The notes beneath the pieces are model-generated. The model saw nothing but the letters and a program-made list of their open reading frames with translations, was not told where the DNA came from and made no database searches. Positions 1 through 61,818 of a stretch of DNA of 61,818 nucleotides are shown here, in pieces (the stretch's first letter is position 1; each line of letters starts with the position of its first letter). The DNA is taken from NCBI GenBank assembly GCA_000961765.1, contig LADT01000067.1, forward strand, positions 1-61,818, read 5' to 3'. The position numbers were made by a program, and so were the translations under genes. This DNA comes from Clostridiaceae bacterium BRH_c20a (GTDB taxonomy: Bacteria > Bacillota > Peptococcia > Peptococcales > BICA1-8).

Positions 1-1
1 T

Positions 2-325
2 CCCCGTTCGCTTTTATTAGAGGTAGGAACCCATACAAATTCATTGGAGGAAGCTCAAAAGGGCGCGTCTGTATTTGCCGCCAATTTGCCCGCTTTTTTA
101 GGTGTCGATCCGGAAAGAGAAAAATTGACCCCGCAACAACGGCAGCAGCAGGATGCTCAGCAGCGAAAAGGAGTTTTCTCTTCTCTGCTTTGGATCATTA
201 TCCTTTTAATTATAGGGAGTCTTGGTTTCTTACTAATCAGTGCGGGTAGTATCAAAGGAGCAGTTCAGCGAATAAAAGATTTCCCAAAAGAATTCAGTGA
301 CCTGCGGAGAAAAGGAAAAAGCTGA
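2..325 (+). CDS. spoIIP: Stage II sporulation protein P (SpoIIP), C-terminal fragment
   Basis: The frame is open to the left edge, so this is the 3' end of a gene cut by the window. The first visible residues (PRSLLLEVGTHTNSLEEAQ) match the end of the SpoIIP amidase domain, where a conserved LLLEVG is followed by an N-x-LEEA helix. SpoIIP cleaves the peptide stem from glycan strands and, with SpoIID and SpoIIM, drives engulfment of the forespore. After the domain comes a Gln-rich linker, one membrane segment (about SSLLWIIILLIIGSLGFLLI) and a basic tail. A C-terminal membrane anchor is unusual, because B. subtilis SpoIIP is anchored at its N-terminus. A TTG at 44 is only an internal codon. 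Confidence 0.72.
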   Translation, partial: PRSLLLEVGTHTNSLEEAQKGASVFAANLPAFLGVDPEREKLTPQQRQQQDAQQRKGVFSSLLWIIILLIIGSLGFLLISAGSIKGAVQRIKDFPKEFSDLRRKGKS

Positions 326-337
326 TAAAGCATGCTT

Positions 338-670
338 TTAGCCTGGTAAGCAAATTGCGAAACCAACCTGCAAATTAAGGGGATCTAAATCCGGATTTAA
401 TTCGCGCAATTTTTCGACCGTAGTATTGGTTGCAAGAGCAATCTGAAAAAGAGTATCACCCGGCGCAACACGCCAGAATATTCCCGAAGCGCATGGTTTT
501 TCAGGCGGCAAACAAACAAAGCTTCCTATTGGGAGATTCTGCGGGTTAATACTTGGATTTAGTTCTAGTATTTTCTGTACAGATGTGCCACTTATAATGG
601 CGATTTTATATAGAGTATCCCCGCGTCGTACTTTCCACAAGCGGCCCGAAGGACAAGGAATGGCTGACAT
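338..670 (-). CDS. Two-LysM-domain protein
   Basis: This 110-residue protein consists almost entirely of two LysM modules, at about residues 11-54 and 66-109. Each has the signature W(K/R)V-x-x-GDTL-x-x-IA, then an N-P-x-(I/L) turn and a G-x-x-(I/V)CLP end. LysM binds GlcNAc in peptidoglycan or spore cortex. There is no signal peptide and no catalytic domain, which fits a spore-coat or mother-cell protein of the SafA/CotX-associated kind; that role is inference. The ATG has a good RBS (GGAAGGG). It converges on spoIIP with 12 bp between the stops. Confidence 0.8.
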   Translation of the reverse strand: MSAIPCPSGRLWKVRRGDTLYKIAIISGTSVQKILELNPSINPQNLPIGSFVCLPPEKPCASGIFWRVAPGDTLFQIALATNTTVEKLRELNPDLDPLNLQVGFAICLPG

Positions 671-756
671 ATAGGCGTCCCTTCCTTTCCGGATTACTAC
701 TTACTATTGTATGATGTAGGGAAATATAATGTAACTTGGTTCCAGTAAGTAAAGAA

Positions 757-790
757 GCCCTCAAGTAAACCTTATGGTCTGATTGAGGGC
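757..790 (-). terminator. Intrinsic terminator of the P-type ATPase gene
   Basis: An inverted repeat with GCCCTCAA and TTGAGGGC arms and an 18-nt loop lies 43 bp past the ATPase stop. Read on the minus strand it is followed by a short pyrimidine-rich tract. Confidence 0.5.
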
Positions 791-832
791 CTTTGCATCT
801 GACTTTATTTTATTGCATTCAGTTTAGTTTGG

Positions 833-3538
833 TTAGGTACGAACTGAAGAAACACGGCTTCTCCTGAAAAACTTGCTTATCTCGGCAGTTACTAAAGGAA
901 TCAGGCTCAAACCAAGTACTGCCAGCCAGTCGCCAGGCTGGATCAGGGCTGTTTCGAAGATATTTCTCAGGAAAGGGATAAAGATGACAGCCAGCTGTGC
1001 TGCTGTTGAGAACAAGAAAGCAATAACCAGCACTCTGTTTGTTCCAATCCCCAAAGAGAACAGAGACTGCTCCAGGCTTCGTGCATTAAAAGAATGAACC
1101 AATTGGGAGAAGGCCATAGTTAAAAAGGCCATGGTATGAGCTTCTTCCAAAGTGCGTCCCCAGCTAAGGGCTAACCAGTAACTCGCCAAGGACAAGAGAC
1201 CTATGACGGCGCCCTGAACCAAGATATCTATACCTACACCCCCGGCAAAGACCCCTTCTTTTGAACGGCGCGGCTTCTTTTTCATAACGCCTTTCTCCGG
1301 ACGCTCCAGGCCTAGCGCTAAAGCCGGAGGTCCGTCGGTAACCAGGTTGAGCCAGAGAATTTGAATAGGGGTCAGCGGACTGCCTAAGCCTAAGAGAATA
1401 GCGGTAAAGATGGCTACAATCTCTCCGGCATTACAGGATAATAGGTATTGAATAGATTTTCTGATATTGCTGTAAATAGTACGTCCTTCTTCTACGGCAT
1501 TAACAATGGTGGCATAATTATCGTCTAAGAGGACCATATCGGAAGCCTCCTTGGCCACCTCAGTACCGGTAATTCCCATGGCAGCGCCGATGTCTGCTCT
1601 TTTTAAAGCGGGGGCATCATTGACGCCATCACCGGTCATTGCTACAACCTCACCATTAGCCTTTAAGGCGTCTACGATTCTCAGCTTGTGTTCCGGTGAT
1701 ACCCTGGCATAGACTGTAGTTTTGGTCACGTGCTTCATCAATTCTTCATGATCCATTTTTTCCAATTGCATACCGGTTAGAATACCATCGCCCGTTTTCC
1801 AGATATCAAGTTCTTTCGCAATGGCAACGGCTGTGTCTTGGTGATCTCCGGTAATCATCACTGTACGGATACCTGCACTGCGGCTTACTGCTACTGCCTC
1901 TTTTGCCTCTTGGCGCGGAGGGTCTTGAATAGCAAAGAATCCAATGAAGGTAAGATCTGTTTCAGTTGCTTCGGGAGTTGGATTGGAAGGAACTTCCGAC
2001 CATTTGCGCATTGCCAGCGCCAGAACACGCTGCCCCTGGGAAGCCAGACGAGAATTCTCCTCCATATAACGAGTCTGCATTTCTTGATTCAGGGCTATAA
2101 TTCCTTGATCTGTATTGACCTCCTTGCAGCGGGCTAAGAGTATATCCGGAGCTCCTTTTGTGAAGGAATAGATGTCACTGTTCAGCTTATGAAAGGTAGT
2201 CATCATTTTCCGAGCAGAATCAAAGGGAATCTCCTGTAAACGGGGGTGCTCCTGCTCGACAGCTTCTTTATGGAGATTGGCTTTTGCCGCCGCGACAACC
2301 AGCGCTCCCTCCGTGGGGTCGCCAATAATTTTGACTCCAGAGTTATTATTTTCCATCCTGGCGTCACTATTTAGCAGGCCGCCCAGAAGCAATAGCTTCA
2401 TTAGAGGATGAGCCTGGGGTTCTATTGGCTGATCTTTTTGATCCAGGAACTCGCCTTTTGGCGCATACCCAGTACCGGTAACTTTAGCAAAGGAATTGTT
2501 GGTAAAAACCCCTGTGACAGTCATCTCGTTTTTGGTTAAAGTCCCGGTTTTATCGGAACAGATATAGGTTGCTACTCCAAGGGTTTCAACTGCGGGCAGC
2601 TTACGGATGATGGCTTTTCGGCGGCTCATCCGGGTTACACCCAGGGCCAAAACTATGGTTACTACAGAAGGCAGGCCTTCCGGGATAGCTGCAACAGCTA
2701 AAGCTATTGAAGTCATAAACATTTCCAGCACATTTTCGCCCCGGAAAAGGCCAGTTAAAAAGACAACGACAACGATGGCTGCTGCGACAATCCCAAGGGT
2801 CTTGCCCAATTTGGCCAGTTGTTGCTGCAAGGGGGTAGGATCAGGGGGGGAGTCCTGCAGCATCTGGGCAATACGTCCCAGCTCAGTTCCCATTCCTGTA
2901 TTGGTTATAATAGCTTGGCCGCGGCCAGCGGTAACGCTGGTTCCCATAAAGATTATGTTTTTGCGGTCCCCAACAGGCACTTCTTTTATCTCAATGACAT
3001 TAAGATCCTTCTCTACAGGGACCGACTCCCCTGTTAAAGCAGCTTCGTTAACCCTTAAAGAGGCAACTTCGATAAGTCTTGCATCGGCAGGCACTGCATC
3101 TCCGGCATCAAGGAGAATTACATCTCCCGGCACCAGATTCTCCACGGGAGTCTCGGAAACTTTACCATCACGTTTTACTTTTACAAAAGCTTTGGTCATA
3201 GCTTTTAAAGCTTTTAGCGCTTGTTCCGCTTTATTCTCCTGAAATACCCCTAAGGCTGCATTCAAAACAACTATTATCATGATAACGATGGCGTCTTCCC
3301 ATTCTCCTAAAGCGCCTGAGATTAGGGCGGCTATCAGCAGAATTAATACCAAGGTTTCTTTGATTTGGTGAATAAACATGGAAATCAGGCTTTTGGGCGG
3401 CGGCTCTTTCAAAGCATTAGGCCCGAATTCTTTTTGCCGTCGTTCAATCTCATTGCTGCTCAAACCTCTATTTATGTCCGTATCAAGTGCAGCTGTTATT
3501 TGGTTTACATCATAGGCATACCAGTTTTTTGGCTCCAA
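833..3538 (-). CDS. P2A-type cation-transporting ATPase (Ca2+/Mn2+ exporter)
   Basis: This 901-residue SERCA-like P-type ATPase has the actuator TGES at 169-172, the phosphorylation site DKTGT at 329-333 and TGDGVND at 635-641. The membrane cation ligands of the P2A class are present: PEGLP in TM4 (286-290), NAGE in TM5 (703-706) and NLVTDG in TM6 (731-736). Such pumps export Ca2+ or Mn2+ from the cytoplasm using ATP. The gene starts at TTG, 7 nt after GGAGGG. The upstream yybP-ykoY riboswitch makes Mn2+ efflux the better guess, as for Lactococcus YoaB; sequence alone cannot separate Mn2+ from Ca2+. Confidence 0.93.
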   Translation of the reverse strand: MEPKNWYAYDVNQITAALDTDINRGLSSNEIERRQKEFGPNALKEPPPKSLISMFIHQIKETLVLILLIAALISGALGEWEDAIVIMIIVVLNAALGVFQENKAEQALKALKAMTKAFVKVKRDGKVSETPVENLVPGDVILLDAGDAVPADARLIEVASLRVNEAALTGESVPVEKDLNVIEIKEVPVGDRKNIIFMGTSVTAGRGQAIITNTGMGTELGRIAQMLQDSPPDPTPLQQQLAKLGKTLGIVAAAIVVVVFLTGLFRGENVLEMFMTSIALAVAAIPEGLPSVVTIVLALGVTRMSRRKAIIRKLPAVETLGVATYICSDKTGTLTKNEMTVTGVFTNNSFAKVTGTGYAPKGEFLDQKDQPIEPQAHPLMKLLLLGGLLNSDARMENNNSGVKIIGDPTEGALVVAAAKANLHKEAVEQEHPRLQEIPFDSARKMMTTFHKLNSDIYSFTKGAPDILLARCKEVNTDQGIIALNQEMQTRYMEENSRLASQGQRVLALAMRKWSEVPSNPTPEATETDLTFIGFFAIQDPPRQEAKEAVAVSRSAGIRTVMITGDHQDTAVAIAKELDIWKTGDGILTGMQLEKMDHEELMKHVTKTTVYARVSPEHKLRIVDALKANGEVVAMTGDGVNDAPALKRADIGAAMGITGTEVAKEASDMVLLDDNYATIVNAVEEGRTIYSNIRKSIQYLLSCNAGEIVAIFTAILLGLGSPLTPIQILWLNLVTDGPPALALGLERPEKGVMKKKPRRSKEGVFAGGVGIDILVQGAVIGLLSLASYWLALSWGRTLEEAHTMAFLTMAFSQLVHSFNARSLEQSLFSLGIGTNRVLVIAFLFSTAAQLAVIFIPFLRNIFETALIQPGDWLAVLGLSLIPLVTAEISKFFRRSRVSSVRT

Positions 3539-3658
3539 ATCTAGTCCCTCCTTCGAAATAGGTATCTGTGGTCTCCAAGATAATCAGTTTTACGCTTGGC
3601 ATACCCCATTTAATAATAGTGTCCCCGCTTTTAGGATTTATTCCCAAACATAAACAAG

Positions 3659-3688
3659 AGCAGCCTTACTGTGACAGTAAAGGCTGCT
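3659..3688 (-). terminator. Second hairpin in the ATPase leader
   Basis: A 14-15 bp stem with one bulged base (arms AGCAGCC...GGCTGCT) follows the riboswitch terminator by about 6 nt on the minus strand. Only a weak T-tract (CTTGTTTA) follows it. It could be a back-up terminator or an RNA-stability element. Confidence 0.45.
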
Positions 3689-3693
3689 ATATG

Positions 3694-3725
3694 AAAAAAC
3701 CTTTACCATTTTAGATGGTAAAGGT
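3694..3725 (-). terminator. Riboswitch expression-platform terminator
   Basis: A perfect 11-bp stem (ACCTTTACCAT with ATGGTAAAGGT, 5-nt loop) is followed on the minus strand by at least five T. Its 5' arm begins with ACCTTT, which is also the 3' strand of the aptamer's closing helix P1. P1 and the terminator are therefore mutually exclusive, and ligand binding should favour read-through. Confidence 0.85.
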
Positions 3726-3808
3726 CTGGCAAACAACTGAAAGTTGCCAGCAAAGCCGGAGATAAATCTCGAAATGACGACTTTGCTGAAAAAGCTACTC
3801 CCCTTTAG
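3720..3808 (-). promoter_or_regulatory. yybP-ykoY (Mn2+) riboswitch aptamer
   Basis: On the minus strand the RNA carries the two conserved internal loops of this class: AAAGGGGAGTAGC near the 5' end and GCAAAGTCGTCATTTCG in the middle. They are followed by a CCGGCTTTGC return strand, a small TTGCC/GGCAA-type hairpin and the P1 return ACCTTT. Members of this class bind Mn2+ and usually control Mn exporters or P-type ATPases. Here it sits 180 nt ahead of the P2A ATPase, on the same strand, right after a promoter. Confidence 0.9.
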
Positions 3809-3830
3809 AAAGTATTAACTTGTTATACAT

Positions 3831-3859
3831 ATTTTAGCCTAAGCTGATTCCTGTGTCAA
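3831..3859 (-). promoter_or_regulatory. SigA-type promoter of the Mn2+ riboswitch/ATPase unit
   Basis: On the minus strand there is TTGACA (3859-3854), a 17-bp spacer and TAAAAT (3836-3831). The predicted start lies 10-15 nt before the aptamer. Only the third base of the -10 departs from consensus. Confidence 0.75.
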
Positions 3860-3894
3860 GGCGTATGTGTCCGACATGGCGTATGTGTCCGACA
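3860..3894. repeat. Tandem 17-bp direct repeat abutting the -35 box
   Basis: GGCGTATGTGTCCGACA occurs twice (3860-3876 and 3878-3894) with one base between. Each copy ends in the near-palindrome TGTCSGACA. The first copy touches the -35 hexamer of the ATPase promoter, so the pair could be an operator or simply a local duplication. Confidence 0.7.
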
Positions 3895-3922
3895 GCAGTC
3901 ACTGAATAGTATGCTCAACGCT

Positions 3923-5059
3923 TTATTTTGCCAGTTTTTCTGCAGGAATCTGCAGGAATGCCTCAACAACCAGCGGGTCAAACTGCTTTTCTTTCCCGGA
4001 TAAAATTTCATCGATTGCTTCATCATGTTTTTTTGCCAAGCGGTAAGGCCTGTCCGTTGTCATGGCATCATAAGCGTCTGCCACGCTGATAATACGTGCC
4101 AGATGTGGTATTTCTTCCCCCGCAAGCCCGTCAGGATACCCGCCTCCGTCCCATCTTTCATGATGATGCCGGATTATAGCCCTTACCTGTCTGGATAGTT
4201 CAGCCTTTTCTGTGATTATTTCTCCATTTGCCGGATGCATTTTGATGATTTCCCATTCATCTGCCGACAGGGGTTCAAGCTTCATGATAATGCTTTCGGG
4301 CACGCCAATTTTTCCGATATCGTGAAGTGTCGCTGCTTGGTAAAGTTGTTCCTGTTGTTCACGACTTAATCCAAATATGTCTGCGCAATCTGACGATATT
4401 TTAGCAACCCGTTCGGAATGCCCCTGCGTATAAAAATCCCTGGTCTCCATAGCTGCCGACAGCCCCTTGATAACACTTATGTATTGTTTTTTCAAGAAAT
4501 TATGGCTTCTGGCATTTCCCAGCGCCATACCCAGCTGATTCGCCATGTCGGTCAAAAACTGATAATCATACTTTGACCATTGTTGCGGCTCAAACGAGTA
4601 TATTTTCAATGTGCCGATAGTCTTTCCGCCAGTTTTTAATGGGGCCACGAGCATAGATTTTATCTTATCAGCGTAATATGGCATTATTTTACTATTTTCT
4701 TCATCTATATTTTCTATCCCCAACGTAACTCCACTGGCTAAAACTTTGCCAAGCAGAGTCCCCTCCGGTTTGACTTTCATTGCCATGCTCATTATGTTTT
4801 CCGGAATACCTGCGCTGGCCTTGATTGTCAATTCGCCCGTCTTCTCATCCAAGATGCGAAACACGCACCATCTTCCTTCAAAAGCTGACAGTACGGTTTT
4901 CAAGGCTTTATTCAGCACAACTTGTTCATCGTCGCAACCGGCAAGCTCCATCCCCAGCTTAATCAAAGCTCTTATTGTTCTATCCCTTTGACAAGGCTCA
5001 TAACAAGAGTCGCCATCATTATATTGCTCTATCTGCCTGTTTGTTTGATGATAATCCAT
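3923..5059 (-). CDS. GAF/HD-GYP domain c-di-GMP phosphodiesterase
   Basis: The ATG at 5059 (protein MDYHQTNRQ) follows GGAGG at 6 nt, which is better than an upstream ATG at 5155 that would overlap gerB. The 378-residue product has an N-terminal GAF domain (about residues 35-175) and a C-terminal HD-GYP domain. The latter has HDIGKIGVPESI and HHHERWDGGGYPDGL, the metal-binding and GYP signatures of c-di-GMP-hydrolysing enzymes. It has no membrane segment, so it is probably a cytoplasmic sensor-phosphodiesterase. It is the last gene of the germination array, 37 bp after gerB, and a c-di-GMP riboswitch lies at the far end of the same cluster. Confidence 0.88.
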   Translation of the reverse strand: MDYHQTNRQIEQYNDGDSCYEPCQRDRTIRALIKLGMELAGCDDEQVVLNKALKTVLSAFEGRWCVFRILDEKTGELTIKASAGIPENIMSMAMKVKPEGTLLGKVLASGVTLGIENIDEENSKIMPYYADKIKSMLVAPLKTGGKTIGTLKIYSFEPQQWSKYDYQFLTDMANQLGMALGNARSHNFLKKQYISVIKGLSAAMETRDFYTQGHSERVAKISSDCADIFGLSREQQEQLYQAATLHDIGKIGVPESIIMKLEPLSADEWEIIKMHPANGEIITEKAELSRQVRAIIRHHHERWDGGGYPDGLAGEEIPHLARIISVADAYDAMTTDRPYRLAKKHDEAIDEILSGKEKQFDPLVVEAFLQIPAEKLAK

Positions 5060-5096
5060 TTTCTGCCTCCAAGCATTCATGTGTTGATTAATTCTA

Positions 5097-6185
5097 TTAT
5101 AGCTGTTGCCGGATTTTCCCTGCAATAAGCAATAAAACAGGTATGATAAAGCCAAACAGAATGTTCAGATGTATTGCCACCATAACTGAAAACTCCTCCA
5201 GCTCAAACTGGCTTTTTGCGATATACAAGCTTAATATGTACATGAGAATTGTCAAGATGCCAATAAGGAATTTTGTATCCGACAGCTTGAACAAATATTT
5301 GATTATACACAAAATGGAGTAGAAGAATACGATAATAAGTATAAAATCGGCGATGATCCACTGGGTTACCGCCAAAGCCTCGATTCTGTCAAGGGCTCTT
5401 AAAACGGTTATGTTTTTTACAGTCATATAAAACGGTAAACTGGAACGCGCAGTCACTGAATAGCCTAATGACCCTATGGTCATTACGGAAAGCAGGATGT
5501 GCATGACCGTAAGAAATACGGCTCCTTTTATTCCAATGTTTTTAATTGCTTCTTTATATTTTATTTTATCACTAAAAAAGAAAAGCACAACAAAGTAGGC
5601 CCATAACCCTGCAAGGTAATAGCTGCCTTTTATGACGGGCAGAATATCAAGCCGGCTTATGGGTGTCAGATTGTCAATACTTATATTTTTTGTAGAAAAT
5701 ACAAAAAGCAAAGCGAACCCGATCAGCAATAGAAGGGCAATAATTTCGCCCATTCTGGCAAAGACAACCAAGCCGTATCGTAAAACCACTGCTACCAGTA
5801 CCAGCATTACGATTATAAAAAATGATATGTCGCTGGCAGGCGCTATGGCCGTATTGATTCTTATGGCATAATACCTTGTATACAAAACTAATAATATAAC
5901 AAGCCATCCAATATAAGCCGATAAAATTACACTTCCCAGATATTTGCCTGTAATTTTGCAGATAATATCCATCCATGAAGCATCTCTATGCTTTTTGTAA
6001 AAGCTATGAAACACCAGAACAAGCAGCAGCAAAAACACAAAGGACACCAGGGGCGTGAGCCATCCGGCCTGTTTGGCTTCCGCTGCCGCCTGGGTGGGAA
6101 AAAACCTGATGGCAGGGGAATAAAGCAGCGTTATAAATAATATCACAGCCTGTCTGAAGGATATTTTTTCCTGATGTGAAAGCAC
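5097..6185 (-). CDS. gerB: GerAB-type spore germination permease
   Basis: This 362-residue membrane protein has about ten hydrophobic segments and an N-terminal SHQEKISFRQAVILFI start, typical of the GerAB/ArcD/ProY family (APC fold). GerAB subunits bind the small-molecule germinant in the spore inner membrane, next to GerAA and GerAC. Translation starts at GTG (6185) after GGGGAGGAG. It follows a small membrane-protein gene by 15 bp. Confidence 0.9.
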   Translation of the reverse strand: MLSHQEKISFRQAVILFITLLYSPAIRFFPTQAAAEAKQAGWLTPLVSFVFLLLLVLVFHSFYKKHRDASWMDIICKITGKYLGSVILSAYIGWLVILLVLYTRYYAIRINTAIAPASDISFFIIVMLVLVAVVLRYGLVVFARMGEIIALLLLIGFALLFVFSTKNISIDNLTPISRLDILPVIKGSYYLAGLWAYFVVLFFFSDKIKYKEAIKNIGIKGAVFLTVMHILLSVMTIGSLGYSVTARSSLPFYMTVKNITVLRALDRIEALAVTQWIIADFILIIVFFYSILCIIKYLFKLSDTKFLIGILTILMYILSLYIAKSQFELEEFSVMVAIHLNILFGFIIPVLLLIAGKIRQQL

Positions 6186-6200
6186 TGCTTCTCCTCCCCT

Positions 6201-6401
6201 CTACAGATGAAAGCCTATCATGTCTGTCAGAAAACCGGCGATGCTTTCCCTGTTTGGATTTGACAGGTATAGATAGCCAAGCGCTAGCGTCACTATAACA
6301 GCCCCAAGGTACACGGCAATATCCTTCCTTTGGCCTTTGCTTTTCAAGTCCATTATTTCAAAAGCGCTTACCAAAATAACCAGGACCGTAAAAAGGATCA
6401 T
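6201..6401 (-). CDS. Small membrane protein of the germinant-receptor operon
   Basis: This 66-residue protein has two hydrophobic segments (about 1-17 and 29-47), a basic linker between them and a short polar tail. Its ATG overlaps the gerC stop by 4 bp (ATGA), so it is translationally coupled. Small two-helix proteins (GerD-like or 'GerXD' subunits) are known in some Bacillus and Clostridium ger operons and modulate receptor function. That this is one is inferred from position and topology only. Confidence 0.6.
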   Translation of the reverse strand: MILFTVLVILVSAFEIMDLKSKGQRKDIAVYLGAVIVTLALGYLYLSNPNRESIAGFLTDMIGFHL

Positions 6402-7627
6402 TCTCCTTCACCTGCCTTATATTTGTTCGGCTGCCTTATGTCGTAAGTCCTCTTTACTGCTGATGCCACTTCAAAATCAAATCTTATATTGGGAAAAATT
6501 TCCTTCCACCTGCCCTTTAGGGACTGCCATTTTACAGGGTGCTTATGATATATCCTGTCTGCAATATCCAAAATATCTGTATTATTTATTTGAGCCAGTT
6601 TGACTGCCGTTTCCATATACTGCTTTACGGCAGCTGCCTGCTGCTCTTCAAGCTTTTCCAGCTCGTCTTTGTTAAATATATCTATTGTTGAGTGCATTTC
6701 GGCAACATTGCTTTCTACGGCAGCCTTTACCAGAACCGACACCGTATCGCCGTCAAACCGGGGAATGATTTTTGTGTTTGCCTTGATGATCTCCAGCGCA
6801 ACTTCCCTGTCCGTGGAGTCTTTCACATTGACTACTCCTGATTTTACTTTGTTTGTAATGAAATTAATCCCCATTGACTCCGGCTTGTCGGCGAAGGCTA
6901 TCAGCTTTGCGTCTTTAAAAACGGCATATCCTTCCAGCCGGATCTCGATTTCATCGCTCTCGTCTTTTTTCTGTCCAATAGGGTCTTTTTGAGCTATGCG
7001 CAATGCCGGAATAATTACATCCGAGTATTCATCATCAAGTCTGCCCATCAGCTCTATCAGTTCAAGCCTGCCGAAAACCGACATCAAACCTGTGCTACTC
7101 AAAAGAATGTTCAGCAGCTGAGGAACATAAAGAGCGCCCGTCTTGCTTATTGCCAATAATTCCTCGGCGGTAGCATCCTTGACAATAAAAATTCTTGCAT
7201 TATGCCTTAATGCCTGACCGCGGCTTAAAAGATCCAGATACTTTATCAAATCCTCCCTGGCGGCTTCCTCGCCGATAATAAAAAAATCAGCATATCCCCA
7301 GAATACCTGCTTCTTATTATAGGTTTGAAATATCCTGGCAGCTTCAGAGACGGTCTTGCCCTCCGAGCTCACAACAACGGCTCCGCCGCCTTGGGCCGCC
7401 TGCCCTGTTGCTTCCATTCTCCCGGCTCCCGCCCCTTGCTTATCCATTTTGGAGGTTATTGTAACCCTGATATCCTCGGGATTATCCGGCGATTTATCGA
7501 TGCCGACGGCCTCTATAAGTTCAAGGTCTACCAGTTCCTTCCTCTCAGGCAGGAACGTTTTTTCTCCACACCCGTTCATAAGAAAAGAAAACACAAGCAA
7601 TACTCCGGCCAGCAGGTATTTTTTCAT
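6398..7627 (-). CDS. gerC: Ger(x)C family germination lipoprotein
   Basis: The 409-residue product begins with a lipoprotein signal (MKKYLLAGVLLVFSFLMNGC, lipobox Cys at 20) and continues with the GerAC fold, including LELIEAVGIDKS near the start. GerAC lipoproteins sit on the outer face of the spore inner membrane as the third receptor subunit. The order gerA-gerC-small protein-gerB, with gaps of 10 bp or overlaps, indicates one transcript. Confidence 0.9.
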   Translation of the reverse strand: MKKYLLAGVLLVFSFLMNGCGEKTFLPERKELVDLELIEAVGIDKSPDNPEDIRVTITSKMDKQGAGAGRMEATGQAAQGGGAVVVSSEGKTVSEAARIFQTYNKKQVFWGYADFFIIGEEAAREDLIKYLDLLSRGQALRHNARIFIVKDATAEELLAISKTGALYVPQLLNILLSSTGLMSVFGRLELIELMGRLDDEYSDVIIPALRIAQKDPIGQKKDESDEIEIRLEGYAVFKDAKLIAFADKPESMGINFITNKVKSGVVNVKDSTDREVALEIIKANTKIIPRFDGDTVSVLVKAAVESNVAEMHSTIDIFNKDELEKLEEQQAAAVKQYMETAVKLAQINNTDILDIADRIYHKHPVKWQSLKGRWKEIFPNIRFDFEVASAVKRTYDIRQPNKYKAGEGE

Positions 7628-7636
7628 GCCTTCGCC

Positions 7637-9166
7637 TCATTTCTGCCTTCGCTTGTTTGTAACGTGCAATTCCTCAGGACGTTTTTTATGCAGGAACAGG
7701 GGCAGCCGGAAAACCGTATCTGCCCAGCTTTTGCCGTCAGCCGTCACAAAGGGTGATAAATAAGGCACCCCAAAGCTTTCCAGGGTACAATAGTGGAACA
7801 GCAGGATCAGGCTTCCGATTGTCAGGCCAAAAAGCCCTGCAATGCAGCTCAAAACAGCTATGATAAGCCTCCATAGCCTTAATGCATTGGAAAAATCCAG
7901 ATTCGGCATGGTAAAGCCCGCTATCCCCGTAATTGCAACTACAATCACAACGGAGGGCGATACGATTTTGGCAGCCACAGCAGCCTCTCCCAGAATCAAA
8001 GCGCCGACGATGGAAAGAGCCTGACCGATTGTTTTTGGCAATCTCAGGCCTGCCTCCAATAATATCTCGAAAGCAAAAAGCATGGCCAGAACCTCTATAA
8101 AGGTTGGAAAAGGCACTCCTTCCTTGGCAGCAACAATGGAAAGCGCCAGATCCTTAGGAATCATTTCATGATGAAATGTGGCCACCGATATATATATTCC
8201 AGGAAAAAACAGCGTTAAAAACATCAGAAAATATCTACTGCTTCGGACAAAGGAGCTTACTATGTAGTTATGCGCATAATCTTCAGGGGCTTGCATAAGC
8301 TGGTTTATTGTCGCAGGGACAATATATGCAGTGGGCAGTCCGTCAATTATCAACCCAACCATGCCGCTGACAATATTGGAGCAAAACCTGTCAGGCCTCT
8401 CAGTGGCCGCTATCTGGGGAAACATGGTAGTCCTGCTGTCGGAAATGTATTCTTCAATATGCCCCGGAGAGTTTAGCTCGTCGATCTGGATGTTATCAAG
8501 CCTTTTTTTAACCTCGTCCACCAGATGATTGTTGGTAAGCCCATCTATATAGACGACTGCAACAGCGGTCATTGATTGTCTCCCGACGATGGTCTGTACA
8601 ATCCGGAGCTTTGGTGTTTTGATTCTCCTCCTTATGGTAGCGGTATTTACCCTTAAGGTTTCAACAAATACATCCTTTGCGCCTTTTTGGACATTCTCAC
8701 TCGTAGGCTCGGTGATGGCCCGCTTCTCAAAGCCCTTGACATCAAAGGTTATAGCCTTAGATTCACTGTCAAAAATCAGTGCGGCGCTGCCATTAATCAC
8801 ATCATTAATGCAGTCATTGATAGCGGTACGGGTTTTATGAGCAGCATGATACACCGTACCGTATTCTATCAGTTTGATTAGTCCTTTGAGCGATCTGTCT
8901 TCGCTCAATTTGCTTTCCTGAATCAGGGGCTTTAAGATGTCGTCATTGACAGTTTTAGTGTTTATCATACCCTCTACATATAAAAGGGTCGTACGCAAAT
9001 CTTTATTGCTGTTTATGTATATTTCCTTGAACGTAACGTCGCTGTTTTCTCCTAAAACCGATCTCAGCGCCTCCGTTGTAAGCTTAAGGTTTTTTTCATC
9101 CGGTTTTTGTTCGCAAGTTGTTGTTTCCTGCGGGCCGTTCTTTTTATTTCGCTGTTTGAAAAACAT
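7637..9166 (-). CDS. gerA: GerA family spore germination protein (GerAA)
   Basis: The large soluble N-terminal domain (about residues 25-265; motifs DVTFKEIYIN, TLLYVEGM, RRRIKTPKLR) is followed by a 4-5 helix membrane domain containing the conserved PFPTFIEVLAMLFAFEILLE. GerAA subunits form the pentameric ion channel of germinant receptors. I prefer the ATG at 9166 (MFFKQRNKKN; AAGGGTGAT upstream). An ATG at 9214 would add 16 residues and overlap the upstream stop, so coupling to the preceding gene is possible either way. Confidence 0.9.
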   Translation of the reverse strand: MFFKQRNKKNGPQETTTCEQKPDEKNLKLTTEALRSVLGENSDVTFKEIYINSNKDLRTTLLYVEGMINTKTVNDDILKPLIQESKLSEDRSLKGLIKLIEYGTVYHAAHKTRTAINDCINDVINGSAALIFDSESKAITFDVKGFEKRAITEPTSENVQKGAKDVFVETLRVNTATIRRRIKTPKLRIVQTIVGRQSMTAVAVVYIDGLTNNHLVDEVKKRLDNIQIDELNSPGHIEEYISDSRTTMFPQIAATERPDRFCSNIVSGMVGLIIDGLPTAYIVPATINQLMQAPEDYAHNYIVSSFVRSSRYFLMFLTLFFPGIYISVATFHHEMIPKDLALSIVAAKEGVPFPTFIEVLAMLFAFEILLEAGLRLPKTIGQALSIVGALILGEAAVAAKIVSPSVVIVVAITGIAGFTMPNLDFSNALRLWRLIIAVLSCIAGLFGLTIGSLILLFHYCTLESFGVPYLSPFVTADGKSWADTVFRLPLFLHKKRPEELHVTNKRRQK

Positions 9167-9206
9167 ATCATCACCCTTACTGGGATTATTGGCAGCACTA
9201 TGCCAC

Positions 9207-10328
9207 TTAAACATTCATACCACATTTTTTATCCATAACCGGCTTGCTTGTTTCTCTTTTTCTCTCAAGTATATCAATAAAAGCTTCGACTCTTGTCATG
9301 TAGCCTGCTTCACCTGACATTTCATCCAAGATCAAGGTTATTATCGGAATGCCATATTTGTTTTGTATCTCGTTAAACGTGCATTGGGCAATGATTTCAG
9401 GCATGCAGGTAAACGGGTATAAATGGATAATTCCATCGTACCCGCTCCTGCCGCATAATACTGCGTTCCCTACAGTTTCAAGCCCATGCCCCCCGATGTC
9501 GTCGGTCCTCATATACTCCTTGCCGGCTTCATGAGGTGTGTTTTTTGATTTTACAGGCAGGTTCCTTTTTATAAAATGCTCCATTATCCAGTGGGAGACA
9601 CTGAGCGTGTTATGAACCTCTACACCCATATTGCCCAGCTTTTTTTCTACGTCCAGGTTAGCCGATGGTTCGAGGGCAACATAGAATTCACCCACGATGG
9701 CGACTTTTAACGGCTTTGCTTTCTTATCGATTTTTAATGTTTTCAACGTCCGCATGGCCCTATTGATTTCTTTTATTATTGCTTTGTAGCCTTTGGCGTT
9801 TTGCACTCTGGTGTGAAACTCCTTCATGGTATTATCCGTATAGCCTTTTACAACCTCTCTGCAGCGGGTATAGCTTGCGAGTCTGTATAGCTTATCTACC
9901 CTGAAGACGGTCCATATGGCGCAGGCTATGGCTTTTATGATTTTCCCCAAGCTTTTGCCTTCCGTGAGCGGTTTTATTTTTTCTACGATTTCCTTGACGG
10001 TCATAAAGGTTAAATCGATGCAAATAAATTTTACATTATGGCCGACGCTTTTTAGTATTTCCGTCTGTAAATCTCCGTAATATCCAAGCCTGCACTGGCC
10101 TAAACCGCCGCAAAACAATACGGTGTCCGCCCCGTTTTGTATACCGTGTATAAAGTCGCCCAATATTATTTTGAAGGGCAGGCAAATAAATTCCGGAGAG
10201 TGGGTCGAGCCATACTCCAGCGTCCTTTTATTGCATAAGGGAGGCATGACATAGCATATCCCAATTGTTTCCAGCAAAACCTTAATAGGTACATACATAT
10301 TACCCGCATGTGGAAAAGTTATTTTCAT
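9207..10328 (-). CDS. HGD-D-like / activase-related Fe-S protein
   Basis: The 373-residue protein has the hallmarks of 2-hydroxyacyl-CoA dehydratase D-type and activase-related proteins. These are a CNKRTLEYGS...SPEFICLPFK block, then GGLGQCRLGYYGDLQ, a PFTCMPEIIAQ loop and the C-terminal LILDEMSGEAGYMTRVEAF. The conserved Cys probably hold a 4Fe-4S cluster. No CoA-dehydratase alpha/beta pair is nearby. It follows the DUF2229 gene by 7 bp, and its stop overlaps the region where gerA begins. Its substrate is unknown. Confidence 0.75.
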   Translation of the reverse strand: MKITFPHAGNMYVPIKVLLETIGICYVMPPLCNKRTLEYGSTHSPEFICLPFKIILGDFIHGIQNGADTVLFCGGLGQCRLGYYGDLQTEILKSVGHNVKFICIDLTFMTVKEIVEKIKPLTEGKSLGKIIKAIACAIWTVFRVDKLYRLASYTRCREVVKGYTDNTMKEFHTRVQNAKGYKAIIKEINRAMRTLKTLKIDKKAKPLKVAIVGEFYVALEPSANLDVEKKLGNMGVEVHNTLSVSHWIMEHFIKRNLPVKSKNTPHEAGKEYMRTDDIGGHGLETVGNAVLCGRSGYDGIIHLYPFTCMPEIIAQCTFNEIQNKYGIPIITLILDEMSGEAGYMTRVEAFIDILERKRETSKPVMDKKCGMNV

Positions 10329-10335
10329 AAATAAA

Positions 10336-11322
10336 TCATCCTATCATATCCAAAAATGCTTCAACTCTTGTGTCAAATCCTGCCTCTCCCGTATGCTCGT
10401 CTATTGTCAGCTTCAGGAAAGGTACTTTATAGCGGTCTTTAAACTGTCTTTCAATAAATTCGATAATGAAGGCATCGACTCCACAGGCAAACGGCGACAA
10501 GTAAATAATACCATTCATATTTTTATCCTGCGCATATGTAAACGCACTTCCCAGGTTTTCAAACCCCACCTCCCAAAAGGCCTTGCCCTGGTAGGGGTAG
10601 GCATTATGCCTTTTAGTTTTATGGTCAAGGTTTAGAGGGGTATATACGTCAATATCCTTTTCTTTCAGCTTTTTTATAAGCTTCATGCTTAAATAGCTGT
10701 CGTAGATCACATAAGGGTGTCCTAGTACGGATACCGCACGCTTTTTTAGGTCTCTGACCTGGTTATAGCAATTCACCCTTGATATTTCCTGTTTTTTTTC
10801 ATGAAATAACTCTATCGCAGTCTGGAAAGCCTCTATAGTATCTTGATAGTTTACACCCAGGATCCTGGCGATTTCCTTCAAGCTTTCAAAGGTAAGGCCG
10901 GTATCCTTGTCTATATGCAGCTTAACTTCCAGAACCTTTATTTTATTTTTCAGGTTCAAGAGAGCCATGTCCGGCAGACCGCAAAACTTTGGGCAGGTGT
11001 ACTCGTTTTTATCAATGCTTGTATATCTTGGAATAAATATATAATCTGTTTTGTCTTTAAGGCTGTAAACATGTCCGTGAAAGACCTTTACAGGCAGGCA
11101 TGTTTCATTGCTGCAGTGAATAATCCCGTTATCTAAAATTTCTTTGTTGGTATCCTCTGAAGTTATTACAGGGAAGCCTAGTATTTTAAAAAAGCTTTCC
11201 CAAAGTATGCTGTGTTCATAATAGAATAAGCCTTTGGGAAGCCCGATTACCGGAAGGTTTTCACTGATGCAGCATCCCTTGTTATATACAACCTTGCTGG
11301 CAGTTGCTACAGATGTTAACAC
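10336..11322 (-). CDS. DUF2229 acyl-CoA dehydratase activase-related protein
   Basis: This 328-residue protein has the DUF2229 start (VIGLPKGLFYYEHSILWESFF), CSNETCLPVKVFHGH, a CPKFCGLPD Cys pair and a C-terminal FACGVDAFIIEFIERQ...IDEHTGEAGFDTRVEAFLD. In many Firmicutes this module is fused behind a BadF-type ATPase in one large protein. Here the modules are separate genes 7-13 bp apart. It starts at GTG after GAGAGGTGAGATA. It presumably works with the upstream ATPase in ATP-driven low-potential electron transfer. Confidence 0.75.
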   Translation of the reverse strand: MLTSVATASKVVYNKGCCISENLPVIGLPKGLFYYEHSILWESFFKILGFPVITSEDTNKEILDNGIIHCSNETCLPVKVFHGHVYSLKDKTDYIFIPRYTSIDKNEYTCPKFCGLPDMALLNLKNKIKVLEVKLHIDKDTGLTFESLKEIARILGVNYQDTIEAFQTAIELFHEKKQEISRVNCYNQVRDLKKRAVSVLGHPYVIYDSYLSMKLIKKLKEKDIDVYTPLNLDHKTKRHNAYPYQGKAFWEVGFENLGSAFTYAQDKNMNGIIYLSPFACGVDAFIIEFIERQFKDRYKVPFLKLTIDEHTGEAGFDTRVEAFLDMIG

Positions 11323-11335
11323 TATCTCACCTCTC

Positions 11336-12313
11336 TTACACAGCAGTGGTCAACTGAGACCACTTGCCGCATCTGTCTCCCCAGCGGGCCAGAGTCTGAC
11401 TATCCGATAATATTTCTATAACCTCACACAAGTTGGGACAGCCATGACATTCCCAGCTTTTAGCCTTATAGTTGCTTTTTGCAGCTTCAAAACCATAGAA
11501 ATTGGTTATAGTGTTATTCCGTGAGATTTTTTCTTTTGCGAGTAATGCTGCCCCATACGCTCCCATAACGGCATGATGCTTTGGAATTATTATTTTTTTA
11601 TCCAGCGCTCTTTCAAAGGCTGCCACAATACCTATATTGGCTGCAACTCCACCCTGGAAAACGACAGGTTCTTCAATGTCCTTGCCTTTTGCCAGATTGT
11701 TTAAATAGTTCCGTACCAGAGCTTCGCACAAGCCATTTATAATGTCCTCAACATTGTGGCCTGTCTGCTGCTTGTGTATCATATCCGATTCAGCGAATAC
11801 AGCACATCTCCCGGCTATTCTTACAGATGAGCTTGAACGCAGGGCATAACCGCCGAATTCCTCTATAGGTATTTCAAGCCTTGAAGCCTGCCTGTCAAGG
11901 AAAGAGCCTGTACCTGCCGCACAGACGGTATTCATGGCAAAATCGGTCACCACTCCATTTTTAAGGATTATTATCTTGGAGTCCTGTCCTCCAATCTCCA
12001 GAATGGTGTTTACCCCGGGCACTAAGCTCTGCGCTGCAACGGCATGAGCCGTAATTTCGTTTTTTACAACGTCTGCTCCCACAATCACACTTGCAAGCTG
12101 TCTGCCGCTTCCCGTAGTGCCAACAGCTTTTACAATAATGTCCTTTCCGAACTTTTCCGATATGATTCTCATACCGTTGCACAGGACATTGATAGGGTGG
12201 CCGCTGGTTTTCAAATAAAGCCTCTCAATCATGTTATCGTCCTCATCAGTAATAACCAGATTGGTACTGACAGACCCAACATCAATTCCTAAAAAATATC
12301 CTTTTTCCTTCAA
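11336..12313 (-). CDS. BadF/BadG/BcrA/BcrD-type ATPase (activase)
   Basis: This 325-residue ASKHA-fold ATPase has the phosphate-1 loop GIDVGSVSTNL, adenosine/phosphate-2 motifs GGQDSKIIIL and FQGGVAANIG, and the cluster-ligand region NTVCAAGTGSFLDRQA with RIAGRCAVFAESD. That is the HgdC fold: a homodimer shares one 4Fe-4S cluster and uses ATP to inject electrons into a partner. A C-terminal pair (CHGCPNLCEV, WGDRCGKW) adds Cys, as in the first module of large fused activases. It starts at TTG after GGAAGGGAG. It leads a three-gene cassette running into the ger genes. Confidence 0.88.
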   Translation of the reverse strand: MKEKGYFLGIDVGSVSTNLVITDEDDNMIERLYLKTSGHPINVLCNGMRIISEKFGKDIIVKAVGTTGSGRQLASVIVGADVVKNEITAHAVAAQSLVPGVNTILEIGGQDSKIIILKNGVVTDFAMNTVCAAGTGSFLDRQASRLEIPIEEFGGYALRSSSSVRIAGRCAVFAESDMIHKQQTGHNVEDIINGLCEALVRNYLNNLAKGKDIEEPVVFQGGVAANIGIVAAFERALDKKIIIPKHHAVMGAYGAALLAKEKISRNNTITNFYGFEAAKSNYKAKSWECHGCPNLCEVIEILSDSQTLARWGDRCGKWSQLTTAV

Positions 12314-12386
12314 TTGTTTTTCTCCCTTCCAGAAATCTTTTCAATTATTAAAAGTAATAAGTAATAACTGCATTGGCAGAAAAATG

Positions 12387-13358
12387 CTACAGCCTATATA
12401 AAGGCGGGTTTACTAACCATCCCTTTACCTTTCCATATTTGATTAATCCATCAATGGCATCAATCTCCTCCGTTAACAGCCTGGCAAAGAGGTTCCTTAT
12501 GCGGTCATTCGTTGTTGCTTTCTTGACCGCCTGAGCATGGATAATGCTTGCCGAATTTAGGCCATTTAAGAGCAAATTAAAGATAAAATCATCATCTATG
12601 AATTCTGTGTTTTCCATATGGCCCAATTCTTTCGGTGGTTGCTTAGGGAGATTAATTCCAAAGCAAATTGCTTCTTTTTCAAGTTCTTTTATTTGTTTTT
12701 TTAAAATGTCCAGTCCTTTTCCCAGCAATAGTTTAAAGTCTCCGTCATGAGCTAATTGTACGAACAAATTTGTTTGCTCAACATTTAAATAACGGAAAAC
12801 TAAGTGATCCCAAATATGGTATGCTTCAGCAACATCAATTTTTTCGTTACATTCGGGGGGTATATTCTGCAACAATATAGGCTTTTCTATCCACCCTTTT
12901 AATTTCAAATATTTTATTATTGAATTCAGGTTCTTGATATCTACACCAACTAGGTAAATAAAGAATTCCCGAACCTTGTCGACATATTGTGCATTACGCA
13001 GACATCTCACTTTCATTTCAATCCGTTCTTGAGCCATTAACAGCAGATATTTTCCTATCAGCTCATCAGGTATTGCTTGAGAGTTAACGAATGTAGGTGC
13101 TTCTTTGCGAGGAGAATCAGGTGTTCTGATTCTGAAATGAGACATAATATTTTCAACTTTTTTTGAACGCCCTGAAATGTCGGAAATCGTATCATCAAGC
13201 TTTATTTTTAAATCTGGGTCATGGGCATAAACACGCAGCATTTTCAAGTACTCAAGAGATTCGTAATACCCAGTTAAAATATCCCAGAGATTATATACTT
13301 CAGCTGTACTTATCTCTGGAGGCGGGCTGTTTGGCTGTTTTATTTTAGAAAAAATCAT
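12387..13358 (-). CDS. Tandem DUF3231 protein
   Basis: Two homologous all-helical halves of about 155 residues each start (STAEVYNLWDILTGYY; DVAEAYHIWDHLVFRY) and end (LKGWIEKPILLQ; VKGWLVNPPLYRL) alike. This is the DUF3231 (ferritin-like four-helix) architecture, common in spore formers and of unknown function. I place the start at the ATG at 13358, after AAAGGAG; a GTG two codons upstream sits in the RBS. It is separated from the activase by 73 bp and may head the array or be a separate unit. Confidence 0.7.
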   Translation of the reverse strand: MIFSKIKQPNSPPPEISTAEVYNLWDILTGYYESLEYLKMLRVYAHDPDLKIKLDDTISDISGRSKKVENIMSHFRIRTPDSPRKEAPTFVNSQAIPDELIGKYLLLMAQERIEMKVRCLRNAQYVDKVREFFIYLVGVDIKNLNSIIKYLKLKGWIEKPILLQNIPPECNEKIDVAEAYHIWDHLVFRYLNVEQTNLFVQLAHDGDFKLLLGKGLDILKKQIKELEKEAICFGINLPKQPPKELGHMENTEFIDDDFIFNLLLNGLNSASIIHAQAVKKATTNDRIRNLFARLLTEEIDAIDGLIKYGKVKGWLVNPPLYRL

Positions 13359-13497
13359 ATACACACTCCTTTTTTTGTTATACTTTCTAACCTATATTTC
13401 CCACAATTTACATTTTTATAACTAAAATTTCCGTGACTACAAAAAACGACATTAATCATGCAATACGTAGTATATAATATAAGAAACGTTTAACTAT

Positions 13498-13592
13498 GAA
13501 CCGATAAAGGCAAACCTGCCGAAAGGTAGGGACGCAAAGCCACGGGTCTAAGGCGATCACCAAGATCGCGACGATAGCCGGGTTGCCGATGA
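13498..13592 (+). promoter_or_regulatory. c-di-GMP-I (GEMM-I) riboswitch
   Basis: The sequence has the class signatures in order: AAAGGCAAACCTGCCGAAAG, then GGGACGCAAAGCCACGGGTC, a second stem ending GATCGCGACGATAGCCGGG and the closing TTGCCGATG. GAAA and GCGA-type capping loops form the tetraloop-receptor pair of this fold. A TATAAT lies at 13473-13478, about 20 nt upstream, without a clear -35. Below it lies a terminator and then a two-gene sigma-like operon. Confidence 0.93.
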
Positions 13593-13600
13593 ATGAAATT

Positions 13601-13643
13601 AAGGCTCACCGGTGCTTAATTGATGCATCAGTGGGCCTTTTTT
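13601..13643 (+). terminator. Expression-platform terminator of the c-di-GMP riboswitch
   Basis: The stem AAGGCTCAC with GTGGGCCTT (one G-U pair), plus an inner GGTGC/GCATC extension, is followed by TTTTTT. It lies 8 nt past the aptamer and 37 nt before the next start codon. Whether c-di-GMP turns transcription on or off cannot be read with certainty. Confidence 0.8.
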
Positions 13644-13679
13644 AGTGGAAAAATTGAAAAAAGCGAGGTGTAAGTAATA

Positions 13680-13940
13680 GTGGAAAAGAAACAAAAGCTC
13701 AAAGTTTTAATTGTCAATGCCCAAAATGGCGATCAGGACTCCGTAGTTAATTTGGTGCACCGGTTTATTCCCACAGTCAAGAAGTATAGCCGCAGGATGG
13801 GTTATGAGGAGGCATATGCCGACTTGATTGCCTGGATGGTAAACGCAGTCCATAAATATAAATCTGTTCATGATACTAATATGACACTACCGGAACAGTA
13901 TCTTTTTTATTCGAAAACAGCCAAAAATAAAATATTGTAG
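13680..13940 (+). CDS. Small sigma region-2-like protein (HTH_16 / RsoA-like)
   Basis: This 86-residue protein starts at GTG after GAGGTG. Its features (LIVNAQNGDQDSVVNLVHRFIPTVKKYSRRM, then DLIAWMVNAVHKY) resemble the small region-2-like helix proteins such as B. subtilis RsoA and Tn916 Orf8. Such proteins pair with a separate region-4 protein to form a split sigma factor. The next gene downstream encodes exactly that, and the riboswitch upstream would place the pair under c-di-GMP control. Assignment is by size, helix pattern and gene order, not by a strong motif. Confidence 0.6.
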   Translation: MEKKQKLKVLIVNAQNGDQDSVVNLVHRFIPTVKKYSRRMGYEEAYADLIAWMVNAVHKYKSVHDTNMTLPEQYLFYSKTAKNKIL

Positions 13941-14019
13941 GAAGGGGGATGCCATATTAACATCTACTTTCTCTTTCTCTGATAGGGTGGCGAATTTACC
14001 CCCAGGAGGAGGTGAAAGC
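13937..14019 (+). promoter_or_regulatory. Structured leader between the two sigma-like genes (copy A)
   Basis: CTTTCTCTTTCTCT (13967-13980) is followed by a GGGT...ACCC hairpin and AGGAGGAGG. The pyrimidine run can pair with the purine-rich SD and hide it. A homologous leader (copy B) lies at 14673-14760 before another sigma-like gene. Confidence 0.5.
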
Positions 14020-14488
14020 ATGGGCCCCTACACCTAAAGAGTATGACCTGGAAGAAGCCCGGATTGTAACCTGGTTTATCACCGGGCTTCGTCACGAAGC
14101 AATCCGTTTGACCAAGAAATATAGGGGATTGCATGAGCATGAACTGCTTATTTTAAATGAGCAGTTAGGAAAAGAGGAAGGAGGACGTGAGATTAGAGAA
14201 ATGGTAGATACTTTAGCAGCGAAGTCGGATACCCAAGCCCAAGCGGAAGAAAACCTCTTTCTACAAGAAGCCTTTTCAATACTTACTCCCCTGCAGAAGA
14301 AAGTAATAGCAGGAGCAATCTTTGAAGGGACCACGGAGCAAGAAATTGCCCAGGAATTGGGAATCACTCACCAGTGTGTACATAAACTAAAAGAGCGAGG
14401 GTTAAACAGGTTAAGAAAAAGATTCGTCCCGGAGAAGTCCCACCGCCAAGTAGAGCCTTATCCAGGACGAACGACCACCCTTACCTGA
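14012..14488 (+). CDS. Sigma-70 region 4 protein (SigO / Tn916 Orf7-like)
   Basis: The 158-residue protein ends in a clear region-4 helix-turn-helix, LTPLQKKVIAGAIFEG followed by TEQEIAQELGITHQCVHKLK, with a basic tail. The N-terminal half is helical and acidic, without region 2. It follows a region-2-like gene, the arrangement of split sigma factors. The start is uncertain. The GTG at 14012 lies only 1 nt past AGGAGGA. An ATG at 14020 with ideal SD spacing, equivalent to the ATG in copy B, is one base out of frame because of an extra C in a CCCC run. A natural frameshift or a sequence error are both possible. Confidence 0.75.
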   Translation: MKAWAPTPKEYDLEEARIVTWFITGLRHEAIRLTKKYRGLHEHELLILNEQLGKEEGGREIREMVDTLAAKSDTQAQAEENLFLQEAFSILTPLQKKVIAGAIFEGTTEQEIAQELGITHQCVHKLKERGLNRLRKRFVPEKSHRQVEPYPGRTTTLT

Positions 14489-14550
14489 GGGTAGGAGGGT
14501 GTTCCTAATGCTATTTTAACTGTTCAAATATTAAAAAAATATATCTTTAG

Positions 14551-14582
14551 GAGAGGTTTTGAAAAAGAACCTCTCTTTTTTT
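14551..14582 (+). terminator. Terminator of the sigma-like operon
   Basis: The stem GAGAGGTT/AACCTCTC with a 9-nt loop is followed by at least seven T. Confidence 0.88.
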
Positions 14583-14707
14583 AGTCCATTAAGGACCGTA
14601 CAAGCTTTGACGGCTATAAAACCGCTCAAATTCTTCGTGCGGCCTTTTTTGTTGGATATAACAATTTTTAATTTTTTTTATGTAGGGGGGTGCAAAATTT
14701 TTCCTTA

Positions 14708-14756
14708 TTTTCTCTTTCTCTAGCAGGCGGCAAAAAGCCGCTCGAAGAGGAGATGA
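14708..14756 (+). promoter_or_regulatory. SD-sequestering leader hairpin (copy B)
   Basis: TCTCTTTCTCT (14711-14721), a GCGGC-AAAAA-GCCGC hairpin and then AGAGGAGA form a structure in which the pyrimidine run can pair with the SD of the leader ORF at 14761. It is homologous to the leader at 13937-14019. Confidence 0.5.
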
Positions 14757-14760
14757 AAGT

Positions 14761-14931
14761 ATGAGCCTTACACCTGACCCTCAGAAATATGATTCGTATT
14801 TATTTATGCATTCGCTAGGGTGCCGTTCCCCACCCTCTGTTTTGGTTTTTCTTTACCCAAATAACCAAAACGGAGGGTTGGAAAATGAAAAAGATCAATT
14901 TACGGGATTATTACGCTTTCTATCAGTCTGA
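14761..14931 (+). CDS. Possible leader ORF overlapping the element's sigma gene
   Basis: ATG at 14761 has a strong SD (AGGAGA, 7 nt) and opens a 56-codon frame starting MSLTPDPQKYDSYLFMHS. Its first residues match TPKEYDLEE at the start of the 158-residue sigma protein upstream. It runs through the hairpin at 14833-14877 and stops 47 nt inside the next gene. It may be a translated coupling leader or the 5' remnant of a region-4 gene; I cannot tell which. Confidence 0.35.
   Translation: MSLTPDPQKYDSYLFMHSLGCRSPPSVLVFLYPNNQNGGLENEKDQFTGLLRFLSV
14833..14877 (+). promoter_or_regulatory. Hairpin hiding the RBS of the element's sigma gene
   Basis: A 15-bp stem (5' arm CCCTCTGTTTTGGTT at 14833-14847, 3' arm at 14863-14877, one G-U pair) contains the GGAGGG SD of the ATG at 14885 in its 3' arm. 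A ribosome translating the upstream leader ORF would open it. Confidence 0.65.
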
Positions 14932-15307
14932 TTATTTTGTTGAAGTGGCCGATCAAATTGTTGAACTGTTCAAGCAGTTCTGCCGAAAGGAACATGCAGA
15001 TTTTGAACGCAGGCGTGTCCACAAGGCATATTATTCGCTTGACGCTAACGACGGTATTGAAAGGGATATTGTCTTGTTGGTGTTATCACCGGAGGAAATC
15101 TACGAACGTAAAATGAGCAATATGGAGTTGTATGCCGCTATCAACAGCCTGCCAGAAAAACAGGCCAAGCGTATCTATGCCCACTTCTTTCTGCAAATGA
15201 ATAAAGCGGAAATAGCCAGTATTGAAGGCGTGAGCAAAACTTCTGTAACTCATTCTATTGAGCAAGGTTTAAAACGCATTGAAAAATTTTTAAAAAATAT
15301 TTCCTGA
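14885..15307 (+). CDS. Sigma-70-like factor of a Tn1549-type element
   Basis: The 140-residue protein begins KINLRDYYAFYQSDYFVEV and ends with a region-4 helix-turn-helix (LPEKQAKRIYAHFFLQMNKAEIAS...SVTHSIEQGLKRIEKFL). This is the standard sigma-like regulator encoded near the int end of Tn1549-family elements, where it is thought to act on excision or transfer genes. The ATG follows GGAGGG, which is buried in a hairpin. Confidence 0.85.
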   Translation: MKKINLRDYYAFYQSDYFVEVADQIVELFKQFCRKEHADFERRRVHKAYYSLDANDGIERDIVLLVLSPEEIYERKMSNMELYAAINSLPEKQAKRIYAHFFLQMNKAEIASIEGVSKTSVTHSIEQGLKRIEKFLKNIS

Positions 15308-15854
15308 TCGGGTTAACTTTTGACCAAAAAATCTGCTGATTAGTAGAGGGACAAGTCTACCCCCTCGGCTGATCCTTGAAAATTGAATAGGTGTTTTATC
15401 CGGTACTTTCCCCGTATGTCCTGTGAAGGAAAGCCAGATTGCAGGTACGCCAAGACCACCTTTTCGGTATCAGCCGGATTACAGCCGATGTATCCATACC
15501 ATTGAAGATTGGATGAAGTAAAGGTGTGAGCGATTAATACCCATGCAATAAATAAATGCTGGCTGCATTTAAGGCGATGACACATACGGAGGGATCATGA
15601 TACTTCCGTCCAGCCACAGCCCCGCGCGAGCGGGATCACGCAATGGGGACGGCTCGCAGAGAACCTGGGAGAGGTGAAATTCCTATGAGGACTGTTAGCC
15701 GCAGTCCGCCGGATAGACCATAGTCTTATAAACCAAAACAGAAGTGCAGTATGGGAGTGCGCCTGTTTTTGCAAGCATATCTGCGTGTCCAATCTAAGGC
15801 GCATCTCCTGCTGCACGAATAAAAAATAGAACGAAAACGAAAAGGAGGCTTACT
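15308..15854 (+). other. Non-coding, structured-looking region of the element
   Basis: These 547 bp hold no convincing gene. The stretch 15590-15730 is GC-rich and can form small hairpins, for example GGACTG...CAGTCC near 15688-15706. Its composition differs from the AT-rich chromosome. It may contain the element's excision or promoter signals. Confidence 0.5.
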
Positions 15855-16085
15855 ATGGCTAATGAAAAATTATCCCAAGAAAAAGCCTACCGTATCATGC
15901 TAAAGGGATATCCCGATGTGCTTGATATAAAGCAAATGTGTGAAATTCTTGGCATTAGTCTAAAGACAGGATACGGTTTGATACAAGAAAATAAAATTGA
16001 ATGTTTAAAGGTTGGGCGGGCATATAAAATCCCCAAGCCTTTTTTATTTAGCTATCTGAGAATAGGAACAAGCAGCGACAGCTAA
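15855..16085 (+). CDS. xis: Excisionase-family DNA-binding protein
   Basis: This 76-residue protein has a winged-helix MerR/Xis-like core: PDVLDIKQMCEILGISLKTGY, then LIQENKIECLKVGRAYKIPKPFL. Excisionases bend DNA at attachment sites and steer the integrase toward excision. The ATG follows AAAGGAGG, and the integrase gene lies 96 bp downstream in the same direction. Confidence 0.85.
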   Translation: MANEKLSQEKAYRIMLKGYPDVLDIKQMCEILGISLKTGYGLIQENKIECLKVGRAYKIPKPFLFSYLRIGTSSDS

Positions 16086-16181
16086 CAAAAATGATATTTG
16101 CACATTTTACGAGCCTTTTTTATTGTGATACACTCATCCTGTCAACGGCAGGTGAGCGAATAATTTGAAAGGAGGAGCCAT

Positions 16182-17519
16182 ATGGAACTCACCCAAATGC
16201 TGAAAATGGTCAGATTGACCGAGGATGAATTGATTGGAGGCTTCATAACACCAAAGAAAGGATATTATTACATCGTTCTCAATCGAAAGGATCAGAACGG
16301 TAAGCGCAAGCCTCTTTGGATTTCAACAGGGCTTTCTGCAATTGAGGAAAATGAAGCAGAAGCCGAAAGCAAATGCTTATCAACCAGAATCCAATATTCG
16401 CTTGATCTGAAAAATGGTGTAGCGGATAAGACGTTTACGCATGAAGTGCCTGAAAAGAGCATTGCTCCTGATGATTCCGATGAAAACCATTCCGCAAATC
16501 CCTTGTTCGCGGATTTATTAAACGAATGGCTGGCATTCAGACACCCGGATAATATTGTGGTGGGGGAAGATTTTAATTTTGACAGAACGATCAAGCTCAA
16601 TACCTGGGCCGGATATGCAGACAATATAAAGCAAAACCTGTATCCGACATTCAAGACTTATGGATGCACTGTCCAGGAAATAACGCCCGATCTGCTCAAG
16701 GGACATTACGCTTATCGGCTGAAACACGGCAAGAAGAAGGCTACAGTTGCCAAGGATTACACCGTTATCAACCAGGTATTGAATTATGCCGTCAGCAAAA
16801 AGATGATCAGTGTGAATCCAAACAGCGCAATTACCTTACACAAAATCGAGAAATATAATGCAGCTACGCTCAATGCTGAACAGATGCAGTATTATCTCGA
16901 ATTTATTGTCGGAGATATTATTGAAATCCCTATATTGCTCGGCGGCTTTTATGGGATGCGACGCAGTGAGTGTGTTGGCACCAGAGAATCGCAATTTGAT
17001 TTTCAGCACAAATTCTTTCGGGCTAATCACACTGTAACGACAGCAGTGATCGATAAGCAAAAGATATATATCCCTTCCGATAAGCTCAAAACGGATTTAA
17101 GCAACCGCACTTATCCCTTGATTCCTTATGTAGAGGAAAGGATAAAAGCAAAAATAGCTGAGAACAAGGAACTGAGGAAGCTTTGCGGCAGTTCATACAG
17201 CAACGAATGGCTTGGATATCTTTGCGTCCATCCTTTGGGGGAAATCATCGACCCGGGTTACATAACCAACAGACACCGGGAGTTACTCAAGAAAGCCGGA
17301 TTGCCGCATGTCAGGTTCCATGACCTTCGACATTCGTGCGTAGGATTGATGATGGCCAATGAAGTACCTATGGAGCGTATCAGAGATTGGGTTGGTCACA
17401 GCGACATCCGAACAACGATCAATACCTATGGCCATCTGGAATACCAATCTAAGAAAAAAACGGCCAAGATCATTCAGAAATCTTTGCCGCTTAAAATGGC
17501 AGGGACTGCTAATCTTTAG
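16182..17519 (+). CDS. int: Tyrosine recombinase / site-specific integrase
   Basis: The 445-residue protein has an N-terminal arm-binding domain (about 1-70), a SAM-like core-binding domain (about 105-215) and a C-terminal catalytic domain. The catalytic residues are visible: Arg in GGFYGMRRSE, HDLRHS, the His in WVGHSD and Tyr in TINTYGHL. It looks intact. It ends 17 bp from the 3' end of tRNA-Ser(CGA), which suggests that gene is the attachment site. Confidence 0.93.
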   Translation: MELTQMLKMVRLTEDELIGGFITPKKGYYYIVLNRKDQNGKRKPLWISTGLSAIEENEAEAESKCLSTRIQYSLDLKNGVADKTFTHEVPEKSIAPDDSDENHSANPLFADLLNEWLAFRHPDNIVVGEDFNFDRTIKLNTWAGYADNIKQNLYPTFKTYGCTVQEITPDLLKGHYAYRLKHGKKKATVAKDYTVINQVLNYAVSKKMISVNPNSAITLHKIEKYNAATLNAEQMQYYLEFIVGDIIEIPILLGGFYGMRRSECVGTRESQFDFQHKFFRANHTVTTAVIDKQKIYIPSDKLKTDLSNRTYPLIPYVEERIKAKIAENKELRKLCGSSYSNEWLGYLCVHPLGEIIDPGYITNRHRELLKKAGLPHVRFHDLRHSCVGLMMANEVPMERIRDWVGHSDIRTTINTYGHLEYQSKKKTAKIIQKSLPLKMAGTANL

Positions 17520-17536
17520 GATTAACAGCCCCATGA

Positions 17537-17626
17537 TGGCGGAGAGTCAGGGATTTGAACCCTGGGTACATTTACATGTACACTGGTTTTCGAGACCAGC
17601 TCCTTAAGCCGCTCGGACAACTCTCC
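17537..17626 (-). tRNA. tRNA-Ser(CGA)
   Basis: A class II cloverleaf with a 7-bp acceptor stem GGAGAGT/ACTCTCC, discriminator G and encoded CCA. The anticodon loop is CTCGAAA, there is a long variable arm and the T-loop is TTCAAAT. The integrase gene abuts its 3' end. Confidence 0.95.
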
Positions 17627-17955
17627 GAATATAAACTTATTTAGTACCTCGGATAGAACTTGGATAGAACAGCTCAAAAAGCTGTCCTGATTCGAACTCC
17701 GAGGGTTTGGAAAACTGCATAAAATCAAGGTTTTCGGCTACATGGTTTCCACAAAGCTCCACGCATTTCGAGTCAGGCCCGTTATGACCACTTCGATACC
17801 CCTCCGTATATGTTTAACCGCTTTTGGCGGAAAAACGCTTTTTAGAAAACTGTGAGCAAAGTGTTAGCATTTGCTAAAATTTTTCATTGATCAGGCGCTC
17901 ACAAAGCCTGATTCCATGCAGGTTTGTGTCTTGCAGCCGGGCATTTGACCGATTT

Positions 17956-17996
17956 GATTTCAAGTCTGCCTCCTTCGACCTCTCGGACATCTCTCC
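17956..17996 (-). pseudogene. 5' half of a tRNA-Ser (relic)
   Basis: Read on the minus strand, 17996 to 17956 gives GGAGAGATGTCCGAG, then GAAGGAGGC and the loop CTTGAAA, as in tRNA-Ser(TGA). The match stops just past the anticodon loop and no anticodon 3' stem, variable arm or T-arm follows. It looks like a gene cut at the anticodon by site-specific recombination. Confidence 0.65.
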
Positions 17997-18022
17997 ATGT
18001 AGTGAACGGTGTCGCACTGTTC

Positions 18023-18460
18023 TTAAAATTTTTTCCTTAATTTCTGAAAGAACTTTTTCATTAATGCTTTACATTCTTCTTCTAATACTGCGCCAACAAT
18101 CTTAACCTGATGATTAAAGCCAGGAAACTGAAGCAAATTTAATTGACTCCCTGCTGATCCAAATTTAGGTTCATCGGCACCATATACCACTTTGTCTATC
18201 CTGCTGTTAATTAGGGCCCCAGCGCACATAGGACAAGGTTCTATAGTGACGTAGATAGTTGCTTCTGTTAGGCGCCAACTCCCGGTATTTTGCCCCGCAT
18301 CCCTCAATGCCATTATTTCTGCATGTGCGGTAGGATCATTTAAGGTTTCCCTCTGATTTCTACCTCGCCCTATTATTTCTCCATCTTTAACAACAATAGC
18401 ACCTATAGGCACTTCATTTTCTTCAAAAGCTTTATAAGCCTCGTCTAGAGCTTTTCTCAT
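18023..18460 (-). CDS. tadA: tRNA-specific adenosine deaminase TadA
   Basis: The catalytic zinc motifs TAHAEIMAL and PCPMCAGAL show a TadA deaminase, which converts A34 to inosine in tRNA-Arg(ACG). The first ATG in frame is at 18460 (MRKALDEAYKAFEENEVPIG). The codons just upstream read SNNHEYF, typical of the true N-terminus of TadA, yet contain no ATG, GTG or TTG. An ATT with GGAGG upstream could serve, or the protein is slightly short. The substrate gene tRNA-Arg(ACG) lies 290 bp upstream on the same strand. Confidence 0.88.
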   Translation of the reverse strand: MRKALDEAYKAFEENEVPIGAIVVKDGEIIGRGRNQRETLNDPTAHAEIMALRDAGQNTGSWRLTEATIYVTIEPCPMCAGALINSRIDKVVYGADEPKFGSAGSQLNLLQFPGFNHQVKIVGAVLEEECKALMKKFFQKLRKKF

Positions 18461-18532
18461 AAAATATTCATGGTTATTAGAAATGGGGAAACACCTCCAA
18501 TAGGAACGGGGACACACCTCATAAACAGGAAA

Positions 18533-18555
18533 CAAGATGCAAGATGCAAGATGCA
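18533..18555. repeat. Three-copy AAGATGC heptamer
   Basis: CAAGATG/AAGATGC is repeated three times between tadA and tRNA-Arg(CCT). A partial inverted counterpart (CCTGCGTCTTGCCTC) lies 35 bp to the right. Confidence 0.7.
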
Positions 18556-18606
18556 GGATAAGAATAATTTCTTGTTTCTTGCCTCCTGCGTCTTGCCTCT
18601 TAAATG

Positions 18607-18683
18607 TGGCGCGCCCGAAGGGACTCGAACCCCTGGCACACGGTTTAGGAAACCGTCGCTCTGTCCACCTGAGCTACGGGCGC
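18607..18683 (-). tRNA. tRNA-Arg(CCT)
   Basis: Acceptor stem GCGCCCG/CGGGCGC, anticodon loop TTCCTAA, T-loop TTCGAGT, encoded CCA. Confidence 0.95.
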
Positions 18684-18720
18684 ATAATTGATTGTTATTT
18701 ATTGGCTTTCATTTTAGCTA

Positions 18721-18747
18721 AAAAAAAATCACACTGTGATTTTTTTT
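18721..18747 (-). terminator. Bidirectional terminator between the two tRNA-Arg genes
   Basis: A perfect 12-bp stem AAAAAAAATCAC/GTGATTTTTTTT with a 3-nt loop and a T-tract on either strand. Confidence 0.7.
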
Positions 18748-18748
18748 A

Positions 18749-18825
18749 TGGCGCGCCCGGCAGGATTCGAACCTGCGACCTTCAGATTCGTAGTCTGCTA
18801 CTCTATCCAGCTGAGCCACGGGCGC
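18749..18825 (-). tRNA. tRNA-Arg(ACG)
   Basis: Acceptor stem GCGCCCG/CGGGCGC, anticodon loop CTACGAA, T-loop TTCGAAT, encoded CCA. The A34 of this tRNA is the known target of TadA, encoded nearby. Confidence 0.95.
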
Positions 18826-18829
18826 ATAG

Positions 18830-18923
18830 TGGCGGAGAGAGAGGGATTTGAACCCTCGATACGGGTATTAGCCCGTATAATCGCTTAGCAGGCGACCGCC
18901 TTCGGCCACTCGGCCATCTCTCC
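18830..18923 (-). tRNA. tRNA-Ser(GCT)
   Basis: A class II tRNA with acceptor GGAGAGA/TCTCTCC, anticodon loop CTGCTAA, long variable arm, T-loop TTCAAAT, discriminator G and encoded CCA. Confidence 0.95.
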
Positions 18924-19057
18924 ATGTTTTAAGATACAAATAATATTATACTACTTATTACCCTCTTTGGCTACCTAAAATCTTTACCAATTAACTTCTG
19001 ACACTAATTCTCATCTTAATTACAATTCTTATTTCTCAATTATCCATTAAATTAAGA

Positions 19058-19147
19058 TGGCGGAGAGGGTGGGATTCGAACCCACGGAACCCGTAAAGGT
19101 TCAACGGTTTTCAAGACCGCCTCCTTCAACCGCTCGGACACCCCTCC
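19058..19147 (-). tRNA. tRNA-Ser(TGA)
   Basis: A class II tRNA with acceptor GGAGGGG/CCTCTCC (one G-U), anticodon loop CTTGAAA, long variable arm, discriminator G and encoded CCA. Confidence 0.95.
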
Positions 19148-19150
19148 AAT

Positions 19151-19212
19151 TAGTTACTGATTACTAGTGACTGGTGACTGGTGACTGGTGACTGGTGACT
19201 GGTGACTAGTAG
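19151..19212. repeat. GTGACTG heptamer array
   Basis: Five or more head-to-tail copies of GTGACTG, with diverged edges (GTTACTG, GTGACTA), lie between tRNA-Ser(TGA) and serS. The same heptamer family recurs at 20.6, 23.6, 57.1, 58.1 and 60.9 kb. Confidence 0.85.
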
Positions 19213-19305
19213 GCTATGAAATTTTTCCGAACGCAAAAAGTAGTATATCACATTATATAAGCTGATGTCAATATGGAAATGACTGGATCACCATTCATTT
19301 GGATG

Positions 19306-20700
<1,395 letters not shown>

Positions 20701-20718
20701 CAGCCACTAAAGACTATT

Positions 20719-22299
20719 TTACAAGGAAACATACCTTACGTCAAAAATTCCTTCAATCTTCCTCATTTTTTCTAAAGCAGCTTCAGATACTACATCATCT
20801 ACTGCCATTACCATAATCGCTTTACCACCAATTTCTCCCCGCCCTACCTGCATTCCTGCAACATTTATCAGGTATTCACCTAATATTGTGCCTACTTGCC
20901 CAATCATCCCTGGTTTATCACTATGAGGAATAATAAGCATATGTTTGGCCGGTACTGTTTCCATAGAAAAATTATCGAGCTGAACTAATTTAACAACATC
21001 TTTATTAAAAATAGTACCCGCTAGCTGATGGGTAGTGCCGTTACCCTTTACTTCAATTGCTATGAGATTTGCATAATTTTTAAGCTCTTGCGATTTTATT
21101 TCTTCCACTTGGATACCTCTGTTTTTTGCAACAACAGGTGCATTAACATAGTTTACTGAATCCTGCAGAATTGGTCGCAATAATCCTTTTAGAACTGTAT
21201 TTGTTAAGGTAGTCAGGTCATAGCCCGCAATCTCACCATTATAATTAATTTTTACGTATTCAATAGGCTTATCCATGAGTTGAGAAACAAATTTACCTAA
21301 GGTTTCTACTAATTCCAAATAAGGTTTAACTGTTTGTAATAGCTCTGGTTTAATAAACGGAATATTAACAGCTGTTTTTACCGGCTCTCCCCTTAATACT
21401 CTTAATACTTCCTCGGCTACCTCCTGGGCTACTGTCACCTGTGCCTCTTCTGTAGATGCTCCTAGATGAGGCGTTGTTACTACCTGTGGCAATTGGATTA
21501 AAGGACTTTCTATATTAGGTTCTTTACTAAATACGTCTATGGCAGCACCCGCAACTTTTCCTTTATCTATTGCTTCTAGTAAATCTTCCTCATTTATGAT
21601 TCCACCCCGTGCACAGTTAATTATCCTTACACTATCTTTCATTAAAGAAAAGGCTTCTTTGTTAAGCATATTTTTTGTTTCTTCTGTTTTTGGTAAATGA
21701 ATAGTAATAAAATCACTAACTATAAAAAGGTTTATTAAATCCATTATCTCCACATCAAGGAGCTTGGCCTTAGTTTTACTTATATATGGATCATAGCCTA
21801 TTACTTTCATATCAAAGGCTTTAGCTCTTTTAGCTACCTCAGAGCCTATTTTACCTAACCCGATAACACCCAAAGTTTTATTTCTTAATTCTACACCCAT
21901 AAAGGTTTTTCGATCCCAATCACCATTTCTTAATTTAAAGTTGGCCTGAGGGATACTCCTTGCTACTGCTAACATCATAGCCATAGTATGTTCGGCAGCT
22001 GCAATTGTATTTCCTTCCGGAGCATTAACTACTACTACCCCTTTTATAGTAGCGGCATCAACATCAATATTATCTACCCCTACTCCTGCCCGGCCTATTA
22101 CTTTTAGATTATGACCATTTTCAATAATAGAAGCTGTTATTTTCGTTTGACTTCGCACTAAGATAGCATGATACTCTGGAACTATATCAATTAACTCTTT
22201 CTCCGTGCTTTTGTATTTTGCAGTAATTTCCAAACCAGGAGTATTATATAAAAGCTCTAAACCTTCGTCAGAAATAGGGTCACATATCAGAATTTTCAT
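20719..22299 (-). CDS. serA: D-3-phosphoglycerate dehydrogenase
   Basis: The 526-residue protein is the long SerA form. It has an NAD-binding domain ([19 protein letters not shown]), the catalytic Arg in [14 protein letters not shown] and His in [12 protein letters not shown], an intervening domain (about 320-445) and a C-terminal ACT domain ([20 protein letters not shown]). It catalyses the first step of serine synthesis, and ACT domains give serine feedback. Its ATG overlaps the stop of the aminotransferase by 4 bp. Confidence 0.96.
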
Positions 22300-23465
22300 T
22301 TTGTCTCCCCCTTATATCTTAAAATAACCTCTTGACACACTCTAACTCCTCTTCCTAAATCTTTTACAAATCCTAACTGAAATAATGCCATTTCTAGGGC
22401 AGCTATAGCTGTTAATAAATCCATATCTTGGACATAACCAATATGACCAATTCTAAAGATTTTACCTTTTAATTCATCCTGGCCGCCTGCTATCTCCACA
22501 TTGAAATTTGTAAGCATTAGTTTATTTAAATCCTTCCACACTAAACCCTCTGGTACTTTAACTGCAGTAATGGCAGGAGAAGCAGCCTTTTCATCTTTAA
22601 CCACTAATTCTAGTCCCAAAGCTTGTACAGCTTCTCTAACTATTTCTTTAAACATTTGCTGCTTTTTATAAATATTTTCTAATCCTTCTTCCAATAGGAT
22701 ATTTAAAGATTCCTGCAATCCAAGTATTAGAGAGGTCGCCGGTGTATAGGGTGTTGTATCTTGGGCCAGATTTTTCTTTGCTGCTTTTAGATCAAAATAA
22801 TAATTATAATTTTTACAGGTCTCGTTTACCTTCCAAGCCTTTTCACTAAGAGTAATAAAAGCCAAACCCGGAGGTAGCATAAATGCTTTCTGCGACCCAG
22901 CTATTACCACATCTGCACCCCATTCATCAACAGGAAAATCAGCAACTGCCATTCCAGATATACTATCAACAATCAATAGTGCAGGATGATTACCCATGGC
23001 CTCCTTAATTGCTTTAATATTGTTTAAAATTCCTGTGGCAGTTTCATTTTGCTGCACAAAAACAGCCTTTATTTCCTGCCCTTTATCTTCCGTTAATATT
23101 TCCTTTACTAATTCTGGGTCTGCACTCTTACCTAACTCAAAATCTTTCCTGATTACTTCCGCACCAATTCGAGCATTTATTTTAGCAAAACGGTCGCCAA
23201 ACTTGCCGTTAACTAAGACTAGTACCTTATCGCCCGGGTTAATAAAATTTGTAACAGCTGCCTCCATTGCCCCTGTACCTGATGCGGTTAAAATATAAAC
23301 ATCCCTTTCAGTTTGAAAAACTTTTTTTAAATTCTGAGATACTTCCCTAACAACTTGACTGAATTTTTGCGAGCGGTGACCCACAGGTGGTACAGCCATA
23401 GCTCTAAGTACTCTAGGCGGTACCATAGTTGGCCCTGGAATTAATAATAATTGTTTTTCATACAT
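22296..23465 (-). CDS. Class V aminotransferase (serine/alanine-glyoxylate type)
   Basis: The 389-residue PLP enzyme starts LLLIPGPTMVPPRVLRAMA and carries the PLP lysine in VIAGSQKAFMLPPGLAF. By fold it is an alanine/serine-glyoxylate aminotransferase. Such enzymes precede serA in many Clostridia and archaea and may act as the phosphoserine transaminase. That role is supported by the serine T-box and the coupling to serA, not by the sequence alone. Confidence 0.88.
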   Translation of the reverse strand: MYEKQLLLIPGPTMVPPRVLRAMAVPPVGHRSQKFSQVVREVSQNLKKVFQTERDVYILTASGTGAMEAAVTNFINPGDKVLVLVNGKFGDRFAKINARIGAEVIRKDFELGKSADPELVKEILTEDKGQEIKAVFVQQNETATGILNNIKAIKEAMGNHPALLIVDSISGMAVADFPVDEWGADVVIAGSQKAFMLPPGLAFITLSEKAWKVNETCKNYNYYFDLKAAKKNLAQDTTPYTPATSLILGLQESLNILLEEGLENIYKKQQMFKEIVREAVQALGLELVVKDEKAASPAITAVKVPEGLVWKDLNKLMLTNFNVEIAGGQDELKGKIFRIGHIGYVQDMDLLTAIAALEMALFQLGFVKDLGRGVRVCQEVILRYKGETK

Positions 23466-23568
23466 ATCTAAAACAGCTCCTTATTTTTAGTTATTATTTA
23501 TTAGTATCTACATACAAGTATTAAGTAAATACATCCGGGGCGCCCTCCAAATATATCAACTTAATAGT

Positions 23569-23653
23569 TACTGGTGACTAGTGACTAGTTATTAGTGGCT
23601 AGTGGCTAGTACCTTTATAATTAAACCACGGCCCTTCTGGGGCACATGGATAA
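23569..23653. repeat. Heptamer repeats and an ACCACGG-CCC repeat unit
   Basis: GTGACTAGTGACTAGTTATTAGTGG-type units (23569-23611) are followed by AACCACGGCCCTTCTGGGG (from 23624). The second unit also occurs at 56849 and, inverted, at 48351. Confidence 0.65.
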
Positions 23654-23720
23654 TAACGAAAATAAACAAAAAAGTATTTATCTGCTAGTTGTACCTTCTT
23701 TTCAAATTAATAAAACCTTT

Positions 23721-23765
23721 CACTGTTCCACTGTTCCACTGTTCCACTGTTCCACTATTTCACTG
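23721..23765. repeat. CACTGTTC octamer-like tandem repeat
   Basis: CACTGTTC is repeated about four times, then decays to CACTATTTCACT. It lies in the long leader between the serine T-box and the aminotransferase gene. Confidence 0.85.
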
Positions 23766-23787
23766 CTTATATATGTGCCCAAAAATT

Positions 23788-24055
23788 AAAAAAGCCCGCC
23801 CACTGTAGTTAAATTATTAACTACAGGGACGAGCTTAAAAAACCCGCGTTGCCACCCAAATTGAATAATGAAAAAATCATTACTCCTCTTAATACACTAT
23901 AACGGTCGTGCAGCCGGTTGTGCTCATCGCACTCCACTCTAGGGCGGAATTTCCTTTAAAAAATCCATGTTGGTTCACACCAGCCACCAACTCTCTGTAA
24001 GGTTTTTAAAGTACTTGTTCCCCTTCATTGTGTTTTATAACAGTCATTTAGATTT
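23788..24055 (-). promoter_or_regulatory. T-box leader, serine-specific
   Basis: On the minus strand the leader has the stem I pattern AGAGAGTTGGTGGCTGGTG...GAACCAAC and then GAAATTCCGCCC, where TCC (Ser) fits the specifier position. It ends with the T-box core GGGTGGCAACGCGGG. The antiterminator bulge reads TGGC, complementary to the GCCA end of the tRNA-Ser genes in this window (discriminator G), which rules out tRNA-Phe if TTC were read instead. It controls the aminotransferase-serA unit. Confidence 0.9.
23793..23834 (-). terminator. T-box terminator
   Basis: A long stem of about 18 bp (AGCTCGTCCCTGTAGTTAA with its near complement) is followed by TTTTTT on the minus strand. It competes with the T-box antiterminator. 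Confidence 0.88.
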
Positions 24056-24061
24056 AAAAGT

Positions 24062-24091
24062 ATATTACTATAATAATTTTACATCTGTCAA
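24062..24091 (-). promoter_or_regulatory. Promoter of the serine T-box unit
   Basis: TTGACA (24091-24086), an 18-bp spacer and TAATAT (24067-24062) on the minus strand, just upstream of the T-box. Confidence 0.65.
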
Positions 24092-24112
24092 GTGTTATTT
24101 CAGAAAGCTTGC

Positions 24113-24676
24113 TTATCTTATATTATCTTTAATCATTTGTAAAAAATATTTATGTGCTCTCAAGTCATTTGCTAATTCCGGATGAAAAGCAGCAGCTAGG
24201 TAATTTCCCTGTCTTACAAAAAATATTTGGTTTGGGGATCCTTGACACAATATACCAATATTAGGAGAAATACTATTTATATATATTCTATTTTTAAATA
24301 TCCCTTTAAAGGGTTCTTTTCCTAAAGCAGGTATATCTAATAAAATTTCTAAATACTCTTTATTAATAATTTCCACACCTATATTCATTATCCCAGAAAA
24401 GTCGCTTTTATTATTAGGATTAGCTAAAAGTGCTATAGCCGATGATATTCCAAAAATTGGCATATCACCTTTTTTGAAATTCTGAAATATTTTATTTATT
24501 TTTAACTTTAATAATATTGTTTCAATTGTTTTATAATTATCCCCACAGATAACCAAACCATTTATATTATTTAGCTTACTAACATTATCAATGTAAATTG
24601 TTTCGACTCCACATTTTTTAAAAACACCTTTTTGCTCTTTGTAATCCTGTTTTGTTGATATTATTCCTACTCTCAT
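24113..24676 (-). CDS. PdxT-like glutaminase homologue lacking the catalytic Cys
   Basis: The 187-residue protein has the class I amidotransferase layout of PdxT, the glutaminase subunit of PLP synthase. It starts MRVGIISTKQ, has a GDNYKT segment, the nucleophile-elbow region PIFGISSAIALLA and a C-terminal FHPELANDLRAHKYF carrying His and Glu. In active PdxT the elbow is FGTCAG; here the Cys is replaced by Ser (GISSA). No pdxS is adjacent. In B. subtilis pdxS-pdxT also precede serS, so this is probably the decayed or repurposed survivor. Confidence 0.7.
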   Translation of the reverse strand: MRVGIISTKQDYKEQKGVFKKCGVETIYIDNVSKLNNINGLVICGDNYKTIETILLKLKINKIFQNFKKGDMPIFGISSAIALLANPNNKSDFSGIMNIGVEIINKEYLEILLDIPALGKEPFKGIFKNRIYINSISPNIGILCQGSPNQIFFVRQGNYLAAAFHPELANDLRAHKYFLQMIKDNIR

Positions 24677-24738
24677 TAAAATCAGCCTCTTAATCCTATG
24701 TTATTATATATTATTACAAATGTTTTTTACGGTGATAT

Positions 24739-24774
24739 AAAAAAAGATAATCGTATCCCGATTATCTTTTTTTT
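24739..24774. terminator. Bidirectional terminator after ackA
   Basis: A 15-bp stem (AAAAAAAGATAATCG with its complement) and a short loop, T-rich on both sides, lie between the ackA stop and the PdxT-like gene. Confidence 0.85.
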
Positions 24775-24782
24775 AAACTATT

Positions 24783-25982
24783 TTATTTTACTATTTCATA
24801 TGTTTCCCTAGCTATCATTAATTCCTCATTAGTTGGAATTACCAACACCTTAACCTTTGAGTTCTCTGTAGTTATATCTACTTCTTTACCACGAGTAGCG
24901 TTTTTATCTATGTCAATTTCTAGACCTAAGTAAGTTAAACCCTTACAGACGTCATAGCGGGTCTCTGGGGAGTTTTCACCTAAGCCTGCTGTAAATACTA
25001 TGGCATCAACACCATTCATGATAGCAACATAAGAACCAATAAATTTTTTAACCATATAATCAAATCTATCAAGAGCTAATTGTGCTCTTTCATTTCCTTT
25101 TTCAGCGGCAATTTCTATATCCCTAAAATCACTGCTTACACCAGAAATACCTAAAACACCACTGCGTTTATTTAGGCAATTATTTACTTCCTCTAAAGAC
25201 CAACCTTCTTTCTCCATTAGGAAGGAAACTATTGCTGGATCGATATCTCCGGATCGGGTACCCATCATAAGACCTTCTAATGGTGTGAAGCCCATGCTTG
25301 TTTCAATAGATTTTCCACCATCAACTGCACAAATACTTGCACCATTACCTAGGTGACAGGTAATAATTTTTATATCTTTGATTGATTTCCCTAACATTGC
25401 CGCTGCTCTTTGAGCAACATATTTATGGGAAGTACCATGGAAACCATACTTACGAATTTTATATTTTTGATAAAATTCATATGGTATACCATATAAATAG
25501 GCATGCTTAGGTAATGTTTGGTGAAAAGCAGTATCAAAAACACCAACCTGAGGAACAGACGGCATCAACTTTTTACAAGCATTTATACCCATAATATTTG
25601 GCGGGTTATGCAGGGGCGCTAAAGAAATATTGTCAATTAGCGACTGCATTACCTCATCATTAATTAAAACAGAACCAGAGAAGTCTTCTGCACCATGTAC
25701 TACTCGATGCCCGATAGCACTAATCTTGTCCATACTGTCAATAACACCATGAACCTCATCTACGAGAGCAGCTAATACCAACTCTATAGCTTTTTCATGG
25801 TCTTGCATATCAGTCTCTAGTTCATATCTATCCTTATTATTTGGTCGGTGTGATAATTTTGCACCATCCAAACCAATTCTTTCAACTAACCCTTTGGCTA
25901 ATACACTTTCATCAGTCATGTTAAATAATTGATACTTTAAGGATGAACTACCACAGTTAATAATAAATACATTCTCATTCAT
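24783..25982 (-). CDS. ackA: Acetate kinase
   Basis: The 399-residue ASKHA-fold kinase has [11 protein letters not shown] at the start, [27 protein letters not shown] and [17 protein letters not shown]. It interconverts acetate plus ATP and acetyl phosphate plus ADP; in anaerobes it makes ATP from acetyl-CoA. The ATG at 25982 follows GGAGG by 8 nt, so an upstream in-frame ATG at 26042 is not used. No pta is adjacent. Confidence 0.97.
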
Positions 25983-26142
25983 TAAACTTACCTCCACTTT
26001 TATATCTACAATTATTTTACTATAAATGAAAGTACTTCTCAATAGTTAATTCTTTTTTTCACATAATAATTTTAATTTAGTTTTTTCTTCCTTTGTATTT
26101 AGATTGTGTTATTTATTAATAAATAATCCCTTAAAGAAACAA

Positions 26143-26165
26143 AAAAGCCAGCTCAACTGACTTTT
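26143..26165 (-). terminator. Terminator of the gyrBA operon
   Basis: The stem AAAAGTCAG/CTGGCTTTT (one G-U) with a 5-nt loop is followed by a T-tract on the minus strand, 14 bp after the gyrA stop. Confidence 0.7.
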
Positions 26166-26178
26166 GTGCTTTTTTTTA

Positions 26179-28611
26179 TTAATTTTCTTCAGCAACCACT
26201 CGAGCTATTGCGACTACAGCATCTTCTTCTCCAACTCTCATAATTAAAACTCCTTGAGTAGTACGGCTCATTGATGATATATCATCAGTCTTCAATCTAA
26301 TGATAATACCTTCTTTAGATATTATCATTATTTCTTCACCTTCTTTTACTACTTTTGTGCCTACTAATTTACCATTTCGTGGGGTAATACGTAGAGTTAT
26401 AATACCTTTACCACCCCTAGATTGAGTTCTATATTCCTCAACCGGTGACCTTTTACCATATCCTTTATCTGTTATAACTAAAAGCTGGGAATCATTTCTA
26501 ATAATATCCATACCAACCACTTCATCATCATTATCAAGACGTATGCCCCTAACTCCATGGGCAGTCCTGCCCATGGAACGAACATCCTGCTCATTAAACC
26601 GTATGGACAGACCTTCCTTAGTAACAAGAATCACATCCTGGTTACCATCAGTTAACTGGACTCCCATTAATTCATCATCATCAGCTAAAGATATGGCAAT
26701 TATCCCATCTTTACGAGAGGTGTCATATTCACTTAAATCGGTCTTTTTAACAATCCCTTTTTGGGTTGCCGCAAAAAGATACCAATTAGTAGTGTATTCT
26801 TTTACCGGTATAACAGTGGTGATCTGTTCATCGCCATTTATATATAGAAGGTTGATAATGGCTGTCCCTTTAGATTGCCGACTTGCTTCCGGTATTTCAT
26901 AAACCTTCAGCCTATAAACCTTCCCCTTATTAGTAAAGAACATTAAATAATTATGGGTAGAAGTAATGAACAGCTGTTCAACAAAATCCTCTCCCTTTGT
27001 TGTCATTGCTGTTATTCCTTTACCACCACGGCGCTGACTCTTATAGGTATCAGTTGGCATCCGCTTGATATAACCGGTATGACTTATCGTTATAACTACA
27101 TCCTCATCAGCAATTAAATCTTCCATCTCCAGTTTATCATCAGATACACTAATTTCTGTTCTTCTTTCATCTGAGTATTTATCTCTAATAATACTAATTT
27201 CTTCTTTAATTATGTCATAAACCATACCTTCGTCAGCTAATACACTACGAAAATATTCAATCTTTTCCATTAATACTTTATATTCTTCATCAAGTTTTTC
27301 TCTTTCTAAGCCGGTAAGTCTTTGTAACCTCATTTCCAGGATAGCTTGGGCTTGTTTTTCACTAAGACTAAATCTGCTTATCAAATTATTTCTAGCTTCT
27401 TCTGTTGTCCGAGAACTTCTGATGGTTTTTATTACCGCATCAATATTATCTAAAGCTATTTTCAAGCCCTCAACAATATGGGCTCTTTCTTCTGCCTTGG
27501 CCAATTCAAACTTAGTCCTGCGGACCACTACATCCTTTTGGTGTTCTAAATAATGAAAAAGGACTTCTTTAAGATTAAGTACTTTTGGCTCCCCATCCAC
27601 AATAGCCAACATAATAGTTCCAAAGGTCTCTTGCAGTTGAGTGTTTTTATATAATTGGTTAAGAACAACTTGAGGATTAATATCCCTTCTTAACTCTATT
27701 ACTACTCTCATGCCTGTACGGTCTGACTCATCCCTTAAATCAGTAATACCATCTACTTTTTTATCTCTTACCAAATCTGCAATTTTTTCTATTAATTTGG
27801 CTTTATTTACTTGATAGGGTAGTTCTGTAGCCACTATCCTCATTTTACCATTATTCATCTTTTCAATCTGGGTTTTTGCCCTAACCTTAATTACACCACG
27901 TCCAGTTTCATAAGCCTGTCTAATACCCCTTTTGCCCATAATAATACCACCAGTTGGAAAATCGGGGCCATTTATAAATTTCATTAAATCAATACTGGTT
28001 ATATCCGGTTGGTCAATTAAAGCAATAACCCCATTTATAACTTCCCTTAAATTATGGGGTGGTATATTAGTCGCCATACCTACCGCTATCCCCGATGAAC
28101 CATTAACTAATAAATTAGGATACCTAGATGGTAATACCACCGGTTCTTCTAAGGATTCATCATAGTTAGGAATATAATCTATCGTATTTTTTTCAATATC
28201 TGCCAAGAGTTCAATAGCTATTTTAGCCATCCGAACTTCTGTATAACGCATAGCTGCAGCAGAATCACCATCTACAGATCCGAAGTTACCATGCCCATCT
28301 ACCAAAGGATAACGGGTTGAAAAAGGTTGTGCCATTCTCACCATTGCATCATAAACAGCGCTATCACCATGAGGATGATATTTAGCTAACACGTCACCAA
28401 CAACGTGAGCTGATTTTTTATGGGGTTTTTCCGGAACCATCCCTATTTTATACATAGAATAAAGAATACGTCTATGAACTGGTTTTAAACCATCCCTTAC
28501 ATCAGGTAAAGCTCTACCCACAATTACACTCATTGCATAGTCAATATATGATTTTTGCATTTCATCTTCGATTTTAATTGGTAATATTTTACCATGGGTG
28601 AAATTCTCCAC
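26179..28611 (-). CDS. gyrA: DNA gyrase subunit A
   Basis: The 810-residue protein has the winged-helix breakage domain with [36 protein letters not shown] and the active-site Tyr in [16 protein letters not shown]-terminal beta-pinwheel with the GyrA box (QRRGGKG) and its echoes follows. With GyrB it introduces negative supercoils. It starts at GTG after GAGAGGGGAA, 51 bp past gyrB. Confidence 0.98.
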
Positions 28612-28662
28612 TATTTATTCCCCTCTCACTTACTTTGCCGGAATCACTGCAGGTGATTCTAC

Positions 28663-30618
<1,956 letters not shown>

Positions 30619-30699
30619 TCAAGAGGCAATAAATAAAATTTTCATTCTACATCAAAGTGCAAGAGGTATAGCCCCTCTCCTCATCTTCTTCAAAGTAAA

Positions 30700-30728
30700 A
30701 TTATAGCAAAGTTTATATATTATAGCAA
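30700..30728 (-). promoter_or_regulatory. Promoter of gyrB
   Basis: TTGCTA (30728-30723), a 17-bp spacer and TATAAT (30705-30700) on the minus strand, 130 bp before the gyrB start. Confidence 0.7.
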
Positions 30729-30782
30729 TATATAAACTTACTTATATTTCCATTTTAAATATTTTTTTTCACTTTACATAAA

Positions 30783-30805
30783 ATAAACCGGAACATCCGG
30801 TTTAT
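30783..30805 (-). terminator. Terminator after remB
   Basis: The stem ATAAACCGG/CCGGTTTAT with a 5-nt loop, then TTTTA on the minus strand, ends the dnaA-dnaN-recF-remB transcript. Confidence 0.75.
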
Positions 30806-30820
30806 ATCCAAATAACCTTT

Positions 30821-31084
30821 TCACTTATCTTTTTCTAATTCAAATAAATTATCAAATCTTTTAACTAATGTTATAGATGAAATAGGGGACATATATAAGC
30901 CCTCTTTTGTTAACACAAAAGTCTTTATTTTTTCTGTGGTCCCAATTTTATACGTTTTCTTTTCTGACTCAGCAATTTCTAAATATTCCCTGGTTGAAAT
31001 TGCATTACAACATATATCTTTGTCAAAAATTCCAATTACTGATTTTTTAGGAACTATTACATTTTCACCTAAATGTAAAAACAC
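30821..31084 (-). CDS. remB: Extracellular matrix regulator RemB (YaaB, DUF370)
   Basis: The 87-residue protein begins MFLHLGENVIVPKKSVIGIFD, the DUF370 signature, and sits 3 bp after recF as in B. subtilis (yaaB). RemB and its paralogue RemA are linked to biofilm-matrix control; RemA-type proteins bind DNA. It has an unusually long Lys/Glu-rich tail. Confidence 0.9.
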   Translation of the reverse strand: MFLHLGENVIVPKKSVIGIFDKDICCNAISTREYLEIAESEKKTYKIGTTEKIKTFVLTKEGLYMSPISSITLVKRFDNLFELEKDK

Positions 31085-31087
31085 TTA

Positions 31088-32218
31088 TTATTTCCCCCTT
31101 GAACCATTAATAACTCCACTTTCTACTCTGAAAACCTCTATCTTTTGTTTAATACTATCTACTAATTCCATATTTGCACCTGTTATAAAAGTTTGTATTT
31201 GATTTTCTTTAATTACTTTAATTAAAAAATCCCGCCGATTATCATCTAATTCTGACATTACATCATCAAATAAAAGTATAGGATATTCTCCATTTTGTGA
31301 ATTAAAAAGGTTTAACTCTGCAAGTTTTAATGCCAATATTGCTGTTCTTTGTTGTCCTTGGGAACCATATATTTTTAAATTTTTATCATTTAAATAAAAA
31401 ATAAGATCATCTCGATGAGGTCCAAAAAGAGTCATATTTTTAAAAATATCTTCTCTTCTATTTTTTTCTATTATCTCCCTAAACTGTTTGGTTATTTCCT
31501 CTATATCTAACCCTTGTTTAGAAATTATAGAAGAGCTGTATTTTATATTTATTTGTTCTTTACCATATGTTATTTCATTATGATTTTTTCTAGCTAATGG
31601 AACAACTTTTTTTAAAAAGTCTAATCTATTTTTTATAATTAAGCTTCCATATTTTATTAACTGCTCATCCCAAACATCTAAACTGTCTGGGTTTTGGTTT
31701 TTTCTCTTAATCTCTTTTAATAGAGCATTTCTCTGTTTTAAAATTTTATTATAATTTATTAAAATATTATAGTAACCGCCTACTAATTGACAAATTTCTA
31801 TATCTATATATTTTCTTCTTTCCGCTGGTCCATCCTTTATTATTCCTAAATCATCTGGTGAAAAAGTAACTGTTTGGAGAAAACCAAATAAGTCTGAAGT
31901 TTTTCTATATTTTACACCATTTATCTTTATTTGTTTATTACCTTGCCGATCATAATATAATTCAATATAAAGTTCCCTATTTAAATCTTTTTTAATTAAT
32001 TCACATTTAATTTTAAAAAAGTTATTATTCCAGTTAATTAACTCTATATCTTTATTGTGCCTAAAGGTTGTTCCAGTGGAAGAATAATAAATTGCCTCTA
32101 ATAGGTTAGTTTTACCTTGAGCATTTTTACCTATAAATAAATTTATATTTGATTTAAATTCAACACTTTGTCGTGTGTAATTGCGATAATTTTCTAAAAT
32201 AATTTTTTTTAAAAACAT
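31088..32218 (-). CDS. recF: DNA replication/repair protein RecF
   Basis: The 376-residue SMC-like ATPase has Walker A FIGKNAQGKTNLLEAIYY near the N-terminus, the signature GSQGQQRTAILALKLAEL and Walker B PILLFDDVMSELD. RecF binds gapped DNA and helps load RecA via RecOR. It lies 13 bp downstream of dnaN. Confidence 0.97.
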   Translation of the reverse strand: MFLKKIILENYRNYTRQSVEFKSNINLFIGKNAQGKTNLLEAIYYSSTGTTFRHNKDIELINWNNNFFKIKCELIKKDLNRELYIELYYDRQGNKQIKINGVKYRKTSDLFGFLQTVTFSPDDLGIIKDGPAERRKYIDIEICQLVGGYYNILINYNKILKQRNALLKEIKRKNQNPDSLDVWDEQLIKYGSLIIKNRLDFLKKVVPLARKNHNEITYGKEQINIKYSSSIISKQGLDIEEITKQFREIIEKNRREDIFKNMTLFGPHRDDLIFYLNDKNLKIYGSQGQQRTAILALKLAELNLFNSQNGEYPILLFDDVMSELDDNRRDFLIKVIKENQIQTFITGANMELVDSIKQKIEVFRVESGVINGSRGK

Positions 32219-32231
32219 CTATTACTCCAAA

Positions 32232-33341
32232 TCAAACAGTTCTTAAAGGCAAAATTAAATAAACAAAATTATTATGATTACCTGATCTAATTATTCCAGG
32301 ACTTAATGGACCACTTAATGTTATATTTAAATCTTCTGTATCTATTATTTTTAAAGCATCTAATAAGTATTTAGCATTAAATGATATTTCAATACTTTCC
32401 CCTTCACTAAAAATTGTTATTTTTTCTTCCACTTTACCCATTTCTGATCTAGATGTAATTTTTAAAAACCCTTTATCCATAACTAATTTAATAATACTTG
32501 TACCATCTTTTTCACTGGAAAATAAGTTTGCTCTTTCAATAGTTTCTTGAAAAGCTTTTGTTTTTACTTTCAAAAGTGATTTATATTCTTGTGGTATAAC
32601 CTGTTTGTAGTTAGGAAATTTACCTTCGATTATTCTAGAAATTATTTTAGTATCTTGAGTTTCAAAGGAAACCTGATTCATATTTCCTTTAATTATTAAG
32701 GCCTCATCATCTTCTTTAATAATCCTATTAACTTCACCTAAGGTTTTACCAGGTATAATTATACTAATATTTTTATCTTGGTTATTTTTAAGCATTCCGG
32801 AGCGTAAAGCTAAACGGTGAGTATCTGTAGCAACCATATGTAACTCATTATTTTCTAGTTCAAAAAGAACCCCTGTAAATATTGGCCTATTATCATCTGT
32901 TGCAGTTGCAAATAGTGTTTGTTTAATCATATTTTTTAATATATTTGTTTCGACTTCAATGGAAAAATTACCTTCTAATTCCGGTATTAAGGGAAATTCT
33001 TCTCCAGGCCAGCCTTTTAGGTTTACTTCTGCATCATCGTATTGAATAGAAACACCTATAATATCCGCAAGATAATTAATAATTATTTTAGTATTTGGTA
33101 GTTTTCTTACTAACTCTGAGAAATGACGGGCAGGTAATACTATCTCTCCCTCTTCTATTACTTGAACTGGCACTCTACATTCTATACCAATTTCTAAATC
33201 TGTTGCTGTAAAAAAAAGATTATTATCCACAGCTTTTAAAAAGATACCCGATAAAATAGGAATAGTATTTTTATTAGAAACAGCTTTTTGAACAGCGTTT
33301 ATTCCATCTAATAAATTTTCTTTAGTAGCAATTATTTTCAA
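32232..33341 (-). CDS. dnaN: DNA polymerase III sliding clamp (beta)
   Basis: The protein carries the three repeated clamp domains (for example KAVSNKNTIPILSG, FATATDDNRPIFTGVLFEL) and ends YLILPLRTV. I prefer a TTG start at 33341 (LKIIATKENLLDG), about 7 nt after AAAGGATGG. The ATG at 33353 is itself part of that RBS and would leave no spacing. The product is then 369 residues, usual for DnaN. Confidence 0.96.
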   Translation of the reverse strand: MKIIATKENLLDGINAVQKAVSNKNTIPILSGIFLKAVDNNLFFTATDLEIGIECRVPVQVIEEGEIVLPARHFSELVRKLPNTKIIINYLADIIGVSIQYDDAEVNLKGWPGEEFPLIPELEGNFSIEVETNILKNMIKQTLFATATDDNRPIFTGVLFELENNELHMVATDTHRLALRSGMLKNNQDKNISIIIPGKTLGEVNRIIKEDDEALIIKGNMNQVSFETQDTKIISRIIEGKFPNYKQVIPQEYKSLLKVKTKAFQETIERANLFSSEKDGTSIIKLVMDKGFLKITSRSEMGKVEEKITIFSEGESIEISFNAKYLLDALKIIDTEDLNITLSGPLSPGIIRSGNHNNFVYLILPLRTV

Positions 33342-33413
33342 TATTAAAACCATCCTTTCTTTTAAGGAATATTTTTATTATTAAAGAATATATATAGTAG
33401 TTATAGTATTAGT

Positions 33414-33556
33414 AACTGTGGATTTGTGAAAAAGGTATAAAAAGCTATACACAGCTTGATATAGGCAATGTTTAAAAGCTTGTGGGTATAAGGGGGAGTT
33501 TATCCACATATCAACAGGGTAAAAAAATTTTTTATATTATCAACAGTTTATACACA
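33414..33556. other. oriC: oriC, dnaA-dnaN part: DnaA boxes and AT-rich unwinding region
   Basis: DnaA boxes or close variants lie at 33418-33426 (TGTGGATTT), 33500-33508 (TTATCCACA), 33508-33516 (ATATCAACA), 33537-33545 (TTATCAACA) and 33548-33556 (TTATACACA). A run of A and T at 33520-33540 is the likely unwinding element. This matches the incC side of the B. subtilis origin. Confidence 0.85.
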
Positions 33557-33580
33557 ACTTATTAGTATTTTTATTAACAT

Positions 33581-34933
33581 TTAATTTTCATTTAAGCGGT
33601 CTTTAATCTTATTTACTATTTCTTGGACCGATGGATCTTTTAATAACATAGAATTAATTTTATCACATGAGTGGATAACTGTTGTATGGTCCCTACCTCC
33701 AAATATTTCTCCTATTTTAGGTAAAGATAGATCTGTCATATCTCGGCATAAGTACATTGCAATTTGTCTTGGAAAAACAACATTTTTAGTTCTTTTTTTT
33801 GCTTTTAAGTCGTCTATTTTTAATAGAAAAGCTTCTGCAACTTTTTCTTGAATAAAATCATATGTAATTGGGCGGGGTTTATTGGCAGGAATAATATCCT
33901 TTAAGGCTTCTATTGCTAAGTCTAAATTTATTTCTTTTTTTTGTAATGAAGAAAAGGCTATTACTCTAATTAGAGCTCCTTCCAATTCTCTAATATTTGA
34001 TTGAATTTTATCCGCTATATAAGTCATTACATCATTATCTACTGCAATATTATCTAATTGAGCTTTTTTTCTTAATATTGCTATGCGAGTCTCTAAATCT
34101 GGTGCTTGAATATCTGTAATTAATCCCCATTCAAATCTAGTTCTCAAACGATCCTCAAGGGTAGGAATTTCCTTAGGTGGTCTATCACTAGAAATAATAA
34201 TTTGTTTATTTGCTTCATAGAGAGCATTAAAAGTATGAAAAAACTCCTCTTGAGTACGCTCTTTTTTAGCCAAAAATTGAATATCGTCAATCAATAAAAC
34301 ATCGATATTTCGATATTTATCACGAAATTTAGCCGTTTTATCATCTTTAATGCCATCAATAAGTTCGTTAGTAAATTTTTCAGATGATACATAAACAATT
34401 TTGGCATTTTTATTAGTATCTAGAACATAATGACCAATGGCATGCATTAAATGGGTTTTACCCAGCCCAACCCCTCCATAAATAAATAAAGGATTATAAG
34501 CTCTAGCTACCGATTCAGCCACAGCTAGTGCAGCAGCATGGGCAAACCTATTACTATTACCCACAACAAAAGTATCAAAAGTATATTTATTATTTAGGGG
34601 ATTACCAATAATATCTTCCTGTTTTTTATTTATTAAGGTTTTATTTTCTTTTGATAATACCAGTTCTTCTTCTTCTTTTTGTTGTGCAATTACGAATTTT
34701 AGGTTTACAGGCTGGTTTAAAAGGGACTGTAATTTTGCTTTAATAAGATCTATGTAACGATTTTGGAGCCAGTCTTTTGCAAATTCATTTGGTGTACTGA
34801 TAATTAAATAATCATCATAATAAGCAATTAATTCTGTTGCTTGAAACCATGTTTCAAAACTTGGTTTACTTAGGTCTTCTTCTAATAATTGTAATGTTTC
34901 TTTCCAAATATCAGAAAGTTGTGATCTAATCAT
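33581..34933 (-). CDS. dnaA: Chromosomal replication initiator DnaA
   Basis: The 450-residue protein has the N-terminal DnaB/DnaD-interaction domain ([12 protein letters not shown]), Walker [18 protein letters not shown], Walker [14 protein letters not shown] and the C-terminal box-binding signature [11 protein letters not shown]. It opens oriC as an ATP-bound filament. The ATG at 34933 follows GGAGG by 9 nt; a TTG five codons upstream lies inside that RBS. DnaA boxes flank the gene on both sides, so autoregulation is likely. Confidence 0.98.
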
Positions 34934-34983
34934 TATTTTTACCTCCAAAACTAGTATGCATAATCAAATATTAAGTAGTGAAG

Positions 34984-35237
34984 TTATCTACAGATTTATC
35001 CACAATGTGTGTATAAATACTCTTTTAAATGTTAAAAAAATAAATATACTATTAAAAATAGTATCTAAATAATACCAAAATTAATTAAAGTTATCAACAA
35101 CTAGTAATATCTAAATAATATACTTATCCACATTTATAAAATTTACTTAATTTTTATTTATAAATTTATGGACTTTATTAAGCATAACCTTGACCCTTTA
35201 GATGCTATAGGATATAATTTTGTTTGTGTGTGGATAA
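34984..35237. other. oriC: oriC, upstream part: DnaA box cluster
   Basis: Six boxes: 34984-34992 TTATCTACA, 34996-35004 TTATCCACA, 35008-35016 (minus) TTATACACA, 35091-35099 TTATCAACA, 35124-35132 TTATCCACA and 35229-35237 (minus) TTATCCACA. Together with the dnaA-dnaN cluster they form a bipartite origin. Genes diverge from here in both directions. Confidence 0.88.
35190..35218 (+). promoter_or_regulatory. Promoter of rpmH
   Basis: TTGACC, a 17-bp spacer and TATAAT at 35213-35218. The DnaA box at 35229-35237 lies just downstream of the predicted start, so DnaA could affect this promoter. Confidence 0.8.
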
Positions 35238-35289
35238 TTAATTAAATTTGACCATATATATGCTAAGTTACAGAGGGGGGTGTTCCAGA

Positions 35290-35424
35290 ATGAAAAGAAC
35301 TTATCAACCTAAAAATAGAAAACATAAAAGAGTTCATGGTTTTCGTAAAAGAATGAGTACTGCAACAGGTAGAGCTGTAATTAAAAGAAGAAGACTTAAG
35401 GGAAGGATAAGACTAAGTGCTTAA
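35290..35424 (+). CDS. rpmH: 50S ribosomal protein L34
   Basis: The 44-residue protein [20 protein letters not shown]... ending [11 protein letters not shown] is L34, with its many Lys and Arg. The ATG follows AGAGGGGGG. It is the first gene of the plus-strand arm at the origin, as in most bacteria. Confidence 0.98.
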
Positions 35425-35495
35425 TTTTTCATCTGAATCACAGTTGGTTAATTAAGTATTTATGGCACTATAATCTTTTACTTCTCTAACTACGA

Positions 35496-35520
35496 AAAAA
35501 AGGCCCTTGGTGGCCTTTTT
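35496..35520 (+). terminator. Terminator after rpmH
   Basis: The stem AAAAAGGCC/GGCCTTTTT around a short loop, then more T. Some transcripts must read through or restart to serve rnpA. Confidence 0.8.
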
Positions 35521-35635
35521 AGATTTTTGTAATTATTTATAATTAATAGCTTAATTATTGGCAAGCTTTATGGAAACAATATTAGTACTTTATAGGTTAA
35601 AATTGCGGAGGCTTTAAAGGTAGGGAGATGATAAA

Positions 35636-35983
35636 ATGCTGCCTAAAAAATTTAGACTTCGAAAAAACATTGATTTTAGACGAATATATAGATCATCAAA
35701 ATCAATAGCAAATCAAGACTTGGTTCTTTATATAAAAAAAAATAATTATAGTAATGATACCCGTATTGGATTTTCTATATCAAAAAAATTAGGAAAAGCA
35801 AACGAAAGAAATCTCCTAAAGCGACAATTTAGAGAAGTGATACGAAATAAAATTGAACATTTAAAACCTGGATATGATTTAATTTTTATTGCTAGACAAA
35901 AAATTAAAGGAAAAAGTTACTCTGATGTTGAAAAAAGTATGGAGTTTTTATTAGTAAAAGGAAGAGTAGTAAATGATAAATAA
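35636..35983 (+). CDS. rnpA: Ribonuclease P protein component
   Basis: The 115-residue basic protein has the RnpA start [22 protein letters not shown] and the conserved RNR-like motif [15 protein letters not shown]. It assists the RNase P RNA in cutting tRNA 5' leaders. It overlaps yidD by 11 bp. Confidence 0.97.
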
Positions 35984-36197
35984 TTTTTTAGTTTTTTTAT
36001 CTTTAAAGGTGATTAGGTTCTACCAAAAATTCATATCCCCATTAAAAGGAAGAACATGTCGTTTTTATCCGACTTGTTCGGAGTATGCCATAGATGCTTT
36101 TAAAAAGCATGGTTTTTTAAAAGGGTTTGTTATTTCCTTAAAAAGAATTTTTAAATGTCATCCTTTTCATCCGGGGGGTTACGACCCTGTTAAATAA
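35973..36197 (+). CDS. yidD: Membrane protein insertion efficiency factor YidD
   Basis: The 74-residue protein has the full YidD signature: [38 protein letters not shown] and [14 protein letters not shown]. It sits between rnpA and yidC, the universal order, and is thought to aid YidC-dependent insertion at the membrane. Confidence 0.97.
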
Positions 36198-36202
36198 TAA
36201 TA

Positions 36203-36246
36203 AGGAGGTGAATTCCTGCTAAAATTTTATTAGCGGGAAATATAAT
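36203..36246 (+). promoter_or_regulatory. Hairpin between the SD and the TTG start of yidC
   Basis: AAGGAGG (36202-36208) lies 38 nt before the TTG at 36247. An 8-bp hairpin (36215-36222 with 36230-36237) fills the gap and would shorten it to about 15 nt when folded. In-frame ATG and GTG starts are absent. Confidence 0.5.
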
Positions 36247-36915
36247 TTGCAATGGTTAGTAGATGGTATTAAAAGTATAATTACAGTTTTATATAATGTT
36301 ACAGATACTATAGGTTTTCCAAGTTATGCCTTGGCAATTATTTTACTAACAGTTCTTTTAAAAATTGCCTTATATCCCTTATCTGTAAAACAAATGGAGT
36401 CCATGAAAGGTATGCAGCTTGTCCAGCCAAAAGTTCAGGAGATACAAAAAAAATATAAAAATGATAAAGAAAAAATGAATAAAGCAATAATGGATTTATA
36501 TAAAGAGTATAATGTTAATCCTGCTGCCGGTTGTTTACCCTTACTGGTTCAAATGCCAATATTGATTGGACTTTTTACAGCTTTGAGGGATTATTCCTTT
36601 GAACCGGTAGCCCATGCTAAGTTTTTTTGGATTAGCAACTTAAGTAACCCTGATCCTTTATATATTTTACCTATTTTAGTTGCTGCAGCTACCTTTGTAC
36701 AGTCTAAAATTACTACACCGGCAAGTACTGGAGCTAGTAATTCAACTACTATGATGATGCTTTATTTTATGCCTCTTTTTATTGGTTATATTAGTATGAA
36801 ATTTGCTGCCGGACTTGCATTATACTGGGTAATTTTTAATATTCTTGGTGCTCTTCAGCAGTATTTAATCAATAAAAAACCTCTTGCTGAGAAAGGGGAA
36901 GTCGGTAATAAATGA
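36247..36915 (+). CDS. yidC: Membrane protein insertase YidC (OxaA/SpoIIIJ)
   Basis: The 222-residue protein has the conserved five-helix core: LTVLLKIALYPLSVKQMESMKGM, the hydrophilic hairpin with KYKNDKEKMNKAIMDLYKEYNVNP, GCLPLLVQMPILIGLF and a last helix YWVIFNILGALQQYLI. A Lys replaces the usual first-helix Arg in the groove. There is no lipobox signal, so it is the short clostridial form. It starts at TTG behind an odd leader hairpin. Its end overlaps jag by 4 bp. Confidence 0.95.
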   Translation: MQWLVDGIKSIITVLYNVTDTIGFPSYALAIILLTVLLKIALYPLSVKQMESMKGMQLVQPKVQEIQKKYKNDKEKMNKAIMDLYKEYNVNPAAGCLPLLVQMPILIGLFTALRDYSFEPVAHAKFFWISNLSNPDPLYILPILVAAATFVQSKITTPASTGASNSTTMMMLYFMPLFIGYISMKFAAGLALYWVIFNILGALQQYLINKKPLAEKGEVGNK

Positions 36916-37532
36916 AAAAGGTTGAAATTTCTGCAAAAACAGTTGAAGAGGCTATAAAATTAGCCTTACAACAACTTGAGTTACAAGAAAGTGAAGTAAA
37001 TGTTGAAATTTTAGAGCAACCAAATAAAGGTTTGTTTGGATTTTTTGGAAATAAAAATGCAGTAGTTAGTGTTGAAGAAAAATTTAATCATATAACATCC
37101 ACCAAGATTTTTTTAGAAAATATCTTAAAAAAAATTGGGCTTAATCCTAAAATTGAGGTTGTTGAGAGTAATGATTATATAACCTTTAATCTAAGTGGTG
37201 ATGATTTAGGAATTTTAATAGGCCGCCGTGGAGATACTTTAGACTCTTTACAATTTTTAACAAATCTAGCGGTAAATAAAAACCATGTACAAAGAAAAAA
37301 AATTATTATTGATGTTGAAGACTATCGTAATAGAAGAGAAGAGACACTTATTAATTTAGCTAATAGATTATCAGAAAAAGTTAAAAGAACGGGGAGAAAA
37401 GTTATTTTAGAGCCTATGAATCCCCATGAAAGAAGAATTATTCATGTAACCCTACAAAATAATATTTATATTTCCACTTATAGCGAAGGTGATGAACCTT
37501 ACCGAAAAGTTGTTATTGTTCCCAAAAACTAA
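36912..37532 (+). CDS. jag: RNA-binding protein Jag (KhpB/EloR)
   Basis: The 206-residue protein has the Jag-N domain (EISAKTVEEAIKLALQQLEL...NKGLFGFFG), a KH domain with the loop ILIGRRGDTLDSLQFL and an R3H domain ending MNPHERRIIHVTLQ. KhpB binds many RNAs and affects cell elongation and division in Firmicutes. Translation is coupled to yidC by an ATGA overlap. Confidence 0.95.
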   Translation: MKKVEISAKTVEEAIKLALQQLELQESEVNVEILEQPNKGLFGFFGNKNAVVSVEEKFNHITSTKIFLENILKKIGLNPKIEVVESNDYITFNLSGDDLGILIGRRGDTLDSLQFLTNLAVNKNHVQRKKIIIDVEDYRNRREETLINLANRLSEKVKRTGRKVILEPMNPHERRIIHVTLQNNIYISTYSEGDEPYRKVVIVPKN

Positions 37533-37536
37533 TACT

Positions 37537-37567
37537 AAATCCCAGTATTTAATACTGGGATTTTTAA
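37537..37567 (+). terminator. Terminator after jag
   Basis: The stem AAATCCCAGTA/TACTGGGATTT, then TTTT. Confidence 0.85.
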
Positions 37568-37630
37568 TATTTTTTTTGCTTTTAATTTGTGGTAACATAT
37601 GGGAAGAATAATTTCATGAGGTGAAATACA

Positions 37631-39013
37631 TTGATAAATGATACTATTGCGGCAATCGTGACAGCTATGGGTGCTGCCAGTGTAGGAATAATTAGAATAA
37701 GTGGTCCAGATGCTATAAAGATAGGAAATTTAGTTTATGATGGAAAAAGGGATTTTATAAAAACTCCTTCACATTCTATTTTATATGGTAAGGTTTATGA
37801 TCAATTTAATAAAAAAATAATTGATGAAGCATTATTTCTAATTATGAAAGAGCCATCGACTTTTTCAGGAGAAGATATTGTAGAAATCCAATGTCATGGT
37901 GGTATAATTCCAGTTAGAAAAGTATTAGAGTTAGTTTTAAGAAATGGGGCACGAATTGCTGAACCAGGTGAATTTAGTAAAAGGGCTTTTTTAAATGGGA
38001 AATTAGATCTAGCTCAAGCCGAGTCAATTATGGATATTGTTAATGCAAAAACTGAAAAAGGTTTAGAAGTAGCCATTAATCAATTACAAGGTGGTCTATC
38101 TTTACTAGTGAATGAGGTACGGTATGAACTTTTAAGATTAGTTGCATTTATTGAAGCAGATATTGATTTCCCAGATGATGATATTGAGAGACTTAATAGT
38201 ACTCAACAACTAGAGAAACTTATTGTACAAAGAGATAAGTTAATAAATATTCTTCTCACAGCCCAAAAAGGAAAGATTCTTAGAGAGGGATTAAATGTTA
38301 TAATAATAGGTAAACCAAATGTCGGAAAGTCAAGTTTATTAAATGCCCTTTTAAGAGAAAATAAAGCTATAGTTACAGATATTCCTGGGACAACTAGAGA
38401 TGCGATTGAGGAATATATTAATTTAGGCGGAATCCCTATTAAATTAGTTGATACTGCCGGCATACGAGAAAGTGAAAATTTAGTAGAACAAATTGGAATA
38501 GAAAAAGCAAAAGAATTCATTACAAAAGCTGATTTGATACTTTATGTTTTAGACATCATAGAAGGAATATCTGATGATGATAAGAAAATTATTTTGCAAT
38601 TATTAAATAAAGTACCAACATTATTTTTAGCTAATAAGGTAGATTTACAATACAATCAAGAGAAAGTAAAAGCAATAAAAAATGTACTTGGGGAAAAAGA
38701 ACTTATCTTAATATCTGCTAAAGAAAGTCAAGGATTAGAAGCTATTGAAGAAAGAATTGCTGCTTTATTCTTTGAGGGAAGTTTACAGGTATCTGGGGAA
38801 TCTATTGTTACTAGCACCCGGCATGTACAAGCTCTTCAAATTGCTTATGATCATCTAAAAGGAGCTATTAATTCAATTCAAAATGACTTACCGGGAGATT
38901 TTGTAGTAATTGATATTCGTAGTAGTTGGGAGCACTTAGGAAAAATTACCGGTGATACAATAGAAGATGATATTTTAGATCAAATTTTTTCTCAGTTTTG
39001 TTTAGGTAAATAA
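37631..39013 (+). CDS. mnmE: tRNA modification GTPase MnmE
   Basis: The 460-residue protein has the folate-binding N-domain ([15 protein letters not shown]), a GTPase domain inserted in the helical domain ([37 protein letters not shown]) and the C-terminal CLGK with its catalytic Cys. With MnmG it makes cmnm5U34 in tRNAs. It starts at TTG, 8 nt after GAGGTG. Confidence 0.98.
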
Positions 39014-39023
39014 GGAGGAAGTT

Positions 39024-40922
39024 ATGGATTTTGTTGCGGGTGATTATGATGTTATAGTTATTGGTGCTGGTCATGCGGGATGTGAAGCAGCACTTGCCTC
39101 TTCTCGTATGGGATGTAAAACATTAATTATAACTATTAGTATGGATAATATAGCTTTAATGCCGTGTAATCCTGCGGTTGGTGGACCTGCAAAAGGACAT
39201 TTAGTTAGAGAAATAGATGCTTTAGGCGGACAGATGGGTCTAAATATTGATAAAACTAATATTCAAGTAAGGATGCTTAATACGGGTAAAGGACCTGCAG
39301 TCCATTCATTACGGGCGCAAGCAGATAAAAAAATGTATCAAGAAGAAATGACTAAAGAGCTAGAGGCTCAAGATAATTTAGATGTTAAACAAGCAATGGT
39401 TGAAGAGATATTAGTAGAAAATAATGTTGTTAAGGGTGTCAAGACGCAAACTGGAGCAATATTTAAATCAAGAGCTGTTATTTTAACAACTGGCACTTAT
39501 TTAAGGGGAAAAATAATTATAGGTGATTTTAACTATCTTGCAGGTCCTAATGGTTTACAGTCATCAATTAATCTTTCGGGAAATTTAAAGGAGTTAGGTT
39601 TAGAATTATTAAGATTTAAGACAGGAACCCCTGCTCGGGTTGACCGGAGAACAATTGATTTTTCAAAAATGGTTGAGCAGCCAGGTGATGAAAAAAATTT
39701 ATTTTTTTCTTTTATGAGTAAAGAATCCACGCAGTATAATTATTCGTGTTGGCTAACTTATACTAATGAAAAAACCCATAAAATTATTCGAGATAATTTA
39801 CATCGTGCACCTATGTACTCTGGCTCAATAGAGGGTACTGGGCCACGTTACTGTCCTTCTATTGAGGATAAAATTGTAAGATTTTCTGATAAAGCAAGTC
39901 ATCAGATTTTTATAGAACCAGAGGGAATTAATACTTATGAAATGTATGTACAAGGCGTTTCGACAAGTCTTCCGGAGGAAGTTCAGTTAGCTATGTATAG
40001 AAGTATATCAGGGTTAGAAAATGTGGAAATAATGAGACCTGCCTATGCTATTGAATATGACTGTTTAAATCCAACCCAGTTATCATTAACATTAGAGACA
40101 AAAAACATTGAGGGTTTATTTACGGCTGGTCAAATTAATGGTTCCTCAGGTTATGAGGAGGCAGCTGCTCAAGGACTCATGGCTGGAATTAATGCTGTAA
40201 TAAAAATAAAAGGTCAGGAACCATTAATTTTAAAACGTTCAGATGCATATATAGGTGTTTTAATTGATGATTTAGTTACAAAGGGGACAAATGAACCTTA
40301 TCGTATGCTAACTTCACGTGCTGAGTATCGTCTCTTACTAAGACAGGATAATGCAGATTTGAGACTTACTGAAAAAGGGTGGAAAGTTGGTTTAGTTAAA
40401 GAAGATAGATATAAACAATTTATAAGCAAAAAAGAAAGTATTTCCCGGGAAATGCTCAGATTAAGTCAAGTTATGCTTAACCCAAGTGATCAATTATTAA
40501 GGGATTTATTGAATTTAAAGCAAAGCTCTTTATTAAAAAACTCCATTTCTGCATTGGATTTATTGAAAAGGCCTGAAATCACATACTTTGATTTAATTGA
40601 AATTGGTTATGGTGATAAAGAATTAACCAATGAAATCTATGAACAGGTGGAAATACAAATCAAATATGAAGGATATATCACAAAGCAACAATCTCAAGTA
40701 GAACGATTTGAAAAAATTGAAAACCGGATAATTCCCCAAAAGATAGACTATCTTAACATTAATGGTCTTAGAAATGAAGCAAAGCAGAAATTATCAACTA
40801 TAAAGCCTTTTTCTGTAGGTCAAGCCTCTAGGATATCTGGAGTATCCCCAGCTGATATTTCCGTCTTATTGGTATATCTAGAACAACAAAGACGCAAAGG
40901 AGTTTATAATAATGAAAAATAA
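39024..40922 (+). CDS. mnmG: tRNA uridine-5-carboxymethylaminomethyl enzyme MnmG (GidA)
   Basis: The 632-residue FAD protein has [39 protein letters not shown], the two catalytic-Cys regions ([18 protein letters not shown]) and a C-terminal helical domain that binds MnmE. It follows mnmE by 10 bp (SD AAGGAGG) and overlaps rsmG. A Noc-binding site lies within its 3' third. Confidence 0.98.
40439..40454. promoter_or_regulatory. Noc-binding site (NBS) inside mnmG
   Basis: TATTTCCCGGGAAATG contains the full 14-bp palindrome ATTTCCCGGGAAAT of the Noc consensus. It is coding DNA (for VSREML), so it must satisfy both codon and site constraints. noc lies 1.3 kb away. Confidence 0.75.
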
Positions 40923-41637
40923 ACTGAGCTTTGCATTAGAAAAGGAAGGATTTTCTTTAACAATAGAACAACTGGATAAATTTATAATGTTTAGTTCATT
41001 AATAAAAGAATGGAATACTAAAATTAATCTAACTTCTTTAGATGAAGATGATGATATAATTTATAAGCATTTTTTAGATTCATTATTTTGTTTAAAAACA
41101 GGACATGATTGGCAGGGTAAAAAAATAATAGATGTTGGTACAGGTGCAGGCTTTCCTGGTATTCCCTTGAAAATTATTTTGGGTGATGATATTGAGCTAA
41201 CTCTTTTTGATTCAGTGCAAAAAAAAGTTAATTTTCTGGGTATAGTAGTTAAAGAATTAGGTTTAAAGGGAGTTAAATGCATACATGGGAGAGCGGAAGA
41301 ATACGGAAAAATGAAAGATTATCGGGAAAAATATGATATAGTTTTAGCCAGAGCTGTGGCAAGATTGCCGCTTTTACTAGAACTATGTATGCCTTTTGTA
41401 AATTTAGGTGGATTTTTTATAGCTATGAAAGGGCCAGAGGGAACTAAAGAGTTAGATGAAAGCGAATATGCCCTAAATCAGTTAGGGGGTAAATATAATA
41501 ATATAAATAAGTTTTTTTTAAAGGATCAAGATTATACCAGGGTATTAATTTCTTTTGGGAAAAATAAATTAACACCTGGAAAATATCCGCGGAAAGCTGG
41601 CGTGCCCCAAAAAAAACCCTTATTAAAGGACAATTAA
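40912..41637 (+). CDS. rsmG: 16S rRNA (guanine(527)-N7)-methyltransferase RsmG (GidB)
   Basis: The 241-residue Rossmann methyltransferase has the SAM motif [17 protein letters not shown], a conserved [10 protein letters not shown] and [16 protein letters not shown]. It methylates G527 in 16S rRNA; its loss gives low-level streptomycin resistance. It overlaps mnmG by 11 bp. Confidence 0.97.
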
Positions 41638-41733
41638 TATGGTTAAATATGTAAATTATTAATTTAGCAGAAGGATTTTATCAATAATTAATAGAATATA
41701 GAATTTAATTGATTTTGTGAGGGGTGTTCCTTT

Positions 41734-42579
41734 ATGAAAGACCATATTTCCAAAATTTTTGGTATTTCACAGGATTTAGATAAAAATGAAATAAAATATT
41801 TAGAGTTATCTTTAATTACTCCTAACCCTTTTCAGCCTAGAAGAGTTTTTGATCCAACACATTTAGATGAATTAGCTCAGTCTATACGAGAATTTGGTAT
41901 TCTACAGCCCATTCTTGTACGTAAGATTGGGACAGGCTATGAATTGGTTGCTGGAGAACGTAGATTTAGGGCAAGTCAGAAAGTTGGTCTAAAAACAATT
42001 CCAGCAATAATTAAAAACCTAAGTGATAAAGAAGTAGCCGAAATGGCTTTAATAGAAAATTTACAACGGGAAGATTTAAACTATTTTGAAGAAGCAGAAG
42101 GATATGCAAAACTTATTAAGGAATTTGGTGTAACCCAGGACGAAATTGCTAAAAGAATGGGAAAAGGGCAATCAACAGTTGCTAATAAGTTAAGGCTTTT
42201 AAATATTCATCCCAATGTAAGGAAAGAGATTTCTATTAATGTAATTACTGAGAGGCACGCTCGGGCATTATTAAAATTAAATGATACAAAATCACAACTT
42301 AAGGCTTTAAATGAAATATATTCTAAAAACCTTAATGTTCGGCAAACAGATGAATTTGTTGAACAGTTATTAATTAATAATGAGAAAGAAATCAAGGAAA
42401 AAAGAAAAATGAAGATGACAAAAATTTTTAAAGATATGCGTATTTTTTTAAATACCATTCGAGGAGCGGTACAAACTATTAAAGATGCAGGACTAGATGC
42501 TGATATTTCTGAAAATGAATATGAAGATTATATGGAAGTAACCATAAGATTACCTAAAGGTAAAAACGCCGCTAAATAG
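41734..42579 (+). CDS. noc: Nucleoid occlusion protein Noc
   Basis: The 281-residue ParB-like CTPase has the CTP-binding motif LVAGERRFRASQ, a second box ALIENLQREDLNYFEEAEGY and a helix-turn-helix (TQDEIAKRMGKGQSTVANKLRLL). The N-terminus lacks the parB-type start and includes a short segment that in B. subtilis forms a membrane-binding helix. Two perfect Noc palindromes in the window, and a true parB downstream, support Noc over ParB. Confidence 0.92.
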   Translation: MKDHISKIFGISQDLDKNEIKYLELSLITPNPFQPRRVFDPTHLDELAQSIREFGILQPILVRKIGTGYELVAGERRFRASQKVGLKTIPAIIKNLSDKEVAEMALIENLQREDLNYFEEAEGYAKLIKEFGVTQDEIAKRMGKGQSTVANKLRLLNIHPNVRKEISINVITERHARALLKLNDTKSQLKALNEIYSKNLNVRQTDEFVEQLLINNEKEIKEKRKMKMTKIFKDMRIFLNTIRGAVQTIKDAGLDADISENEYEDYMEVTIRLPKGKNAAK

Positions 42580-42599
42580 GAAGTGCAGAGATGCACTTC
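42580..42599 (+). terminator. Terminator after noc
   Basis: The stem GAAGTGCA/TGCACTTC with a 4-nt loop, then TTTATTTAT, right at the noc stop. Confidence 0.75.
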
Positions 42600-42628
42600 T
42601 TTATTTATAGAAAAATCTTAAATATATA

Positions 42629-42679
42629 ATTATAAACATACCTGGCAGACACACAGAATTCGCCAGGTATGTTTATAAT
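42629..42679. repeat. 18-bp perfect inverted repeat between noc and parA
   Basis: The arms 42629-42646 and 42662-42679 (core AACATACCTGGC/GCCAGGTATGTT) are fully complementary around a 15-nt loop. No T-run follows. It may be a strong RNA hairpin or a protein site. Confidence 0.8.
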
Positions 42680-42723
42680 AATTTGATAGATTTTGCTAAT
42701 AATAACCAAATTATTATTAAATA

Positions 42724-42735
42724 GAACATATGTTC
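42724..42735. promoter_or_regulatory. Possible LexA (SOS) box
   Basis: GAACATATGTTC fits the Gram-positive LexA core GAAC-RNRY-GTTC but has A and C instead of C and G as flanking bases. It lies 209 bp before parA with no clear promoter at the right distance. Confidence 0.25.
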
Positions 42736-42943
42736 CTATAGTATTTTTCGAAATGAGGAGTTATATTTAGGCAGGTGATACAAATATATTGAACAATACT
42801 TTATTTCAATACAGCTTAAAATAACCAAACCTTGAGTGTATACCCTGACTACTGATTAAATTAATATTTTTTTATTTCTTGCAGGAACATTTATTTATTT
42901 AGTTGAATTTTAGTATATATTCTTTAAATGTGAGGTGAGTTTA

Positions 42944-43702
42944 TTGGGAAGAATAATTACTATAGCTAATCAAAAAGGTGGTGTTGCAAAAACTACTACT
43001 GCCGTCAATCTTTCTGCATGTTTAGGAACTTTAGGAAAAAAAGTCTTATTAATAGATATCGACCCACAGGGTAATGCTAGCAGTGGTTTGGGCATAAATA
43101 AAATATCTCCGATAAGATGTATTTACGATGTAATAGTTAATAATGTGCCGATTTCAAAAGTTATCCTGCCAACGGAAATAAAAAATTTTTATATTATTCC
43201 TGCTACAATACAGCTTGCTGGTGCAGAAGTTGAATTAGTGTCTGCAATTTCTAGAGAAGTAAAATTAAAGAAAGCCTTAGAGAATATCAAGAATGAATAT
43301 GATTTTATTTTTATTGATTGTCCTCCGTCCCTAGGTCTTTTAACTTTAAATGCTTTAACAGCTGCAGATTCAATATTAATTCCTATTCAATGTGAATATT
43401 ATGCTTTAGAAGGATTAAGTCAGCTAATGAATACCGTGCATCTTGTACAAAAACATTTAAATCCTAATCTTAATGTAGAAGGCGCAATTTTGACTATGTT
43501 TGATGCCAGAACAAATCTCTCTATACAGGTTGTTGATGAGGTTAAAAATTATTTTAAGGAGAAAGTTTTTACTAGTATTATTCCCAGAAATGTCCGCTTA
43601 AGTGAGGCACCCAGTTTTGGACAACCGATAATTACATATGACCCTAAATCTAAAGGTGCCGAAATGTATATGGAATTAGCTAAGGAAGTGATTAATAGAT
43701 GA
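42944..43702 (+). CDS. parA: Chromosome partitioning ATPase ParA (Soj)
   Basis: The 252-residue deviant Walker ATPase has IANQKGGVAKTTTAVNLSA, DIDPQGNASSGLG and FIDCPPSLGLLTLNAL. It works with ParB/parS in origin segregation and regulates DnaA. I choose TTG at 42944 (MGRIITIAN), 6 nt after GAGGTG; the GTG at 42935 lies in that RBS. It overlaps parB by 4 bp. Confidence 0.96.
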   Translation: MGRIITIANQKGGVAKTTTAVNLSACLGTLGKKVLLIDIDPQGNASSGLGINKISPIRCIYDVIVNNVPISKVILPTEIKNFYIIPATIQLAGAEVELVSAISREVKLKKALENIKNEYDFIFIDCPPSLGLLTLNALTAADSILIPIQCEYYALEGLSQLMNTVHLVQKHLNPNLNVEGAILTMFDARTNLSIQVVDEVKNYFKEKVFTSIIPRNVRLSEAPSFGQPIITYDPKSKGAEMYMELAKEVINR

Positions 43703-44565
43703 AAAGAGGTTTAGGAAAGGGCTTAGGAGCTTTAATTCCTACAACAAATATTGAACAATACAATCCAGAAAAAGACACAATTATGGAAATTTCAATAGAA
43801 GAAATAATACCTAATAGCTTTCAACCTCGGACGAATTTTGATCCTGAAAAAATTGCTGAATTAGCAGCATCTATTAAAGAACACGGCGTTTTACAACCGG
43901 TAATAGTACGCCCACACAACCAAGGCTATGAGCTGGTTGTTGGGGAAAGAAGGCTGCGAGCATCAAAACAGCTAGGGCTAGAAAAAATCCCTGCAGTAAT
44001 TAAGACGTTAACAGACCAAGATATGACAGAAGTTGCTTTAATTGAAAATATTCAACGGCATGATTTAAACCCTGTGGAAGAGGCAAGAGCATATAAACGG
44101 CTTATTGAAGAATTTGGTTTAACCCAAGAAGTTGTGGCAAAAAAGCTGGGGAAATCCCGCCCTTTTGTTGCAAATTTTTTAAGACTCCTTAATTTACCTG
44201 ATAATATTTTAGAACTATTAGAAAACGGGAAAATTACCGTAGGTCATGCTCGACCTTTACTAGCAATTGATGATAAAAACCTCCAACAACAGTTAGTTAA
44301 TCAAATAGCAGATGGTCAACTTTCTGTTAGAGATACAGAAAAACTCATAAATAATTCACTAAAGAATAAGAAACAAAAACCTAAATCACCTACTGAAATT
44401 CCATCTTCACCAATTTTAGATGATATTCAAGAACGACTACGGTTAAAATTTAGCACTAAAGTAAATATAAAGGATGATGGGAAAAGGGGGAAAATAGAAA
44501 TAGAATATTTTAGCTACGAAGAATTGCAAAGAATAATAGAAATGTTAGATGAACATAACTATTGA
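43699..44565 (+). CDS. parB: Chromosome partitioning protein ParB (Spo0J)
   Basis: The 288-residue CTPase begins MKRGLGKGLGALIP, the classic ParB start that contacts ParA. It continues with ELVVGERRLRASKQ (CTP pocket), ALIENIQRHDLNPVEEA and the helix-turn-helix TQEVVAKKLGKSRPFVANFLRLL. A parS site overlaps its terminator. Confidence 0.97.
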   Translation: MKRGLGKGLGALIPTTNIEQYNPEKDTIMEISIEEIIPNSFQPRTNFDPEKIAELAASIKEHGVLQPVIVRPHNQGYELVVGERRLRASKQLGLEKIPAVIKTLTDQDMTEVALIENIQRHDLNPVEEARAYKRLIEEFGLTQEVVAKKLGKSRPFVANFLRLLNLPDNILELLENGKITVGHARPLLAIDDKNLQQQLVNQIADGQLSVRDTEKLINNSLKNKKQKPKSPTEIPSSPILDDIQERLRLKFSTKVNIKDDGKRGKIEIEYFSYEELQRIIEMLDEHNY

Positions 44566-44590
44566 GTGTTTCACGTGAAACGCTCTTTTT
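44564..44590 (+). promoter_or_regulatory. parS site fused with the parB terminator
   Basis: TGTTTCACGTGAAACG (44567-44582) matches the parS consensus at 15 of 16 positions. Its outer bases GAG...CTC extend the palindrome, and TTTTT follows, so the same DNA should also terminate parB transcription. Confidence 0.88.
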
Positions 44591-44812
44591 AATATAATTT
44601 ATTTCTAAAAAAGTAGCAAAACTGCTACGAAGTTTCCAAAATAATCTTTATATCAGTTTCGAGATTCTTTATTTCATTTCATTGTGTTCGGACGGACATA
44701 AATTTTGAATTTATCATTTGCCCTACAATTATTTACAGCGTCTTTTTAAAGCATTACTTAGATTTTTTGCTAAAATAAAGAAAGAATATATCTCTGGATT
44801 TAGAACAAACGT

Positions 44813-44824
44813 TCCCATATTTAA
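44813..44824. promoter_or_regulatory. Possible LexA (SOS) box
   Basis: GAACAAACGTTC fits GAAC-RNRY-GTTC, again with A and C flanks. There is no gene nearby for it to control. Confidence 0.2.
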
Positions 44825-44950
44825 ATTAGTTTTAGGCTTTTTTTAATTGATCCCTAATACGTCAATATCTAATCCGATGCAGAGGCCATAGGTGGCTTTC
44901 TAACTGCCTTAAAACCGATAAAATATTAAAAAAATACCAATATATTGTCT

Positions 44951-44986
44951 AAAAATGTTGTGTTTCACGTGAAACACAACATTTTT
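44951..44986. promoter_or_regulatory. Perfect parS inside a 36-bp palindrome
   Basis: TGTTTCACGTGAAACA (44961-44976) is the exact parS consensus. The palindrome extends perfectly ten bases further on each side (AAAAATGTTG and its complement), far beyond what ParB needs. The T-rich ends make it a bidirectional terminator as well. Confidence 0.92.
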
Positions 44987-45041
44987 ATATTTGGGTTATA
45001 AGCCCAAGTTATAAGAAAGATAATGTGCAAAATCGCAGAAA

Positions 45042-45069
45042 ACGGAGCACTTATATCGCTCCGTCTTTT
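45042..45069 (+). terminator. Terminator-like hairpin
   Basis: The stem ACGGAGC/GCTCCGT with a 9-nt loop, then CTTTTCC. No gene clearly ends here, so it may end a non-coding RNA or a long parB transcript. Confidence 0.45.
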
Positions 45070-45789
45070 CCTATTATGTTTAATCGGGAATATTTACTAT
45101 CGTAGGAGGGAGGTTTAAGATATACAATAATTGAAATATAATAAAAAAAGATTAATTTTATTAACAACAAATTATTATAACAACAAATTATTATAAACAT
45201 ACATTCGGGAGGAGGGTATATATTCTCAAAAAAAAATTGTAAATAGGCGCTTTAGTTGAAATGCCAATATCAGCAATACTATAAGTATTAAACAAATAAA
45301 AAGTATTTGATAAATAAATAAAATGTTAACTTATAAAGTGTTTTAGATTACGTATAGAATAGCAAGAAATTTGGCACTGAACCAATCAATACTAACCCAC
45401 TGAAACGGTAGGAAGATTGTATTATTTGTAGAAAAGACCCTGTGTCATTAGAATTTGTGAAACTAATAACAATTAATTAACAAGGTTTTTTGTTCTGCAA
45501 AGGATTTGAAAATACAAATTTAACTAATATTATAATTCTCGAGAGATGTTTTGGCATTTTGTTGTCTAAGTTTTGTTAAAATGGTATAATTCTATTTAAT
45601 CTTAATAGTCATAAAAGTAAAAAAAAATTTCCTACTACTTGTGAAACGAGGTACAAAAAAGGGCCTTTTTTGTAGAAAGTGATCTAGCAGTGTGAGGATA
45701 AAAAGATAGGGTAATTCTATAAATTTATACAAAAAAATAATTATTTATAAAGGTTGAAACTTTTTTACTTTCATTAAGGAGGCAACGGT

Positions 45790-46308
45790 ATGAGTTGTAA
45801 TTGTCAATGTTCTACAGAGAAAAAAAATGATCCCCGTTTTCAGGAGCTTGATGGAATAATCAAAAAATATAAGAATCAAGCAGGATCCTTAATTCCAGTG
45901 CTCCATAAAGCTCAAGGAGTTTTTGGTTATCTTCCTGAAGAAGTACAAAGTTATATTGCCAAAGGACTAAAGCTTCCATTAAGTGAAGTTTATGGTGTGG
46001 TAAGCTTTTATTCATTATTTACAACTGTGCCAAGGGGTAAATATGTATTCAATGTCTGTCTTGGAACAGCTTGTTATGTTCAGGGTTCGGGTCGGATAAT
46101 GGATAATTTGAAAAAAGAATTAGGGTTAGATATTGGTGAGACAACTGCTGATGGCTTATTTACACTAGAAGGCTGCCGCTGCGTAGGTGCATGCGGTTTA
46201 GCGCCGGTTTTAACAGTAAATGAAAAGGTGCACGGGCGTCTAAAGGAAGACGATGTGCCCAGATTAATAAGTTTATACAGGCTTAAAGAAGAACAAGGTA
46301 GTAAATAG
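45790..46308 (+). CDS. NuoE-type 2Fe-2S subunit (HydC/HndA-like)
   Basis: The 172-residue thioredoxin-fold protein has the four cluster Cys in VCLGTACYVQGSG and CRCVGACGLAP, and YGVVSFYSLF in the core. In HydABC-type complexes and NADH dehydrogenases this subunit carries one 2Fe-2S cluster beside the NuoF flavoprotein. The ATG follows AAGGAGG. It starts a two-gene unit with nuoF. Confidence 0.92.
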   Translation: MSCNCQCSTEKKNDPRFQELDGIIKKYKNQAGSLIPVLHKAQGVFGYLPEEVQSYIAKGLKLPLSEVYGVVSFYSLFTTVPRGKYVFNVCLGTACYVQGSGRIMDNLKKELGLDIGETTADGLFTLEGCRCVGACGLAPVLTVNEKVHGRLKEDDVPRLISLYRLKEEQGSK

Positions 46309-46319
46309 GGGGTGTATTT

Positions 46320-48203
46320 ATGATATCTTTAAATGAATTAAAAGTACTAAGAGATAAGTCTAGAGCAGAAATTTCCATTCGGGAAAAAGGATATCTGGCG
46401 GGAAGTAATATGGACTTCTATCGTTCACATGTTTTGGTTTGCGCAGGTACAGGATGTACATCTTCCGAAAGTTTAGAAGTTCGTAATGGGTTAAAAGAAG
46501 AATTAATACGTTTAAATATAGATAAAGAAGTAAAAGTAGTAGAAACGGGCTGTTTTGGATTCTGTAGTTTAGGTCCTATTATAGTTGTGTATCCAGAGGG
46601 TACATTTTACTGTCTGATTACCCCAGAAGATGTAAAGGAAATTGCTGAAGAGCATCTTTTGAAAGGGCATATAGTATCTAGACTTCTATATAGTGAGCCA
46701 GGTACAGATAAAAAGGTTTCTGATTTTGAAAGCATTGAATTTTTTAATCACCAAAAAAGGGTAGCTTTAAGGAATTGTGGTGTAATTAATCCTGAAAAGG
46801 TTGAAGAGTACATTGCCCATGATGGATATTTTGCATTAGCAAAAGTATTAGAAGAAATGACACAAGAACAGTTAATAGAAGAATTGAAAAAATCCGGTTT
46901 AAGAGGCCGTGGTGGCGGTGGTTTTCCTGCTGGATTAAAATGGCAATTTGCTCATAAGACTCCAGGGGATATTAAATACGTAGTATGTAATGCTGATGAG
47001 GGAGACCCCGGTGCATTTATGGATAGAAGTGTCCTTGAAGGTGATCCCCATAGCATAATTGAGGCAATGGCAATTGCCGGTTATGCCATTGGTTCAGAAC
47101 AGGGATATATTTATATTAGGGCTGAATACCCAATTGCTGTTCATAGACTAGAGATAGCTATTGAGCAAGCCCGGGAGTTTGGATTATTAGGACAAAATAT
47201 TTTTGGTACAGGATTTAACTTTGATTTAGATATTCGTTTAGGAGCAGGTGCTTTTGTTTGTGGAGAGGAAACTGCCCTTTTAACGTCAATTGAAGGACAT
47301 CGAGGTGAACCTCGCCCAAGACCACCTTTCCCGGCAGTTGAAGGATTATGGAGAAAACCAACCTTATTAAATAATGTTGAAACCTATGCAAATATACCTG
47401 CAATAATCCTAAAGGGTGCGGACTGGTTTGCTAGTATTGGTACAGAAAAAAGTAAGGGAACGAAGGTCTTTGCTTTAGCGGGTAAAATAAATAATATTGG
47501 TCTGATTGAAGTGCCAATGGGAACACCCTTACGGACAATAATTTATGATATAGGCGGAGGGATTCCTAACGGAAAAAAATTCAAGGCTGCTCAAACAGGG
47601 GGACCCTCAGGAGGATGTATACCCGCCCATTTGATTGATACCGAGATAGATTATGATAACTTAATTGCTTTAGGCTCTATGATGGGTTCAGGGGGACTAA
47701 TAGTAATGGATGAAACCGATTGTATGGTTGATATAGCCAAGTTCTTTCTCGAGTTCACCCAAGAAGAGTCCTGTGGTAAATGTCCTCCATGTAGAATTGG
47801 TACTAAAAGAATGTTGGAAATATTGGAAAAAATTACAAAAGGCAGGGGTACTCCTGACGATATCAGTCAATTAGAAACCCTAGCTCGGACTGTTAAGAGT
47901 TCCTCCTTATGTGGTCTAGGGCAAACTGCACCGAACCCTGTCCTTAGCACTTTGAAGTATTTCCGAGATGAATATGAAGCACATATCAATGAAAAGAGAT
48001 GTCCTGCAGGAGTTTGTAAGGAACTATTAAATTTTTCAATCATTGCGGATAAATGTAAAGGCTGTAGTGTATGTGCCAAGGTCTGTCCGGTTGGAGCTAT
48101 ATCCGGAGTAGTTAAAGAACCATATGTTATTAACTCAGAAACATGCATCAAATGCGGCGCATGTATGGAAAAATGCAAGTTCGGTGCAATAGTGAAAGAG
48201 TAA
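46320..48203 (+). CDS. NuoF-type diaphorase subunit with extra Fe-S domains (HydB/HndC-like)
   Basis: The 627-residue protein has an N-terminal 2Fe-2S thioredoxin-like domain (CAGTGC...TGCFGFC, about 37-95). The NADH/FMN core follows (GRGGGGFPAGLKW, CNADEGDPGAFMDR, LGAGAFVCGEETALL), then the N3 cluster motif ESCGKCPPCR...CGLG. It ends with a two-cluster ferredoxin (CKGCSVCAKVCPVGA, CIKCGACMEKCKFGA). This is the electron-bifurcating HydB layout. No hydrogenase or dehydrogenase catalytic subunit follows, so its partner is encoded elsewhere or it acts alone. Confidence 0.92.
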   Translation: MISLNELKVLRDKSRAEISIREKGYLAGSNMDFYRSHVLVCAGTGCTSSESLEVRNGLKEELIRLNIDKEVKVVETGCFGFCSLGPIIVVYPEGTFYCLITPEDVKEIAEEHLLKGHIVSRLLYSEPGTDKKVSDFESIEFFNHQKRVALRNCGVINPEKVEEYIAHDGYFALAKVLEEMTQEQLIEELKKSGLRGRGGGGFPAGLKWQFAHKTPGDIKYVVCNADEGDPGAFMDRSVLEGDPHSIIEAMAIAGYAIGSEQGYIYIRAEYPIAVHRLEIAIEQAREFGLLGQNIFGTGFNFDLDIRLGAGAFVCGEETALLTSIEGHRGEPRPRPPFPAVEGLWRKPTLLNNVETYANIPAIILKGADWFASIGTEKSKGTKVFALAGKINNIGLIEVPMGTPLRTIIYDIGGGIPNGKKFKAAQTGGPSGGCIPAHLIDTEIDYDNLIALGSMMGSGGLIVMDETDCMVDIAKFFLEFTQEESCGKCPPCRIGTKRMLEILEKITKGRGTPDDISQLETLARTVKSSSLCGLGQTAPNPVLSTLKYFRDEYEAHINEKRCPAGVCKELLNFSIIADKCKGCSVCAKVCPVGAISGVVKEPYVINSETCIKCGACMEKCKFGAIVKE

Positions 48204-48218
48204 AAAATTGGATATATA

Positions 48219-48251
48219 ATAGAGAAATCGCCGGTCCGGCGATTTCTCTAT
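48219..48251 (+). terminator. Terminator after nuoF
   Basis: A long stem of about 14 bp (ATAGAGAAATCGCC with its complement) and a short loop, then TTTA. Confidence 0.8.
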
Positions 48252-48260
48252 TTACATAAC

Positions 48261-48324
48261 GTAGGGGGCGGTTTCCATGCCGCCCCGAAGACATAAGCGG
48301 GCAGGCATGGAAACCTGCCCCTAC
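48261..48324. repeat. Paired palindromic REP element (BIME-like)
   Basis: Two GC-rich palindromic units (GGCGG...CCGCC and GGCAGG...CCTGCC) point toward each other. Their outer ends, GTAGGGGG and CCCCTAC, are inverted. The two arms differ by paired substitutions that keep the stem, which suggests selection for structure. The first 15 bp recur exactly at 61279-61293. Confidence 0.8.
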
Positions 48325-48382
48325 AGAAAATTTATGGTTATAATCTTTAAAGGGGCCCGTGGTTAACAAACTGGAAGTCTGT

Positions 48383-48404
48383 CGATATTTCCCGGGAAAT
48401 ATCG
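48383..48404. promoter_or_regulatory. Noc-binding site (NBS)
   Basis: TATTTCCCGGGAAATA (48386-48401) is the exact Noc consensus, extended to a 22-bp palindrome by CGA/TCG. It is intergenic, between nuoF and the DUF554 gene. Confidence 0.9.
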
Positions 48405-48477
48405 AAACATATTGTTACTGCCCTTCCTTTTTTATATAATGGGAGGGTGGCAGATAGGAAAATAGAGGTGAAATAAA

Positions 48478-49176
48478 TTGTTAGGTACTATTGTAAATTT
48501 TATAGCAATTATTGTAGGAAGTGTTATAGGAATAGTATTAAAAAAAGGTATCCCCGAAAGATATAAAGATACAATTATGCAGGGGATAGGTTTAGCTACC
48601 TTCTTGATTGGCTTGAAAATGGGCTTTAAGGCAAATAATGAACTTATCGTAATTTTAAGTCTAGTTATTGGAGGAATAATGGGGGAAATACTAAAGATTG
48701 ATTATCATTTGGATGCATTTGGTGAAGTTTTACAGAAAAAGGTCGGATCAGAAGATGGTGATTTTGTAAAGGGTTTCGTATCAAGTAGTTTGATTTTTTG
48801 CATAGGTGCCATGGCTATTTTAGGAGCTATCGAAAGTGGGCTTCTGGGGAATCATAAGATATTATTTGCTAAGTCAGCCTTAGATTTTATTACTTCTATT
48901 GTCTTATCATCATCTTTAGGTTTGGGAGTAATGTTTTCATCAATTCCGGTATTTATTTATCAAGGGTCAATTACCTTATTAGCCTCCGGATTAAAAGATA
49001 TTTTAATAGAGCCTGTAGTTAACTATATGACTGCTACCGGTGGAATGCTAATTGTGGGTATTGGGATTAATATATTGGGGATTAAAAAAATTAATGTAGC
49101 CAATCTTTTGCCGGCAATTTTTGTAGCAGTAGCCCTAGTCTTTTTGGTATTAAGGTGGTTCCCTGATTACATATAG
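48478..49176 (+). CDS. DUF554 family membrane protein (YdfK-like)
   Basis: This 232-residue protein has about seven membrane segments and the family start LGTIVNFIAIIVGSVIGIVLKKGIPERY plus IGIGLNILGI-like repeats (GIGINILGIKKINVANLLPAI). Function is unknown; a transport role is often assumed. It starts at TTG after AGAGGTG and is 10 bp before the next gene. Confidence 0.88.
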   Translation: MLGTIVNFIAIIVGSVIGIVLKKGIPERYKDTIMQGIGLATFLIGLKMGFKANNELIVILSLVIGGIMGEILKIDYHLDAFGEVLQKKVGSEDGDFVKGFVSSSLIFCIGAMAILGAIESGLLGNHKILFAKSALDFITSIVLSSSLGLGVMFSSIPVFIYQGSITLLASGLKDILIEPVVNYMTATGGMLIVGIGINILGIKKINVANLLPAIFVAVALVFLVLRWFPDYI

Positions 49177-49186
49177 GAGGTAAACC

Positions 49187-50293
49187 ATGGAAGGATTAAA
49201 ATTCATTGATACTCCAGCATTAATCTTAGATAAGGCTGTATTACTAAAAAATATTCAAGAGATGTCAGCACTAGCCAATAAAGCTGGAGTAAAGCTTAGG
49301 CCCCATATAAAAGCCCATAAATGCTCAAAGATATCTAATCTGCAAATTGCTAATGGGGCTTCGGGGATTACAGTTGCAAAAGTGAGTGAAGCAGAAGTAA
49401 TGTTTAGCGCGGGAATAAAAGATATTTTAATTGCCTATCAGCTAATAAATACTGAAAAAATTAATCGGGTTATTTCGTTAATAAAAAAAGGCGCAAGTAT
49501 TTCCTGTTTGTTAGATAATTTATGCCAAACAAAAAAATTAAATAATGCTGCCAAAGAAAATAATCTTATAATAGATACATATGTTGAAGTTGATTCAGGT
49601 TTAAAAAGAACTGGATTAGAGCCTGAGGACGTTGTTGGCTTTGTTAACGAATTAAAAAGTTTTGATGGTCTTAGGTTTAAAGGAATTTTAACCCATGCTG
49701 GGCAAGTTTATGGTGCATTAAAAGTAAATGTACCAGCTATTGGGCACCAAGAAGGAATGATAATGGAAAAGGTTGCAAAAAGCCTAGAAAACGCTGGTTT
49801 TGTAGATTTCGAAGTTTCAGTAGGAGCAACACCAACTGTAAAGTATTCCGCATATAACCCAAAGGTTACTGAAATAAGACCGGGCAATTATGTTTTTAAT
49901 GATGCAATACAAGTGGGTCTAGGTACAGCAGAAAGAGATAGATGCTCTTTAAAAGTATTAACAACAGTAATTAGTAAGCCTGCGCCTGACCGTATAATAA
50001 TAGATGCCGGCAGTAAAACACTGGCCCTGGATAAAGGTGCCCATGGGACTGAAGTAGTTACAGGTTTTGGGATTGTTAATGGTTATCCTAATCTAATTTT
50101 GGAACGGCTCTCAGAAGAGCATGGAGTTATTAAGGTTTCTAGTGCTGGAAAAGTGCCTGCCATAGGAGATAAGATATTGATAATTCCTAATCACGCTTGT
50201 CCGGTAGCTAATTTGGCTGAAGAATTAATTTTGATAGAGCACGGAAAAGAAAATGAGAGTTGGGTTATTGATGCTAGAGGTAAAAACAAATAG
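49187..50293 (+). CDS. PLP-dependent D-threonine aldolase / D-serine dehydratase-like enzyme
   Basis: The 368-residue alanine-racemase-fold enzyme has FIDTPALILDKAVLLKNI, the PLP lysine region KLRPHIKAHKCSKI, and GITVAKVSEAEVMFSAGIKDILIAY. A C-terminal metal-site region contains HGTEVVTGFG and PNHACPVANL. The last motif (H-x-C-x-x-x-N) is typical of Zn-dependent DSD1 and D-threonine aldolases. Whether the substrate is D-Ser, D-Thr or a related 3-hydroxy amino acid cannot be told. Confidence 0.85.
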   Translation: MEGLKFIDTPALILDKAVLLKNIQEMSALANKAGVKLRPHIKAHKCSKISNLQIANGASGITVAKVSEAEVMFSAGIKDILIAYQLINTEKINRVISLIKKGASISCLLDNLCQTKKLNNAAKENNLIIDTYVEVDSGLKRTGLEPEDVVGFVNELKSFDGLRFKGILTHAGQVYGALKVNVPAIGHQEGMIMEKVAKSLENAGFVDFEVSVGATPTVKYSAYNPKVTEIRPGNYVFNDAIQVGLGTAERDRCSLKVLTTVISKPAPDRIIIDAGSKTLALDKGAHGTEVVTGFGIVNGYPNLILERLSEEHGVIKVSSAGKVPAIGDKILIIPNHACPVANLAEELILIEHGKENESWVIDARGKNK

Positions 50294-50309
50294 ATTGGAG
50301 GCTTGAATT

Positions 50310-50819
50310 TTGCAGCAATTTAGTCAGTTAATAAATAATTATTCGGAATATATAATAGCCTTAGTATTACTCCTTGTATTAGTTTCCTTTGTTTCATTAA
50401 TTATTGTGATTAGAAGTTTAAATAAAACTAAAAAAAAATATCAAGCTTTGCTTAAAGGTGTTGGAAATAAAAACCTTGAAGAAATTATTTTAAGTAATGC
50501 ACAAAGATTAAATTTCTTGGAAGAATATCTTAAAGAAAATGAGAATAAACTTTTAACACTAAACGAAAGTTTAGGCACCTGCCTAAAAAACCACTCCTTT
50601 AAAAGGTATAATGCTTTTGATGGAGTAGGTGGCGAGCAAAGCTTTTCATTTGCACTAATGGATGATAATGGAACGGGCTTAATTATTTCTAGTATTCACG
50701 GTCGAAATGATGCAAGAACATATGCTAAGACTATAGTAGCAGGTAAAACAAAATATAACTTATCAGATGAGGAAAAGACAGTTTTAAGTATTGCTCTAAA
50801 TAGAAAGATGAAAAATTAA
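50310..50819 (+). CDS. DUF4446 family membrane-anchored protein
   Basis: The 169-residue protein has one N-terminal membrane helix (about 16-34), a coiled-coil segment and the DUF4446 core KRYNAFDGVGGEQSFSFALMDDNGTGLIISSIHGR. It is found near parB in many Clostridia; function unknown. It starts at TTG after GGAGG. Confidence 0.88.
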   Translation: MQQFSQLINNYSEYIIALVLLLVLVSFVSLIIVIRSLNKTKKKYQALLKGVGNKNLEEIILSNAQRLNFLEEYLKENENKLLTLNESLGTCLKNHSFKRYNAFDGVGGEQSFSFALMDDNGTGLIISSIHGRNDARTYAKTIVAGKTKYNLSDEEKTVLSIALNRKMKN

Positions 50820-50955
50820 GCAAATTTTTCTAAAAGCAGGAGGAATTTCGACATATATATAGAATAGTATCTTTTAGTATTAATAATAAATTTTTATATA
50901 CTATTGCGGCTTGGCTTGAGCCAAGCTATCTTTATCTTTACAGGCAGGTGAGGAA

Positions 50956-51981
50956 ATGGAAAGAAAGCCACGAAAGGTTAATAAAAAGTATACTATTATG
51001 GTGGTTCCCCATGCCAACTCTGCTATTAAAAGCTTAAAAATTCCTCTATGGATAATAAATGGACTTTCTATAATCGGTCTAATCTCCATAGTAGTTGTTA
51101 GTTACCTTGCTATATCCTATTTTTACCTCCAAACGACATTGGTAGAAAATGAAGATCTAAAGGCTGTAAATAATGTACAGGCCAAAGAAATAAGAGAACT
51201 GCAAAGAACAACCAGGGAAGCATTAACCAAACTAGATGAAATTATTGTAACAGATACTAAGGTTCGGGAACTTGTCGGACTAAAGGAGACAGCCCACGAA
51301 AATAAAACCCCTTCCCGCTCTCAGGGTGGGCCAAGTACTAATGGCAGGAATGTTCAAGTTCTAATGGCAGGCGAATTTGATATTTTGCACTCATTTGCTA
51401 TAGAACCGGAATTATTATATCAAGGAGAGCTTGTAAATGATAATTATGAGTTAGATGAGGAACCTAATTTAGATACAATTAAGAAGATTAAGAGTGATAT
51501 AGATAAAATTAACCAGATAATTGAAGACCAGGAATTAGTATTTGCTAAACTTGAAGTGGATGTTAAAGAGAGATTAGATTATTTAGCTGCTATTCCTACA
51601 GGATGGCCTGTTAAGGGAAGGCTAACCAGTGATTATGGTTGGCGCAAGAATCCTTTTACAAAGAAAACTATGGAGTTTCATGAAGGTATAGATATAGCGG
51701 CATCATATGGAACTCCTGTAAGAGCTGCAGGTGCTGGGAGGATAACCTTTACCGGCTGGAAGCTAGCCTATGGAAATACTGTAGTAATTAAACATGATTA
51801 TGGTTATATCAGTCAGTATGCTCATAATTCCAGTCTAAGCGTAAAGGTTGGTCAAGTAGTTGAACGAGGTGACATTATTGCTCGGGTTGGTAGTACAGGA
51901 CGTAGCACTGGGCCCCATGTTGATTTTAGAATAGCTTTAAACGGACGATGGATGGATCCTCTTAAAATGCTTAAAAAGTAG
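50956..51981 (+). CDS. M23 family (LytM-like) peptidase with altered zinc site
   Basis: The 341-residue protein has a basic cytoplasmic start, one membrane helix (about 30-55), a coiled coil and a C-terminal LytM domain (SDYGWRKNPFTKKTMEFHEGIDIAASYGTPVRAAGAGRI). The H-x-x-x-D metal motif (HEGID) is present. The second motif, normally H-x-H in GPHLHFE, reads GPHVDFR, so one zinc ligand is Asp. It may be a weak or inactive peptidase. It precedes a bactofilin gene by 18 bp, a recurrent pairing. Confidence 0.9.
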   Translation: MERKPRKVNKKYTIMVVPHANSAIKSLKIPLWIINGLSIIGLISIVVVSYLAISYFYLQTTLVENEDLKAVNNVQAKEIRELQRTTREALTKLDEIIVTDTKVRELVGLKETAHENKTPSRSQGGPSTNGRNVQVLMAGEFDILHSFAIEPELLYQGELVNDNYELDEEPNLDTIKKIKSDIDKINQIIEDQELVFAKLEVDVKERLDYLAAIPTGWPVKGRLTSDYGWRKNPFTKKTMEFHEGIDIAASYGTPVRAAGAGRITFTGWKLAYGNTVVIKHDYGYISQYAHNSSLSVKVGQVVERGDIIARVGSTGRSTGPHVDFRIALNGRWMDPLKMLKK

Positions 51982-51999
51982 CTAAAAGGAGAGAGGCAA

Positions 52000-52401
52000 A
52001 TGGCTTTTGGTAAGAAAAAGGAAGAGGTTAATTTTGAAAAGGTAGAAACTCTTATAGGTGTAGGCACCCATATCCAAGGTGTTATTTCTTCTCAAGGGAC
52101 TATTCGCGTTGATGGTACATTTTCAGGTGAAATAAAAACACAGGGTGATTTAGTTATTGGCGATAGCGGTGCCATTGAAGCAAATATTGAGGCTCGAAAC
52201 GTCTTAGTTGCTGGTGAAATAAAAGGGAATCTGCAAGTAAAAGGGAAAATAGAGATCACTCCTAGCGGTAAAGTAATTGGTGATATTAAGGTTAAAAATT
52301 TAATTGTAGATGAAGGTGCAACTTTTAAAGGTAGCTGTCTGATGGATACAGGGCAAGCTAAAACCTCAGCTAAACCAAATATTGATGAAGCTGCCAAGTA
52401 G
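52000..52401 (+). CDS. Bactofilin (polymer-forming cytoskeletal protein)
   Basis: The 133-residue protein is a right-handed beta-helix with repeated G-x-(I/V)-x-(S/A)-x-G steps (IQGVISSQGTIRVDGTFSGEIKTQGDLVIGDSG). Short polar ends flank it, including a Lys-rich N-terminus. Bactofilins self-assemble without nucleotide and localise wall enzymes; the M23 protein encoded just upstream is a likely client. Confidence 0.95.
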   Translation: MAFGKKKEEVNFEKVETLIGVGTHIQGVISSQGTIRVDGTFSGEIKTQGDLVIGDSGAIEANIEARNVLVAGEIKGNLQVKGKIEITPSGKVIGDIKVKNLIVDEGATFKGSCLMDTGQAKTSAKPNIDEAAK

Positions 52402-52423
52402 CGTTGTGCTAAAGCGAAGTTTA

Positions 52424-52456
52424 TTTAAAACCTAATCACTATGATTAGGTTTTAAA
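52424..52456 (+). terminator. Terminator after the bactofilin gene
   Basis: A perfect 14-bp stem TTTAAAACCTAATC/GATTAGGTTTTAAA with a 5-nt loop. Confidence 0.75.
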
Positions 52457-52487
52457 TGTCTAGAGGCTGTTTGAAAAGGAGAAAAGG

Positions 52488-53357
52488 ATGAAAATTTATT
52501 GTATAATTAACCCTTATGCCGGTAAAGGAATTACAGGGAAGTTATGGCCTGAGGTCAAAAAAAATCTTGAGAAGTTAAGTTCCGAGTTAATATATGACTT
52601 TACAGAGTATCCCGGGCATGCTTCTGTTTTAGCAAGGGGGGCCATAAACTCCGGTGTAGATGCTGTTATTACAGTAGGCGGCGATGGGACAATAAATGAG
52701 GTAATAAATGGTTTGGTTGATTCAGATCTGCCTTTCGGTATAATTCCTACCGGTACGGGGAATGATTTAAGTCGCACTTTAGGTATACCCCAGGATCCAT
52801 TTGAAGCAGTTATTATTTTAGCCCAAGGAAAACTAAAGGAAATTAATTTAGGAGAAGTTAATGGTACATACTTTATTAATGTTGCCAGTGTAGGATTTGA
52901 TGCAGCTGTTGCTGGTTTAGTAAATAATAAGAGATTTCTAAAAGGCAAAGCAGCATATTATGGTGCTATTATCCTTAACATAATAAGAAATAGACATTAT
53001 AAATTATCCATTAGTCTGGATGGGAATATTATTGAGAAGCAATGCACGTTAGTGGCAGTAGCTAATGGTAGATACTATGGAGCAGGGCAAAAAATTGCTC
53101 CTCAGGCAGATTATAATGATGATTTATTTGATGTGGTAATTGTTGCTAATGCGCCGAGAATAGATATTTTAAAAACCTTGCCCGGAATAAAAGATGGGAG
53201 ACACCTAATTAGCCCTTATGTAAGTATTTATAAAGCCAAGGAAGTAGCTATTAGCTCTCTAGGCTATGCCCCTGTACAGGCTGATGGGGAATTAATAAGA
53301 GAATTACCGCAGATCTTTAAAATAAGTGAAAAAAAGTTAAAAGTCTTTACTCCATAA
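52488..53357 (+). CDS. Diacylglycerol kinase family lipid kinase (DgkB/YegS-like)
   Basis: The 289-residue protein has INPYAGKGITGKLW at the start, the nucleotide motif VGGDGTINEVINGL, IIPTGTGNDLSRTLGIP and a C-terminal QADGELI. It phosphorylates diacylglycerol or a related lipid. SD AAAGGAG, ATG start. Confidence 0.93.
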   Translation: MKIYCIINPYAGKGITGKLWPEVKKNLEKLSSELIYDFTEYPGHASVLARGAINSGVDAVITVGGDGTINEVINGLVDSDLPFGIIPTGTGNDLSRTLGIPQDPFEAVIILAQGKLKEINLGEVNGTYFINVASVGFDAAVAGLVNNKRFLKGKAAYYGAIILNIIRNRHYKLSISLDGNIIEKQCTLVAVANGRYYGAGQKIAPQADYNDDLFDVVIVANAPRIDILKTLPGIKDGRHLISPYVSIYKAKEVAISSLGYAPVQADGELIRELPQIFKISEKKLKVFTP

Positions 53358-53430
53358 TACAAAATATTCAAGAACAGTTTTGCATAATTTATCCACTGCC
53401 TGACACATAATACAGGTGGAGGTGGAAAAA

Positions 53431-53670
53431 ATGCAAATACAAATTGCTGTAGAACAAGGGCTTGATAATGTCAGCCAGGCACTACGTACTGCGGGTTATC
53501 AAGTTGTTAAGCTAGAGCAGGGTCAGTTACAAAATGTACAGTGCGTGGTAGTTTCCGGTGGGGACGATAATATGATGGGTATTCAAACTACTATGACCAA
53601 AGCGCCAGTTATAAATGCTCAAGGCTTAAGTCCGCAGGAGATAGTACAAAAAATACGACAATATCAATAG
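53431..53670 (+). CDS. UPF0180 (YkuS) family protein
   Basis: The 79-residue protein (MQIQIAVEQGLDNVSQAL...CVVVSGGDDNMMGIQTT...VINAQGLSPQEIV) matches UPF0180, small cytoplasmic proteins of unknown function. The ATG follows GGAGGTGG. A GTG five codons earlier lies within the RBS. Confidence 0.88.
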   Translation: MQIQIAVEQGLDNVSQALRTAGYQVVKLEQGQLQNVQCVVVSGGDDNMMGIQTTMTKAPVINAQGLSPQEIVQKIRQYQ

Positions 53671-53681
53671 GGGAATTTTAA

Positions 53682-53708
53682 AGACCGGCCATAGGCTCGG
53701 TCTATTTT
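53682..53708 (+). terminator. Terminator after the UPF0180 gene
   Basis: The stem AGACCG/CGGTCT with a 10-nt loop, then ATTTTTG. Confidence 0.75.
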
Positions 53709-53835
53709 TGTCTGATAAGTTAATTTTTATAGATTGCTACTATTTTTTTTGGTAATATATACTAAAGGTACAATTTTAAGAAAAAATAGAACTGGTAAAT
53801 ATCATATAAAAAAATATTTAAAAGGAGTTGAGAGT

Positions 53836-54486
53836 ATGTTAGTTAGAGAGATAATGACCTCGGAACCTGTTACAATAAGTAAGGAAGCAACGATTGCAGA
53901 TGCTTTGGATATTATGCGCTCAAATAATTTTAGACGTCTACCTGTTCTTGACGGGGATAAGCTTATCAGTATTGTTACAGACCGGGACCTAAGAGAAGTT
54001 AGTCCTTCACCTGCAACGAGCTTAAGTGTTTTTGAACTAAACTATTTATTAGCAAAAACAAAATTAAAGGATATCTTAACTAAAAAAAAGTTAATAACTA
54101 CAGAGCCGGATGCTCTAGTGGAAGAAGCAGTGCTATTAATGAAGGATAATAAAGTAGGCGGTATACCTGTAATGGAAGGAAATAAAATGGTTGGAATTGT
54201 TACAGAGACAGACGTTTTTGGGGCATTTATTGAAATAATGGGATTAAGGCGATCTGGTACACGGTTAACTATAGAATTAAATGACGATAAGCCAGGGATA
54301 ATTAATGATATTACAACGGTAATTAAAGAATACAAGGGAAATATAACCTATTTAACATCTTATGCCAGTGGCGATAATTCACACAAAGTAGCAATAAGGA
54401 TTAATAATTGTGAGAATACAGAAAATATTATAAATAAACTAAAAGAAAAAGGGTATTTAATTTCCTCTATAACTAGAAATGACTAA
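53836..54486 (+). CDS. CBS-CBS-ACT domain protein (AcuB-like)
   Basis: The 216-residue protein has two CBS motifs (LVREIMTSEPVTISKEATIADAL; RLPVLDGDKLISIVTDRDLRE, and a second pair ending GIPVMEGNKMVGIVTETDVFG). A C-terminal ACT domain follows (LTIELNDDKPGIINDITTVIKEY). CBS pairs bind adenylates and ACT domains bind amino acids, so a sensor role is likely. The ATG at 53836 has SD AAAGGAG; the longer upstream frame is not used. Confidence 0.9.
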   Translation: MLVREIMTSEPVTISKEATIADALDIMRSNNFRRLPVLDGDKLISIVTDRDLREVSPSPATSLSVFELNYLLAKTKLKDILTKKKLITTEPDALVEEAVLLMKDNKVGGIPVMEGNKMVGIVTETDVFGAFIEIMGLRRSGTRLTIELNDDKPGIINDITTVIKEYKGNITYLTSYASGDNSHKVAIRINNCENTENIINKLKEKGYLISSITRND

Positions 54487-54506
54487 GGTAAAATATAAAC
54501 TGTTTG

Positions 54507-54532
54507 ACAAAACGGGCTAAAGCCCGTTTTGT
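54507..54532. terminator. Bidirectional terminator between the CBS-ACT gene and yyaC
   Basis: A perfect stem ACAAAACGGGC/GCCCGTTTTGT with a 4-nt loop, T-rich on both strands, between convergent genes. Confidence 0.9.
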
Positions 54533-55128
54533 TATTTTGCACAAAGTATATTGGAGTTATATACATCCGCTAATACCTCTGAAATTTTATCAGCCATTTG
54601 CATAACAAAGCTGAGTCGGGTATTTTGCAGAACCATATATTCCATAAAGCCCCCTACATTTACTATGCCCGAAACAGATAAATCACCCACCGCCGGCAGA
54701 TTTTTTTTAACTGCTGCGCCTGGCTGTATGGAGCCTTCCGCAATACTGACATAACCAACACTTTCTAATTTACCCAAACAAGCATCAACGGCAATAATTA
54801 TAGGGTTATTAAAGCGAAGTTGTATTTCAGCTAAAGTTTCCTGCATATTGGTAGCGTGAACAGGATTATAAATTGTTCCGTAAATAAAAGCGTTATAGGG
54901 CTGTTTTTTTTGTAAAAACCAGCCTACTAGAGGTCCTAAGCTATCACCAGTAGAACGGTCGGTTCCAATGCAAAAGGTGATTAATGGCCGGTAGTTTATA
55001 TTATCAAAATTATTTATTTTAGTAGTTAAAAATGAAGAACAGTCTCGGACAAATTCTGGTTTATCTATATGCAATTTAAGCTTATCTTCTGTTTTTAATT
55101 TAGTGCTTAAAAAGTTAAAGTTGACCAT
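54532..55128 (-). CDS. yyaC: Sporulation protein YyaC (DUF1256)
   Basis: The 198-residue protein has FCIGTDRSTGDSLGPLVGWFL, YGTIYNPVHATNMQETL and IIAVDACLGKLESVGYV, typical of YyaC, a germination-protease-like fold made during sporulation. In B. subtilis yyaC also lies near parB and noc. It is one of few minus-strand genes right of the origin. Confidence 0.93.
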   Translation of the reverse strand: MVNFNFLSTKLKTEDKLKLHIDKPEFVRDCSSFLTTKINNFDNINYRPLITFCIGTDRSTGDSLGPLVGWFLQKKQPYNAFIYGTIYNPVHATNMQETLAEIQLRFNNPIIIAVDACLGKLESVGYVSIAEGSIQPGAAVKKNLPAVGDLSVSGIVNVGGFMEYMVLQNTRLSFVMQMADKISEVLADVYNSNILCAK

Positions 55129-55255
55129 GGTACCTCCTAAAAAATGTAATTCCCAATTAGTCTACCCTAATTAAAAAAAAATAAGCCTGATCTAAGCAGA
55201 ATTTTGATATCTCGGGAATATCAATTAAGTAAAGAACAGTATGAGGAGGTAGTGA

Positions 55256-56287
55256 ATGAGGAAAAATGACTGGAAAATTACACTCACCTATGTGGGAGCA
55301 ATAGTAGGTGCGGGCTTTGCATCAGGTCAAGAGTTGGTCAGATTTTTTGCAGTATTTCAAAGCGACGGACTTTTGGGAACAGTTGTCACGGGTTTATTAT
55401 TTGCAATATTAGGTGCACTAGTTATTGGTTTTGTAAATAGGATGGATAGTAGGAATTATGGACAGCTTGTGGCACAGCTGTTTCCAAGAAAAATAAGTAG
55501 GCTTATGGATTTAGTAATATCCTTTTCTTTATGGCTCGGGTTAGGAGTAATGTTAGCAGGCAGCGCCGCTTTATTAAATACTCAGTATAATCTCCTACCT
55601 ATCTTAGGATTTATAGGAACAGCATTATTGGTATTACTATCTTTACAATTTGGCAGCAAAGGATTATTAAACGCTAATACTTTACTAATCCCATTCTTAA
55701 TAATTTTTGCAGTTGGGGCTAGTTTAGCATTTATTTTAGCACCTAAAGAATGCTTAGAAACTAGTACCGTTTTCCAAACATTGCTTCCTAATTGGTGGAC
55801 CGCTAGTATGCTTTATGTAGGATATAATATGGTTTTAGGGATTGTTGTACTGGCATCTGTAAAGGATAATGGTAACAAGGTAACACCTTGGAGTGGAATA
55901 ATAGGGGGGTTAATTCTAGGGATAATGTCCTTTGTTATGGTAAAGGGGTTACAATTACTACCAGTAAATTTATTAAGAACAGAAATGCCTATGTTGATAT
56001 TAACGGAGAAAATCAACCCGATAATTGGAAGTATTTATGGTATTGGTTTATGGATAGCTTTATTTACAACAGCTTTAGCTAATGCCCATTCTTTAACAAA
56101 TCGAATTGGCAGTTATCTCCACAAACCATACAAGGTAATATTAGGAATTTTGCTGTTATCAACAATTTGCTTTATACCCTGGAGTTTTTCCACTCTGGTA
56201 GGACTAATTTATCCTATGGAGGGATATCTGGCCATACCGATAATTATTGCTCTAATTGCAGCTATTATTAAAAAGAGTTGGAGTTAA
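55256..56287 (+). CDS. YkvI family membrane transporter
   Basis: The 343-residue protein has ten or so membrane helices and the YkvI start TYVGAIVGAGFASGQELVRFF. The glycine-rich break in helix 1 is typical of LeuT-fold sodium-coupled amino-acid carriers. Substrate unknown. SD GAGGAGG, GTG/ATG region at 55256. Confidence 0.85.
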   Translation: MRKNDWKITLTYVGAIVGAGFASGQELVRFFAVFQSDGLLGTVVTGLLFAILGALVIGFVNRMDSRNYGQLVAQLFPRKISRLMDLVISFSLWLGLGVMLAGSAALLNTQYNLLPILGFIGTALLVLLSLQFGSKGLLNANTLLIPFLIIFAVGASLAFILAPKECLETSTVFQTLLPNWWTASMLYVGYNMVLGIVVLASVKDNGNKVTPWSGIIGGLILGIMSFVMVKGLQLLPVNLLRTEMPMLILTEKINPIIGSIYGIGLWIALFTTALANAHSLTNRIGSYLHKPYKVILGILLLSTICFIPWSFSTLVGLIYPMEGYLAIPIIIALIAAIIKKSWS

Positions 56288-56371
56288 TTATTTATGGTAT
56301 ATATTATTTAACGTCATAGTATGGTAAGATTAGTATTATATTAATATATACAAATTATGGGGGAGAATGGC

Positions 56372-56800
56372 TTGAATAAAAAAGGTATTATTATTTTACT
56401 GTTAATAATTCTTGGTATAGTAGGATTTAAGTTTATTCTGCAAAATAAAGCAGCACAGGGAGAGTTAGTACCAGTGGAAAATGCTGAAACGGCATTAAGT
56501 GAAGCCCTAAAAAGCGGTAAACCAACCTTCTTAGAATTTACTTCTGATAGCTGTCCAGCCTGCCGAACAGCAAAACCGTGGATTGAAGAATTTTATCAAA
56601 CATATAATGAAGAGGTTAATTTTATAGTGGCAGATGTAGATAAAGGGGGATTAAGCTTAGCCCATCAATTAGGCGTTAGAGTTGTACCAACTTTTGTTTA
56701 TTACGATAAAACAGGAAATGTTGCAGAGGCCCTTGAAGGATATCCTGCTACAGATTCAAAAAAATTTCTTGAAGATAAAATAAAAGCATTATTAGAATAG
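56372..56800 (+). CDS. Membrane-anchored thioredoxin-like protein
   Basis: The protein has an N-terminal membrane helix (about residues 6-23) and a thioredoxin fold with CPAC in FTSDSCPACRTAKPW and the cis-Pro region VRVVPTFVYYDKTGN. It is probably a thiol oxidoreductase on the outer face. I prefer TTG at 56372, 7 nt after GGGGGAG; an ATG five codons upstream overlaps that SD. Confidence 0.9.
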   Translation: MNKKGIIILLLIILGIVGFKFILQNKAAQGELVPVENAETALSEALKSGKPTFLEFTSDSCPACRTAKPWIEEFYQTYNEEVNFIVADVDKGGLSLAHQLGVRVVPTFVYYDKTGNVAEALEGYPATDSKKFLEDKIKALLE

Positions 56801-56808
56801 GAATAGAG

Positions 56809-56848
56809 AGAGCATGTATAGGCTGACTATGCATGCTCTTCTTTTTTT
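56809..56848 (+). terminator. Terminator after the thioredoxin gene
   Basis: A 12-bp stem AGAGCATGTATA/TATGCATGCTCT (one mismatch as G-U), then CTTTTTTT. Confidence 0.85.
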
Positions 56849-57168
56849 AACCACGGGCCCCTACGGGGCACACGGATGGACACGGTAAAAACTATGGGGC
56901 CGATAAATGAAAGCATTCCGTCTTAAATTAATTGTCAATAGTTGCTGCATCCCTTAAGCTAGACCCTTGAGCAGATGCATCCTGTAAACTTCACTTGCAT
57001 CGGATGCATCCTTATATCTCAACCCAATAGCTAATTCTATTATCGATGGCACGGTAGCACGATCGCACATCAAGAAAGCTAGACATTCATGGTCACACGT
57101 CTTTTCAAGTCAGTCACCAGTCACTAGTCACTTATTTTAATACCTGTGTTATAATATATTAAACGGGG
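56849..57168. other. Repeat-rich intergenic region
   Basis: It holds an AACCACGGGCCCCTACGGGG unit (56849-56885), several GATGCATCC words (56960-57015) and a heptamer-family tail GTCACCAGTCACTAGTCAC (57112-57130). No gene is visible. Confidence 0.6.
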
Positions 57169-57180
57169 GTGAGTGCAAAA

Positions 57181-57918
57181 ATGGGCTTTAATTTCATAGA
57201 TTTTGCTATTATTATTCTTATGCTTTTAGGTGCTCTAAACGGATTTAGACAAGGTTTTATAGGTAGTATTGTTGGCTTTTTAGGTAGCATAGTTGCTCTT
57301 CTTTTATCTGTAAAGTTTTATAAAACCTTTGCAGGACTATTGGATGGGAAATTTGGAATACTATCAGGTATCTATGGATTTTTAGCAGAGCACATGCCTC
57401 TACCCCTTGAAGTGAGTACCGCTCCCCTTAATACAACGGGCATAAATCTTTTAATATTAAAATTAAACAGTATGAACTTACCTGAATTTTTTAAAGGTCA
57501 AGTTACTAATCAGGCTCATGAGTTGCTTCAAAGCGCGTCCCAATTAGGCTTATCTACTATTGGAGAGGTCTTAACATATATTGTTGCTACAACACTTTTG
57601 AACGGCTTTGCTTTGATTTTTTTATGGTTTATACTCACCAACCTGCTCCATTTGGTGGCTAGGATATTATCAAAAAGTTTAGACAATACCTTTTTAGGTG
57701 GTATTAATAGATTTGGAGGGCTAGTTGTAGGGGCGGGGCTCAATGCCTTAGGGCTAATGGTTTTCATCGGGATTTTTACATTGTTTTTGGAAGTAGTTGG
57801 GCAAGCTGATGCTAGCATGCTGGTAGCTATAGGTAAAACGGTAAATCAATCTGTCCTTGTTCCGTATTTTAAACTAGGCTATGGGATTATTTTGAGTAAA
57901 GTAATTAGTCTCATCTAG
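57181..57918 (+). CDS. CvpA family membrane protein
   Basis: The 245-residue protein has four to five membrane helices. Its start (FNFIDFAIIILMLLGALNGFRQGFIGS) is typical of CvpA/colicin V production family proteins, linked to membrane and cell-wall stress. The ATG at 57181 has SD GGGGGTGAG. A REP element starts within the stop codon. Confidence 0.85.
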   Translation: MGFNFIDFAIIILMLLGALNGFRQGFIGSIVGFLGSIVALLLSVKFYKTFAGLLDGKFGILSGIYGFLAEHMPLPLEVSTAPLNTTGINLLILKLNSMNLPEFFKGQVTNQAHELLQSASQLGLSTIGEVLTYIVATTLLNGFALIFLWFILTNLLHLVARILSKSLDNTFLGGINRFGGLVVGAGLNALGLMVFIGIFTLFLEVVGQADASMLVAIGKTVNQSVLVPYFKLGYGIILSKVISLI

Positions 57919-57942
57919 TAGGGGCGCGCACTGCGCGTCCGT
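57918..57942. repeat. GTAGGGGCG REP unit at the cvpA stop
   Basis: TAGGGGCGCGCACTGCGCGTC is a palindromic GC-rich unit beginning at the last bases of cvpA. Confidence 0.65.
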
Positions 57943-58075
57943 GGGCCCGTCTTAAACTTACGGGATATTCAAGTTGTCAGTGGGCGAGTGGGCGAGAAAA
58001 AACTTAACCTTAAATCATTGGTCACTGGACACAGGTCACAGGGTACGGAACCAAAAAACTGCCCTAAAATTATTT

Positions 58076-58145
58076 AGCCACTAGCCACCAGTCACCAGCT
58101 CTAATACAAATATCTATAACCAGACGCCCAATGGGCGCCCCTACA
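58076..58145. repeat. Heptamer-family run and an inverted REP unit
   Basis: GCCACTAGCCACCAGTCACC (58078-58097) is followed by AGACGCCCAATGGGCGCCCC (58122-58141) and TACA. The second unit is the inverted partner of the REP at 57918. Confidence 0.65.
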
Positions 58146-58163
58146 AACAGAGGTGTATAAAAA

Positions 58164-59120
58164 ATGTCTACTCGTTACCGGGTATATTCCAGTCATTTAC
58201 AGGAAAAGTTCGGAGAAAAGGTGTACAAGCTGCCAATAAATTTACCAGGCACCTGTCCTAACCGAGATGGTATGGTGGGGACGGGCGGCTGTATATTTTG
58301 TGATGAGGAAGGTGCCGGCTTTGAGTGCCTGCCAAATTCTCTATCAATAGAGAAACAAATAGAAAAGAATAAAGTCTTCTTTAAAAAGAGGTTTAATGCC
58401 GGGAAATTTATTAGTTATTTTCAGGCATTTACTAATACTTATCTAAGCTTGGAGCAATTCAAGGCAAATATTCTGGCAAGTGTCAAAGATCAGGAAATAA
58501 TCGGCGTATCTATTTCAACCCGTCCTGACTGTATAAATGATTCCTATTTGGATTTTTTAGCGGAATTAAAAGAAGCCAGAGGACTTAATATTAATATAGA
58601 GCTGGGGTTACAGACGGTAAATTATCATACCTTAGAATTTGTTAATAGGGGACATACCTTGGCCGAATTTTTAGATGCTCAGCTGAGGATTAAAAAGAGG
58701 GGTTTTGAAAGTGTAGCCCACATTATCCTTAATCTTCCTGGAGACGAAATGTTGGATGTAATCGAAAATGCAAAGATTATTTCTGCTCTTCAAGTGGATT
58801 ACGTTAAGCTTCATTCACTATATATAGTTAAAGAAACGAAGCTAGGCCAAATGTATGAGGAAGGCTTAATTAAGTTAATATCTTTAGAAGAATATATCGA
58901 ACGGGTTATAACTTTTATGGAGTATTTGGATCCCGCTACAGTTATTCAACGTTTAGTTGGTAAAGGGCCACAAGGAAATTTATATTTTTGCAATTGGAGT
59001 ACTAGTTGGTGGAAAATTAAGCAGCTAATTGAGGAATTTTTAGAAGAAAGGGATACTTACCAAGGGAAAAAATTTACTTATTTAAATGGCAAAGCTTTAA
59101 AGAATAAGAATCTAATTTAA
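58164..59120 (+). CDS. Radical SAM protein, TIGR01212/YhcC family
   Basis: The 318-residue protein has the family motif GTCPNRDGMVGTGGCIFCDEEG, a spaced three-Cys cluster site at about 32-47, and conserved ISTRPDCI and IELGLQT. The reaction is unknown; it is probably a tRNA- or heme-related radical chemistry enzyme. It is followed 14 bp later by a HEAT-repeat gene. Confidence 0.92.
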   Translation: MSTRYRVYSSHLQEKFGEKVYKLPINLPGTCPNRDGMVGTGGCIFCDEEGAGFECLPNSLSIEKQIEKNKVFFKKRFNAGKFISYFQAFTNTYLSLEQFKANILASVKDQEIIGVSISTRPDCINDSYLDFLAELKEARGLNINIELGLQTVNYHTLEFVNRGHTLAEFLDAQLRIKKRGFESVAHIILNLPGDEMLDVIENAKIISALQVDYVKLHSLYIVKETKLGQMYEEGLIKLISLEEYIERVITFMEYLDPATVIQRLVGKGPQGNLYFCNWSTSWWKIKQLIEEFLEERDTYQGKKFTYLNGKALKNKNLI

Positions 59121-59134
59121 AAGTTGGTGATATA

Positions 59135-60040
59135 ATGAAGTTGTCTACTCGAGTTAAAGGGTTTTTGAGAACTGGCAAACTAAATATCTATGACCAACTA
59201 AAAGAAACTCTTTTAGAAGAAGGGCAAGACGACACCATCTTAGATTCCTTAGATAAGCTGTCTTTTGAACAAAAGGAACTGCTGATAAATGACTGTTGGG
59301 TTAAACTATCAAATGATAGGAAAAGGCTTATTGCCTATAATATTTATCTGGATAAATGGACTGGATTAGTTGTGAATTTTGCAGAGTTGCGGGATATAGA
59401 GAAGGTTAAACGGTTAGAAATTCTTGGGTTCATATCATGTAAAGAAGTCGTTGCTTTTTTATTAGAGCAGATGAAAAGTAAAAAGGAAGAAATTAGATTA
59501 ACAGCCTGTGGGGCTTTAAAAAGGCAGGACCCTCAATTTCTTTTGGGCCCTATTTTGCATGCTTTGACTCAGCCTGACCAATGGCTTCCTTCTCGGGTTT
59601 TTGAAATTTTACGTGCAATAGGCCCTGGCTTAGAAGAACAATTATTGCTAATATTTGATTCATCTGAGGAAAGTGCACAGGGGGTAATTATTCAGATATT
59701 AGGGGAAATTGGCAGCAGGTCATGTCTGCCGCTTTTGGAGAAATCTTTAGGGTCTGCTAATAGTGATCTTCGTTTTAGAATAGCTGAAGCTTTGGAAAAA
59801 CTCTGCTTACAAGAAAGCTGGACTCTTTTAGTAAAGCTATTAAAAGATGAACGCTGGCAAACTAGGCTGATGGCCGCAAAAGCTTTTGGGCAGGTAGGTA
59901 AATACGAAACAAGGTCTTTCTTACAAGACAGGAAAAATATAGAACAGGATCCACTAGTTTTGGAATGCATTGATGATGCTTTGGAGTTAATTGAAGAAAA
60001 ATCACTTCAGGTAGTAATAAATTGGGTGAGGGAGGGATAA
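59135..60040 (+). CDS. HEAT-repeat domain protein
   Basis: The 301-residue soluble protein is mainly helical pairs of about 30 residues (RLTACGALKRQDPQFLLGPIL; RVFEILRAIGPGLEEQLL; RFRIAEALEKLCLQESWTLLVKL; RLMAAKAFGQVGKYETRSFL). Such solenoids act as protein scaffolds. Function unknown. It is 6 bp ahead of the MscS-type gene. Confidence 0.8.
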   Translation: MKLSTRVKGFLRTGKLNIYDQLKETLLEEGQDDTILDSLDKLSFEQKELLINDCWVKLSNDRKRLIAYNIYLDKWTGLVVNFAELRDIEKVKRLEILGFISCKEVVAFLLEQMKSKKEEIRLTACGALKRQDPQFLLGPILHALTQPDQWLPSRVFEILRAIGPGLEEQLLLIFDSSEESAQGVIIQILGEIGSRSCLPLLEKSLGSANSDLRFRIAEALEKLCLQESWTLLVKLLKDERWQTRLMAAKAFGQVGKYETRSFLQDRKNIEQDPLVLECIDDALELIEEKSLQVVINWVREG

Positions 60041-60046
60041 AGGCCA

Positions 60047-60931
60047 ATGGATTTTTTACAGGGACTTTTAAATTTCATTGACCCAAAAGATTTGTTTTTA
60101 ATAGGCTATAATATTTTAAAAGCCGCCGGAATATTGATTATTTCCAGGGTGGTCTATAAATTTCTATCTCTATTAATTGATCAGGTTTTTAAAGACAGGT
60201 TTAACCTTAATGAGCACTTAAAGGTAGAACACCGCAGGGTAGAAACCTTAAGTAAATTATTAAAAAGCCTTTTATCCTACATAATGTATTTTATTGCTGT
60301 TATCACTATTCTAGATATCTTTGATGTGCCGGTAGCTTCGGTTTTAGCTGGTGCGGGCATCTTAGGTTTAGCTGTTGGCTTTGGGGCCCAGAATTTGGTT
60401 AAAGATATCATTACCGGCTTCTTTATTATTTTTGAGGACTTATATGCGGTAGGTGAATACATAAAAATAGGTGACAAGTTTGGCATGGTGGAGGAAATTG
60501 GATTAAAAACAACTAAAATTAGGGCATGGACCGGTGAAGTCTTTATGATTCCCAATGGTAGTGTAGATCAGGTAACCAACTACAATAGAGGAAGTATGCG
60601 CTCAGTAGTGGAAGTTGGTATAGCCTATGAGGAAGACATTGATAATGCAATAAGAGTTATTGAAAAGGTCTGTGGTAAGGTAGCAGATGAGATGCAAGAT
60701 ATAATTGATGAAAAACCAAATGTTGTAGGAGTAACGGCGTTGGCCGACTCTAGTGTTAATATCAGGGTCACCGGAACTACTAAAGGTTTAAATCACTGGG
60801 CCTTAGAGAGAAAGTTACGACAGAGGATTAAGGAAGAATTTGATAGAGAAGGGGTAGAAATACCCTACCCACGGAGAGTGGTAATTAATGGGGGAAAGTT
60901 AGATAGTCAAGACGTGCCCAGTGACCTGTGA
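60047..60931 (+). CDS. Small-conductance mechanosensitive channel (MscS family)
   Basis: The 294-residue protein has three N-terminal membrane helices. The pore helix VASVLAGAGILGLAVGFGAQ is followed by NLVKDIITGFFIIFEDLYAVGEYI, and then the beta and alpha-beta cytoplasmic domains. It opens on membrane tension to release solutes. Its last codons (QDVPSDL) read into a GTGACCT heptamer array. Confidence 0.93.
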   Translation: MDFLQGLLNFIDPKDLFLIGYNILKAAGILIISRVVYKFLSLLIDQVFKDRFNLNEHLKVEHRRVETLSKLLKSLLSYIMYFIAVITILDIFDVPVASVLAGAGILGLAVGFGAQNLVKDIITGFFIIFEDLYAVGEYIKIGDKFGMVEEIGLKTTKIRAWTGEVFMIPNGSVDQVTNYNRGSMRSVVEVGIAYEEDIDNAIRVIEKVCGKVADEMQDIIDEKPNVVGVTALADSSVNIRVTGTTKGLNHWALERKLRQRIKEEFDREGVEIPYPRRVVINGGKLDSQDVPSDL

Positions 60932-61060
60932 CCTGTGACCTGTGACCAGAAATTAAGGTTAAGGTTTCGCTCCATTTCATTCCGCTAGGTTAAGGTTGAG
61001 GAATGATTTTTTACACTTAATTAAATCTTAACCTTAGCCTCAACCTCAACCTGTCCCGTT
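60920..61060. repeat. GTGACCT heptamer array and AACCTT/AAGGTT repeats
   Basis: GTGACCT is repeated four times (60921-60948) across the mscS stop. AAGGTTAAGGTTTCG-like words (60953-60993) and their inverse CTTAACCTTAGCCTCAACC (61027-61045) follow and can fold back. Confidence 0.75.
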
Positions 61061-61084
61061 AGGGACCCGAAGGTGGTGTTTTAA

Positions 61085-61282
61085 ATGCCAATCCCTTTTA
61101 ATGTTGGAGATGTAGTTAAAACTAAAAAAGGCCATCCCTGTGGTGGTGATGAGTGGGAGGTTATGCGCACGGGGGCAGACTTTAGGATTAAATGCCTAAA
61201 ATGTGACCATCAAGCCTGGATTAGCCGTCCTAAGTTTGAGAAATCTGTAAAGAAGATAGTTAAAAAAGCAGAACCATTGTAG
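61085..61282 (+). CDS. DUF951 family protein
   Basis: The 65-residue protein starts PFNVGDVVKTKKGHPCGGDEWEVMRTGADFRIKC and has a KCLKCDHQAWISRP knuckle, the DUF951 signature; an SH3-like small protein of unknown role. It usually precedes rpsF, but here a group II intron begins 11 bp after the stop. Confidence 0.92.
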   Translation: MPIPFNVGDVVKTKKGHPCGGDEWEVMRTGADFRIKCLKCDHQAWISRPKFEKSVKKIVKKAEPL

Positions 61283-61293
61283 GGGGCGGTTTC
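61279..61293. repeat. REP half-unit interrupted by the intron
   Basis: GTAGGGGGCGGTTTC is identical to the first 15 bp of the REP at 48261. It includes the stop codon of the DUF951 gene and ends exactly at the intron's first base. Confidence 0.75.
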
Positions 61294-61818
61294 GTGCGCC
61301 ACGAGGCGCACTAATTGAAGTAACTGCGAATGTTACATGGTAAGGAATAGCCAACCGCCATTACCTAGCCTTGGAGCCAAAAGAGTAATCTTAGGTTTAA
61401 GCGTAGGCAAGGGAGATAGCGAGCCGTAAGCGAAAGCTGAAGGGATTGAGCCCCGTAAGCCCGATGAGAAGGTCGATGTGTTGGAACCAGCAGCAGACAA
61501 AATCTGATTATGCGTTAAAGGCAAGTGTAATCAGGCTTCTCCGGGGTCGGAGACCATGGCGAGCTAGATAGTGTCAATTAGTGTGAACGTGGGAGACCCT
61601 AGCGCCCCTCTCGGCGAGAGTATGTCGATGCAAGTCTAAACAACAAGCGAGACAAAAGGGTTAAAGCTAGGGAGTCGGATTACGGCATAGTACCGAGGAA
61701 ACGGAGTAATGTCCGCAGAGGGAAGGCTGTAACATAACAACAACTTGGCAAAGGAAACAATTGCCACACTAGAGGTGGAAAACAAGTGGAAACGAGATTT
61801 GCAAAGATAGCTGAAATA
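61294..61818 (+). mobile_element. Group II intron, 5' part
   Basis: The element starts GTGCGCC, the group II intron 5' consensus, and continues with non-coding DNA rich in paired GC blocks (GTGCGCC...GGCGCAC, GAGCCGTAAGCGAAAGC, GTCGGAGACC, CGCCCCTCTCGGCGAG). It then reaches an RBS and the start of an ORF typical of an intron-encoded reverse transcriptase. Domains V and VI and the 3' end lie beyond the window. Confidence 0.8.
61786..61818 (+). CDS. Start of the intron-encoded reverse transcriptase/maturase (partial)
   Basis: A GTG at 61786, 8 nt after GAGGTGG, opens METRFAKIAEI up to the window end. Group II intron maturases often begin this way, after about 500-600 nt of ribozyme. Too little is visible for a domain call. 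Confidence 0.5.
   Translation, partial: METRFAKIAEI

Follow-up and report, generated by a model that had tools for sequence, protein, structure and literature searches.

A predicted c-di-GMP-I riboswitch and a putative split sigma factor beside the recombination module of a tRNA-integrated element in Clostridiaceae bacterium BRH_c20a

The usual targets of riboswitches are genes of metabolism, motility or adhesion. A locus of Clostridiaceae bacterium BRH_c20a raises the question of whether a c-di-GMP riboswitch may also act on a sigma factor encoded in two pieces and, if so, which genes such a factor would serve. The window analyzed here is the whole 61,818-nt stretch of contig LADT01000067.1 (GCA_000961765.1), read on the forward strand; the genome to which it belongs is 4.5 Mb. 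A reading of this DNA from sequence only had placed a c-di-GMP-I aptamer and terminator 5' of a gene for a region-2-like protein followed by a gene for a region-4 protein, and this arrangement was confirmed with RF01051, Pfam and family profiles (Table 1). The locus joins known parts in a genuine, conserved arrangement that is undescribed in searchable papers; a literature search, with most subscription journals beyond its reach, returned no paper that connects RsoA to either c-di-GMP or mobile elements.

Table 1. Features of the riboswitch-sigma locus and its surroundings (positions are those of the window)
Feature	Position	Strand	Basis or remark
HD-GYP gene	3923-5155	-	HD and HHERWDGGGYP motif both intact
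TATAAT, probable -10 of sigma-A-type promoter for riboswitch transcript	13473..13478	+	sequence
c-di-GMP-I (GEMM-I) aptamer	13499..13590	+	RF01051, 87.5 bits (gathering score 35)
Intrinsic terminator (expression platform)	13601..13643	+	long G+C-rich stem and T6, folding energy -20.8 kcal/mol
Sigma-2 subunit, RsoA-like, HTH_16 family, regions 2.1-2.2, 86 aa	13680..13940	+	HTH_16 family matches
Motif P1, promoter-like, putative split-sigma target 5' of sigma-4 gene	13944..13980	+	motif search
Shine-Dalgarno AGGAGGAGGTGA for leader ATG	14004..14015	+	sequence
Sigma-4 subunit frame, 2.3/2.4-like and region 4, 158-aa ORF	14012..14488	+	Sigma70_r4, 33.9 bits (cut-off 24.1)
Leader ORF MGPYT-stop; +1 frameshift proposed at its TAA	14020..14037	+	sequence
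Terminator 3' of sigma-4 gene	14549..14582	+	sequence; second terminator ends at 14650
Motif P2, promoter-like, 5' of Orf7-like gene	14685..14721	+	33.1 bits, signature as P1
Decayed M-x-P-Y-T leader copy before Orf7-like gene	14761..14777	+	one base lost
Orf7-like sigma-70 region-4 protein, Tn916-type	14885..15307	+	Sigma70_r4_2, 33.9 bits
pemK RNA motif, where Tn916 has canT	15594..15688	+	RF02913, 69.2 bits; PMC11658703
Excisionase (xis)	15855..16085	+	TIGR01764, HTH_17
Tyrosine integrase (int)	16182..17519	+	Phage_integrase, Phage_int_SAM_5
tRNA-Ser(CGA), adjoins integrase, presumed attachment gene	17537..17626	-	ARAGORN

The aptamer also matched RF03167, the "GGC" variant family (75.6 bits versus a gathering score of 59), and competition among Rfam families assigned it to that variant. 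This assignment to c-di-GMP-I-GGC was rejected. We take the "GGC" of the family name to denote a G replacing A47, and the window has A at the column where RF03167 has G (GGGACGCAAAGCC), so that its ligand-contacting bases are those of an ordinary c-di-GMP-I aptamer. The canonical ligand contacts G20, A47 and C92 (Vc2 numbering) could be read directly in the window aptamer, in AAAGGC, CGCAAAG and UGCCG. From these bases we infer that the leader is a predicted c-di-GMP binder of class c-di-GMP-I. Homologous leaders likewise have a terminator 3' of the aptamer, and TATATAAT was found 5' of the riboswitch in UBA6129 (L038) and G129 (L087) as well. The window genome holds 13 c-di-GMP-I aptamers, which indicates that the organism is rich in c-di-GMP signalling. 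To decide between an ON and an OFF switch, the aptamer and the terminator arm were evaluated for antiterminator pairing, and no significant pairing was found (z of +0.8 to -2.2). By analogy with the class-I switch of Clostridium difficile flgB, an OFF switch would be somewhat the likelier of the two.

The two proteins downstream resemble complementary parts of a sigma factor. Sigma-2 of the window scored 20.9 bits against HTH_16 (PF12645, the RsoA/Orf8 family), just below the Pfam cut-off of 22, and HTH_16 was matched by all 15 of the 15 sigma-2 family members (best match, 4.3e-9). In an AlphaFold model of sigma-2 (pLDDT 61), the top 18 structural neighbours were all sigma factors aligned at region 2, with Z of 5 to 7 and Foldseek E-values of at least 1; the prediction for sigma-4 was too poor for use (pLDDT 46). 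The sigma-4 profile matched region 4 of SigB (1.6e-12). Moreover, sigma-2 matched positions 6 to 49 of 180 in SigY and sigma-4 matched positions 44 to 164 of 165 in the TIGR02937 model, and this complementary coverage suggests two pieces of one ECF-like sigma factor, cut after region 2.2. Taken with the HTH_16 membership and the structural neighbours, it supports a predicted SigO/RsoA-like split sigma factor with the gene order reversed. Among plasmids, sigma-4 had a single match (31%, Alicyclobacillus), and no Orf7-like sequence was found in sigma-4; sigma-2 had no match among phages, and viral contigs yielded one weak relative only. The DNA that encodes the C-terminal tail of sigma-4 (RQVEPxPGRTTT; window 14430-14488) is similar despite a change of frame in the tails of L069, L070 and L071, and a stretch resembling it is present without sigma-4 in L100; this may be a conserved stem-loop.

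A search of 398 genomes of the phylum gave homologs of sigma-4 in 26, with a patchy distribution, the weakest matches being ordinary full-length sigma factors. A c-di-GMP-I aptamer and terminator lay directly upstream of the pair, on the same strand, in 13 (window, L038, L069 to L073, L078, L082 to L084, L086 and L087) of the 21 readable pair loci (window, L038, L069 to L076 and L078 to L088; L077, at a contig end, was left out). Because there are 13 aptamers in 4.5 Mb, such a linkage would arise by chance at about 1/1000 per locus, and its presence in 13 of 21 loci is beyond what chance explains. The likeness to SigO/RsoA drawn by the sequence-only reading was upheld, riboswitch-pair linkage included. 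The equation of the pair with Orf8/Orf7 of Tn916 was not, since it is the following gene (14885-15307) that corresponds to Orf7. That reading had also joined the riboswitch in a regulatory circuit to an HD-GYP gene at the far end of the divergent array. This found no support: the gene is about 8.3 kb away, amid spore-germination genes, and has no consistent link to the pairs, an HD_5 gene being about 3 kb from the pair in one other locus, L083. The riboswitch-sigma pair is a separate unit, joined to the Orf7-like gene. The integrase end, the putative sigma-target motif and the proposed frameshift leader had all escaped the sequence-only reading. In 14 of the 21 loci no recombinase was nearby, and the split sigma factor would serve other genes besides recombinases. 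A membrane protein of about 105 aa (FTYxxLxTLTGAVTATVLVVEF) travels with the pair in L084 (9616-9933 of the locus as reversed), L071 to L074, L081 and L083; it looks like a holin and has no Pfam or NCBIfam match.

A bipartite, promoter-like motif, GGGGGTTRTTAAAA-N11/12-TTCTCTTTATAT, was found between the two sigma genes in almost every pair locus. A matrix scan of the pair loci (323 kb) gave 39 sites of at least 25 bits, and the reversed and Markov controls gave none; the matrix had been trained on sites from the loci that it scanned. In the whole 4.5-Mb window genome, the exact pattern occurred only at 13944 and 14685, both within the module, and the controls contained no match. Motif sites precede genes for sigma-4, Orf7-like proteins, serine recombinases and MauE-, holin- and YvrJ-type proteins; the SigO-RsoA regulon of Bacillus subtilis likewise includes yvrJ (PMC8103513). 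The P2 motif precedes the Orf7-like gene in each of the three copies of the element, and an A/T tract of at least 9 lies upstream of 76% of motif sites versus 10% of random places, as with UP elements. Together, these features of the sequence point to the motif as the putative target promoter of the split sigma factor, with P1 providing feedback on sigma-4 and P2 driving the recombination module. An apparent likeness to TcdR-type promoters (CTCTTT) was dropped, the -35 of Group 5 sigma factors being TTTACA (PMC4031146) and that of the motif GGGGGTTRTTAAAA.

The start of sigma-4 appears to be unusual. Its gene is preceded by a consensus leader, a strong Shine-Dalgarno sequence followed by ATG-xxx-(CCC)-TAC-ACC-TGA/TAA, and the sigma-4 frame is +1 to this leader. 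Both the leader ORF and the +1 relation were found in the window, L038, L069 to L072, L075, L079 and L088; L074 has a poly-T run. No in-frame start precedes the conserved sigma-4 N terminus in L069 to L072, L074 and L079. A sequencing error is argued against by recurrence at the same codon in independent genomes. Probably the second protein starts at ATG 14020 in the other frame and not at GTG 14012, and a +1 shift at 14035 would yield a product of 155 aa, with an N terminus about as long as that of the relatives with an in-frame start (L078, L082, L083 and L084). Three loci depart from this pattern: L073, L081 and L085 would require a different shift, with L085 resembling a pseudogene. The frame of the leader ORF did not stand out by codon-position entropy. 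A copy of the leader is also present 5' of the Orf7-like gene in L038 and L087, so that the leader may act purely as a leader peptide.

Downstream of the pair, the Orf7-like protein shares 52% identity across 138 aa with a sigma-70 family protein of Enterococcus, which we take to be Orf7 of Tn916. The pemK RNA (RF02913) that follows may be a canT-type antiterminator; canT of Tn916 is a processive antiterminator (PMC11658703). The Enterococcus orf7-like locus shares a ATAATGATACTTC core with the pemK RNA and gave a weak pemK match (L168 4686-4745; 15.6 bits, E of 3.1). In the window, xis and int abut the 3' end of the tRNA, a layout shared with L038 and L087. In UBA6129, the block, including the Orf7-like gene and pemK RNA, lies beside a tRNA-Leu and is 79% identical in nucleotides to window 13506-15810, from riboswitch to pemK RNA, with flanks that have no nucleotide match. 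G129, with the integrase module at the same tRNA-Ser, has a truncated sigma-4, and the pair is therefore dispensable in that genome. Between these two distant genera, window and G129, 14657-17773 is 92% identical, the riboswitch-sigma part 81% and the host flank about 71%, and this mosaic indicates that the parts have different histories. Large serine recombinases lie downstream of the pair in L069 to L072. No attL or direct repeat of the tRNA end was found at the other boundary in the searched stretches of the window, L038 and L087.

Left of tRNA-Ser, the window has nothing in common with its relatives. Genomes G028 and G029 have recR-dnaX-tRNA-Ser(GGA)-pdxK left of tRNA-Ser(CGA) and nothing from window 1-17520. 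The recR-dnaX-pdxK genes are replaced in the window by 1-13364, a large insertion or rearrangement left of tRNA-Ser, with a GerA-type germination operon, the HD-GYP enzyme, CoA-dehydratase activase genes and a DUF3231 gene. A candidate GerA synteny between window and G129 was rejected, only paralogs (34%) being present. At the contig end, 61327-61556 matched group II intron 3' domains (RF02005, 133.8 bits).

In the model that we favor, c-di-GMP would set transcription of sigma-2 and, by read-through, of sigma-4. The two subunits would join on core RNA polymerase and recognize GGGGGTTRTTAAAA-N11/12-TTCTCTTTATAT. At P1, the pair would switch on its own sigma-4 gene, a positive feedback; at P2, it would switch on the Orf7-like/pemK RNA/xis/int module of the tRNA-integrated element, and cellular c-di-GMP would thereby be read into recombination of the element. 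Synthesis of sigma-4 would need the +1 ribosomal frameshift at the stop of the five-codon leader, which would limit or time it. We assign the whole of this model, a riboswitch-set split sigma factor that activates its own sigma-4 and the recombination module and has a frameshift-gated sigma-4, a probability of about 0.55. More tentatively, and with the odds somewhat against it, the loci may belong to a family of c-di-GMP-switched two-subunit sigma factors, one subunit gated by programmed +1 frameshifting in a five-codon leader, that integrative elements have adopted to couple excision and recombinase expression to host c-di-GMP.

Several other explanations were weighed. Translation of sigma-4 might begin at GTG 14012 or at some other non-AUG codon, the leader ORF then encoding a peptide for attenuation or coupling and no frameshift taking place. 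An in-frame GTG is present in the window, L038 and L088, and the leader copies before the Orf7-like gene stand where a shift is unnecessary. However, GTG 14012 lies within the Shine-Dalgarno sequence (3-nt spacing, versus 7 to 8 nt for ATG 14020), L069 to L072 and L079 have not one ATG, GTG or TTG before the conserved N terminus, and the shifted N terminus agrees in length with L078, L083 and L084; we regard a start without a shift as doubtful. It is unlikely, again, that the motif is an RNA attenuator, formed by a hairpin and a U-rich tract in the 5' leader transcripts of genes for sigma-4, recombinases and holins, with the pair acting otherwise or on other promoters. The spacing is constant at 11 or 12 with or without a possible stem, the sites of the window, L078, L079 and L073 form no true stem, the upstream A/T tracts resemble those of UP elements, and TCTCTTTA is kept beyond the need of a U-tract. 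An attenuator would account for a spacer that in many sites is partly complementary to the -35 part (4.8 pairs versus 4.2 in permuted sites, a value reached by 0 of 500 permutations), for the terminator-like sites of L085, L086 and L070, and for the one ordinary terminator that reached 25.4 bits with the motif matrix.

The identity of the pair as a sigma factor can be disputed as well. Sigma-2 has no convincing -10 recognition region, sigma-4 also matches a positive control sigma-like factor model and neither subunit is a whole sigma factor, so the proteins might be paired DNA- or polymerase-binding regulators, Xpf-like or antiterminator-like, that do not act as sigma. Against this stand the complementary coverage of one sigma factor, the HTH_16 membership, the structural neighbours, the fixed bipartite motif at linked genes and an experimentally shown precedent in SigO-RsoA (PMC8103513, PMC10028694), and we consider it quite improbable. 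That the pair is a passive leftover beside a decaying element, regulating nothing that matters for the element in the window genome, also has a low probability in our judgment: the window has kept both sigma ORFs, both motifs, the riboswitch, xis and int intact, and P2 precedes the Orf7-like gene in every element copy. Decay is suggested by the missing left attachment site in the searched stretches, by left-flank genes that are metabolic and sporulation genes and not conjugation genes, by the broken sigma-4 of G129 and by the base lost from the leader before the Orf7-like gene. The favored model, a riboswitch-set split sigma factor with the recombination module among its targets, would provide a route from biofilm and motility signalling to mobile-element recombination. 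Placed immediately before a split sigma factor, the riboswitch could let a single small-molecule signal change which promoters RNA polymerase uses, and for the recurrent unit a promoter code, a regulon and a recoding event are all predicted.

Among known systems, SigO-RsoA (YvrI-YvrHa) of B. subtilis, which responds to acid stress and controls oxalate decarboxylase (oxdC), is like the window pair in that adjacent genes encode an HTH_16 protein resembling region 2 and a protein with region 4. It is a self-regulated operon with a YvrJ-type gene in its regulon, and counterparts of both traits are predicted for the window family. The order is sigO then rsoA in B. subtilis and sigma-2 then sigma-4 in the window; the window pair is therefore SigO/RsoA-like and not an orthologous operon. 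The c-di-GMP-I riboswitch, the distinct promoter signature, the proposed +1 frameshift leader and the recombinase modules among the predicted targets also set the window pair apart from SigO-RsoA. The orf7-orf8-canT-xis-int end of Tn916 resembles the window in having an Orf7-like gene, an RNA motif before xis, xis and int, with the main promoter before orf7. Unlike Tn916, the window lacks an orf8 downstream of the Orf7-like gene and has an additional riboswitch-sigma pair ahead of it and an integrase that abuts a tRNA, and the split-sigma motif was absent before the Enterococcus orf7-like gene. Group 5 sigma factors (TcdR, BotR and UviA) resemble the putative window factor in being small, clostridial and linked to holin-like genes (UviA-UviB), but they are single polypeptides with a -35 of TTTACA (PMC4031146) and not GGGGGTTRTTAAAA. 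Finally, the c-di-GMP-I riboswitch of C. difficile flgB, like that predicted in the window, is a class-I switch that puts a sigma factor under c-di-GMP. In the flgB case, the gene for sigma-D is among the 29 genes of a flagellar operon (PMC11477304), whereas in the window the sigma factor would be the immediate target of the switch and a two-subunit factor.
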